This document shows, piece after piece, positions 1 through 64,000 of a DNA stretch of 64,000 nt (positions are counted from its first letter, which is position 1; each line of letters begins with the position of its first letter). Position numbers and translations under genes: made by a program. The notes below the pieces were generated by a model. The model searched no databases and was not told where the DNA came from. It worked only from the letters and a program-made list of their open reading frames with translations. The stretch spans positions 15,150,001 through 15,214,000 of the forward strand of contig CM049410.1 in NCBI GenBank assembly GCA_026929865.2. Direction: 5' to 3'. The stretch is from Hyperoplus lanceolatus. Its lineage: Eukaryota > Chordata > Actinopteri > Uranoscopiformes > Ammodytidae.

Positions 1-95
1 GTGTGTGCCAGGTATACCGTGCAGCTTTTCAGCAGGGTTTGTCTAGGAACATCCGCAGCACACAACTAAAGAACGAAGCCCTGAAAAATCAATCC

Positions 96-97
<2 letters not shown>

Positions 98-139
<42 letters not shown>
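98..139. repeat. (CA)n microsatellite
   Basis: About 42 bases of perfect CA repeat in cacna1a intron 1. Confidence 0.95.
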
Positions 140-140
<1 letters not shown>

Positions 141-1444
141 CACAATCTCTGGCTCTCTCTATATTTTTCTCTCTCTCTTCACGTATCCGAATCTGAATTC
201 CCAAAATAGCTTGGCTTCACGTCACTCACTACCCTCCCTCCACCATCACCACACAAACACCTACACATACTGTACGCGACCGCACACGCATTGTCTAAGA
301 CACATAACTAGCACAAACTAGCCTGCAACTGAAACTGAAGCATTCAACGGAGCTAGAATGCACAGCCAGGAGAAAGGGGGAGGAGCGAAATGCAGAGGGA
401 AAAGAGAGCAAGATAAACAAAAAAAATGTTTTCTTTAAATATAATCTTCTATTCAGTTTTCAAACAGTAAACACTGATGAAGACATATAGGCCTATATGC
501 ATACAGCTGTTGCCATCATGTCAATGAGCAAATTGTGCCATCATAATAATTGCCTGTCAGGTTCCTGTAGAAGTCATTTTCAAGCAATGCAAGAGGACAT
601 AACGACGGTAATGGACTTTGACTTAATAGCATTTGAAAATAGCATGAGTTTGTGTGTGCAGGGTCCTATGTATGAATATTTCTATTGTGATTCATGGCCT
701 CGTTGCTACACAGCACAGCAGCATGTTTCCATATTGATTTTGTATCCATTTCTCAATTGCCATATATGTTACAAGGGCACCCATCTGCAATATATCAAAG
801 AACAGCTATAGCACAGTACATTTGTCCGATTTTAGAGCATCAATTTACAATCTGAGAACTGTGTAGCTTGTCATTTTCTTCTGCTGTGAGTTGTTCCTCC
901 CCAGCATTGCATTGCACTTCCAGGCGCTTAAGATATTTACATTTTAATTATTTGGCAACATGTTAGCCATAAAACCTATGATAAGCCAATATAATGTCAG
1001 TGCTCTGTGGATGTTATACGGTCTAAAGAGACTTCCCTGCTTGCCAGTGATCAACAATAAAAACTGCATATTAAAGAAATGTACATACCTGCCTCCTTTT
1101 AATGACTGTAAGTTTCTAATGTAATTAATTTCAAAGATGTATTAAAACCTGTTAGAAACTACAAATCTTATTTTGGCCAAAAAAAGAAAGAAATTCCCAA
1201 TTGTGTTCTCCAAAGTAAACTAAGTATACAGATAGTACATTAATTGAAATCCTGTATGCAGACGGGTTATAATATTTAGTAAAAGGAAATATTGTACTCA
1301 AACAGTTTTATATTGTGATGTGAATGGTCTGAAGGGTAAGAGCATATTTTTCTTATTACTTTCACTGGAGTTTTAAAGAAATGTGAAGAAAATATCAATA
1401 GGAAGAAATAGAATAACAGGCCAAAACAGAAGGAAACAGAAACA

Positions 1445-1490
1445 GAGAGAGAGAGAGAGAAGGAGAAAGAGAGAGAGAGAGAGAGAGAGG
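1445..1490. repeat. (GA)n microsatellite, interrupted
   Basis: Purine-only GA repeat with a short AAGGAGAAAG interruption. Confidence 0.85.
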
Positions 1491-1594
1491 GATATTTAGA
1501 TGTAGATTCCTCCTCACTACCTTGAACGACCTCAGTGTTCCTCCGCCTCTATGTAGGAACAATGTGGGAGGACAGACCGATATATTTCAGTTCA

Positions 1595-1690
1595 GACACA
1601 CACACACACGCACGCACGCACGCACGCGCACATACACACTCACACACACACACACACGCACAAGCACACACAAGACACATACAAACACCC
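1595..1690. repeat. (CA)n/(CGCA)n imperfect microsatellite
   Basis: Imperfect CA tract with embedded ACGC repeats. Confidence 0.85.
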
Positions 1691-2083
1691 ACACCCAGAC
1701 CATCACAACGTAAAGATATGTCAGGAGGATAGATGTTGCTATTGAAGCAGAAAGTGGGAATTGTATGTGCTTGGTTTGAAGAAGAAGTTATGCTTTTAAA
1801 TGAATGAAAGTTAACACTAGAAAAATACATACATAATGAAGACCATCTTACATGTACAAACTGTATTTTGGAGAAGAACAAAAAGTTGACACTTTCTTAT
1901 AACCTCAATTTTGTCTTTAACAATATGCATGAAGTGTGTGCATATGTTTGGTATGTGTATGTGTGTGTGCGTGCATGCATGCAAGCGCCAGTGCCAAATC
2001 TGCCCGTAGGGACTCAGATCAATTCGCAAATTTATTACCAGACAGTCAAAGACATGAGGTAGGCAGATTGAGCCCAGAGGGCG

Positions 2084-2245
<162 letters not shown>

Positions 2246-2654
2246 TCCCTTTTTATTGCCAACAACAATTATGGGCAAAGTAAACTAAACAAGACGTGTA
2301 GCTGTCAGGATGTTGTGCAAAATATCCCCAACACTTCCTTTACATTCTAGCTTCAATGAAGTGGAAGTGGACAATTACAGAGGCAGGACAAGATGCAGTG
2401 GAGGAATGTGAGTGGAAGAGCCGTGTCTGGGAAGACAGAGAAATATAGAGAGAATGATGGATGGGGTTTAAGTGAAAGAGAAAAAGCCCAGGTAGTGAAA
2501 CGTTAGCAGAGATGACAAAACTTCACCTCCTATCAGTCAAAGAGAGGCTAAATAAAGGGAGAGGAGGGGTGTGCTTGTGTTTTGGAAGAATGTGTTTTTG
2601 AGTGTGTTTTTGAATTGGTTGTTAAAAGAAAACATGTGTTCAGTCATATTATTA

Positions 2655-2681
2655 ACACAATCGCTGACTCCACTTTTAAGA
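2655..2681. mobile_element. Remnant end of the fold-back TTAA element family
   Basis: The phrase TCGCTGACTCCACTTTTAAG matches the right terminus of the fold-back family seen at 15371-15714 and elsewhere. Only the end is present, so this could be a deeply decayed copy. Confidence 0.4.
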
Positions 2682-3398
2682 TAAGGGGCTAGATGTGTAG
2701 CTGTAGGTTAAGTGTCTAAGGAATCTAAGTTAATGCAGTGTCTTTCTAAGTGACAAAAACAAGTTCATGTGTGTCCTGGCTGCAGTGTAGCGTGGGCCAA
2801 CCCTTAGTGTTTTGTCTCTCTACCACTTTGGGTTAAATGATTTATATGCAGAGAGGCAGTTTGATTCTCTCTCTCTCACTCTCTCACTCTCTCTCTCTCT
2901 CCATTGTTCCTCATTAGTCTAGCTCTCTCTATAATGTCTCTGTCTCACTCCCTGCTTTCTCTACGTCTGTCACTCAATAGTCCATCTCTCTCTGTTCTGT
3001 CTCTCTCCTTCAGCTGCATAAAAGTAAAAGAGCAAGAACTGATTGTTGTTACCTCATCTCTTTTCTCTCTTTCATTGTTCTCTTTCCTTTTTTCCTCCTC
3101 CAAGAAATCTTGCCTTAACACCACTGAGCACATTATTACAGACACAGAAAACAGGCCTTCACTTACTGCATTTAACATCTGTACCTTAGCAAATATCTAA
3201 AAAAAATAACACAAATAAAACACTTTTTCCCTTCCTTTCACATTGTGGCAACATAAAAATACAAGTAACACACACACACACAGGCTGCACAATTCTGCAC
3301 GATTCTCACTTTAATGTGAATCACAGTTTTTCTCTTCCAAGAATTGATATCATGACTTTCTCATAAGTCTTTTTTTTTACAAACACATTTACTGACAC

Positions 3399-3591
3399 GG
3401 GGCGCCCTTAGCTCAGTTGGTAGGGCGTCCCCCCCATGGGCTTCGACCAGCAGCGGACCCGGGTTCGATTCCAGCCCGCGGTCGTTCTCTGCATGTCACT
3501 CCCCTCTCTGCCCCATTTCAACTCTGTCTCTACACTGTCAATAAAGCATAAAAATGCAAAAAAAAATCTAAAGAAATCTAAAAAACTCCTA
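3399..3591 (+). mobile_element. tRNA-derived SINE with target-site duplication
   Basis: The 5' head is tRNA-like with an A-box (TTAGCTCAGTTGGTAGGGCG) and a B-box (GGGTTCGATTCC), but it does not fold as a real tRNA. It is followed by an unrelated pyrimidine-rich body and an A-rich tail ending in short AATCTAAA repeats. A 10-bp direct duplication TTACTGACAC flanks it at 3389-3398 and 3592-3601, as expected for target-primed insertion. It lies antisense to cacna1a within intron 1. Confidence 0.88.
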
Positions 3592-4269
3592 TTACTGACA
3601 CTTATCAACATAGAATGTAAAGTAACAGCTTTAGAACACATATACAACCTAGCACCCAGTCCGTTTAGATAACTAACCAGTATATTTTAAGCTTCTTGGT
3701 TAAGAACAGACATCTTGGGGCTTCAAGGAAGAATGCTGGCACGTGACAACATCTATTGAGTTGTCTGTGTGAATGATACATTACTAGTTTGTTTTGTTTT
3801 ACATTGCATAGCTAATTGTTATTTGTACAGTAGCTGGGATTGTTTTGAAGGACAGAAGTGAACATTCAGCGGGACTTCAATGCATAGGGGAATATGAGCA
3901 AGAGAACGGTCATCATTTAGAAATGAGATTGCCAAGATATATGAATCGAGATCACAATTGTCTTACGATTAAAAATGCGCAGCCCACATACAAAATAGGC
4001 AGCATAAGGATGACAAATGAAATCAACGAATATGCACACATGACTAAACACAAAAATCATGTGCATGCAACGCACACACACACACACACACACTAAAAGA
4101 AAATCGGGTGATGTTAAGTCTGTGTATAGTTATCAGCTGACAGTTGCAAGCTGGAGAAAGGCCAATAAATAATTTAGATTCTGCAGTGAATGTAGATCAC
4201 TGACTCTCCATATCCACCCAAAAGCACCCAGGTCCCTCTCTCCCCCTCTCTCTTCCTTGGTATGTCCCA

Positions 4270-4272
<3 letters not shown>

Positions 4273-4339
<67 letters not shown>

Positions 4340-4350
4340 CTCTGTCTCTC
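4273..4350. repeat. (CT)n microsatellite
   Basis: About 78 bases of nearly pure CT repeat, only 26 bases from the following TG tract. Confidence 0.95.
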
Positions 4351-4373
4351 TTAATCACCTCTATATACCCTAG

Positions 4374-4376
<3 letters not shown>

Positions 4377-4461
<85 letters not shown>
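4377..4461. repeat. (TG)n microsatellite
   Basis: About 85 bases of perfect TG repeat. Confidence 0.96.
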
Positions 4462-4462
<1 letters not shown>

Positions 4463-5122
4463 TGGACCCAGCTCACGTGGTCAAACAGGAGGTGAGAGAC
4501 CTGACAATTCTCCATAGGGGGGCCTGCTGGTACACAGAAATATATGCGCGTGTGTGTGCTGCTGATTCAGATACAGTCACAAACCTAAAATATGTTATAG
4601 AGTTGGTCCTCTTTGCAGTCTGTTGACACGATCAGGGAATGACACGTACATACGACTACATCACACCAATGTGCATTTGTCAGCAACTGTTCAGTGAAAC
4701 AGCTGAGCACAGAGATAGAAAACTGGACCGTCTTAAAAAGTCATTCGATCTCTTATTGATTCTGGGTCATTATAAGATAAGATACAGAACTACCGGTAGG
4801 TGATTTGGGAGCTATTACTAACTCACAAGCACACACACGACAGTAGTACATGAATACAAATCTCACAAACTAGCTAAATGGCAGCGCCTCATAGATTTGG
4901 CTCGATTAACACTGAAAACGTGGTCTTCTGCAGAGTATTTCCCCTTTTACACTATCATTTTGAAAGGGTCATTAATTAAGAAAACAAATGACTTGTATTA
5001 TGTTTCATATTGGGTTCATTGTTGCTATAGATAGCGAAAACATTTATTGACTTCCTCTCCTTTTACAACAGCAGGGGAAAAAAACACATAAGCGTACACT
5101 GATGACGCAGGCAGCACCATAT

Positions 5123-5123
<1 letters not shown>

Positions 5124-5208
<85 letters not shown>
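5124..5208. repeat. (TG)n microsatellite
   Basis: About 85 bases of perfect TG repeat followed by a short GA run. Confidence 0.96.
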
Positions 5209-5209
<1 letters not shown>

Positions 5210-7009
5210 AGAGAGAGAGTACTATATGTGTGTGGAGGTGAATATGTGTGCAGGTGTGTTTGTTTATGTTTGCGTGTTTATAAACATGCTCGCGGGTGCT
5301 AAAATGAGTGTCCTGACGGGGTACATACTATGATCTTAGCTGACACTTAATAGAATGCACTGGACCACATTTGGTACATTCACACAATGTATGAAACCTG
5401 ATATGCATTTGAAGGGTCAAAGGTCAGTAGGACTGCAATGTGGTTTTCGTTTCTACAGTCCCTATGGGATGAACCATTTAGTTTCAATTTCCCCCCAGTA
5501 TGGAACATCTTATTTATGAGCATGGTCAAATGAGATTCATGGTATACACTGAAATAGTGTTACTGAGTCCAAATAGACAAATTCATAATACTGTACGTTG
5601 GTATGTACGTAATCTTAGCAGGTGATTAAGTATATGATCAACGATCTGATGGAAAACATACTGTGATTAGAAGGCTATTCCAAAGCATACAGTTTAGCAT
5701 TTAGCATGATTGTATTTGACTCAACTCAGATGTACACTTGGAGATTTAAGCTTAGCTCCAAGGTGTGTTTTAAGTGAAGCGTTGCTGACTGGGTGTTGCT
5801 TTAAAGTTATACTCCATAAGATTTGTTTACTGTATAGTCAACTATCTGTTAGGTTCCTATCTGTGAAATAGTGATTTAAAACAATGGTGATTGAGCATAT
5901 GACCGACTGATGAAAGTGCCTGTATTTGCTGCTTTGCCAAGTTATACTACAGGAGGGGTGACCTCGTATTTGCAGCTCTACAGCGCCAAAGGACTAGTGT
6001 GGGTACATTAAGGAAAAAAAAATCAGAGGAGCAAGTTATTTCTTTTTCCTTTTTTTTGCATTTGAGGAAATAGTCGAAACATATAAAAGGTAGACCAGTT
6101 GAGAATAAAGTTGTCAGAATGGGGTCAACTTCTCAAGTCCATCTGATCAACTTAAGAGAGACATACTGACTGAGGTTTGAAGGTGAGTTTTTGAAGTGGT
6201 GCCTTATTTATTAGCTAAAAGCTGTGTCATATCAATAAGGTTAAGCTTATTCTCTGCATTTTTGTAGAAATGCAAATCTGCCTTCCCCCGTGCTTTTTTG
6301 TTGGAAAGAAGTGAAAAACAAAACTATAAATTGATTGTGACCATCGCGAAAAAAAAAGATTTTTAAAGTTTCAGTAAAGAAAATAACTTTTCATAGGTTT
6401 TAAACACATTAAACACATAGAGAGAAACATTTCTAAACATGTAATTAGGTTGGTATCATTTCTGTAAATGTAAAGTACATGAGATTGGATTGTAGACAAA
6501 AACGTTTCTCTGTGTGCCTAAAGCTGAGTATGTTTACCTTTCTCAGTGAGAAGGATTAACGCTGCTATCAACTCTGGGCACTATTTGTCTACCGAACGTT
6601 TCTAAAATGAAAATGACTCCGTAACGTGCCTGACTTCTTCATTGCTAATTCCAAACAAGCAAGCAAATATATGTCTATACTATACTCACTGTATCTAAAT
6701 GCAGCGAATAGTTATTTATATGGTAGCCTACTCCCATGGGTCCAGAGTCAGCTCACAACTAAATAAAGCCGTAGGTCATAATTCTGCTGAATAGTGAATC
6801 CACTGAGACTTGTAGATGTGGTGAATCAAAAAAGCTATTTCAATCTCCATTCAGTGAAACATCAGTCAGTTCAATCCTACAAATCAACTGGCAAATCATC
6901 ACCTAGTAACATGGTGACACAGAAACTGGGATAGGGTTGCTACTGCAGAACTGTGTTGTGAGAAGTTTTTTGGAAAAGGATTGAGGTTCAAATGCAGTGC
7001 TCACAATTC

Positions 7010-7560
7010 AGTAGGGCTGTGCTTAAATACTGATACAGCAATATATTGTGATATTTATTTTCGTGATCATCTGTATCATATCGTCAGCTTCAGTATCAAT
7101 AGTTTAGAGAAATATTATTTCGGTTTTTAAAAAGGTTGTGAACTAAAACCTCTGCTCATGTAGATAGCACAGTACATACTCGAATTGCAGGATTTTGAAT
7201 TTGACTAAAGGTTAACGATTAATTAACAATATTACTTGATTTGATGTTTAAGACCGCCCAGATCTTACACAGCAACTTGTATTGTTTTGTTTCTCTTTAT
7301 CAGTTGTTATATATTTGATGTATTTGCATTGTATATGTATTGTTGTTTTTGCTTTGCAATTGTTTGACTCGACATCATTGCAAATGAGGGTCACCCCTCA
7401 ATTGATCTCTCGAGTATAAATAAAGGTTAAATGAAAAATGAAGTGAATGTATTTCAGCTCTGGTTTTACATTTTCATTGAACTATGTGGAATATTGCAAT
7501 ATATCGCAACATGCATTGTATCGCAAGGTATCGTGATATATCATATTTGTTAGCCATATG
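7010..7560. mobile_element. Decayed hAT-like non-autonomous element
   Basis: The sequence opens with GGGCTGTGCTTAAATACTGA and ends in several ATATCGCAA/TATCGTGATA phrases. This layout resembles common fish hAT-type MITEs whose ends read as GGGCTGGGCGATAT. No clean terminal repeat or target duplication survives, so both limits are approximate. Confidence 0.4.
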
Positions 7561-9436
7561 TCGCAATGTCATAATGTAAATGTATTCCCCAGAGAAGGGG
7601 GGATAACATGCTGTAGGTCCATCCAACAATTTATTGCAATCCAATGAACTCCAACAACCACAAAGCACAGCCTCAGAAATGACCAATAAATTAAATCAAC
7701 ACACTGACACAAACTCAACAAGTATCCAACATTGTAAGCTTGTCAAAGGTATGAGTCATTGCAGTGCTTAAATCAGCTTATGCTAACTTGTTTTTTTAAT
7801 GTTATTCTATCAAACATTACTATGTTACTTTTGGGATTGTATACCAGGAAGACAACGCAAATATCCGGGATATGGCAGACCTTTATAGATTAGACAAACC
7901 TCATTATTGAATCAAGAACAACTGTTATTAGCAAATGTATGTCCCAGCATTACACAATGCAGCACATATGATACTAATCCTGCTTATGTTTACAATGATA
8001 GTAACCTACAGTTCCATTAATTGCATTATTATCATTATTTACACTAGTGCTTTTCCTTATGTGATATGTCACCATGTCAACACGTCTGTTGAAAAAAACG
8101 GGCTATTGCAATTTGCCATTCAAAACATGTTTCCGATTGCTTTGAATGCCGGATGCCCTGGATCAAATCGAGACGGTATGTAACTGGCATTTTTCTTTCC
8201 AGTATAGTTATTCTTACTCCATTTTGTTATTAGCATTAATGTTATTATAGCATAATAGCAAATTGTTTCAACTATTCTTTTAGTTTCTATTTCTTTTTCA
8301 TCTCAGACATCAGTTAAGTTTCCATGTACTGTATTGTAACCATAAGTATAATAACAAGTTGTCAGCATTATTGTTAAAATGGAAAGCCTAATTATGATGT
8401 ATCCCGACAAAAATGTCCAAAATGGCATCCTCATTTTAAAAACATTTAGTTTACAAGTAAGATGATATGCACCATTTGAAAACATGTCCTAATGACTGGT
8501 TTCATTTATAACAAATGTGCTGCTTAATGAAAAGTCAACATGGGAATTTGAAAGCTTTAGAATTACCAAATTACTCTACGGTAATATCTAATAACATCAG
8601 ATTTTTTTCCTGCACTCACTTTCTCTCTCTCTCTCTTTCCCACACACACTAACTCACACTGTCTGTCACTTAGAAAGTGAGTAGACATGATTCAGAACCA
8701 CTCCAAGTAGCTCCTGCATTTCACTGGAGCAGCCCAATTAGTGTGTGGAGTTATGTCACGGCTCAAGCATCAGCACGGATCAATACAATCATTACTCCAA
8801 TTTCCCCTCTTGTCATTAACACTAGCACAGAAAACTTTCTTCCACACAGACATAATAAAATACTGGAAATCACTTGGCATTTCTCACCCAGAATGCAATA
8901 GCCTATGAACTGCTTTCACAAAAGATGGAAATGCACGGGGGAAGTACTGGAAGTGTAGCACTGTCACACTTGTTGTATACACACATAAACACACGTACAC
9001 ACACACACACATACACACACACAGTTTGAAAATGGTGGCACATTTATTCAGTGACACCTGCATCTTGTCTGATTAAGGGGAGACTCAAAATGGGAGGTGG
9101 GGGGTGGGGAGGGGTAGTTAAAAGGCTAAACTATGCTCACACTAACATACCTGCTCTATCTCCCTCTCTCTCTCTCTACCACACACATCATATCTAGAAA
9201 GACACCTGCATCGTGCTGATATGGGAGCTGAGTGTGGTCACTGGAAGGACATAATCTCACACACACACACACACACACAAATACCTGCTTATGTTCATCT
9301 CTCCCACACCTTTCCCCCCTCCCCTCCCCTCTCTGCTAGGTGCTGGGCCTGAATTGCACATGCTGACATCAGCAACCAGCAGCGCCCCCTAGACACCCCT
9401 TCCCCCCAACCACTACTACCACCACTACCAACACCA

Positions 9437-9552
<116 letters not shown>

Positions 9553-9996
9553 TCCACAAGAAAAATGTATATAAAGCACCTTCAATGTGTCCACTGTGAC
9601 GTGAAATTACTCACAAATGTCATTGATGATGATCAACAGCCTCATAAATAGGGGGGCGCTGGTACACGCTCTCCCTCTTCTTAATTAACTATAAATTACA
9701 TATCCAGCATTCCCCCAGTCACCTCCAGTGGCCAGCTACCTCACATGGGCTGGCACTGATGTATGTATGGATCTGCTTGTACCACTTTTTGTCATTAGGA
9801 CTATATACTTAAAGGACTATTAGGACATTAGGACTATATACTTAAACCCATAGAATGGTGGGGATGTGACCAATTCAACAAGATATAGGGCTTCTTCTTT
9901 TTCTGAAAATGAGGCCTACCTCAACCTCGGGCAGCAAGGTCTACAGTATAGTAGCAACAGCTTTTTACTCACTGTACCAATACCAGTTGGTCAAAT

Positions 9997-10006
9997 AAAA
10001 GGATAT
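9997..10006 (-). other. U12-type (AT-AC) 5' splice site of cacna1a intron 1
   Basis: Read on the minus strand, the exon ends TGGCC and the intron begins ATATCCTTTT, an exact match to the minor-spliceosome 5' splice-site consensus. No GT donor occurs at the boundary expected from other Cav2 genes. AT-AC introns are established in voltage-gated sodium and calcium channel genes. The matching branch point and AC acceptor would lie outside the window. Confidence 0.9.
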
Positions 10007-10323
10007 GGCCATTCGGTGATCTTTTTGGCGTATTTTCGGACGAAGTTATCCTCACTGAAAATGAATAGTGAGCGGTTGACGGTGAAGCAGTTCTGACGCA
10101 CGGGGATGGGGTTATAGAGGGCCATGGTCCGGGCTCTCTGCGCCATTGACTGCTTGTACACCCGCTGGCCCCCGGGTCCTCCAGGTGGACCGTGTCCGTG
10201 TCCATGGCCGTGGCCGTGTCCGTGGGGCCCTCCTTGCCTGCTCCCGCCGCGGCCGCCGGGGCCCCCTCCGCCGGGCCCCCCGCCGCCGTACCTGGCCGGT
10301 GCCTCATTTTCGAAGCGCGCCAT
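10007..10323 (-). CDS. cacna1a: Cacna1a-like calcium channel alpha-1 subunit, coding exon 1 (partial gene)
   Basis: First coding exon of a Cav2 (P/Q-type) voltage-gated calcium channel pore subunit, a plasma-membrane protein of presynaptic terminals. The exon encodes 105 codons plus two bases. It starts [16 protein letters not shown], passes a Gly-rich stretch and a (His-Gly)6 run at residues 34-45, then the block [20 protein letters not shown] (56-75) and ends in KKITEW, just before helix IS1. YKQSMAQRA and KKITEW fit Cav2.1 better than Cav2.2, which has YKQSIAQRA and KRITEW. The ATG at 10323 is the first in-frame ATG. The exon stops after the first two bases of a Pro codon at an AT-AC donor; reading on without splicing meets a stop 15 bases later. 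All other exons lie left of the window. Family identity is firm; the 1A paralog call rests on these residues and on the 19p13-type neighbours. Confidence 0.93.
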
Positions 10324-11582
10324 TCTGTGGACGCCGAAAGCCAATCTTCACGAAGCAACAGCGGAGAAGGAGACCAATGCTCAGCTGTGCGGCCACACAA
10401 CATTACATCCCATCTGGATCAGAACGTTTCCTATGCACAAACGGGGTTGACTTAAAAAAAAAAAGACTAGTGCTGAAATAGCTGCACCAGGCGAGCAGTT
10501 TTAGGCTAGATGCTGGTTTTTAGCAGCAGACGCGGACGCCCATGTATAACGTCTCTTCTCTGTGCGTCTCTGCCAAAGGGCCAATTTGTGGGTGTGAGAA
10601 CATTAAATGTGCGGTCTTTCGGCTGACTGGTTTGCACCGTAGGGTATAGTGCCGAGGGGGGGTGTCTCTCAGTCGTAGTCGGTTCTTATTATGTCCGTAT
10701 GAAGCAGCTTATTTCGCCCCCAACATGGAATCATGGGGAGACTGGCGCGAGTTAACAACGTGAATGTTGCATGCTCTCCGTGGTTCATGCCTGTATCAGA
10801 TCAGCGCACCACAGCCTCCTTGCACCTTGTGTGGACGATTTATGTCTTCACTCTCATGGCAGCAAGTAATGACAATGTAAACGCCTCGTATATCAAACAG
10901 GCCGCAATACATTAGATTGTCGAAAATAAATCTCACCACCTATGCCCGTCAAAGGCGTTCCACTTGATTTTTTGGAAACGCTCGCGTTGCCGACGACTTA
11001 AAAAGACATTGGAAAAAAAGCTACTATTATTTATTTATTTTTTGAAACATCCGCAATGTTTGGCACAGTGTGTGGCAATAATGTGGATCTCCTCTCTCGC
11101 CACCTTACAGTTCTTTCACCACCAGTGCGCTCTGACAAGCCTCGAGAACAGGAAAATTGTGACATTCGTTAGCAATTAGCGCATCTTATTTCAGAGTGCA
11201 GACTCCAGAGTAGAAAAGGAGGAAGAGAAAAAAATACCGTTTTCCTTTGAAATGTCAGTGTCATTGTTGTCGACAGAGCCGTAGATTAAATGATTTGTTT
11301 TCCTCCAATTCAGTAGAATCCTCGTATCGTTGCAAGCATCATCTTATCTCCGTCACCTGCATGCGCGCGGCCATCCACAAGCTGATCAGAGAGACACACA
11401 CACGGACGGCGTCGTCAAAGGCAAGGGTATGACGGCCGCTTCTCTGCCGTCTTACACCTTCTCATGGTCTTGCTTTCTAGCCGTTCAAGATGCAGCAGCA
11501 GTGCCGAGAAAGTCCCTCACCTTCCCCGCCCCGAAAAAAGTCTATCTTTGTCCGCACTGATAAGCCCAAATGTCCTGGCAGC

Positions 11583-11619
<37 letters not shown>

Positions 11620-11700
11620 GAGTAGCCTAGGGTAGAGCGCTCCTCCTCACGGCCGTATCTCTCTTTCTCTCCCTCTCTTTCTCTCCATCCAGCGGCCCCC
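10324..11700 (-). promoter_or_regulatory. Probable cacna1a 5' UTR and promoter region
   Basis: The sequence upstream of the cacna1a ATG is locally GC- and CpG-rich (10190-10330, 10500-10680, 11360-11440, 11690-11730), as expected for a neuronal channel promoter. An upstream ATG at 10403 opens a frame that overlaps the main start out of frame. The transcription start cannot be placed from sequence; the right limit is a guess based on the end of the CpG-rich patches and a CT tract at 11587-11617. Confidence 0.4.
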
Positions 11701-13316
11701 CGGGGGAGGAGGAGAGGGACAGACGGACGCAGGGATATAGATGGATAGCTGAATGGATGGAGACACAAATGAAATACGGGCTATATTTATCTGAAATTGA
11801 AAAACGGATCCTGTCAATAAATAAAAAATAAAATAAAAAATCGCATCGCGCACCAAATCGCTGTGTAGCAGTTGTGTGTGTGGACTATAATGTTAGCCTG
11901 AAGGGTTCTGCAGCAGCAGCACATGACGCACGCAGCTTGTCTAACTTCCAGACGCACACAGGAACCTTCTATTGCCTGTTAAATGATTAAGGTGCTCACT
12001 CAGTTAGACTGGACCTGTCACGTCGTCCATCTAATTTAAAATAATGCGTAAATAGCCTGTTGGCCCGGGCACATATAGCCGACATTGGCAACGGTGTGAC
12101 TTTATCTGTCATTTCCTTATAATTGTGTATTTCACTAAGACTTACTAAGTACGCTTGCCAGATTGTGTGTGTGGTGAGTTGTGGAGAGGCGGCGGGGTGT
12201 TGGCATCATGCAGCTCAGGCAAAGATGCAGAGCTGCATCCCAAGCTGACAATGACTGCGCGCGCACGGGCGCATGAGGAGAGTAAAATGCACGTCAAAGT
12301 GCGAGCGCGCACGACTAGGCTATGTGTTTGTTAGGGAAGGTGGATGGGGGGGAGGCTATTTTTAGCAACAGACATTTGGAAATTAATGGACGAAGAGAGA
12401 GAGAGAGAGCGCTCTCCTCCCTCCCTCTCCGAAACTGAGTCGAGGATCCTCTCCTCTCATCTCCTCGCGGCTTTTCTCATAGCTCAGCCAAAACACTGAC
12501 GGTGCCTGTTCAGGTGCGACCATATGCTTTGCGCTAGAGCCCAAGCAGCATAGCAAACATTTCCCAATGACATAACACAGAGAAAACAAGGGCAACGGTC
12601 GCAACATGCCGATGGTGAAGTGAAGAACTGCAATGTTTATTTAACGATGACATGTCCAGACAGTATAGCCTAATTCTAGATGCGAGATTCCAAACTTGTC
12701 ATTTTGAAGGCAACAGATTTAACGGGTATGCTTTCAGCGAAACACATTTGAAACTGCAATCCTTAAATGGGGCTGCCACCTTAGTCTAAATACCAATTGT
12801 AATTCCAAATTGTACAGGATGCTTGTAGTATAATGTATCTGGTTATGGAGAGAGGAGAAAGATGGCTGAGATAGAGCGCGTGCTCACATAAGCTATTCAA
12901 TAAATGACACATAGCCCATACCGTAGGCCTACTGGTGCAACATTTAGCCCCGATGAAGAGGAGATGGTCGGCTGGTACTAGCCCACAACCTCACAGGACA
13001 ACATTCTATTAATCTATTAAACGACCTAATTGATTGACTCCAGAAATACTATAGCCTCTGTGAATGGGAAATGATCAGATTTAAGGGTGACCGGGAGAAT
13101 TAGCCTCCCGAAGAGATGGAATCTGGAGAGAAACCTTGCACGTGCGAAATAATGGCGAATCGATACAAGCACGACCTTAAACACCTATCCGGTATGTCAA
13201 GGGGATCGTTTTGCTCTGTGTGTCCACTTAAGCGAGGTTTCCGGTCGCGAGAGCTGGACTGACCCTTCCACTAGCGCATGCAATAATACAAATCAATAAC
13301 ACAAATATTACATTAT

Positions 13317-13365
<49 letters not shown>

Positions 13366-13366
13366 C
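13317..13366. repeat. (GATA)n microsatellite
   Basis: Perfect TAGA tetranucleotide repeat. Confidence 0.95.
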
Positions 13367-13761
13367 ATTTTGCATTATTAAACCTTACCTACATGGGATG
13401 GATAGCCATTGGCTCAATACATAATTTAAGTATTGCTGAGCTTAGCCAACTGCTAATAAAATAAGATCCCATTTCACACTGTGATTAAATGTATTTTACA
13501 CTATAACTGATGTTGGTTCAACCAGTGGCTGTCTGGGAGGCACACAAATAAGTAAATGAATGGAATACAAAAAGGGCATACTGCATGTGGTGGGGCACTG
13601 GTTAAGATAGAGAGAGAGAGTCCTTTTGCATTAGTATAAATGATAATTAAAAAAAGAAAAATTTACTCCACAAAAAACCTTAAAAGATACAAACATTTAA
13701 TAAGGGAAAAATGGTTTGCAAAGACATGCACAGGTTGTTGACTCTGTGCTTGTTACAAATA

Positions 13762-14098
13762 TTGGTAACACTTTACAATATGGGTATATTAATTAACTGT
13801 TAGTTAATACAAAGTTAATGCTATTAATGGTTAGTGAATGCGTAGTTAATGACTATTAAGCATTTAGTAAGCATTATTATGGGTTGGTTAATGCTTTGTT
13901 AACTAATGCTTAGTTAAGCATAAACTAAGCAAACAGTTAGTTAATGCTTAGTTTACGTTTATTAAGCATGTAATAAGCATTTATTAACAGTTAGGTAATG
14001 CTTAGTAAATGCTAATTAGGCCTTTTTAGGGTTAGGGTTAGGGTTAGCATTAACTAACAACAGTTTATTATTGTACCCTTATTGTAAAGTGTTACCAA
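13762..14098. mobile_element. MITE with about 25-bp inverted ends
   Basis: The left end TTGGTAACACTTTACAATA is the reverse complement of the right end TATTGTAAAGTGTTACCAA, and the match continues imperfectly to about 25 bp. The interior is AT-rich, full of TTAGTTAATGC-type repeats, and contains TTAGGG repeats at 14026-14047. No coding capacity. The superfamily is not clear from the ends. Confidence 0.8.
14026..14047 (+). repeat. Short interstitial telomere-like (TTAGGG)n tract
   Basis: Three TTAGGG units plus TTAG inside the MITE. It most likely belongs to the element rather than marking a chromosome fusion. Confidence 0.7.
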
Positions 14099-14664
14099 CA
14101 TATTCCATGCATACTATTGGGAGGGGGTAACACTTTACAAAATGATGCCTTATTCTGTTCATGTCTGATTGACATATGAACGATTTTGCAATAGGTGTGT
14201 TAATACGGGAAGACTTCAGCGGATTGTGTCACACCGTGTCATCTCAGCTGTTTGGAACAAAATATGCAAAAGGCCGAAAAATCTTCAAGTAATCCACTAT
14301 GCAATGATCACATGGGTTTTTTTCCTCCTATTTATTTTTAATAAATGTTTTTTGTATTTTATAGACCGGTGAATCTTGTGTCTGTGTGTTTACAAATGTG
14401 TGTTTGTGATGGATTGTGATGATCTGTGAAATTATCTATTGCCCTTCAGAGCTGGAGGCTTTGAGGAGCAGCAGCCTTCTGTCCAAACCTGTTATTCTGC
14501 GCAGCCAGCACAAAACGCACCGAAAAGCAACTGCTCCAAGGCCAGCCATGCATACAACATGGTTACCTCACAAGAACACACACCCTGTCTGCATAGACGG
14601 AATTAAGATAGGTGATAATATCTATGTATTTTCATAAAAATGTCATTCAGGATCAATAAAGTAC

Positions 14665-14765
<101 letters not shown>

Positions 14766-15370
14766 GTATTTTGCTGAGACAAATAATGCAACATGATAGG
14801 CCATCTTTGCTTTACAGCAGTGTTCTTGTGAGTGAGTGTAAATAAAAGACAGGAGTATTTTTTTTTAAGAAAAAAATATCCACATTTGAATACACAAGTA
14901 AGTTAAGGGTTCAAGTTGATCATAGTTTTTCAGCATACGGTATTGTTGGAGCAAGATGTTTGGTCTGTCGGTCCATGACATTTGGACTATGAATCCATCA
15001 ACTTCCATGTCTTAACTCTTCACTATGCCACTGTTACTGTCCTTTCACAATAAAATAAAAACAAATCAGAAATTATATGGCAATGATCCTGCTTTCAATA
15101 TAGTATATTGAAAGGAGACTATTGGCGAAAAAATAAAAAAATTATAATGTGATAATGTTTTACACTCAAGTCTGATCTATGAAGCCAGTGCAATGAAGGT
15201 AATGATCCAGCAACCCTGGATGGAGAAAGCAGTTGCATTGTCGATGATGACGTCAAAAAAAGCTTATGTTCAAATGCATGACCCAATGCAACAGGGCTGA
15301 GAATGATTTGCTACCAGCCTATAAACTTAAGTATGTGGAGACTTTGATATGCCTATATTTTGGTCATTTA

Positions 15371-15714
15371 AAAAAAGGAGGAGTTAGCTATTCTGGAGAA
15401 TTGCAAAAAAAAAACTTTTTCTGTAAAAATTAGTGAAAAACCCCTCAAAATCCGCTACCATGTCCGTTAAAAAAAATCCAGTGTTAATACACAGCCTAGG
15501 CTATGTGAAGTTAGCTATGTGACAAGTTGCCATCTACGGTGGGCCCCCTTTATTCACATACCAGGTCACCGATCCTAGGCTATGTATTAACACCAGATTT
15601 TTTTCAGTGCACATATACAGACAGGTAGTGGATCTTGAGAAGATATTCACTGATTTTGACAAAAAGTGATTTTGACAACAAGCGTTTCTCCAGAATCGCT
15701 GACTCCACCTTTAA
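15371..15714. mobile_element. Fold-back TTAA-type MITE, copy 1
   Basis: Near-palindromic element. The left arm starts AAGGAGGAGTTAGCTATTCT; the right arm ends AGAATCGCTGACTCCACCTT followed by TAA. Both arms contain the internal mirror phrase GTGTTAATACACAGCC / CTATGTATTAACAC. No coding capacity. TTAA-like flanks suggest a piggyBac or Kolobok class mobiliser. Confidence 0.8.
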
Positions 15715-18298
15715 ATACATCACTAACATGGTAGAAACATGGCCATCACTGCAAGTTTCTGAGGTGCTTTAAAAAACATTAATTCTATGCCTATAGCGTT
15801 TGAGAAGCGTCTGGATTGTTCTCTGTTGTTTTTCTTTCTCCGTCAGATGTTCAAATAGAGGGGTAGCTGTGAGGCTGGAGCTCTGAGCCGAGGGCCTAAA
15901 AAGGAGTGTCACGACTCAATGATTCATAAGGCTGAATAATTCAATGGCTGGATGCATGTAGAACACTCCGCCCCTGCTGAACCCAGTCCTCAAGAAGACC
16001 CAATGCAGACTTATATATGTAAACCCCTGCAATACTGGTCCACATCATACACAATATTATAACCGCCAAATATCCGTCAATGACATGATACAGTATGTGT
16101 CAAAAAATGCTATTTTCTATTGCCATGGCATACATCATCATATAACACCAGTTAGGGTAGGTGAAGATCCAAGTGTCCAGCCATCAAAAACTGGGTCAGA
16201 GGCTGTTTCTAGTTCACTTTAACATTTCATTTGGGTTTAACTAGCATAGAGTGGCGGTACCAGATGGTTTGTGGCACACACACACACTGCACCAAAATTG
16301 ATACAAGCTTTAATGTTAATAAAAATATGATCATAAGGCGAATGAATAGAGCACATTATAATGCAAATACATAATTGACACCAGTGTAAATAATTACCAA
16401 CCCAGCCAGCTCAAGAAACATGGATTGAGCCCGCATCCCGGTGAGGCTGGACATAAGCTGAACTTGCTGTGGTTGGGTAAGTATGTTGTCATCAAGAAAC
16501 TGCAGTGATGGCTGCCGCCTCACCGCTGCAGACTTGTGACGTCAACAACTTACTCTCTGCTTTCTCCAACTGTGTGTCCTAAGGTCCTCCCTGCTTTGTT
16601 TCCAAGCTTTGCAAGATTCACTCAAAAGAGTACTTTACTGAATCAGGATTTCACCCCATAACTGATTGTAGTTACAATGGACAGTTCAAAAAATACACAA
16701 CTTTTTTGAGAATTTACAAGATTTCATGCATCTCCTTCCAGGGCCCAAAAAGGTTTCAGACAATTTTTCTTTAAAAGGTGCACTGTGTAACTTTAGTGCG
16801 CTATGTTTATTCTCATAACTGAATAGACAAACTTCCCTCACAGGAAAGGTTTTTATAAACTAACTGCAGGCTCTCCAAACCTATACACTAGTACTCCCCA
16901 AGCCTGTAAACAGACTTTGATGTGTAAAATAGGTAGACCTCCCCTTTACGTTAATTTCATTTCACACCATTTCCCTCTAACTTGCAAATAAATTGTTATT
17001 CTTAATGTTTGAAACAAGAATATTGTCTCTGATCGCCACCAGAGCTGAGGTATTTGTAACGCCACAATAACACAGCCACTGTGTCCTACTTTAATTTCAC
17101 TTACATTTATCTTTACATTGCATAGGCCTACGCATCTTTAATTTCTTTGTGCCAAAAGACTGGGCCATAAGAGCAGACAGGTTTCACACTTGTACTTCAC
17201 AAACTGACCACTGCAAGAGTATTGTTCGGGCTATTTTCAGTTTAATTGCATGATTCAACAGAAGGCATAATGATGGCTGCAGGACAAGCTGACCGATGAT
17301 TATGCAGTGAATCGTAGAAGCTTTAAATGAGTGCACCAACTGGGAATTAGAATATGAATCCAAAACACTCATGGCTGGATGAATGCAATGCTGGGGGCAA
17401 CAGCATGGCTCCCAACAATAAAATGGGCATCAGTTGTGTGTGCGTGTATATGTGTGTGTGAGTGTGTGTGTGCGAGTTGATTTTTATTGTGAATGCTCAG
17501 TGACCGAGACCAACAGCCGGCTCACAGAAGGAGCACTAATAATCCTTGTATACAGTATATGTGCTTGGGATATGCATGTGACATGTATAGGCAGGCTCAT
17601 GCTCTCTCATGTATCAAAAGAAAAACATGTTTATGTGTGAGTGAGTATGGTGGATAGACCAAAGTGCAATACACAAAAATATACCCACGTGAGACGTTTT
17701 TCCAGCTTGCTGAATAAGCACGATGTATTATTAGATCTAGAATTATTTACCTATAGTAATAAGTAGGGAACTAGCCAAATTATCTTCCACCCTTTTCTCA
17801 ATCACTTCCTGGCTTCCTGACGAGTAACCTTTTTAGATCTAAACCATCTGATAGAGCATTTATAACATCTGTTTTAAGCTTCCCACATTTCCTGTGAGGG
17901 TAAAGGAGATGTCTTACTATCCTTGTATACGGTGAGTTCACTTATAAAAGGGTCGCCATTAAAAATAAGCAAAAGAGGGAACAGAAGAAGGAGGGATGTA
18001 ACCTGTCCCTAAAGGTAAAAAGGCAAATTTTTTCTTTTTTTTTCTTCTGGGGGATAAAGTCGCCGCTTATCGGCTCTCTCCCTCTTCTCTCTCTTTATCA
18101 ACCCTACAAACATTTTTACTACCATCTTTGACTACATGAGCCCATAAGGGAGACAGAAAATACATAGAATTGTTTTTCTTTTATATCTACTAGTTGTATT
18201 GTGCATAGGCCTATATTGGTTTCCATTACTGTTTTCTATTTTCACTTTTGCTTATTTATTTAGTCATGTAGATTTATGTTATTATATTATCTACCTAC

Positions 18299-19254
<956 letters not shown>

Positions 19255-19623
19255 CCTATATTTGCCTCCAAAACATGATTTCATTTCATATTGTTCATGA
19301 AATATGCAGATGTTTGCTCTGAGCACAACGATTATCAGATGAAGTGATTCCTACTGTTTTTATCCACTTTGAACTTTAATATTTGGAATGTGCACCTTCT
19401 GCAGCAATTACAGCATCACATCTCTCTGGCATATTTCCTGAGAACTTCAACACTTATGCAACTCAAGCCATAGGCTTTCCTTTGAATGTATGGATCTGTC
19501 CAGTTTATTTTCCAACTCGCCCCAAATTAGCTCGATACATCCGGACTTTGAGGGGGCAAGTCAATCATTTTCAATGTTCCAGCAGATTCCTTTGTTGAAG
19601 GTAGCTCCGGCAATAGTTTGAAG

Positions 19624-21134
19624 CAGAGCCGGCCCGAGGCATAAGCGAACTAAGCGGTCGCTTAGGGCCCCCAACCGCCAGGGGGGCCCCCTCAAAAAAA
19701 AAAAAAAAAAAGTTTGTGTGTTTGATATTAACATCATATTATGCAAATGTGAGTTATCATACAAGAAAAGGAATACAATGTTTTGGTCTAGATAATTAAT
19801 AGCCTAAAAATGTAATCAGTTCATCTGGGAGGTAATCCGAAATGATCTGATCATGTCACATTCACATCCATGCACAGTGTGTATTGAGTTTATTTAAAGA
19901 GGACCTATGATACTTTTCGACTTTTATGACCTATACACATTGTTATAATGATTTATAGTCATGTTTAACCATACTAGAGTATCAAGTAATTACGTACATG
20001 CATTTCGACGTATTCCCTGCTGACCGTCTGGGGTGGCTGTGCAGAGCACTAAAAACTATGGCAGCCAGTCGAGCCGAACTTGTTCAAATTTCCGGTATGT
20101 GTGTGTCACCAGATATTTTTGCCATATATGGTCAGGCAAGCTCCCAGGTTGCTATATATAGCAGGGGGTGACAACTCTAGACCAGTGCTCGCTTAGCTCA
20201 GCTGGTAGAGAGATCGTTTACGAAGCAGTAGACCCGCGTTCCCTACCCGCCCGGGCTGATTCTTGGCAGGCATTTAGAATCACGACTTCCCTTCGCAAGG
20301 TAACCAATCACAACAGAGTTGGGTTTGCAGGAAGGAGGGGAGGGGGCGGAGATGGCAGAAGCAAAGTGTTTACATGGCCTGCTGGATCGCCAAAATAAGA
20401 GAAAGAGCTTCCCGAAAATCTACATAGTTTTTTGTGATGTGATTCGTGTCAGGTTGCTCTATAGCAGTTTTTAACAAGAAATTAAGACCAGAAAAGTAGT
20501 ATAATAGGATCTCTTTAAAAACAATTGGAAATGGGGCTGTCCTCAGTTGCCCATGAACTGTGTATAGTCTATAGCCTATTTCAGCCTCGTCTGTGGAAAA
20601 AAAGATACAGTGGCTGGACAACAGAGTTCTTCTGCTTCGTTCCTCTCACTGAATTTAAATGCATTCATTATATTACACAGAAATATGTCCCGTAAAAGAT
20701 AAAGAGCTCCAAGCCTAACCCAGAGGACCCTCCATAATATTTAATTTTATATTAATATTGTTATGGAAAATCCATGTGTCCTTCTTCAATAGCTTCTAAT
20801 TCATCTGACCCAGTGTCTCCAAATTATTTGTTCACACAAAATTTCTCAGATTTAGCCTCTTAATTTTCCTCTCAAAGTGCACCAGATTCATGCATTTCAC
20901 TTTAAAAAGGTTAAAAAATCTCCTGGGGGGACATACCCCCAGACCCCCCTAGGAGGGTCTGAATCTTGGCTGTCTAACATTTTCGCACAGCTGCACAGTG
21001 GAGGCACTAGCGGAAAACACTGGGTGTGTGAATGATATTTAACAAAGATCTATAGTTTCAGCAGTGCTAACATTGGAGAGGGGCCCCCAGATCATATTTC
21101 GCTTAGGGCCCCCTGAAGGCTTGGGCCGGCTCTG
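19624..21134. mobile_element. Non-autonomous hAT element with 8-bp target duplication
   Basis: Perfect 12-bp inverted ends CAGAGCCGGCCC / GGGCCGGCTCTG are flanked by an exact 8-bp duplication GTTTGAAG (19616-19623 and 21135-21142). An 8-bp duplication with CAG...CTG ends is the hAT signature. It carries no transposase that I can recognise. It sits inside the Tc1 remnant and itself contains the TTAA element at 19894-20518. Confidence 0.93.
19894..20518. mobile_element. TTAA-flanked MITE nested in the hAT element
   Basis: Left end TTAAAGAGGACCTATGATAC; right end, on the opposite strand, TTAAAGAGATCCTATTATAC. TTAA at both edges suggests a piggyBac or Kolobok class element. The interior holds a tRNA-like phrase at 20189-20265 (A-box-like TTAGCTCAGCTGGTAGAG) that does not fold into a tRNA. 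Confidence 0.82.
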
Positions 21135-22056
21135 GTTTGAAGTATGTTTAGGGTCCTTGTCTTCTTGAAAATAAATCCAGGCTCAATAAGACAACTCCCA
21201 GATGGTACTCCGTGCCTCACCAGAATGTTGTGGTGTACTTTCTTGTCCATGATGCCATCAACTTTCACTAAGTCACCTGTTTCTGAGGCTGAAATGGCCC
21301 CGCACACCATAATACTACCCCTCCATGTTTAACTGTTGGCATGAGACACACATTTTCTCTCTTGTCCCCTCCCTCCGTCAAACATACACTCTTTGTCTGT
21401 TTCCAAACTGCTCAAAATTTGAGTCATCAGTCCACAACACTTTATACCAATCTTCCTCTCTCCGTTCCTTTTCACATTTCAGGCAATTTCACTCTTGTTT
21501 TCTCTTTCAGTAATGGTTTTGTTGCTGCTATTCTGCCAACAAGTCCTTCTTCTTCCAGTTTTGATGCATTTCTTGACGATACTGTTGCACTTAGTCAGTG
21601 TGGTGTTGATCTCGTCACACAGTTCTCATGAGGTCTTTCCTTGGTCCTTAAGACTGAGCATTTTGAATTGCTTCACTTTCATGTCTGAACGTTTATTTTT
21701 CCTACATCTCCCCTTTAGTTTCAGGTGCGAATTGGTGGCATCATGGTGTTCTTAAGTGTACTTTACAGCGCTTGTGTGAAAAAGGCCTAGCTTTTTTTGT
21801 AAGGAAAATGAACTAAATCTCCTTATGATAGCTCAATTCTAGGTTTATACAGCATAATGTTGACTTCGTAGATATTTCCTTTGTTTTATGGGTCTTTTAA
21901 TGGTAAATTTAACCAAAACAACAACAAACCTCCTTGTTCTAATACTTTTGGCAACCACTGTAAATAGTATAGATTCCCTTTGTCACTCTACATATTGAAC
22001 AATATATTTATTGATCAAATAAAAATAGTGAAGTTCTAATCAGAACCAAATCAATA

Positions 22057-23176
22057 TAGGGGAAGGTGGGGTGATTTGTGCAACTTTTTACTCAAAGTGA
22101 TTTTAAAGTGAGGCCTTGACAGTTATGTCTCCAACTCAAATATGTACATATATTTCAGGATGTTGTGCATCCCTGGCAATAAAAACTTTGGTTCTGGAAT
22201 AAACTGTTTAAGAAATATAGCTTTCGGAAAAAATTTCTTTCTCACAAATCACCCCACTCGTGGGTGATCTTGTCATTGAGTCACAATGACAAAGTCACCA
22301 TCATCATCTTTCTGGCCATCTGAACTCTCATCAGTGGTGTCGTTAAGTGGAATTGAGATGTCACTCTCTTCTGAGCTACTGTAGACAATCACTTTCTTTT
22401 GGTGACCAGCGTATACAGCCATGCCACTGGCACAACTCTCAGAAATGTACTTTGCACTAGTTGCTCCGTGCTTGTGGAACCAACTGCCACCTGACAAATG
22501 TGATTCCCCCTACATTTCTGCCTTTAAATCAAGGCTCAAAACCCATATGTACACCCTGGTGTTTCCTCCCCATTAACCTCTGCACTACTTACTTACCTCT
22601 GCACTACTATCTGTGTTTATGTGGATGTATGGGCTTTACGTCCTTTATTTTGGTTATTGTTATTTTACCTTCATTGTTTACCTACTGAATGCACTATGTA
22701 CAGCACTTTGGACAGTGCAAACTGTCATAAATGTGCTTTTATAAATACATTTTACTTACTTACTTACTTATAACTCACCCAGGCCCTTGCGCACAAATCA
22801 CCCCCATCCCCAGAATTTTGGATAATAGGCATGATGCAGCAATTTAGGGTTGACATTGTGCTAACTATATAGACTCAAAGTGTAGCATACCAAAGCACTA
22901 AAACATGTGTCAAATGTTTTCAAACGTGTCTATAATTGTTCAGACACAATAATCAAAAAACCTTGATCATGGAAATTTTACTTTGAAAGGCAAAACACAG
23001 TTTTTTGAGCTTAAATGTGCTTATATCTTATTCCTTGTGTCTCCCTTCTTTACAGGATGAGTCAAATGGATGGCTCTTCTTAAATATGTGGTCACATTTC
23101 CAATTTCTTCCACGGTTTTCTAGAAACAAGGGGTTTTGCAACTTCCAAAATGCACAAATCACCCCACCTTCCCCTA
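22057..23176. mobile_element. Chimaeric DNA transposon carrying a LINE 3' tail, copy A
   Basis: Inverted ends TAGGGGAAGGTGGGGTGATT and its complement at 23157-23176 bound 1.1 kb. The interior combines a short acidic ORF fragment on the minus strand (about 22273-22425; residues SSSEESDISIPLNDTTDESS) with the 3' end of a LINE on the plus strand (about 22425-22772) that finishes in (ACTT)n. The phrase ACAAATCACCCC recurs beneath both ends. Relative to copy B at 60391-61691 it lies in reverse orientation and lacks roughly 200 bases. Confidence 0.85.
22425..22772 (+). mobile_element. LINE 3'-terminal fragment inside the DNA transposon
   Basis: The translated end of a non-LTR reverse transcriptase (better preserved in copy B as LWNQLPPDKCDSLYISAFKS then RLKTH) is followed by a 3' tail ending in the tetranucleotide repeat ACTT. 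The motif WNxLPxxxR...FKxxLK is typical of LINE ORF ends. Confidence 0.75.
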
Positions 23177-24119
23177 CTTGAAATCTAACACTTGATGCTC
23201 CATCTAAGAAATTACAATAATCTCCCAAGCAAACAATTAGACCGCAGTTAGTGTTTTTTTTCTAGCTGCATCATTTGCACACTTGGCAGTTGAAAATGTA
23301 GATAAAGAATTTGTCCTGAATATTTTACTTTGAAGGTTTTCACCAGATGTTGGCTGAGTACATTTACAACGAGTGATCACTGCCCTCCAGTGGTAACAGT
23401 AGCCTATATAACTGCAACAGCCAGTGGCATTTCCAGGCCATTTTGACCGAGGTGGCCAAGGTGGGACCTTTATATGTCCATGGGTGGGGCACAGTGGGGT
23501 GGCCATCGCAAACCTAAATTAATGGCATGTGATATGCTTTATAACCAATACAAAAATGATTTATAATCCCAAATCATGTTATTATCCATTGTAGCCTAAT
23601 GTTTGTTTTCAAGACCGGCTTCACACAACCCAGAAGAGTGCTTATACCTGCAGATACAATACTTTCAGTGAGAGGAGTCATGCAAGCCCAAATTCTGGGG
23701 GGAGGGGGGCACAACAAGAGAAGGGACAGGGGTTACCCGTAAAATTGCAGCCCCTCACCCCCTAAAATCGCCACTGCTTAATCCTCAATACGAAATGTAA
23801 AATAGGCTTATGTCACCTTCCCAATGTCAACCTGCATTCCAAAGGACACATGATGATTTAGGGTACAATATCTTGTTAAATTGTTTGTAGCCTACTACCA
23901 TCTTGATATTTAGACAAAAAAAAGAGTCTGAATTCCCGAGAGGGGCCAGGCTACTTTACGTGTTGCGTTTTCGGTTGTAAGACTACGCACCCCACAATGC
24001 ATTGCATTTAAACATGGCGTCTTAGAGAGCCACTTCACAATGTCAACACGACCAAAACGTAGCTAACTACAGTTAAGGACAGTGTAGCGAGACTGACTAA
24101 TAATATTTCAGACAGGAGG
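23177..24119. other. Intergenic sequence upstream of alkbh7
   Basis: No gene seen. A decayed hAT-like fragment lies at about 23427-23776 (CAGTGGCATTTCCAGG ... AAATCGCCACTG). The last 180 bases before the alkbh7 ATG contain CpG dinucleotides and probably include its promoter and 5' UTR. Confidence 0.5.
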
Positions 24120-26090
24120 ATGAAACTATTGCTGCTGGTAATACAACGAATCCATACACCTGCTGTTTACGTCGGACACCGGCGCAGTGTGAGCTCGTGT
24201 GCCAGCAGCGGGCTCTCACCTCTCCGAGATGACGCTCTAGTGGTAGGCTCCAGCCGGGAGCTCGTGCAGGCACTCGGCTCACAGGTGCAGGTAAAGACGG
24301 CCTTTATCACTGAGGAAGAGGAGGGCGCTTTCCTAAAAGAGCTGGAGCCAGGCCTGAAGAAGAAACGCTATGAATTCGACCATTGGGACGACGTAAGTCA
24401 AGATCATACTGACTGGTAGCCTACATGTTCAATTTTGTTGTTTTTGCTGACTATTCTAGCCTGCTTTTGCCCCCTTTCTTTTTGTGATCGGTGCATAGCT
24501 GTTTCAAAAGTTGCGCCTAAACTACCTACGAATCAGTCGTGTAATTCATCGGACATAGGCTACACAACAACATGCATTCTCTAAGTATAGCAAAAAAAAC
24601 CCGAATTGAATAGTCTAAATGTTGTTATTTTTTTTGTAGATTAGTAGCCTATATATCATTTTGTTATGGGCGTTTCCATATGACATTAATAATAGAGATA
24701 GGTTTGCTAATGTAAGGGTATGTTGTTTTACATATTTGTTAATGTGTTGTTTAGTACAGGCATTTAAATATGTGGCGACCATGATCTGTTACACTGATAG
24801 GGGCCATCTCCAGGTTCTGAATAGGGGCGCAGGACCCTATTGCAGAAGGCCCATAGAGTCCATGGGCCTTCTGCACTGTGTCTGCATACAGTATGCAGAG
24901 GGTGTATTATGCATACTGGAGGGTATACATATTGAGGTAGAGGGTTTTGGTTTGTTTTAATTGTAAATTCCTTAATAAACCCAGGTTTAAAGAGTGATGC
25001 TGACTGTATTCGTGCTGTGTCCCCTTCCCCACACTTAGGCTATACACGGGTTCAGAGAAACAGAGCGTGTGAGTTGGGGGGCAGCGTGCGAGGACGTCTT
25101 GAATCGCCTTCGATCCGTAGCGTTTCCTGCGGGCAGTACACTCCTCGGTCCCGTGCACATCTTAGACCTGGACAAGAAAGGCTACATCAAGCCTCACATT
25201 GATAGTGTCAAGGTAGGCTTCCATACAAAGATAACTGGAATCAAATAAATAAACAGTAGGTTCTAACATGTACAGTGCTCTCTTACTGTCGTTTCAGTTC
25301 TGTGGTAGCACCATTGCTGGGTTGAGTCTTCTCTCTGACAGTATCATGCGTTTGGTAAAGGAAGATGCCCCCAATGAATGGCTGGACCTGCTGCTGCCCC
25401 AGCGTTCCCTCTACATACTCAGGTTCAGTAAATGATCACATTATATTTAGGTATTGTGTTAAAGGAGGAGTCAATGATTCTGGAGCAAGCCAAAAAAACA
25501 AATTTTTTACATTTTTTTTGATCAATATCAGTGAATATCTCCTCACGGTCTGCTACCTGTACATACTGTGTGCGCGCTGAAAGAAAATCCAGTGGTAATA
25601 CACAGCCTAGGGTCTGTATAAAAGCATGTTACCAGCTAAGGTGACCCCTTTGTTTACATACCCGTTTACAGAGCCTAGGCTGTGTATTATCACTGGGATA
25701 TTTTTTTCAACGCACACAGTACAGACAGGTAGGGGATTGTGAGTAGATATGCACTGATTTTGACAACAAGCGTTCTAAAGAATCGCTGACTCCGCCTTTA
25801 CGCTGTAATATAAGGATTTGAGTTTGTGACTGGCGATGAGTGCACACAGTAGTGGCTGATATATTCTAATGAATTGTGCTGTGTCCTACATTGCAGGATA
25901 ACTCATTCATACTATGCAACTTTAAACAGTGCAGTAACGCTTTCCATCCTGCTCTCTTGCCAAATACAGGGACGAGGCCAGACATAAGTTCACCCACGAG
26001 ATCCTCAAAGATGAGGACTCTGTGTTCAATGGACACAGGGTGCCCCGGCTGCGAAGGATCTCCGTCATCTGTCGCAACCTCCCGAGCTAA
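24120..26090 (+). CDS. alkbh7: Alkbh7, mitochondrial AlkB-family dioxygenase (4 exons)
   Basis: Complete gene: exons 24120-24392, 25039-25212, 25298-25422 and 25970-26090, joining in frame to 230 residues (human about 221). ALKBH7 is a mitochondrial matrix Fe(II)/2-oxoglutarate dioxygenase-fold protein linked to programmed necrosis and mitochondrial RNA demethylation. The N-terminus ([20 protein letters not shown]) is basic and hydrophobic, as for a mitochondrial presequence. Conserved blocks are [36 protein letters not shown] (HxD iron ligands), the distal His in KFTHEIL, and [12 protein letters not shown] with the 2-oxoglutarate-binding Arg. Introns are GT-AG; the exon 3 donor (AG|GTTCAG) is weak. 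Intron 3 contains a fold-back MITE. The gene runs toward gtf2f1, tail to tail. Confidence 0.96.
25459..25801. mobile_element. Fold-back TTAA-type MITE, copy 2 (alkbh7 intron 3)
   Basis: Left TTAAAGGAGGAGTCAATGAT, right ATCGCTGACTCCGCCTTTA. It has the same internal mirror as copy 1 (AATACACAGCCTAGG ... CCTAGGCTGTGTATT). Confidence 0.85.
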
Positions 26091-26425
26091 CATCTATCTC
26101 CACGCATCTGCTTTAAGATTATAAAGCTGAAATCCCTTATTTTTTTGGTTGAGGTATTTTATTATGTATAAATAAGTATGTGTCTGGGACATTTAATGTT
26201 GAGACACTCCCCATACTGTGCCATTAAGAAATATTGATTTGGGTGACCCCCTTTCTGTCAAGAATGCTAAACTGATTTGATATAACAGAACCACAGCATA
26301 CTGGTAGTGACGTGGTGTACACAGTGTTCGAATGCATGATCTTTCAAATTAAAAGGATGAAAATGAATGAATGAGCCCATTACTGTCTGGCTTTGTTCAT
26401 TGGAGCATTTTTAATGGCTGATTTA

Positions 26426-26431
26426 AATAAA
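26426..26431 (+). terminator. alkbh7 polyadenylation signal
   Basis: AATAAA 336 bases after the alkbh7 stop codon, the best-placed signal on this strand. Confidence 0.65.
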
Positions 26432-26439
26432 CTTTTCAC

Positions 26440-27065
26440 AACCCTCCACAACAATAACAGCATCTTGGCTGTAGTTTAAAAACATTGTTTCAGTTAGCAC
26501 TCACTGCTTGCAAACTATATCAGATTTAATTGTATCAAATATTTAGTTGAACATTAAAAGGCAGGGTTGGTCCTCTGATTTTGATTAATGTTTTTATGTA
26601 TTACCATCACTTTGAAGGAGACTTTGTGAACATGACAAATAATTAAGTGAACTCAAATGCAATAAAGGCTCTTGTTGATTTAAGATGAGAAGTTGTTCAA
26701 ATGACATGTAATACAAATAATGTAAGTAAAAAGAAGTTAGAAGAGAAACTTTCTCCCTTCTTACCCGATCTGCTGTGACATCTTTTAGACATTTCATTTC
26801 TTTCAACCTTCATAAGATGAGGACATCTCCACTTTTTGCAAATACGTGTCTCAGCTGTCCTGTTTACTTTGTGCACATATATCCCTATCTACATATACCT
26901 TTATATAAAGTTATCTCAACATACACTTTGACCAGTCCATGGTAGCAGCCCATCTCCAGGAATCAAAAAGGCCCAGACATGTTGTAGGAACCAAACCGAA
27001 ATGAAGAGGGAACAAACTGAGAAAATACCTGGTATACAAAAGAAAGAAGGGTAGAGAGAAAAGCC
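26440..27065. other. Gap between alkbh7 and gtf2f1 3' ends
   Basis: No coding feature seen. In human a small persephin gene lies between these two neighbours; I see no cystine-knot growth factor ORF here on either strand. Confidence 0.6.
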
Positions 27066-27087
27066 TAACACAGAAATAGATTTGAAA

Positions 27088-27093
27088 TTTTAT
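27088..27093 (-). terminator. gtf2f1 polyadenylation signal
   Basis: AATAAA on the minus strand about 280 bases after the gtf2f1 stop codon. Confidence 0.6.
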
Positions 27094-27372
27094 TACAAAT
27101 ATTTCTACCTAAGAAAAAACAACTTTTTTCTTTTTTCTTCATTTATCTAGCTAAGTTATACTGTGTCGACAAAGAGAAAGAGCTGTCCGTCCGTCAGTCA
27201 ATCAGCACTAGCACGTTTTCTGTTATTTAATGTGAAACTAACGACTATGTAAAAAACAAGCTCAAAGGGCTCAACAAAAAAAAAATACTTGATAAATGCC
27301 ACCTAAGGACCTCAAGGACCTGTTTCAAAATGGTCACAAAACCTTCACGCCATCCCTCCCTTCCACAGTGGG

Positions 27373-27577
27373 TTATTCAGTGAGGTAGAAGTGCATTTTG
27401 TCGTTGACATTTTTGCGCTCTGGATTGAGGCGCTTGAGGATCTGTGCCAGCACGTTGACCGTCTGCTCGCTGCTCAGACCTGTGCGCTTGGTCTGGAACT
27501 TCTTCAGCAGGTCTTTGGTGGTCATGGGTTTACGGATCAGGTAACGACGGACCGCGTCTTCCGTCAGCTGCACGTCA
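27373..27577 (-). CDS. gtf2f1: gtf2f1 last exon: C-terminal winged-helix domain
   Basis: Encodes DVQLTEDAVRRYLIRKPMTT through NDKMHFYLTE and a TAA stop. In human RAP74 this winged helix binds the CTD phosphatase FCP1 and TFIIB. It is nearly identical to human over its length. It lies 8 kb from the preceding exon because of nested insertions in the intron between them. Confidence 0.97.
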
Positions 27578-30500
27578 CTGTGTGGAGTGGACACATAGAA
27601 AAAGATTTATAGGTTGTCTTTATTTTGATGTCAATTGTGCATATATTCAGGCTTCCCACACATTTTCCATGAACTTTAGTCCAATTTCCATAACCTTATT
27701 TAGGCCTTTTTTCACAATCCTATGGGCTCAATATGGTTTCTCTTCAGCCATGTGCCATATTTGTCGTTTAGAAGCCCTAAATTATTAAGTCATGTACTTC
27801 CCAGACATGCTTGTGGATAGAACATTAGTAACTCGAAGTATTTTGTATAACGTTACTCATGTTTTGGAACATGTTTTAAACACTAGTGTAAATTAGGGTA
27901 AATTCAATACGTTTCCAAAACATTCAGGTACCGTAATTTTCAGACTATAAGCCATGACTTTTTCCCCATTTTTCGACCCTGTTATTACACAGCACAGTAT
28001 ATGTTCTGTAGCTACTGGGGATGGGCATTAGTAATCGAGTACTCCTCGTTTCAAATGAACTCGATTGGTGGATGAGGAAATTATTATTATTTTTTTAAGC
28101 GTCTGTAGCCTTTGGGCCGTGGCCGCCCCCATTTTAAAATGTTATATAGTGTACAAAATGGCACAAAACGGATAAAATAAAGTTTAACAAAATTAAATAT
28201 TTTTGATGCAAGTGCAATAAACTGAGCGTTGTGTCAAACATCAACTGCAAATAACTGCCACCTCCGGGCCACCGCAGCGCAGCCTGTGTTCTCCACAGCA
28301 CCGCGGAGCTGAACACGGTCTCTCTCCTTTCTTCTCCAGAACATTTTCAGGAGTGTAACTGTCCAATTATTTCAAAGCAGATGATAAAGTTACGTTTATA
28401 AAAAGGGGAGATGACACCTGTTACTCTCAGTTAGTAATGAGTAGACTCCAGGTGAGCATGCAAGGTGCTCTCCGCTTGGAAAGAAAAGAAGAAGCAAGGC
28501 TTACTTCAGGCACAGTCGCTCCGAGCCAACAACAGTTAAAAAGCCTTCAATAGGGAATATGAGGATAAGATTCAAAAACCGACTGGTGTAACGTTCCGTT
28601 AATGAGGAATTAGTCGCGGTAATTATTCACGGACACGAGTGAGCATTACGCGGTTGGATATAGGCCTACAACTATCTGCTTTGGTGAGTTATTTATATGT
28701 ATTTAAATTGTAGGACAATCATTTTATATTATTTGCTGCCCTTCTTATTTTAAATGGTGACTTAGGCTATTTTTTTTTGTTACAACTACAGCTCATGCTT
28801 TTTTCCTCCCCATCGCAGACCTACTCGGTCGGTTTAAATTGTGGCCAGTCTATTTAATTACTTTCAGTGAGGAAAATGTGTTTTAAACTTGTGGAAAAAA
28901 ATCCTTAATATCATATGGCAACTGTGACTGTTTGACATAAGCATTGAGCGCTTTATTGCGGTCAACCGTTGTTCTGTAGACAGATGCGTTGCGTCTAAAA
29001 ATAGAAAAAAGTTTAACCCATTGATGACTATGGCAATCTAGGATGCATGTCCTTAATGCCTGAGGGTTTTCTGAAAAAATATTACGAATTGTCAAGTCTA
29101 CCAAAACCTTAATATCTAAGCCTGTGCAGCACATAGAAACATGAAATAAAATACATTTAAAAGTTAAGGTTAACAGGTTTTATTTAAACATGCTCCCTTA
29201 GTGCTTACAAACCAACAAATATTTCTAAAAATCGTCAAAAAGAGATGAATTAGAAAATTATTAAATATTGTTAATAAATAGATGCAATGTGTTTTGTGAT
29301 TTTCGTCAGTAGTCTATAGTAGACCTTGATTCTGCGCACCAAACGCCACTAATGGCGCTTTTCCACCGCACATGTAGCTCGACTCGACTCAACTTGGTTT
29401 GGTAGCAGCACGGGTCGTTTTCCACCGCAAATAGTACCTGCTGAACGTGGGCGGGGTTGTCGTAAGGGGCTGAAAGCCTACTCTGGAGCAAAGTAGCAAA
29501 GCAGAAATTACAAGCAGTTGTTGCACTATTAACTGAACCAACCGCCAAAAACACGGATGAAAAATGTTTAAGAAATACCCCCTTGTATCTGTTTGCTAAA
29601 AGAAGTAGAAGAATATTGCTACGGGCCATTAAAAGGGATGGTTGTTGTCCCGATGTGTGACTCTGCCACACAGTCAGCTGTAGGGATGCGTCACGTACAT
29701 CCCTATGCACGTAAACACGGGCATGATAAAGTTGACTGTTTAGTGCTTGTTTCAGGATACGCGTTTTCAAATGCAAGCCGTGTCTCAGCCTGAATATTTT
29801 ATTGAGGTAATCAGTTCAGTCCGAGGCTTGTAATGTAATTGCTCGCTATCATGTCTGTCCCAGCTGGCTACTATTTAGCCTAGCTGCTAGCTGCCCTACA
29901 TGTCTCCTCTCGTATGTAAGTAACTTCCCCAACAACCAACACTGGGTGAGCTTAGCGAATATATGGAAAAAAAAATCGGATCTGTGATGCAAATCAAATG
30001 AAAGAGAGCCAGAGAAGGCTGCACGCGGCGTAAATACACTCAGAAGTCCCGGAGAGTTGGGGAGAATAAACAACAGAATGAAGCCGGTAGTCTCTGGCCA
30101 CTGATTGGCCAGACAATAGTCTCTGGCCAATCAGTGGCCGGCCGTCTGCCGACGTCACCTTTTAGCATCGGCTCAGCTCGCTTGGACCCTAGAGCGAGGC
30201 GATACCAAAAAAGCAGCCGCTACGTGGTACCAGGTACCATGAAATTGGAAAAGCCAAAAATGCGAGTCGAGTTGATACCATGCGGTGGAAAAGCGCCATA
30301 ACTGTTCTGTCGCCGACATAGCCGGCATATTTGGTGTGAATGCTGAAAGCATTCACAGCTTTGATATTCACCGTATTTATTATGGCCCCTATTTCCCCCT
30401 CCCCCCCCCTCTACCCCTCCCCCCCCCCCCCCCTCCCCCTCCCCCCCTAATATTTTTCTGTCCGCCCCTGGTCCAGTTCCCCCCCCCAGACTATCCTTCC

Positions 30501-33500
30501 CATTTCTCATCATCCTCACGTGTTTCCGAGTAACTAAAAAATGATTATTTTTTCTATTCACCATCACAATACCCCACAACACGACCTTCCTTCCCTACCT
30601 TCTCTCGTCCCATATTGGTCATACTTCCAATGAATTCGTTTAATCCCTCCAATACCAATCAAAACAGAACAACAGGGCCATGAGCGCTTGAGCAATCCAG
30701 ACAACCTTGAAATCCATTTTCACGCCCCAGACACTGAACCGTGGTGATTCTTGCCCCTAAATTATTTATTCAATTCTCCCCTCTGAACCTTTCCACAGAA
30801 GCAAACCGGGTATTTCAGAGATATTGCCGTTTTAAAATCGAATGCCCGTTCAGCAGGCTCCATAGCTCAGTGGTTAGAGCACTGGTCTTGTAAACCAGGG
30901 GTCGCGAGTTCGATCCTCGCTGGGGCCTAGCTGGTGAGGAGCGTTTTCCTGTGTACAATTGCGAAAGGTATACCTTCTCAAGATTCCATCTTGTTCTTGG
31001 TTTCGGTCTTACCTTTTTATCATAAACTTGTCATTTAACCACTGGGTAGTATTGATGTAAGCAGCATAGTCAAATATATTGTAACTTGTTACTTTAATCT
31101 CATGGTGAATAATTCTGCTCTGCATCTTGGCTTTCCAACAACAGTATCCATATCCGGAAAACTCCTATTCCTCACTATCCACTATCATTCATGCCTATCA
31201 AGCCCGTGCCATAACTTCCAACTCTTCATTGTTCCATCAAACTTCCTTCAACTATCCTCATATTCAGCCCATTTTTCACATTCCGGCTTTCATTCAAAAA
31301 TTTCAGAAAAATTCATAACTTCATAATTAATAAGCAATTAAACCAAAATTATGAAAAGTTTCAAATCTCTTCTCCTCCCTGGGAATTCATCCGACAAACT
31401 TGATACCAGTATGTAACTGTTCAGCATAGTTCAGGCATTAATATTCTGATAAAATATTTTTCATAACATTCATAACTTCAAAGAAATTGAACCATTTATG
31501 AAATTAATATTTCATACAAAATTATGATTCCTCCTACTCGTTCATACTTCATCGTAGAAACTCGATTCAAAGTGTCCCATGTTCGTCTTGCACGGGAGCA
31601 CATTTCCATAATTCACTATTTTTTCATAAAATTCATAACTTCAGAGATATTTTAAGGTTTATTACACCCAAAATCCGTATTGAGAATGCATTAGGAAATC
31701 CACAAAACGCGAAGCGTTTTGCACTGATTTCTAACACTTCAAGCTCACTGATAATTCATCCTACAAAGTTAATTTCTTCGAGAAACAGTTCAGCTATCTT
31801 TCGTCTTTCATTGTTAAAATTCAACCTTTTAAAAAAAAATGCATAGTTTTCAAATTACTCAGCCATGTTTGACGCATGTAACATCAATTTTAGTGATATT
31901 TAGAGTGTGGCAGAGTGGAGGAGAGGGAATAAAAAAGAACACCAGAAATCTAAACGTAAATTGCTCTCAACTCAAAAGTTTTTACATTAAAGAAACACAT
32001 TTGACACTGAATATTAATTGGAATCTTCTGATTCTCAAAATACGATCATTTTTTCTGTCAGACAAACGGTTTGCGAGATATGAGAAGCAGTTTGGGCTTA
32101 TGCGTTCATTTAAAACCTCTGTCTGTGTGATCTGGTTGGGGAGACAAGTGGCCGTACGTGTGTAGATTACCAGCTGTTTACAATTGACACTGATTAGCTG
32201 TCTGTTACCATGGTGACCCCTGAACGTGCACCTGCCTTTGACTCAACGATGACATTATTGGCTAATGTTGGTCAAACTCCAATCCCTTATGCTCCATAGA
32301 GAGGGAGAGGGAGAGAGGGACACACACATTTTAACAGGTACCCCCCCCCCCCATGAGCACATAATGTAACAAATAAATCACTGAATTTTAACACCAGTGC
32401 TGAATAATCTGGCAGAATAATAAAAGGTGAAGTCAACACTGAGGCCTATGTACTAAGTCATTGCAGACAGCAGGGGGGCACTCTCACACACACACACAAA
32501 TTTCCACACACTTACCCACACTCTCATTCACTCCCTTTAGACACATGAACACATAGACTAACTAGAGAAAGAGATGTATGGAGAAATGAAGATTTCTGGT
32601 GTCAAAACATGCCCGTGCATTGTGCATTTTAAATGGGAATGTTGTCCTCTTTTGTTACCGATCATCCTTACATGTTCAGATCCTTCAGGGCATCACAAGG
32701 TAGATCCTGATTGACCTGAAGTCAGGATTCTGGGTTCCTACCTAGTTCCTACTAGAAATTTTCCACTTCTACCGATTTTCGCCAAAATTTGCATACATGT
32801 ACATATTGTTCAGAATGACATTCAAGGCTTGAGGTCAGCGTTCTAATCTTAAAGGTCACTGTACAATCATATTTTTGGTCCAGGGTCTTGGCTCTGTGTA
32901 AACGGTTTTGGCTTCAAGGGCTGTTTGAATGTTGATTCTGACTCAAGGCTGAACTGATTACATTTTGGAGGTCATAGTTCAAGGTCATATTCATTCCTAA
33001 TTCCAGCTAGAAAGTCCAACAAACTTCCAAATATTCCACATTTCTCAAAATTATATTATTCAACCATACTGTGCGAGATTGAGATAAAATTCAATCCCAC
33101 TGGACATGAGTAAACAAACAAAAGTTTGTAGAGTCTGGTTCATCCAAAGAATGTCAGTTATTCAGACTAGTCTGAGGATATTGATGTCCACCGTTGGGAT
33201 TATTGTGCGGAATATTGTTCTGGCTTGATAAAACAATTTGCCTGGAATCAGTCTGCAGGATCGAGGAGCTTTAAGGGAAGAACATTTAGACACAGTATAA
33301 TTTTTCTTTTACATATAACCAGCATTGCTAGTGAATGTAAGAAAATATTGTAAGGCAAGGCACGGACTGAAATATCTCAGCACCTATTGGATGGATTGGA
33401 CCATAGCCATTTTTGGGCTGACATTCAATGTTCCCAGAGCATGAATCCAACTGACTTGAGTGATCCCGACTGTTCCTCTAGCGCTAACATACATTTTTTT

Positions 33501-36500
33501 AGTAAAGTATTGTAAAACTATTTTTGAGTGCATTACAAATATGGTGCAGGCATTCATTGGGTCCCAGAAGATGTATCCCAATGACTTTGGTGAGCTCCCT
33601 TGTTTTGCATAGTGTCACCTTGATATTTGATGGTTATTGAGCTTGCAGTGATTCCCATTTGCACACTGAAGAATGGCGCCTTGTGCGAAATGTTCGGTTG
33701 TGTTAACAAATACATTTATTTACTTGGAGTGCTGACCTTATCTTTATTTTATATTGTTTTGTAGGGAAATATCCCTACAGCATGTAGTTATTTTCCATGA
33801 ATTTACTGTATGTACAGATGGTCATGGCCAGAGGATGACTTGTACTGCCCTGGGGCCTCATTTATAAACGTTGCGTACGCCCAGAAGAGGGCGCACGCCA
33901 ATTTCTAAGCAAATATTGGGATTTATAAAAAACAAACTTGACGGGAGATGTGCGGTCCTCCACGCAAACTCTGACCCATGCGTACGCACAGAAAGTGGAG
34001 AAAGGAGAAACGGCGACTCCGTCGGCACATGTATGAAGTGCGAGAACGAATGTGTTTGTGTAAAATGAATCCAGATAGGCCTATTATAAGCCATGTAGGT
34101 CTATCATATATTGGGAGTTCCTTTGCAAAACGGATGAAGCCATTCTTACAACTAATGATCAAATGCCTCCACGGATTATTCCATGGAGTGATACCAACAA
34201 AAACAAAACGAATTAGGATCTTACATAGCCTACAAACGGAGATAGGCTATATGAGTGCAAATTAAAAAAAATAGCGTTCGAATAAGCTCTGCAGTTAGAA
34301 TAACCTATCTGCATGTTGTGGAATTAATTCTGATAATATTGAGGTGGAATACAGCCTATTACTTTTACACTGACGCTGTTCTCGATGCCTCAGTCAGGCA
34401 GACAGGAGTGCGCTTTTCATACACTAATGATAAGCCCACTGTACATCACATAGGCTACTGTGATCTTTTTCACGACTTTTAGTCCGTTTTATCTATGTTT
34501 TTCTTTTAGTTTAAGCACGTCGCAATTGTGTTTTGAAAGGGACCGTGAAGTTTATTATTAACCCTCCGCCGCCCGCCACTGCCCCGGGATGAATTCTCCG
34601 AATCTGTATCTCATGGGGGTCTCAGTGTCCCCGTTCGTGGCACAAACACTGTTATGTGAGGATATGCACTTGTTTGCGTCCACTTTTATGTCGGATCGCT
34701 TCTTTTTATTTCGGCCACAGCGTTCACAGAACGCCACAGGCTGCACTCTGAGGCCTTTACGCTCACACTGCCACCAAACTATATTTTCCCTGGTCGCCAC
34801 TTCTCCAACGGGTACTTCGGGGTAACTTCGGGGTGACCGCAGTGATCCACACCGTGTGGAGTCTATTTTTCCATTTCCCTTTCAGTCGGCGATTGCCACT
34901 ACCGCCTTCATGCACTCAGTAAATGATATTAATTTGGGCGTGTTGATGACTATGTATGGGTAAATATGGGCGGTACGTGAAGCCCGCAAAGTCTGCGCCA
35001 CATTTAGAGTTGATTGTGATTTATAAAAGGAAACAGGCGTAGGACGTGAGTGCGCACTGTTTTATAAATCCGAATATTTTTGTTCGCACGTACATCCTAC
35101 ATTTCTTCCGTACGCCAGCTTCCACGTGAATCCCACGCAAAGCTTTATAAATGAGGCCCCAGGTCTCTTGAAAAAGAGATTTTAATCTCAATGAGACTAA
35201 CCTGGTTAAATAAAGGATAAATAATAGTAGCTACTATTGCACTAAATGGTAACACTTATGTACGTTATGCAAATACGCAACTTGTTTGTTGAAATGTTAA
35301 TAACTGGGAGCTTCCTCAAGCAGCCATCTCTTTCCCGACAATCCCCTCTGTGCACAAACTCTTACACATGGTAATTAAACATTATAACACCTGCGGCTTA
35401 TAGACCAGTGCGGCTTATAGTGCGGAAAATACGGTATTTACAAACCATTTCCAGGTCTGGAAAAAGTTTACTCAAAATTCATAACTTTTCCAGGGATTTC
35501 ATGACTGTGGGGAACCCTGTAAATGAGAGCTTCACCATATATATTTTCATCCGATATTTCTTAGCGGCATAGACTGGTTTTGTACCTTGAGCTTGGAGTG
35601 GATTTGCCTGATGGTGGCTGCGGTGTACTCTTGCCAGAGGGAACAGGGCTCTGAGTGCTGGGCTCCATCTTCAGCCTTTTGGCAGCTGGTGAGTCTGTGC
35701 CTGGAGCTGGATTCTGTCTCTTACCTGTGGGAATGGTTAGAAATGTTATTGCTTATGATGTCGATAATTGCCTTTGGCTTCATCACAATATGTTGGTAAC
35801 AAGTAGACAATAGTAGACAGCAGTAAAGAAAAAATAAATAAAATCAGAGGCAAAGAACACAGTTCAGTAGGCCTATTGTAAAACACTTCAAAAAAATACA
35901 TTTGCCATGACATGAGTCTTGTTAAAGGTGGAGTCAGCAATCCTGGAGAATGCTTGTTGTCAGTGCTGAAAAACACATGCAGTGTTAATACACAGCCTGT
36001 AAAGGCTTGTTTGTCGAAACGGTGGGCCCCGGTGAGCAATCACCTTGTTCTAGCTTGCTGGCCGCAGCACGCAGCGTACTGGAGGTGGCGGCAGAGTCAA
36101 TGGATGGTGTCCCGGGGCGACTGCCAGTCCGGGAGCTGCCTGCTGAGCCACGCCCACCCGCACGTTTAGGAGGGGTGCGCTTCTTCTGAGAGAGAGAAAA
36201 GACAGAGACATGTTTGATAATAATAATAAAATAAAATCACAACACTACAGAAATGTATATACCAAACATTCACACATTCACTCACAATAAATAAAAAAAA
36301 GCTGCAAAAACTCAACAGTAAGAGCTCCTTCGCTCGTGGGCAGAATTAGCTTTACAGGTAATGAACATCATTTAACTAGATTTGTGTGACATACCCACAT
36401 AATTGCCTCTGAGTAATAGTAAATGTGACTACTAATAAGTAGTTAGTTGTCACATTTATCATCATGACGTTCATTATGCCACAAAATCAAAATAGCAAAA

Positions 36501-39500
36501 GTCAAAACTACAGTAGGCAACAAGCAAATCTCCATGTATACAGTCACACAGACAGTGAGCACCATGAATAAAGCCGAGGCCGTCTCTCCGTCGATGTCGC
36601 TGTCGTCAGAGCTCTCTGATTCTCCGCTGCTGTCTGCTGACACACACATCCATACGACTCAGTAAAAACAGGAGCATCGTTTAACATCGCTGGTGTTTTA
36701 TGAAGATCTCATTCACTTAATGATATACTCAAAATAGTCACCCGGGTGTCTATATGGTTCAGTACCTTTTTTCTTCTTCTTTTCCGCTTGGACCGGGGTT
36801 TTCTTTCCTTCCTCCTCCTCTTCCTCCTCCTTGTTCTCCTCTTCATTCGGTTTCTCCTCCTCACTCTCTTCCTCACTTTCAGACGCCTCGTCAATCCCTA
36901 CGAGGAAAAGGCTAATTATTTGATGGGATATCTCTCAAGGAATCTAAATGGTCATCATTCATAACAATGCTTAAGCCAATAGTAAGTCAAAAACATAAAA
37001 ATGCATCAAAAAAATACACTAATTTCATTTTCAAAGGTGGAGTCAGCAATTCCAAATCAGTGAATATCTCCTCACAATCCGCTACCTGTCCATTCTGTGT
37101 GTGCGCTATTAAAAAAAAATCCAGTGTTATTACACAGCCTAGGATCTGTACACCGGCATGTTGCAAGCTACGTTGGGTCCTTTTGTTGACATATACCTTG
37201 TTTACATACCAGTTTACAGAGTCTAGGCTGTGTATCAACACAAACAGTACGGGCAGGTAGCGGATCGTGAGGAAATATTCACTGATTTTGAGTGTACTCT
37301 TGACTGGCTGACTCCACCCCTAAGTAAATGCAATCAGTGAGTATTCTTATTTTACTAATGTCATGTGGCGGTGATGCGGTGAGGAGTAACACACACAACC
37401 AACATTTTGAAAGTGCTCATACTAATATATGCATGAATAATCAGCGTTGTTTGAGTATTTCATACTGAGTAATATTTAACTAGAGATGGTCTGACCTTTA
37501 GGCATGTCCTGTCCTTTGTTTATTTTGCCCTTGTCAGGCTCTTCGTCTGAACTGGTTATTTTTTTGGGGGAAAAAGGACATTTTGGTAAAAAAATCACAA
37601 CAGATATATATATATATATATTTTTGTCATGTGGTAACATTAGATAGCGAGTCTGTTTGTGCGTAAAAGGCAACTTATCTGACCTGCTTTCATCTGACAT
37701 GTAGTCCACCTCCAGACCCTCGTAGTCCCCGTCATCGCTGTCCTCCAAGGCCTCTTCGTTGCTCTTCCTCTTCTTCTTCTTTCCTTTTCCTTTGCCCGTC
37801 TCTTTCTTTGCCTTCGTCTTGCTCTCTCCATCTGTCCAGTAAAAGTGGTGGTGAAAAAAATAAAAATAAATCACAGGATGACAAGAAATGTTGACGGGTG
37901 TATTTTACAATACTCCTGTTTAAGTGGCTGCTTTCTCTGTTTTTGACCACTCTTTTGAACTTAGTGATACTGGAGAATGCTAGTTGTCAAAAGATTTTGT
38001 ACAACAAGCATTCTCTATAATCGCTGACTCTATCTGCAATACGTTTGTTTGGGGGGGGGGGGGGGCAACAGTCAAGTATCTTCCTCTCCATCAAGTGAGT
38101 CTCTCCATACCGTCGCCCATGCTGCCGTCACTGTCGTCGCTGCTCATCTCCAGGTCGTCCTCCAGGTCAGTGATGCGCAGGTCTCCTCCTCGGCCTCCTC
38201 CTCCCTTCTTCTTCTTCTTCTTCCCAGACTTCTCTCCCTCGTCATCGTCGTCCCCGCCGTGCTCCTGCTCCCGGAAACGCCTCTGGAGCATAATGCTGAA
38301 GTGATTCACCACCTTGTTCCTCCTGTTAACGGGCAAAGGGGAAATACGTGTTTGACGTAAACTGCACCAGTTCAGTAAACAAAAGTACATCCTGCATCCA
38401 CACTATTCATATTTTACTTTAGTATTACCATGTAAACATCTGGTCAATGATTGTATTCCTTTGTGATTTCTATTATTTTCTGTACATATGACATCGATTG
38501 CATGATGTCCGTCCTGGGAGAGGGATCCCTTCCTCTGTCAACTCTCCCCGATGTTTCTCAACTTTTAGTGTAGAAATCAGAATGCTTTTTTTGGCGATTC
38601 TGACCCACAATACACTGTGCTGCGGAGGTAACGTCACATCGACTGAGCCACAGTGTGAAAACAACCAGCGATGCAACGGAAATATAAGCAAGAGGAGGCA
38701 AGTTCAAGGCGCGTTGTTATAAATAAATAATTAAGTAAAAGTATGTCCCAAATGTATTGCCTATCCTCACTGCATAGTTTGTATGTAGAATAGTAGAAAG
38801 AAGGAGTATTCGATTTGGAACACAGGGACACCGTTTGTTTTTTTCATCACCACAAACAGCCAATCATGTGTGCCCGTTCCTCCCATGTCTCACCTGCCCC
38901 ACTCCTCCTCGGCCTCCTCAGCGGTGAGAGTCCGGTGTTTTGACAGTGGTATGAAGTTGTACCAGCCGTGGACCGGGAAGGCCTCAAAGGCTCCGTCGGG
39001 ACACTGTGTAAAGATGTAGTAGGATGCGTTTTCTGTAACTCCGCCCTTCTTTTGACCTTTGAACCTGACACAAACAAACACACAAATGGAGGGAGAATGT
39101 AGCTGTGGTGGAAAACAGTAGCGATCACCCATATGGCCTGCATATACGGTCTTAAAAAGGTGGAGTCAGTGATTCTGGAGAACGCTTGTTGTCAAAATCA
39201 GTGATCTGCTACCTGTCAGTACTGTGTGCAATAAAAAAAATCCTCTGTTGATACACAGCCTAGGCTATGTAAACAAAGGGGCCACTGTAACTATATGCCC
39301 CTAACCAAGGCTGTGTATTAACACTGGATTTTTTCAGTGCGTATACAAAGTACAGACAAGTAGCAGAGTGTCAGGAGATATTCACTGATATCGACAAAGA
39401 GTGATTTTGGCAACACGTCCAGAATTGCTGAATTGTTTTAATACAAATGTAGGTATTGAAAACTGTGATAAGGATTTATAGATTTTAGGAAACTGACAGA

Positions 39501-42500
39501 GATATATGTTAATAAGAACAACAGTTTTGGTTACATCATAAGTAGAGTATGTGAAAACGAGAGTGAATCTGAGTGTAAAGAATAAGTCTGTCCCACCTCT
39601 TGCCACCCTTGCCGTTGACTTTGAGGAGCCAAGGCTGGTCCTCCGTTTTGAACTCGCGTTTCACGATACCATACTTCTTCCGCCGCGCTTCCTCACGCTG
39701 CTTTTTGCCAAACTCACTGCCGGCCGCGCCATCTGCTGTCTCTTCCTCCCCAAAGATCCGCCGGGCGCTCATATCTCGCTCCATTCGAGCCTGGATTGGG
39801 AATTTAAATGTTAAAACTGAAAGATGGTTGCTATGGCCTCTTACTTCATTTTAAAATTTCAGATTATCTTTATTCTGTTAATCTAAGGGTAATCACAATG
39901 GTTTGTCACTCATTGAGTTCAGGTCATCATCTAACCCAGGGGTGGCCAACCCGCGGCTCGCGAGCCGCATGCGGCTCTCCAATTCATATCAAATTATGTG
40001 ATTATAATTTTTTATTTATTTTTTTTATATACTTTTTTTTTTTGTGTGGGCCTATGTGTGTGCATGTTCGCAAACGTTTCATGCGGCTCTTACGTTCGTT
40101 TTACATGTTATCTATTATTTCATTTTTTATTTTATTAATGTGTAGGCCCTATGTGTATGCCTGTTCGCAAATGTTTAATTGAGGACGCAACATAACGTTC
40201 GCAAACGTTTGGTGCGGACGCAACATAAAACTGCCCGCTCAGCTTGGAGGGAGGTTTTCCGTGAGTAAACTATTTGTGTCAAGTTCGCTCCGAAACAGAG
40301 TGGGAGAGTTCATATTTTTTGTTGAATGTTATGCCAAGCCATTCTGCCTTATTGCCAGGTGTCATTTGCGCAGACCCGTCGCCAGACCTCAGTCTTAAGG
40401 GGGGCATATGAAATGCATAGGGGGGCACAATTATTATTAGCCTATAGTACGTATATTTTTAATAGTCCTATACTCTATTCGCGCAGCACGTAATCATCAC
40501 GTTAAACTAACCAACAGCGGTAGCCTATAGCCTACAACATCAGTCCTCATAATTCATAATTTAAAGCAATACATTACATAGAAGCAATGTTATGAATATT
40601 CATAAAACACTTGACTATTCAACATATTAGACGTAGCCTAACACCAGACGCATATCTCAAACATTGCATTTTAAAGCAGTCAACAGAGGGATATGCATTG
40701 CCATCACACACACACACACACACACACACACCACACCACACACGCACACGCACACGGTAGCCTACTTTGAGTGGAGGCAGGGCTGTGCTCTCTTCAGTCC
40801 CTTCTATCAGTACAGCGGGAGGCGGCGTTTCTCCGAGCTCAACCTCCTCATCAATTTCGGCCTCCGGGTTCAAAGCAGCCAGTGCGCCAATGAGCTCGCT
40901 ACTGCGCTCTCCAAAACGCGCATCCATCTCTCCTTGCACAGCATCAATAACACTGTAAAATACTCTTGAACTCAGTCTTTTCGTCTATGTCACTTTGTGA
41001 CGGACCAACTGTTTCCTCAACTGCAAATCCGCGGAGGTTCTTGTAAATTGTGCGTCTTCTCTTGCTTGGACCGGGGTCGGTCTCCGGCACAGCCTCGATG
41101 GCCGTGGCTGGAGGAGCGCAGAGTTCCCACAGTGCAACACTGTGGCTTCACGCAATCAGAAGTGTCACCGCGCTGAACAAATCCATAATTTCGGATTGTA
41201 GTCTGTCATGCGGCTCGCAAAGTGACAACAGTTTCACGATCCGATTTGGCAGAGGAGACTGTTGGTGGGCTTTTCAACCGTTACCGAATATCGATTATGA
41301 TGAACTAGAAATGAAATAGTAAGCCGGCAAAAACTCATCCAGCTTCTCTTTCAAAAATGCGCGGTAACTGTTGAGCGGCTGCATTGACGTATTACGTAGG
41401 CCTACGTAGCCTTACTTTCTTTTCAGTAAGGCCGTGATAAGCTGTTGCAGTGTAGATAGACTCCCATCAATCAAACAAAATCACACCATTGTTTATTTAT
41501 ATTTTAAATGTTTTGATGATAAAGAATGCAACATTAGTATTTATCAACACAAAATGAGCTACTATGATGGTATAAAATAAAAATTAAAATATTTTTTTGA
41601 GAGATGTGCCCCAAGTGGGGGGGCACAACCATTTCTGGGGGCGGGCCCGGCCCCCTATGGCCCGCCCATAGCGACGGGTATGCATTTGCGCATTTCAAGG
41701 CTTCAAATCTGCAGCGCCACTTCAGCTCTCTCCATGCTACAAGTAAGTCCCACAAAGCAACATGCATAGTAAGAGAAAAACGCTATTTTAAATTGTTATA
41801 TTTTTGTTTGTGGACTTGGTTGAACTGAGAGTTTGTGTGTGAGGCAGTGCACACAATGTTCATTGTTGAAAATGACTGCCCTGTCGTCTTTAGTCCAGTC
41901 CTGTCATTATCACAGGGGCGGCCTTAACGATCTGGGGGCCCGTTTCAAGTCCTAGTGTGGGGCCCCCTTTTTTTTTTTTTTTTTTTTTTTTTAATAAATA
42001 ATGCTTGTGCATGCATGTGCAAGCTCCCCGAAAAAAATAAAAACGCCCCCCGTGCCCCCCCCCCGTTCAAATGTTATTTTTTATTTTCATTTTATTTTTT
42101 TAATTACATTTTTTTCCTGATATGTATCCTAGTTCAGAGATGATATGTATTTTTTTTTTTTCTTAACTTTTTTTGATAGGTAGTTGCCAAGCATCACACA
42201 AACACTCCAATCCACTGATATGAGATCAGTTTGCAATTTTCTATTACTAAATTAATGGTAGGACTGTGGCCACTAGAATTGGTCTCTGGTCAGCAAAGGT
42301 CTTGAAAACAGCATAAGTGTGCTTGTGACATGCGTGCCACCCATGCATGTGTATACGCACGTGTCCCAGCAGATTTTTGAAATCTGAATAAACAAATTAA
42401 AGTTTGTAGTTAGCGAGTGTAACATGTTCTTAGCAAGGGCAGACTTTCATAAATAAAGGTTTATTTTTTTAGCAAGATATTTGGTCAAAAGCTAGTGGTC

Positions 42501-43567
42501 ATCCGTCCCTCTGTCCAGTTGTTAGGCATCTGGCTGCTAGCAAGTTATGTTGTCTTGCTAATTTTACTATTCATCTGAGCTGAAATAAATATTGACTTTT
42601 TCCTTTATTATCTTCGCGAGAATGCACCAGAATGCTTAGATTATATGTTAAAAACACAAAAAAATCTTCTGGGGGGGGATGCCCCCAGATCCCCCTTCAG
42701 GGGTTTAGTTTTCTGACAAACATTACAATGGATACTAACATGATTTGGGCATTTGGGATTATAAATCATCTTTGAATTGGTTGTACAGCATATCACATGC
42801 TATTCATTCAGGGGTGCGATGGCCACCCCACTCTAACTCTGTGGCCCACCTTGGCCACCCCCAGTCAAAATTTCCTGGAATCGCCACTGTGCGTACCCGT
42901 GTGTACGATGTGGCTCTTTGCAGTAACACAGTAAAAAATGTGGCTCTTTGTCTCTGACTGGTTGGCCACCCCTGATCTAACCTATGCTGACATGAACCCC
43001 CACCTGTGTCCAGGTTGAACAGTTGACTCTGTCTCCCGAATTGAAAGCCATGATGTTGTACTTCTTGTTGGTGTTTCTATTAGACAGACAGAAATGCAAT
43101 CATAAAATCATTAATAATATAACCACCAAAACATTGCATCTCTCTAACATTCTTTCCTATTCCTATCAAATCACAGTCTGTGGATATGTGCACGTCAGCA
43201 TGTGTTACTCACTTGGGGACACGCACAGTGTATTCTGTGGTTGAGGAACTGCTGCCCGCCTGTAAGACACACACACACACACACACAATCAGAGGACATC
43301 TTAGTCTCAGCACTTTCTAGATTATTTAGAGGATACTCAGCACTAAACAGAACATCATTAACTGCATATCAGTAATGTTTAAGAGTGTTGGGTTGAGGTC
43401 AACATTAAAAAGAAAGTTTCCGAATCATAGATGATGCGAATTACGCAATTACCAGCTAGCCTAGAGTTTACATCAGTGCACATGATCAAACTTTGTTGAC
43501 AGAGATAAAAGTCATATTTTGGATGTTGTAGTTCAGAGTTGAGAGGCTAGTTTACCAGTGAAGTCAT
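27373..43567 (-). CDS. gtf2f1: Gtf2f1, TFIIF alpha subunit RAP74 (13 coding exons)
   Basis: Complete gene encoding the large subunit of TFIIF, which binds RNA polymerase II with RAP30 in the nucleus for initiation and elongation. Coding exons, 5' to 3': 43556-43567, 43213-43259, 43004-43076, 39597-39790, 38894-39064, 38111-38322, 37684-37831, 37496-37551, 36766-36897, 36563-36636, 36044-36185, 35586-35724, 27373-27577. All junctions are GT-AG and sum to 534 residues (human 517). Landmarks are the N-terminal RAP30-dimerisation region (NTNKKYNIMAFNSGD, QPWLLKVNGKGG, YYIFTQCPDGAFEAFPVHGW), the acidic and lysine-rich centre (DLEDDLEMSSDDSD, DYEGLEVDYMSD, SESEEESEEEK), STLRAAASKLEQG, and the C-terminal winged helix. 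Coding exon 1 holds only four codons (MTSL). Two introns are swollen by nested transposons. Confidence 0.98.
29352..30299. mobile_element. Non-autonomous TIR transposon
   Basis: The left end ATGGCGCTTTTCCACCGCA is an exact inverted copy of the right end TGCGGTGGAAAAGCGCCAT. Subterminal CGACTCGACTCAAC and GAGTCGAGTTGA are also inverted. No transposase is recognised in the 0.95 kb interior. The superfamily is uncertain. Confidence 0.82.
30400..30446. repeat. Poly-C-rich tract
   Basis: Low-complexity CCCCTCCCC-type run. A shorter C12 run lies at 32341-32352. Confidence 0.85.
30856..30928 (+). tRNA. tRNA-Thr (anticodon UGU)
   Basis: The 73-base sequence folds as a complete tRNA. Acceptor arm GGCTCCA pairs with TGGGGCC, then discriminator T. 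The D-arm contains TAGCTCAGTGG (A-box). Anticodon stem CTGGT/ACCAG encloses CTTGTAA with anticodon TGT at 30889-30891. The T-arm contains GAGTTCGATCC (B-box). No intron and no encoded CCA. A TTTT Pol III terminator follows at about 30943. It is on the strand opposite to the host gene gtf2f1. Confidence 0.96.
30930..33365. other. AT-rich intronic stretch around the tRNA
   Basis: No exon recognised. Phrases such as TTCATAACTTC and CAGAGATATT recur (30813, 31190-31320, 31460, 31625-31650), which suggests an undefined repeat family surrounding the tRNA. 32600-33350 looks unique. Confidence 0.4.
33366..33625. repeat. Fish interspersed repeat with two internal units
   Basis: The pattern ATATCTCAGCACCTATTGGA-TGGATTGG ... 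CATTCAATGTTCCCAGAGCATGAAT ... GTGATCCC ... CTAGCG matches a familiar teleost repeat. A second, shorter, partly parallel unit (CATTCATTGGGTCCCAGAAG ... CAATGACTTTGGTGAGCTCCC) follows. Element class unknown. Confidence 0.5.
33849..35163. mobile_element. PIF/Harbinger-like transposon derivative
   Basis: The left end CCTGGGGCCTCATTTATAAA is an exact inverted copy of the right end TTTATAAATGAGGCCCCAGG; TGCGTACGC-type motifs lie beneath both ends. A decayed Myb/SANT-like reading frame on the minus strand (34558-34800) is the kind of accessory gene carried by Harbinger elements. No clear 3-bp target duplication could be fixed. Confidence 0.7.
34558..34800 (-). pseudogene. Myb/SANT-like accessory protein remnant of the transposon
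   Basis: The frame includes KKKRSDIKVDANKCISSHNS followed by VCATNGDTETP. This resembles the KKKWSDIKVxxKRR...ATGGGTGTP region of Myb/SANT-like proteins found with Harbinger transposases. It is truncated and lacks a convincing start. Confidence 0.5.
35922..36001. mobile_element. Fold-back MITE, copy 3 (half element)
   Basis: The left arm only, from TTAAAGGTGGAGTCAGCAAT to TGTTAATACACAGCC. It ends 43 bases from the 3' edge of a gtf2f1 exon. Confidence 0.75.
37031..37324. mobile_element. Fold-back MITE, copy 4 (gtf2f1 intron)
   Basis: TCAAAGGTGGAGTCAGCAAT at the left and GGCTGACTCCACCCCTAA at the right, with the shared internal mirror AATCCAGTGTTATTACACAG. Confidence 0.82.
37961..38036. mobile_element. 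Fold-back MITE, copy 5 (internally deleted)
   Basis: Only the outer about 38 bases of each arm remain: TGATACTGGAGAATGCTAGT and CAAGCATTCTCTATAATCGC then TGACTC. Confidence 0.65.
39152..39432. mobile_element. Fold-back MITE, copy 6 (gtf2f1 intron)
   Basis: Left TTAAAAAGGTGGAGTCAGTG; right arm GATTTTGGCAACACGTCCAG then AATTGCTGA. Internal mirror ATACACAGCCTAGG / GGCTGTGTATTAACAC. Confidence 0.8.
40371..41682. mobile_element. Second hAT element nested inside the first
   Basis: Ends CAGACCCGTCGC and GCGACGGGTATG are inverted at 11 of 12 positions and flanked by the exact 8-bp duplication CATTTGCG (40363-40370 and 41683-41690). On the minus strand a fragment reads MQGEMDARFGERSSELIGAL then AALNPEAE (40850-40939), resembling hAT/ZMYM1-type transposase text. 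A CA tract at about 40706-40757 interrupts it. Confidence 0.92.
40619..40939 (-). pseudogene. hAT-transposase-like fragment
   Basis: The first 35 or so residues (MQGEMDARFGERSSELIGAL...) look like the middle of a DUF4371/hAT-type transposase. Downstream the frame runs into CA microsatellite text. It is truncated at both sides by the element's internal deletion. Confidence 0.45.
41912..42891. mobile_element. Decayed TIR element remnant inside the 3 kb hAT
   Basis: CACAGGGGCGGCC at the left and AATCGCCACTGTG at the right are imperfect inverted ends. GGGGGCCC and TGGCCACCCC motifs lie within, with a poly-T run at 41969-41992. No target duplication. A related fragment lies at 23427-23776. Confidence 0.45.
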
Positions 43568-43569
43568 GG

Positions 43570-44220
43570 TTGGTCCTCTCACTGGATTTCCTCACCACAC
43601 GTACAGTTGCTTCAGGCTAATTGGGTAGCCTAATATATTTCAAAAAACAAAAACAGTTGCATTCATAGTAGGCCTACGCTTCACCAAGTTGACTTAATGT
43701 ATCAGTATGTTGTTGGCAAGATACAGTGTATCTAAGAGCTGCTGCACCAAACGTGTTGATGTAGCTAAAGGAGAAAACCCTCCCTCACTTTGGTTGACTA
43801 GCTATTTGACTAGGTATTATTAATATAAGTCAGTAAACGCAACATCAAACGTAGCTGTATTTTGTTGAGCTGAACATATCACCACTTGCTGCTATGGATA
43901 TAAACCTATGACTTGTTGCAAAGATTAACAATAGCACCGTGTTTAACCGTTGTAGCTGCAGTCTGTGGCTTGTGCTAAGCGTTGCTACGAAACTGCAGCT
44001 TCAAACTCACGTGGCGTTAAATGTGAAATGAGGCCTCACACGTTGTGCACTATAACATAAATATATTGCGTCAAGCAACTAAACAAAATTGTTATATAAG
44101 TGTGAAAACCATATACTATAAGTGAAATCATCCCCGCTTAATTACCGGTGCGCAGACTCCAACAATGTTTGTTCCGTTAGTCAAAATAGTCGACAGGAAA
44201 CCTCGATAAGAAATCATGGT
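43570..44220 (-). promoter_or_regulatory. Probable gtf2f1 upstream region
   Basis: Sequence immediately upstream of the gtf2f1 ATG (minus strand). No CpG island and no TATA box stand out, so the transcription start and any non-coding 5' exon cannot be fixed. Confidence 0.3.
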
Positions 44221-44448
44221 TCCTAGCAGCCCGCCCCGCACCATTCTTTTGCTCATGGGGTTTCAGGTAAGCACGGCTTTCAAGCGCAAGCCAGCTTTAC
44301 TCTGCCCATGGAAAAACACCATAATGATAACCACTGTATCTCAACGAAAATATCCCGTTTATGTGAATTTACTGTTTCTTGTCATTTTCAAGTTGCTTCA
44401 GTCGGGTAACGGTAAAGTTCTGACCGGATGCCATCACGTCTCCACTAG

Positions 44449-44670
44449 TCTCGCAAAGCCAGACCAAACTACAGCAAGTAGTATGGTCTGGAAGCACTCC
44501 GTTTAGAGCCGTCTATTCGGGGGGAAACTGGGCTGGCCTGTTTTTATTTATTTAAACCAATCACAATCATCTACGGCGGGGCTAACCCCGGGAAGCAGAA
44601 AATGGAGGCGTAGCGTTGTTTGCCGACGCCAGCGCTGAATAGACGCTGGCGGGAGTGGTCAAGCCAGACT
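44449..44670. mobile_element. 222-bp insertion with 13-bp flanking duplication
   Basis: An exact 13-bp direct repeat ACGTCTCCACTAG lies at 44436-44448 and 44671-44683. The insert starts TCTCGCAAAGCCAGACC and ends AAGCCAGACT, so the phrase AAGCCAGAC occurs at both ends in the same orientation. Class unknown. Confidence 0.75.
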
Positions 44671-44683
44671 ACGTCTCCACTAG

Positions 44684-45942
44684 CTGTTTACTAATTTGAC
44701 TGTTGCTGCTCCACTTCAAAACGATCAACCAAAAATGTATAGTTTTGGTTCAGAGTATTGTATATGGTGAGATAATGGCTGTTAAAGATGGTAGTGTAAA
44801 ATATACAGAAACAATAAAATAGACTCTATCCCTTATTGTAAATGTTCACTTCTAATGTCATTCTAGTGCTGCAGTTCCTCACTGTGACCACCGGAAGGCA
44901 GTGAACGTTCATGATTCTAAAAACACATGTGACATTTCAACTCTACCATCACTGTTAGAACAAATAAATTAATGATACAATTAATTAAACAACAAAAGAC
45001 ACAGTCATGTTTATAATATTCTGTCCACCACCAAGTGTGGATTGAACTGTACAGAGACAGCATTCATTGCAAGTCTGATGAGTGGAATACAAGCAGAGGC
45101 CATTTAAAAAAACATGTAGCCTAATTCATTAAAGTAGCTATGAGGGACTATTTCTGAAACAGTTTAATTTTTTCCTCTGATGATCATCATAAATTACATG
45201 TAACAGCAAACCAGACCATCAGTGCAAAGAATGCTATTTGTATGTCGTTTTTCTTAATGCCTTTGTCATATACGCTCAGCCAGGAACAACAGCTGGCTTA
45301 GTAAAACACACTATTGTCCAATGGGGGTGTAAGAATGAACACAAACGGAAAGTTCATCAGGGCACCTTTAGGTTCTAACAGCAGACCTCTTTCATAAGAT
45401 CTTGGTCGGTTATTTGAATCATGTGCTTTTATAGAATTCATTACAAACCTGTGAATAACTTTCCATACAATTAGCTATTTGAAAAATGTACTTTTAAATA
45501 TATTGTTTCAATATTGTATATTGTATATGTGTATTGTTTTGCTTCTGTGTTTTTTTTGTGGCTTCTTATTTATTCAATTAGTGTAAGATGAAAATTAATT
45601 ATACAATTAAATGGAAATAGCCCGTATGATCTTCTCTAATAATATATTTTCAGGAAATGATCCCTTTAATCTCATTGATTGTTTGTGAATCAGCCCTGAT
45701 CTCACTGCAGTATTTAAACTTGAAGTCAAATCTGAAGTAAGCAAGATCTTAGGATGACACTCAGCATCTGTTGTCTCTTTAACAAAAGATCATGCTTTTG
45801 GCCTCCATTTGCATTTGCTTGGATTTGTAAGTTATTTACATGGAGCCAAGCTGCTGTACCATGTTACAGTTTTACAAGACAAATTGTCATGACACGTGGA
45901 ACATGCTCTCTATCTCTCTCTGTCTCTCTCTCTTTGTCTCTC

Positions 45943-45989
<47 letters not shown>

Positions 45990-46747
45990 CTTGTAGTTTC
46001 TCTTTGTAGCCATACTAAGTTAGTGTCATAAGATCGGTGCATGTGAATTCCTATTATTGTTTAGTCCAGGCAGAAGACATTTACAACCGCGTGAACATTT
46101 TGACTTTCTTAGCAAAGGAGCGGTCAAAAGACTTTTTCGATCCTATATTACGAAACTTAACTTAAAATAATTACTTTGTGAAAGAAGTCAATAATAATAC
46201 AATTAAAGCATATTTATCATGGTTATGCATGACTGTTGACAGACACTTTTCAATAACACATCCAGACATCCCATAAAATAAAACACATTCTGGGCTGTAG
46301 TTTTAAAGGTATACATCACATAGGTACTTTTCCTATAGGGTCTATATGAACAATATGTACATGTTTAACTTTATAAAGCTCAATAGTTTTAGTTTCTGTT
46401 GAAACTTGAACTATTTGCTGTATGTTGTTCTTAATACTTTTTTAGTACCTGTTAATATATATTTCCGGGGGGGGGGGGGGGGGGTGATCCTCTTACTACT
46501 AAACAGATGGGGAATGTTCAGTCACATTGCAGCCTGCCATTCTTACCTCTGTTCCCTCTTCCTGCTTGAGGTGAGCTGTCTTACACTTAAGCTCTATCAT
46601 TACAAGAAAGAGAATTTGCATTGCTTTTTGCATTGGTGTCAAACCTTGTAAAAACAGTTTTTGGATGCTGTGCAAATTTCCAAAATCTACTTAGACACAG
46701 CTTAAACGGCAGAGATAGATGTTTTTTGCCGTCTGGGAGCTGTCACA
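44684..46747. other. Intergenic space between gtf2f1 and the adhesion GPCR
   Basis: No coding feature seen. It contains a CT-rich microsatellite (45910-45988) and a G-run of about 19 bases (46466-46484). The last few hundred bases should include the receptor promoter and 5' UTR. Confidence 0.5.
45910..45988. repeat. (CT)n microsatellite, interrupted
   Basis: CT repeat with TGT and TTT interruptions. Confidence 0.9.
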
Positions 46748-47384
46748 ATGAACTGCTGTGCCTTCTCACTTCTCCTGGGTGAGTACATTCATTTTTCATA
46801 AAGCTAATAATGTGGAACAATGTATTAATTTAACTAAATTACACTTAAAAATATCTTAGAGTAACCCTGCTTAGGCTGCACAATTATTTTAATATCGAGT
46901 GACGGACAATAGTGATACTCTAAATACATTGTCTTACATAGATATTTATATACCTTCTAATTGAAGGCAATGTTAGAAACATTTGGTTTTGCACAGTTTT
47001 GAAAAAAAATACTGTATGTTTATATTTTGATGCTCAAAATGTTGTTATAATGCACATTATGTTGTTATAAATGCTGTTGTAATGTAGGCTTTTTACATAC
47101 CTTTAAGCCTACATGTGTCTTGTTTATTTATTGTAAGCAATATCATCAGCACCCATTCAGCATTAAGTTCATTTCTGTGATAGTCTCACCAGTATTATCT
47201 CCAAATCCTTTTTAAATGATTTGAAAATATTTAAAGAAAGTAGTGAAATGTTGTTGCTATGCATAAAGGGTACCTTTTTTAAACAAATGACATACTGTAT
47301 ATATTTTTATAGACAATAACTCTTCTGGGTCTTTGTCCTTTACAGGTTCTCTCTTCATTCCCGGCCACTGTGTTTTCCCTGCCG
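46748..47384 (+). CDS. Receptor exons 1-2: signal peptide
   Basis: MNCCAFSLLLGSLFIPGHCV is a short hydrophobic leader. Cleavage is likely near residues 19-23, just before the first D8C cysteine. Both exon ends are phase 1. Confidence 0.8.
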
Positions 47385-50300
47385 GTATGGATGACATTGA
47401 CTTGAACACATCATTTAGATTGTGGTTATAAGTGAAATAACAGTCATTTGGTGTTCATTGATATTTATAATGCATTTTGTTGGTCCATGCAGGTTCTTGT
47501 GATGGTTACACAAACTTAACACAACCATGGCGCAACTATTTATTTACATCCACTACCTATCCCGGCTTCCCACAAAACGACTTAAACCTTGTTGGGAATT
47601 GGTGGCGCTTCACAGGGGTTGGCGGAGACAGAGTTGTTAATTCCTGCAATGGGCCCAATCGTGCCGGTGCTAGTTACAACGTGCGTTATGTATCTTCATA
47701 TCCAACAACTGAATCCGTAACTCCATATGCAGGAACTGCATATGGTGATACTGGACAGTGCAATAATTATGCTATTTCGGTGAGTGTGCTCCTCTGTCCT
47801 GGAGGATTCTACATATACAAACCAGCATCTCACCCACATCCCAACATGGTTTATGCAATCTGTAAGTAATGATTATTCACTGTCATCCTTTGATTTATTT
47901 TCTCAAACGATGTACAGCTTACTGCAGTGTGTGTGTGTGACCATGTACATGTGTCTTTGTATCCGTTTAGATCATTATGACTGTCAGGCAGACTCCTGTG
48001 GACCACTTGCTGAGTGTTCTGGAACCGGAGGGTGTGTTTGTATCTCTGGGTATGAAATCCCACCAACCCACTTCCCCATTTCAGACTCATACGGGTGTGT
48101 TGGTAAGTATATTTATTTAAACTGAACTGTAGTCAGTGCTGATACTGTATATGTTACAACAGCTATTTTAAAGCACATGAGAATTTACTACAGTGTATCA
48201 TCTCTCTTCTTTTGCTTTCATGTATCTCTTTACAGATATTGATGAGTGTCAGGCGACTGCAGACAATTGTGGCCCCTACTCAGATTGTTTTAACACCATT
48301 GGGGCATTCAACTGTACCTGTCAGGATGGATTCGATGCAACAAATCCAGAATTACCGCCTGACGGGTCCAACAAATGCCAAGGTAGCATTTTAAAAAAAA
48401 TGTCGCCCTTCACACTGCCAATCTTGTATTGCAATACTATTATTGTGTTTAGGCTAACAGACATGTTAAGACTCCAGATTATTTTTTTCTGCTCCTTTAT
48501 AGATATTAATGAATGTGATGAAAACGTGTGCGGTGCCGATGGGAGCTGCTACAACAGCGTAGGAAGTTACCGGTGTAAATGCCATACAGGCTACCAACTG
48601 TTACCACACCAAACTCCTGAATGCCAAGGTCTGCTCACAGTTATGTTACACATCAGCATATCAAGTCAACACTAGGTTTTATTGCATGGTCTCTAAGCTA
48701 TTACCACATTAAATGTTTTATTTGCCAGAAATATTTTACTCATCAGCTAAAAAAAATATATTTTTAAATAATTTTTCTACTGAAGAAAATACAAATTATT
48801 GTATTGCACTGACCATTGCTGGCATGCACATCAATACAACTATAAGGTAACTGAAGTTCAAATATGTATCCTTTAGATCTTACACAACGTTGTGTCAGCT
48901 GGACACAAGCGGCTTACAAACCCAGTCCCTGTAAAAAAAAAGATTGACCACTGATTCAATGTGTTCTTCACCACACACCCCAGTGAATGACTTGAACTGA
49001 GTTTTACAATGCACCTACAGTTAAATCATTCGAGTATAAGGTTTTAAGTCAAACTCACGCTTCAGTGCTTTTGTTTTGTAGTAAAATGACCTTTTACACA
49101 TTGGATTTTGTATATATGTCAGGCCAAGTGTGTGTTACTCGTACTGCAGATATCGATGAGTGTTTCAACTCCACCGTCTGCGGCCCTGACTCGGATTGCA
49201 CCAACACACCTGGAGCTCACACCTGTGCATGTCAAGTCGGCTACGCGCCCACTGAACCAGACCAGGAACCCAGCGAGACCAACATTTGTATCGGTATTGG
49301 AATGTTTAGTTTTTTAAGATGCAAGGTGTTTTCCAGTCATCTAGAAGTAGATGGGAAGCTGCAGTTCTATTGCAACTTGCAAGAGAGGTCGACACACAGT
49401 CATACACAAAGCTATCTGGTGTTTAGCTTCAGTGCCAACTTTAATCTTCCAAACTCTACCTGTAACTGTTTTACCTAACTATATTGTACTTTCACACGTC
49501 ATATTCATTGCAGCCATTATACATAACTTGTTTTAATTTTTGAAATTGGCTGTTTAGTAATCGTAATGTTTCCCTTTGTTGTTGTTTTTAATTTGCATGT
49601 TTGTTTTTTCTACTTTACATAGTTTTGTTTTTGGCTGGACGTCATTGGAAATGAGGGTCAGCTGTCATTTATCTCTTGGGTATAAATACAAGTTGAATGA
49701 AATTACTCATTAATGTATATCATGTGCTTGGCAGATGTTGATGAGTGTGTCAAAGATGCTACCGTATGCGGCCCCGATGCCAACTGCACAAACTCAATCG
49801 GATCGTACATCTGCACCTGTTTCTCTGGTTTTCGGCTGGACAACGCAGGGGTGATAGCCAGTGTTGCTAACCCATGCACAGGTATGAGCCCCTGTTCACT
49901 AATAATGTGAGTTTACTCAAATACATCTCACTTTTACGTGCTTTAATTGTGTGCTTTCTCTCTCTCTCTCTCTCTACAGATATAGACGAGTGCAGTGAGA
50001 CACTTGGTATTTGTGGCAAACAAACGGTGTGCACTAATGTACCAGGGACCTTCCATTGTTCTTGTCCAGATGGATTTTTCCCTACCACTGGAATCCTGTG
50101 GACGTTGGGGGTCTCATTTTGTCAAAGTGAGCTGAGGATGCATTTGGACACAGTCTATACAATACAGCACACTGCCATAATCCTTGTGTTCTAAATGATT
50201 TTTCTTTTGTCATTTTTCTCCTCACAACCGACTCAGATCTTCAGCAGATTTTAGATGAGATACCAGTACCAGAGGTAAATATAACCAGTCAAGTGACACC

Positions 50301-51395
50301 GTCAAGGAAAAAACATATTTATAAGAGCCAACCAATTTTGCAAACACTACGACATGAGTAAGATAATATCCACAATATGGCTAGAATGTAGCAACAAGTG
50401 GCCGTCTTGCAGGTGTCTTTGTGTCATTTTGTGGACAGATCCCAGTTACCCGTGGGAGAAGTTAGTTTCCCTTTCAAATGACCCATGCCTCAGTCAAATC
50501 GACTTCTTGTCAATAGTGGCACTGTTGAGTTGATTTTATATGGGTAAACAGCTAGCAACATTCACCACACACGTACACACTAAGGCACCACACTCAAAAT
50601 TAGGGGTGGGAAAAATAATCGATTCTTCGATGCATCGCGATTCTCTCTAGACCAATTCCGTCTCGATTCAGGTGCCAAGATATTCCCACCCCAATCAAAA
50701 CCCATCAAAATGTATGTGGGCATAGGTGACGATGTTACAGTTTTTAAACTTTTTCATGATGGACAAATTTTCATACAATTTCGCCAAATACATTATATCA
50801 AAGTTTAAACACCATACACTGCCCACTTCATTCCAGCTTTAAACTTTGAAAATTGAAGTCACGTTTGTGTGTTTGTCGCAGGGACAGACAAAAGAGAGAG
50901 CTTTCCTTGGCAGCATGGACCAACAACTGAAAGACAATGCAGGCCTCATCTTACCAGAACCAGTGAGTAGAGAACAGCAAGATCAACCAGTTAAAAGCGG
51001 AGTCAACAATTCTTGAGAACTTTTGTAGTAAAATATTTTTGTCAAAATCTGTGAATATCTCCTCACGGTCTGCTACCTGTCTGTAGTGTGTGTGCACTGA
51101 AAGAAATTCACTGATTTTGACAAAAAATGTGTTTTGACAACAAACATTCCCCAGAATGATTAGCTGATTTCCACCTTGAAGCTCATTTTCTTAAAGTGTG
51201 CAGAGCTAATTTTGCATTAACTGTAAATGAATTCGACCATTACATAATTATTTGCCTCTCCTCTTGTTTCCTTGTGCCTTCTCCGCAGACGGTGGCCAAC
51301 AGCTTCTCAGCATCTATGGTATCACTGTAACTGTGTGGTCTGTTCGGGGGGTTTAGGCTTTAATACAACTTAGTGTGTCATCAGTTATTGAAGTA

Positions 51396-51433
<38 letters not shown>

Positions 51434-54400
51434 TCTTACAGGAAGTGTCAGGTGTTGGAAAACATTCCAGGTCAGTCAGGGTGGGTAGTGAAGGAGACGG
51501 GGCGACCGGCAGTGTGATCCTGGGCATCTCAGACCGTTTAGTGGCTGCAATGGTGCAACCAGGTCAGAACCACACCAAGACACATTTGCAAAGTTCAGTA
51601 GTGGGTAAGAAACATTGATCTTGGTTAATTGTACAAATTTACTTTGTGAGGTGGATAAAATAACAAGCTGTTCCATTGGGTGTCCCGTGTGTTAGATTTA
51701 AGTCTTGAAACGTTCGGGCCTGGAAGCGACAACGCAGAGAGCTCCACTCTCTCAGCCAAAGGAAACACCATGGAGATCAACCTGGAAGGTCTGGCCCAGA
51801 ATAACAATGGTGAGAAAAAGGTCATGATGAAAAAAAGTATACTATACTAGCAAAAAAACTGAAAGGTACAGCTGATTGTGTGGAGATTTATTAACTGATT
51901 TTGACAAAAAGTGACGTTGACAAAAAGCTTTCTCCAGAATCGCTGACACAGATAGGTGGCTATAATATAAGGCAAGGCAAGGCAAGGCAATTTTATTTAT
52001 AGAGCACATTTCAGGCACAGGGCCACTCAAGGTGCTTCACAGGGTTAAAATCAAATAAAGAATACAAATACAAAAAAAGGAACACATTTAAAACATGGAT
52101 AAAAATACAACATTTAAATAAAAGAATTAAAACATTTTACAAAAAAAAAAAAAAATTACAGGTTAAAAGGGAAACAAGAACGTTTTGAGACCCGATTTAA
52201 AAGAGCTGAGAGTCTCAGCGTACCTCAGACTCTCTGGCAGTCCGTTCCAGACATTGGGCGCATAAACGCTGAATGCCGCCTCTCCCTGTTTAGTCCTAGC
52301 TCTGGGGACTTTTAAAAGACCTGTCCCAGACAACCTAAGGGCTCTGGGCGGCTCATAACGTATCAGCAGATCAGTAATATATTTTGGCCCTAAACCATTT
52401 AAGGCTTTGTAGACCATCATCAATATTTTAAAATCAATTCTTTGAGTGACAGGAAGCCAGTGCAAAGACCTAAGAACTGGGGTAATGTGATCTACTTTTT
52501 TGGTCCTAGTGAGGACTCGACCAGCATAATATAATATAATATATATGATGTGAAATGGGGTATGGCAACTCTGGTGTGGTATAGTTTCAAAGTGCCGATG
52601 TCCTGAACTGTGTGGACACTTGCCCAGGTTCTGCAGCAGCTGGCTTCTTGACATTGACTGGGATGGATAGTCTCCTCAGTCATCAATACTTTCAATCAGA
52701 AAACGTGACAGAGATGTACTCGGATGTCATCACTGCAGTCTTGCCCACCATGAACAACACCAACCTCACAGAGCCTGTTAACTTCACCATCCATCACAAG
52801 AAGGTGCAGCTCAATCTATGCATCTGTCTACATTTCGAAATAAATATTTTCCAAGTTAAAACACGTCTTTCTTTCTTTTAACCTATCCATAACTCTGCGT
52901 TTTTTCTGGTTTGATCAGACATTACCTGAATCTGGTTTTGTGACCTGTGTCTACTGGGAGGACAAAACAGAGAAGACAGGAACAGGAGAAGGGGGTGTAA
53001 CAGGTGGCGTAGAAGAGACCCAACCTATGCATTGGTCGGTTGACGGCTGTGTGGTTGCATACAGCGATGAAAACTACACCGTGTGCAGTTGCTCTCATCT
53101 GTCCACGTTTGCCCTCATCATGCAGATTGGGGAGGTATAATAGATTGTGTTAATGTCAGGGGTGTAACAATACACGTATTCGTACCGAGCCGTCACAGTA
53201 CAGGCACTTACAGGTTGTTCCAGAGGTGAACCGCAATCCGTAATTACGACGTAAACCGCGTTAGTATGGCGTAAATATGCATAATGTACAGGTTTGTTTT
53301 GATTGCAGTGCAGAACTTGTCCTTTTATTTGAGAAGGACTTCCTTTATTGGATAACTTGGTTGTTTGCAGCAGTATTTCTTTTTTCATACTGAAAAAACC
53401 CTATTATCTTGAATTGTAGTTAATGCTGCACTATTTGAGAAGAATTGTATTTATTGGAGAACTTGCAGTATTCTTTATAGCTATAGTTAAAAAATATATA
53501 TATATTTTATACATTTATTTGTGAGTTTCATTTAATTCAAAACAATTGCTGAATCTCTGACAGCAACATGTTTAACTGTCATTGTTTTACTAATTAAACT
53601 CATGTCCCTTATTACAAACAAACAGTTTTTTGCATTTTTCCTCTGAACCGAACTGAACCCAAACAGTGACTTCAAAACCGAGATACGTAATGAACCGTGA
53701 CTTTTGTGTACTGTTACACCCCGAGTGGATGGGAATTTGCTTAAACAGATGCCATCAACCCCCAAAGTCAGGTTGATCAGAGTATGTGTTAACCTGTGTG
53801 TTTTTTCTTTTTCAGCCTCCACCAGAAAACACATTTTTAGATTGGCTTAACCAAATTTGTGTGATTGTGGGACTCTTCTTCTTCGCGTTGGCCATCCTCA
53901 CTTTCCTCCTGTGTACCTGGAACCCCAAGATCAACAACACGGCCCGTCTTCACCTCTGCCTCAACCTCTCCCTGTCCCATCTACTGCTGCTGTTTAATGA
54001 CAGCTATCTTGAAGACGAGGTACAGTATGAGACTAAGATGCGGTCTGTTTTATTCTTTCAAATCGACTTAAACCTATAGTGTGTAATTTATGTCACCCCC
54101 ATGAGGAATTATGAGTAATTACAACAACACCTTGTGTGCGTGTGCATGGATTATAATGCATACCTTCTGCTGTGCATCAATTTTTTTTACTTAGCAGTAG
54201 AATCAGCAATTGAAAGATTTATTTGGGACCCTTCTTACTGGCGCTTCTTTTTCTGAGCTCCTGCACCATTGTCGGTGGGGTTGACACCATGAAGAAAAGT
54301 TACGCACTATAGCTTTAAAGGGATCTCACAACCATGTATTTGGTGTAACCCAGCTGAACATAACTATTCCTTATTGAGTGTGTTTCCAAAGGTTTTTTTT

Positions 54401-56800
54401 CATTGTTTTCAAGGAAACTCTTATGTGTCTCCACAGATGGCCTGCACTGCCTTGGCCGGGCTTCTCCACTTCTTAGTCATTGCAAGTTTTGTGTGGATGC
54501 AGCTGGAGGCGCTGCAGCTCTACCTGTTGGTCCGAATGCTCTCCAAGGTTCAGGTCATCCAGAGAGACGGCCTCCCCAGGCCAATGCTCTACCTGATTGG
54601 CTACGGAGTTCCATTTGTGATCGTGGGCGTATCTGCTCTGGTATATTCTGATGGCTACGGTGCAACTGGCGGAGTGGCGTGAGTAGGACAAACAGTAATT
54701 AGTGCACACATTGCCATTCTCCTGTATGCCCGATGTGTATCTGCATGGGAATTTGTACAAATTGTGTTTTTGTCTTATTCTGTTGTAGGTGCTGGCTATC
54801 TACGCAGCGCAACTTTAACTGGGCTTTAACAGGCCCCGTGGTCGCTATCCTTGGAGTGAGTATACTGCATATAAATGATTGCAACCCATCCGCTATAATG
54901 AAAATGAAAATACAGAAAATCAGTTCAGCCTGGTATGCTCTCTAACTATAACATGTCTCTTGCAGGTCCCTCAATGAATACTTATTGAATGTGGCTGAAT
55001 CCAGTAAAAACAATTAATAAACAAAGATATGAAAAAAGGGGAGGGGTTAGACACTGCATAGAAAGTGTGCATTGAAAAAGTGATGCAGTGTTAGGCCAGG
55101 AAGTTTGTTCTGTATGTATGTGTGATAAATGTCTTAGGGGAGATTATTAATGCACATTCCTCTTTTGTGTTGCCATTTGCCATCAAGTAAACGGAAAAGG
55201 GCATAAAGAGTTGCGTAATAGTTGGAGAAAGTCTGGGTAGTTAATCTACACATTGTTTGCTAATTAGCAAGCTTCTCGTTAGCGAGCACATGGGACACAA
55301 TTTGTTCTTTCCCAGTCTTCGCTATTAGCCTCAACTCATATGAAAGATATTCTCTTTTCTATGAATTTCCATGTTTTTTTACAAAGGCTTGTTTGTTTGT
55401 TTTTACAAGTAGAATTGTAAGTTTGTGTGAAGATCTTTCAAGTTATTTTTTTCTTTTTTTAAGCCAAAATCCTGTGTTTTTTTTTTCATGAAGCTCAACT
55501 GGATATTGTTCTGTGCTACTCTATGGAGTCTAAGACCCACCTTGGCCAGCATGAAAAGTGATGTTTCCCAATCCAAAGACACCAGGTATGAACTAGGAGC
55601 GTTCAATATTGTTTTAGCTTGAAAATAAAAATTCCAGTCTGGATTACATTGTAACAACAGAAGTGCTTGTTTCAGCAAAGGTTGAAGGTCACACTACATA
55701 ACAATATATCATAGACTCTACATGATGATGATTTAAATTTGATGTTGTAATTCAAATGTATATAGAGTCAAGTGTAAAATGTACTCATACATTAAAGAGT
55801 GTCCAATGAGAGGGATGTTGGGTGATAGAAGTTGATATGGACCCATGTTATAGTTGGATTACGGTTTAAAAGGTGGTCACAGCCAGATTTAGATTTGCCC
55901 TAAAGTGAGAGTTGGGACAATTTACAGAAAGGAAACAGTCACTTTGTCACATTTGTATCAAATGAATAGAGGAAGTGACAACATTATCACAGTGCAAAAA
56001 ATACTCTGCCCAGTAGTCATCCATTTTTCAACATATACTATACATGACATAAAATAATGATAAACTTGTTCAATTCTCATTGTTTACAGGCTGATTGTGT
56101 TTAAGATCCTGGCCCAGTTTGTCATCCTGGGCTGTACCTGGATTCTGGGACTGTACCAGTCAAATCTCTTCTTCCGGGTCCTCTTCATAATTCTAAACTC
56201 CCAACAGGGCACCTTCCTTTACATCGTCCACTGCCTGCTCAATAAGGAGGTAGCCTTCAGCTTGATCAATCTCCTCATTGATACTATTGTAAAACAATGT
56301 CAATCTGCATTTGTTAAAGATATTAGCTACACTGATGTCTAACCTATCACTTTTTAATTGATATTTTGATATTGTATGTTGCGTTATGGCGATGACGTAG
56401 CATTGCTTTTGGTGTAAAGGCCTGATTTGTATTTTTATCTGTTTTTTCATTTTGTCGGTTTATTTGTATATGTTGAGCATTGACATTTTGATTTGTACGA
56501 TCCAGGTGCGAGAGGAGTACATAAGATGGCTGACGTGCTCTTGTGGAAAAGACAGAGAGGTGGTGAGTCCCAGGAAACAAATAATATAATCACAAGCAGC
56601 TCACTCCTCAATGTAGCAACAATTTAAAATTGCAGTACTGAAACTTTACATTCATTACTAAATATCTCTTATATATTTAGCGTGTTTTACTGTATATCAA
56701 TACTGATCCTAATAATTTATTTCAGGAGAAAGATGCACATTCGATCTCTGAGGATTGGGACAAGACTGAGCAACAGACAGACAAGGGAAAAAAGAACTGA
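46748..56800 (+). CDS. ADGRE/CD97-like adhesion GPCR with D8C and EGF domains (23 coding exons)
   Basis: Complete 998-residue receptor; all introns GT-AG. Exons: 46748-46778, 47346-47384, 47493-47861, 47971-48102, 48236-48382, 48503-48628, 49150-49293, 49735-49881, 49980-50126, 50237-50274, 50882-50962, 51289-51318, 51442-51604, 51696-51809, 52628-52803, 52919-53134, 53816-54019, 54437-54678, 54789-54855, 55494-55585, 56090-56249, 56506-56562, 56726-56800. Domain order: signal peptide (1 to about 20), D8C-like domain (about 25-150), six EGF-like modules (about 150-427), GAIN with GPS cleavage site HLS|T at 690/691, seven helices (about 708-955) and a short charged tail. Family B2 marks are present: WSLRPTLASM, the C-CWL disulfide pair, and QGTFLYIVHCLLNKEVREEY. 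It is likely a leukocyte or epithelial surface receptor by analogy with CD97/EMR. Paralog name left open because ADGRE members expanded separately in fish and mammals. Confidence 0.95.
47493..47861 (+). CDS. Receptor exon 3: D8C-like domain
   Basis: A single exon encodes SCDGYTNLTQPWRNYLF, then NLVGNWWRFTGVGGDR, NSCNGPNRAGA, and CNNYAISVSVLLCPGGFYIY. The C..Y..L..PWR, WWRF.G.GG and VLLCPGGFYIYK pattern with paired cysteines matches the D8C domain of uromodulin and GP2. The usual HPT-type segment appears altered. NLT is a potential glycosylation site. Confidence 0.75.
47971..50126 (+). CDS. Receptor exons 4-9: six EGF-like modules
   Basis: Exon 4 encodes a non-calcium EGF (CQADSCGPLAECSGTGGCVC). 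Exons 5-9 each encode one calcium-binding EGF starting DIDEC, DINEC, DIDEC, DVDEC and DIDEC. Every exon is phase 1-1, so modules can be skipped or duplicated without shifting frame, as in CD97/EMR genes, where alternative EGF use sets ligand choice. Confidence 0.93.
50601..50692. mobile_element. 92-bp miniature hAT relic
   Basis: Ends TAGGGGTGGGAA and TTCCCACCCCA; flanks CTCAAAAT and ATCAAAAC agree at 6 of 8 bases. It is a tiny relative of the element at 62367-63090, in a receptor intron. Confidence 0.65.
50882..53134 (+). CDS. Receptor exons 11-16: GAIN domain and GPS
   Basis: The stalk and GAIN region ends in the GPS: CVYWED ... HWSVDGCVVAYSDENYT, VCSCSHLSTFALIM. The four GPS cysteines, paired Trp and the HLS|T scissile site are all present, so autoproteolysis is expected. 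The tethered peptide would start TFALIMQIGE. Confidence 0.92.
50991..51178. mobile_element. Fold-back MITE, copy 7 (receptor intron)
   Basis: Left TTAAAAGCGGAGTCAACAAT; right TTAGCTGATTTCCACCTTGA, with ATATCTCCTCACGGTCTGCT shared with other copies. Confidence 0.75.
51399..51428. repeat. (TA)n microsatellite
   Basis: About 15 TA units just before the acceptor of receptor exon 13. Confidence 0.9.
51866..51950. mobile_element. Fold-back MITE, copy 8 (right arm only)
   Basis: Right-arm text ACTGATTTTGACAAAAAGTG ... TCTCCAGAATCGCTGAC; the left arm is missing. Confidence 0.65.
51969..52525 (-). mobile_element. L2-like LINE 3' fragment in receptor intron
   Basis: On the minus strand the frame reads VDHITPVLRSLHWLPVTQRI then DFKILMMVYKALNGLGPKYI, and ends APNVWNGLPESLRYAETLSS then FKSGLKTFLF, the C-terminal end of an L2-type reverse transcriptase. 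The 3' tail ends in (GCCTT)n, seen on the plus strand as AAGGC repeats at 51969-51989. 5'-truncated and antisense to the host gene. Confidence 0.9.
53157..53723. mobile_element. hAT-like non-autonomous element in receptor intron 16
   Basis: Left CAGGGGTGTAACAATACAC; right end, on the opposite strand, CGGGGTGTAACAGTACAC. CGTATTCGTACCGAG and GAGATACGTAATGAACC are subterminal. No target duplication could be confirmed. Confidence 0.7.
53816..56800 (+). CDS. Receptor exons 17-23: seven-helix domain and tail
   Basis: TM1 is within ICVIVGLFFFALAILTFLLC; TM2 RLHLCLNLSLSHLLLL; TM3 CTALAGLLHFLVIASFVWMQ; TM4 LYLIGYGVPFVIVGVSALVY; TM5 GPVVAILGLNWILFCATLWS; TM6 FKILAQFVILGCTWILGLYQ; TM7 FIILNSQQGTFLYIVHCLLN. 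The tail is about 40 residues, rich in Glu, Asp and Lys. Confidence 0.94.
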
Positions 56801-57226
56801 GAAGAAAAATAGGGATTAAAGCGATAGAACCGAGAAACAAATCATAGTAATCAAATTCTATACATGTTTTTTTCATATCAATTATAACTTAACAAATGCA
56901 AAAAGTGATATGTATCTCAAATTGAATGTCTACATCTTGAATGGTTCATTGTCTGTCTCCTATGATTTCAGTTGGCTGTTGCAATTGTCTGAAGACTGTC
57001 AGACAAATGTTTTAAATGATGTTTCCAACAGTTAGTACTAAGGAGTTCATTTTATGTTACTTATATCAGGTTTATTTGGTTGTGAATAATTGTATGGTAC
57101 AATAATTGTTATATTAACACGATCAATTAATATTATTATGCAACATTTGAGATGTAGCTCATGTTATTTTTAAAAGATTTGAGAAGATCTACAGTTTTTC
57201 TATAGTATATCCTTGTAACTCATTAC

Positions 57227-57232
57227 AATAAA
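57227..57232 (+). terminator. Receptor polyadenylation signal
   Basis: AATAAA 427 bases after the stop. A second candidate is at 57295-57300. Confidence 0.55.
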
Positions 57233-57300
57233 CTATTAAACTATTAATACCAAATAGCAAAAACACTTATTTTCTTAAAAATGTTAATATTTTTAATAAA

Positions 57301-58794
57301 ACTTGTCGGTCTTGTCACCATCTCTATATGTTACTGTATGTTAACTTGCTTGATTGTGGCGGCTTTCACAAATGTGTTACTACTGCCCACACCCTAAGTC
57401 AGTCGCTGTCTAAAAAAACTAACTTTGTACAAAGTAAAAACATTCATGTCTCAGTCGTGTCTTTCTCTTTCCATTTGTATCGTATTTACATAAGAGCTGG
57501 GGCACTTTGAGGTGTGTCAAATTTTACAAGACAAATTCAAGGGACAGGCAAATCCAAGCATATTGTGGGACCTTTCCATCACTTCTTTGGAATCAAAAAT
57601 CAGTTTACTCGAAAAGCTTATTTTCACAAGGATAATGCACATTATTCAATATTAGTGTGGCATTATTAACATACAAAAATACATTTCCCTTCAGAAACAC
57701 TGTACACAGCAAACAGTTACTGATCTGACTGAAGTGATTTCTTGATTGATGTAATCTAAGGCTACCTCACGATTTGAAGGAACAAGTGCAATATTGTTAA
57801 ATATATATGGCATAGGTAGCCACCATGACCATCATGTGACTTATAACGTTTTCACAACCCTGTTTTTGTAAAGCCAAAATAAATAAACTATTGTGCAACC
57901 CTAGCCCCATTTTTGTTGTAAAAATATGGTTTAACAAAACACTGAGCAGCCCGGGAGGATAAAGTTTCAGCACTGTTGATACAAAATCTTACCGTCAAGT
58001 AGAAACAAATACACCTGGGTGATACTGTCAGAATCCCAGTAACAATATTTTACACATATTGATATCCTAAAAAATGAAATGTATAATGATCGTAACCAAA
58101 ATCGAAAATATTTTACAATACAAATATCATAACATCTCTCACTGCAGGTTTTATAGACATAAAAGCACCACTCGATGAAATGAACCAAACTGCAATATTC
58201 CTTAGTAACTTCAAGGCTATCTATGTGAATGACAAGTTACTTTGTCAATTGTGCCCCTGAATTATTTTAGATTACAAAATACAGTTGGCAGCAGCACGAA
58301 TAAGCAAAAATGTAATAATTATTTTCCTCCCCACGGCAAAAATGAAAAGCATGTCTCTAGCTGAGAGGTTTGTCGAATAAAATGCTATCAGTCATATCCA
58401 CTGCTTACACTTCCAAATATGATAAGTGTTGGCTAAGTCCATACAGTATCACAAATGAGAATATGCCCAAATTCATTGCTTTGGAATATTGTGTAAATGG
58501 AATGATGCATCAGAAACACCCTTTGGATTGCATTGTTTCAGCCTAGCGTCTTAACTGTCAAAATATGTCCAGGTATGGTAAATTGGTGGGGGAAGTTAAT
58601 TCAAATCCAAGGTGGAGGGAAATTAAGTTAAGCCAATTTACTTGAGTTACTACAACTAGAATGTTGTTTTAAATCAATTAACTCGCACATTGCAATTTAT
58701 ACAACACAAAATATTTAGGTTTATCCAATCACTTCATAATGTCAATGACTTATGTATATGAATATCTTTGCATTTTAATCTTGCAACCCCGCAT
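57301..58794. other. Downstream intergenic stretch
   Basis: No gene, RNA or repeat recognised; AT-rich sequence. Confidence 0.45.
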
Positions 58795-59382
58795 TTAAAG
58801 CCACTACGAGTAACTTTGTCCGTTGGCGGCCCCTTTGGACAAAAGCGGTAGTATTTTTACGACGCTAGCTGTTGTAAAGCTGTTTTCTAGCGCGTGCCGG
58901 TCGTGCGAGTGTCAAATGAATGGGACGCAATAAAGTGCATGCCCGTGTGTTGAAAGAGTGAGGTGGGCACCGGACTCTTTTCGGCTCCGTGAGAGTGGTT
59001 TGTGACTCTGCATCAACTAATGCCAGTCAGTGCCACACACAACTGATTGCAATGAGTTGATGCAGGTTCACTAACAACTCGCACGGAGCTGGAAGATTCC
59101 GTGTCCTCACAGAAAGCGAATGAACGAGAGACGGTAGTTTGTAGGCTATGGATCACGATGAGGTAATGTCTTTATGTTGTTGTAAATAATGACTATTTCA
59201 GATGTATAATGGTCATCTGATGATGGTGCGACCAGACCAAATGCAGTAATAAAAACTATATAAAAACGTCTTTCTTTGCACTGATGGTCTCGTTTGCTGT
59301 TAAAGGTAATTTATGATTATCAGAGGAAACATGAGGCTGTTATAAAAAATATATATTTAAATGTTACTCGTAGTGGCTTTAA
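58795..59382. mobile_element. TTAA-flanked MITE with 20-bp perfect ends
   Basis: TTAAAGCCACTACGAGTAAC at the left is an exact inverted copy of GTTACTCGTAGTGGCTTTAA at the right. The interior includes inverted phrases ATGCATCAACTAATGC and GAGTTGATGCAG. TTAA edges suggest piggyBac or Kolobok mobilisation. Confidence 0.9.
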
Positions 59383-60390
59383 ACAAGTGACGATAATAGA
59401 TCCCCTGAATGGCTTTTAAGAGTGCATACTGTCTGTCTACCACAAGGGCGCAGTATTCAATCACATATAGTGACAGTGCAGTTGATGTGCTTTTTTACAT
59501 AGATAACCTCTAGTAAAACAATCATGTGATAACACAATGCACATTTTTAAGACATCGCCTATAAGATAATATTGATTAAAGTGTGAGTCCCGGTGTGTCA
59601 TTCTGAACTGTACTGTTATGTACCAATTGAATGGTACGAAAGAGTCTGTGATGGTGATATTGCTTAACAATTGAAGTAATTTAATTTTTTTTGTAGCCTA
59701 CATAGTCATGTTTAGTTTTTTCCAGCGTGTTGGATAAGGGAGTTGATGAGAAGGAACAAGCTTCGAAGGAGAAGGTCATTTCATCCGGCCATTAATGCAG
59801 GCATTTGAAAAGATCCATGAAAATTCTCTACACCCTTTATAGCTGTAGCCAAATGGTTTTCTTAATCAATCCCAGGACATACTGCTGACAAAGCAATGGA
59901 GTGATCAGAGGAATAGCTATCGGCTTTAAAGCCAGTGTGACACTTCTCAGTCTTTTTCCATTATAGAAGGTAATGAGGACTCACCATTTACCCATCAGAG
60001 TCACAGTGGAGTGACAACAGAAGCGGGTTGAAACCCCTGTGGAATTTTTGGGGCTAATACTAAATTGATTGTGTTCCCTTTTCCCCGCCTCTCCCCTCAT
60101 CAACTGCAACCCCTGATGCTCTCAAACGGACAGTTCAGTATTTTTGAAGTGGGATTCTATGCTGGGATATTTAGGCATATGTTACCTTTTGGAGATGACG
60201 ATCAGTGCAGTCCCTATAAGGAGTTGAGGGGGGATGTTGCTTTAGCAGAAGTAACAATGTACAGTTGCAGAGAGGGTGTTTTTGAACAATGTGTCATCTG
60301 GTATTTTTGCCAACTCTCATCCTGAACTAGACAAGCTGTTTATTCAGTTCTAAGACAGGGGCCAAAAGAAAAAGTTTTTTTCTCCACATA

Positions 60391-61691
60391 TAGGGGAGAG
60401 TGGCCTAAGTTGTGCATTTTGGAAGTTGTGCCACCCCTTGTTTCTAGAAAACCGTGGAAGAAATTGGAAATGTGACCACATATTTAAGAAGAGCCATCCA
60501 TTTGACTCATCCTGTAAAGAAGGGAGACACAAGGAATAAGATATAAGCACATTTAAGCTAAAAAAACTGTGTTTTGCCTTTCAAAGTAAAATTTATATGA
60601 TCAAGGTTTTTTGATTATTGTGTCTGAACAATTATAGACAAGTTTGAAAACATTTGACACATGTTATAGTGCTTTGGTATGCTACATTTTGAGTCTATAC
60701 AGTTAGCACGATGTCAGCCCTAAATTGCTGCATCATGCTTATTATCCAAATTTCTGGGATTGGGGTGATTTGTGCCAAAGGGCCTGTGTGAGTTATAAGT
60801 AAGTAAGTAAGTAAAATGTATTTATAAAAGCACATTTATGACAGTTTGCACTGTCCAAAGTGCTGTACATAGTGCATTCAGTAGGTAAACAATGAAGGTA
60901 AAATAACAATAACCAAAATAAAAGACGTAAAGCCCATACATCCACATAAACACAGATAGTAGTGCAGAGGTAAGATAGTTCATGGGGAGGAAACACCAGG
61001 GTGTACATATGGGTTTTGAGCCTTGATTTAAAGGCAGAAATGTAGAGGGAATCACATTTGTCAGGTGGCAGTTGGTTCCACAAGCACGGAACAACTAGTG
61101 CAAAGTACATTTCTGAGAGTTGTGCCAGTGGCATGGCTGTATACGCTGGTCACCAAAAGAAAGTGATTGTCTACAGTAGCTCAGAAGAGAGTGACATCTC
61201 AATTCCACTTAACGACACCACTGATGAGAGTTCAGATGGCCAGAAAGATGATGATGGTGACTTTGTCTTTGTGAGCTTTGCAGGTAAAACCATTAGATCT
61301 GCTAGGCCTTGTTTAATAAGAAAATTGTCCTTCAATCTTTGTCAACTATTTACTTTATTTACTTTAAATACACCTTAAATAAGTGATTGTCTAATGGAAA
61401 TGTCTTGCATTACAGTTTATGAGATATATATCAATGGCACAATTCACCCCATGATATTCTCTCCAACCGCACAACTTACACCACACCGGGGGCAAGTTGT
61501 GCATCAAGAAAACTTTTTTTCTGAAAGCTATATTTCTTCAACAGTTTATTCCAGATCCAAAGTTTTTATTTCCAGGGATGCACAACACCCTGAAATATAT
61601 GTACATATTTAAGTTGGAGACTTTACTGTCAAGGCCTTACTTTAAAGTCACTTTGAGTGAAAAGTTGCACAACTTAGGCCACTCTCCCCTA
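60391..61691. mobile_element. Chimaeric DNA transposon carrying a LINE tail, copy B
   Basis: Ends TAGGGGAGAGTGGCCTAAGT and its complement at 61672-61691. The body is the reverse complement of copy A (22057-23176), including the LINE tail (about 60796-61135, minus strand, starting from the ACTT repeat) and the acidic ORF fragment. It keeps about 200 bases that copy A has lost. Flanks read TATA on both sides, compatible with a TA target. Confidence 0.85.
61130..61378 (+). pseudogene. Transposon ORF fragment of unknown family
   Basis: The part beyond the LINE junction reads AVYAGHQKKVIVYSSSEESD, then ISIPLNDTTDESSDGQKDDD and GDFVFVSFAGK. The acidic linker followed by a DFVxVxFAGK-like end resembles transposase C-termini, but I cannot assign a family. 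Upstream residues of the same frame are merely antisense LINE. Confidence 0.5.
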
Positions 61692-62366
61692 TAAATGATG
61701 ATCTAAAAAATAAATATTTGTTAAATTGTACACTTAACTGCCTTAACTTTTTTTCCCACAGCTTTAGTTTGCTGCCAGACAGACGTTATTTTTTGTTGTC
61801 TTGTGTCTCTTGAATAATCTGCAGTAGCTCTGAGTCGAGCAGCTGATTGGCGGATTGATACCAAAATTAAACTGCATACAATTGAAGGGATATAGGGATT
61901 ACTTTGTAGGTTTAACAGTACAATGCTGACTTATCCTACAGCGACATCTCGCCTTAGCTCCTATAGTGACTGCACTGATCGCTATCTCCATAAGGTGACA
62001 TATTAACCATGCCTAAGTACCCCATTCACCCCAACTTCAAAACTACTGAACTATCCCTTTACTGAACGCTACAGGCACTTAATACACATACATACATACA
62101 GGTCCCCTTTTGAGTGTCCAACAGTGGACGATGTGGAGGTAAAAGTGATCTTGATTGAAGCTGAATGTAGGCTATTGGACGATTAAAGGGGCACTCAATT
62201 TTTCACAGGCTCTTTGCCAAAAATAACTGTAAAGTGGGGAAGTGTTTTTGAACATGGCCATTCACTGCAGAGTAACTTCAATGGCAGCTGACATTTTTTT
62301 GAGCTGACTATACAAGAACGACACATTTCGGTTGAGTGTAATTACCCGGAATTTTCCACAGTTAAC

Positions 62367-63090
62367 TAGGGGTGGGAATCTCTTGGCATCTCACGATTCG
62401 ATTCGATTCTGATTCCGAGGTCAACGATTCGATTTAAAATCGATTCTCAATGCATCTCGATGCAATTTTTTTTTACGTACATACCTATGTGTGATTTTCA
62501 AAAATATATTTATATACACATCTGAGTTTGCTACTCAGAGTTTGCTAATCACTTCCTACTTTTGTGATGATCATTAAATACAATCAACAGGTGAATTACC
62601 TTCTCTAATATTGTATTAGAGAAAACGCTTTTCTTGTCGCAAATATGACTTTCTATGACCAGTGCAATAATCAATGCAGCTTTCAACACAATATGGAAGT
62701 ATGTAAAAACTAAACCGATTCAGTTTAATTTTCTTTCTACTCTTGTGAATCATGTTTCTATAGGATTTATATTCTATTATTTTCTGTCATTTCAACACAT
62801 TGTGCAAAAAGTATGGCTTGGAATTCAGCTCTCATACAAAAACGTCAACAGACACAAAGCCAGTGCAGGTCATATGGGTTTGCTGCTCTCTGCCCTATTG
62901 TCGCCACTTTTAACAACTCGCACTTGTTTGGTGTGTATGCACAGTGGCGCAGGAAATACTAATATTAAAAACTAGTACAATTATTTTTTGTTTTTTTTAT
63001 AAATCGATTATTACCTTTTATGAATCGATTCGGAATCGTTTGAGAGGAAATCGCGATTAATCGGAAAATCGATTATTTTTCCCACCCCTA
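62367..63090. mobile_element. hAT element with 8-bp target duplication
   Basis: Ends TAGGGGTGGGAA and TTTTTCCCACCCCTA, with several CGATTCGATT and AATCGATT phrases beneath both ends. The exact 8-bp duplication CAGTTAAC flanks it (62359-62366 and 63091-63098). The interior ORF shows no recognisable transposase. Confidence 0.92.
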
Positions 63091-63098
63091 CAGTTAAC

Positions 63099-64000
63099 TA
63101 CCTGGCAGTATTGATGCAGAGCTTGCAGTTTATTTGTCAGGCAAAAAAGTTATCCAGTGCATGTAAAACCTGGCAAATAAACAAGCTTGTGATGGCATTA
63201 CTTTGGTTGACGCGTTGATACTAACCAGTGTAAACGTTTTGTAAGGCTGGGTAGATATGTAGCCTGCAGAATTTCGTGCCATGCCACACAAGTGGCCCGT
63301 CCCACTCGGGATTACGAAACACCAATTTAATACAACACAAAAAGTGTAGTACATGCGCAATCACAATAAACTATTTGTAATATAATACATCCGGCGACGC
63401 ATAAACTAAGTTCATAAGGACATCTTTCTTTTAGCCCACGCCATTTCAATAAAGTCAGCATTTATACATGTTCTATTTTATAGCCAAGCTAACATATGTG
63501 TCCATTAGTCCCAAATCATGGCAAAATGGATAAATATAATACAAAACCGAGTGAATTTCGTTTCATTTTACGTCTGCTTTGGGCTCGTATTTTCTACAAA
63601 CTTGAAGCTTCAATGATGTGTAAGGTCTGTAAGGATCAGCTGGAACTCGTTGTGTCTGTCTGCTTCAATTGAGTCTTGTGAGGGTGATGCTGATGCCCTC
63701 TGCTCCGTCCAGGCATGAGACCACTGATGATGCAGCAGCCCACATTCACACTCTAAAAGAAACCCTGTTCAAAACCCACCCTGCGGTTAAACACCAAATC
63801 CATTCATAATAAATTCGGAAAGTTTTTCAAAAGCCTGCACCCCAACCGAAAATTTACATATCAGCTTTCTCAGATTTCTAAGGATTTTGTTTTATTTGGT
63901 GAACAACCTAATCCATCACTGCCCAAGTAACATGACGACACTGATATGAGGTCAGCCTACATACAAATTCACTTCACTGCCTCAGCTGTAGATATTCACT
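63099..64000. other. Right-edge sequence
   Basis: No gene or repeat recognised. It could belong to flanking intergenic DNA or to a gene beyond the window. Confidence 0.4.

Follow-up and report, generated by a model that had tools for sequence, protein, structure and literature searches.

Mammalian EMR/CD97 receptors begin, to our knowledge, directly at their first EGF module (EGF1), and the question raised by this locus is whether a fish receptor of the same type carries an additional D8C domain in front of its EGF array. The initial annotation had proposed such an arrangement between positions 47493 and 50126, coordinates that mark exactly where exon 3 starts and exon 9 ends in an intact ADGRE-type adhesion GPCR gene. 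This gene lies on the + strand at 46748-56800 of the window, the term used here for the whole 64,000-nucleotide stretch of Hyperoplus lanceolatus DNA that was analysed. Working from splice sites and phase, we predicted 23 exons encoding 998 residues in a frame without stop or frameshift, closed by a TGA read from the sequence at 56798-56800; the intact frame across 23 exons rules out a pseudogene. The ATG opens exon 1 (46748-46778), which starts a presumed signal peptide recognised by eye (MNCCAFSLLLG), and the remainder of that peptide (...LFIPGHCVFPAG) is supplied by exon 2 (47346-47384, phase 1-1). Every junction from exon 1 to exon 9 is in phase 1, and insertion or skipping of exons in this region is therefore possible without any change of frame. 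At the other end of the gene, the splice model assigns exons 22 and 23 (56506-56562, 56726-56800) to the C-terminal tail. We favoured splicing to exon 22 (VREEY...) over readthrough of exon 21 into a stop close by, given the similarity of VREEY to the CD97 tail.

To identify what exon 3 (47493-47861) encodes, its 122 residues were searched with phmmer against 177,635 distinct PDB sequences. Four of the five matches at E<=10 were to GP2 (8.6e-8 and 9.7e-7) or uromodulin (UMOD; 3.8e-6 and 4.8e-6), the fifth being a dehydrogenase at E 1.1. The GP2 match covers query residues 2-120 of 122, with identity at 34 of 114 GP2 residues. Smith-Waterman scores were 127 against GP2 and 111 against UMOD, compared to maxima of 64 and 61, respectively, across 2000 shuffles of the query. 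A two-sequence profile built from GP2 and UMOD was then run on the 2186 ORFs of at least 20 aa in the window, with 2156 ORFs from the reversed window as the control. Exon 3 scored E 1.7e-11, the runner-up window ORF 0.46 and the best reversed-window ORF 2.1; together, the shuffle and reversed-window controls rule out a chance match. At the sensitivity of this profile no second D8C-like ORF was found among the 2186, and no second copy of the receptor was seen within the window.

A profile search had been suggested as the check on the D8C assignment, and its outcome was divided. Pfam PF23283 (D8C_UMOD) gave E 0.023 and 15.3 bits on exon 3, under the 27-bit cut-off, and was absent from the families at E<=1 in a Pfam scan of receptor residues 1-901, while the phmmer matches, the shuffles and the two-member profile were all significant. 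Since the curated profile is sub-threshold, the homology rests on the direct comparisons with GP2 and UMOD. By sequence, exon 3 is a D8C/D10C-family domain, and the proposal that a whole phase 1-1 exon encodes such a domain before the EGF array stands on this homology and on the splice phase. A single-sequence AlphaFold2 model of exon 3 alone reached a mean pLDDT of 32.5, not good enough to support a fold search or to confirm the D10C fold, and NCBIfam, which is prokaryotic in scope, had no family matched by exon 3 or by the N-terminal 190 residues. Relatives of exon 3 were also looked for in viral and prokaryotic contig collections, where little is to be expected, and none was confirmed among 7 pattern matches in viral contigs and 26 in genome contigs.

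The cysteines of the domain are strongly reduced. According to the available passages of PMC8930769, the D10C disulfides of GP2 are C1-C8, C2-C9, C3-C6, C4-C10 and C5-C7. D8C/D10C domains have eight (ten) conserved cysteines, and exon 3 keeps 4 of the 10, a point on which the initial annotation was silent: residues C26, C75, C113 and C125 correspond to C1, C3, C6 and C8 of GP2. On the residue map these make up exactly two complete GP2 disulfides, C1-C8 and C3-C6, with the remaining three missing both partners; the chance of obtaining two full pairs from four random cysteines of ten is 0.048. Positions C2, C4, C5, C7 and C9 are replaced, and C10 falls one residue beyond the aligned segment, where the receptor has Ala. 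The only cysteines ahead of residue C26 are residues C3, C4 and C19, all inside the presumed signal peptide.

The same passages of PMC8930769 tie eight non-cysteine GP2 positions (D61, P62, R74, D86, W92, R94, V163 and Y164) to UMOD disease mutations. Five of the eight are identical in exon 3 (R74, D86, W92, R94 and Y164) and V163 is conservatively changed to I, while D61-P62 precede the aligned segment and read G24-S25 on gap-free extension. With the core positions at which mutation damages UMOD mostly kept, the fold of the exon 3 domain seems constrained. Among the known systems closest to it, the GP2/uromodulin decoy module (PDB 7p6r and 6tqk, described in part of PMC8930769) shares with exon 3 the C1-C8 and C3-C6 pairs and the core residues R, D, W, R and Y. 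UMOD also has an EGF module after its D8C domain, as the receptor does (PMC7737619, in the text available). The two systems differ in that GP2 and UMOD have 10 cysteines, a beta-hairpin, the N65/N275 glycans and a ZP polymer carrier, whereas the receptor has 4 cysteines, none of these other features, and a 7TM carrier.

These differences bear on the description of the head as lectin-like in the initial annotation, which has to be turned around. The GP2/UMOD domain is a bait, in that its high-mannose glycan is recognised by the bacterial lectin FimH (PMC8930769, available passages), and the positions of the bait glycan are lost here. GP2 N65 is G28 in the receptor and UMOD N275 is K133, which rules out a retained FimH-binding glycan; the only sequon in exon 3 is N31, three residues past the N65 position. 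Nor does the gene encode the beta-hairpin half of that module, exons 1-2 supplying the presumed signal peptide only, and the receptor thus has neither the N65/N275 high-mannose glycan nor the hairpin of a FimH decoy module. Loss of the FimH-relevant glycan positions makes it unlikely that the domain acts as a FimH-type decoy as such. Rather than being a lectin, the D8C head probably binds proteins or presents glycans, and it could display a glycan at the predicted site N31. Its putative ligand may be a protein, possibly one belonging to D8C/ZP filaments, or may come from a microbe.

The remainder of the gene agrees with the ADGRE identity given to it at the outset, and the receptor is of the ADGRE (EMR/CD97) type as assigned from best-match scores rather than from a tree. 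Exon 4 (47971-48102) encodes EGF1, which has six cysteines, is without the DIDEC calcium motif and aligns to EGF1 of CD97/EMR2. It is followed by five calcium-binding EGF modules (PF07645) in exons 5 (48236-48382, with DIDEC at residue 191), 6 (48503-48628), 7 (49150-49293), 8 (49735-49881) and 9 (49980-50126), and this order of an EGF1 without calcium motif and then EGF_CA is that of an ADGRE array. The Pfam scan, which covered the first 901 residues of the 998, returned EGF_CA PF07645 at 1.7e-39 in 5 stretches, GPS PF01825 at 6.9e-9 and 7tm_2 PF00002 at 7.8e-31. When exons 4-6 were searched together against the PDB, they matched ADGRE5 (9mqr, 2.4e-25), NELL2 (2.1e-16), EMR2 (2bo2, 4.3e-14) and ADGRE5 again (7do4, 1e-13), with fibrillin and Notch also among the EGF matches, and the receptor EGF1 aligned with EGF1 in the ADGRE chains. 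EGF1 begins at chain residue 9-10 in the matching ADGRE5 and EMR2 chains, which is in line with mammalian receptors starting at EGF1, as had been claimed, although constructs can be trimmed.

Exons 10-15 (50237-50274, 50882-50962, 51289-51318, 51442-51604, 51696-51809 and 52628-52803) are assigned by the splice model, and by ADGRL3 matches spanning the region, to a linker and the main part of the GAIN domain. An ORF on the - strand at 52166-52675, without a Pfam hit, overlaps intron 14 and resembles the 3′-terminal part of a non-LTR retrotransposon. Exon 16 (52919-53134) contains the GPS, with HLSTFALIM at residue 688, a canonical HL/S cleavage site (HL/STFALIMQIGE) and the tethered agonist. 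The 7TM region occupies exons 17-21 (53816-54019, 54437-54678, 54789-54855, 55494-55585 and 56090-56249), as judged from PF00002 over the scanned part and from matches to ADGRE5 and ADGRE1. For the whole post-EGF part the best PDB match was ADGRE5 (2.8e-38, 135.3 bits), with ADGRL3 at 131.8 bits over a longer match that includes GAIN. Against PDB chains that are mostly 7TM, the receptor scored 123.3 bits with ADGRE1, 113 with ADGRE5 and 88.4 with ADGRL3, and by these scores its secretin-like 7TM is closest to ADGRE members. Mammalian ADGRE proteins (EMR1-4 and CD97/ADGRE5) thus have in common with this receptor the EGF1 plus EGF_CA array, GAIN/GPS and 7TM, and the receptor differs from them by the extra D8C-type exon before EGF1. 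Apart from the D8C exon, placed after the presumed signal peptide and ahead of EGF1, the predicted gene encodes an ordinary ADGRE receptor.

ADGRE receptors undergo autoproteolysis at the GPS, exist in a two-chain form and are activated by a tethered agonist upon strain on the N-terminal fragment or its shedding. We consider it fairly probable that this is an EMR/CD97-type receptor whose slimmed-down D8C/D10C head serves as the ligand-binding tip, and that it is activated by pulling via the tethered agonist. A D8C/D10C module would have been added between the signal peptide and EGF1 as a phase 1-1 exon. The receptor would be cut at HL/S within GAIN and, going by ADGRE biology, its two chains would remain non-covalently joined. 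The head, six EGF modules out from GAIN, would form the ligand-binding tip; its outermost position makes it the part that a partner would most probably touch. A surface-bound partner, such as a glycoprotein, a mucus component or a bacterial adhesin, would engage the head and then pull, and straining or shedding of the N-terminal fragment would allow the tethered agonist STFALIM to activate the 7TM. In a bolder version, a lineage of EMR-like receptors on immune or mucosal cells would have made a sensor out of the UMOD/GP2 bait domain: the type of head that UMOD, GP2 and omcins direct at microbes would stand on an autoproteolytic GPCR, and an adhering microbe or endogenous D8C/ZP filament would pull it and trigger the tethered agonist. 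This version seems doubtful to us.

Exon 3 may also be a genuine D8C homologue that acts as nothing other than an inert spacer or folding cap, with the ligand bound by the EGF array. This is how CD97 binds CD55, and EGF1-EGF3 of the receptor do resemble those of ADGRE5/EMR2. Loss of the decoy-module hairpin and of the FimH-glycan positions from the D8C domain would fit an inert role as well. Against this, exon 3 retains most of the core residues at which mutations harm UMOD, pointing to a constrained fold, and a module distal to EGF1 would be the most exposed part of the protein. We regard the inert spacer as possible but on the unlikely side.

Exons 2, 3 and 4 are all joined in phase 1, so that a transcript lacking exon 3 would stay in frame and encode an EGF-headed isoform like those of mammals. 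The exon is 369 nt long, phase 1 in and 1 out, with borders tgcag/GTT and TCT/gtaagt; the frame used has 0 stops, compared to 4 and 6 in the other two + frames. On a small leave-one-out score its acceptor is equalled by 2.2% of background AG sites, whereas its donor is middling, with 22% of background intronic GT sites scoring equally high and 5 of the 21 other donors (those of exons 6, 7, 15, 18 and 21) scoring worse. The splice sites of exon 3 are acceptable, not exceptional. If the exon were usually skipped, the main receptor would be EGF-headed as in mammals and the D8C form would be minor. The frame would survive such removal, and the non-consensus exon side of the donor (TCT/GTAAGT) and its middling score would favour it, but the donor reads GTAAGT on its intron side, few background sites match the acceptor, and both the reading frame and the fold residues of exon 3 are intact. 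Habitual skipping therefore strikes us as improbable, though with in-frame skipping possible the D8C head may be a splice-controlled option. The idea that the signal peptide and D8C exon belong to a separate secreted gene misjoined to the receptor gene downstream is very improbable: the D8C/D10C domains known so far are otherwise those of secreted or GPI-anchored proteins (passages of PMC8930769 and PMC11415648) and the exon 3-exon 4 junction is predicted from splice sites and phase, but exon 3 runs with no stop into a splice donor, is followed by a 109-nt intron to the phase-matched EGF1, and is the only D8C-like ORF that the GP2/UMOD profile picked out in the window.

Returning to the D8C-headed receptor as the preferred reading, two groups of zebrafish proteins offer further close comparisons. 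The emr-like genes emrl1-14 (PMC4335454, in part) are likewise EMR-like receptors that have expanded in a fish; the main text of that article, its domain figure aside, does not contain the word 'uromodulin', and some zebrafish emrl proteins may carry the same head. The omcins, which are UMOD/GP2-like, have D10C domains followed by EGF in a fish protein, as here (available text of PMC11415648). Omc5 differs from the 7TM receptor in having a ZP module, five D10C domains (a number that varies among omcins) and a predicted GPI anchor, and omc5 mutant zebrafish are more susceptible to bacteria, according to the same text. 'Uromodulin' is likewise absent from the main text of PMC8584163, and neither it nor 'D8C' occurs in the first 300,000 characters of PMC13197933; the passages available from PMC10235609 and PMC11797068 contain nothing on a D8C-headed GPCR architecture. 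Across the titles, abstract starts and passages of the open-licence PMC literature, subscription papers aside, we found no earlier description of a D8C-headed GPCR. As far as that literature shows, an ADGRE with a D8C head represents a novel pairing of domains within a receptor family that is itself known, although existing automatic fish gene models may already contain exon 3.

The extracellular modules of adhesion GPCRs largely set their choice of ligand, and with an EMR-like receptor bearing a D8C-type head the family would gain a new candidate ligand-binding module. Such a receptor would also join two systems of host-microbe contact, the UMOD/GP2/omcin decoys and the EMR/CD97 receptors. 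Since the exon 3 domain falls below the Pfam cut-off, annotation by Pfam only would miss it, and the fish expansion of EMR-like receptors may therefore hide more heads of this kind.

Exons of three other protein-coding genes were recognised in the window. An N-terminal exon of CACNA1A, the P/Q-type calcium channel alpha-1A, lies at 9994-10347 on the - strand (PDB 8x90, 1.6e-37), an ORF with an ALKBH7-like exon at 24063-24416 on the + strand (PDB 4qkb, 1.5e-6), and exons of GTF2F1 (TFIIF alpha) at 35988-39850 on the - strand, where PF05793 was found in four ORFs, one of them at 26.6 bits against a cut-off of 27.1. All of these exons are upstream of the receptor gene. In the human genome ALKBH7, GTF2F1 and ADGRE1 are near one another at 19p13.3, with CACNA1A and ADGRE5 further along 19p13, and the neighbourhood of ALKBH7 and GTF2F1 resembles human 19p13.3, the home of ADGRE1. 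This gene content makes it very likely that the locus is a vertebrate one, and the small introns and microsatellites of the window fit a fish. Repeat copies in opposite orientation, at 22528-22770 (+) and 60796-61149 (-), encode a near-identical peptide (LCTTICVYVDVWALR...). The window further contains a tRNA-Thr (TGT) gene at 30855-30929 (+).
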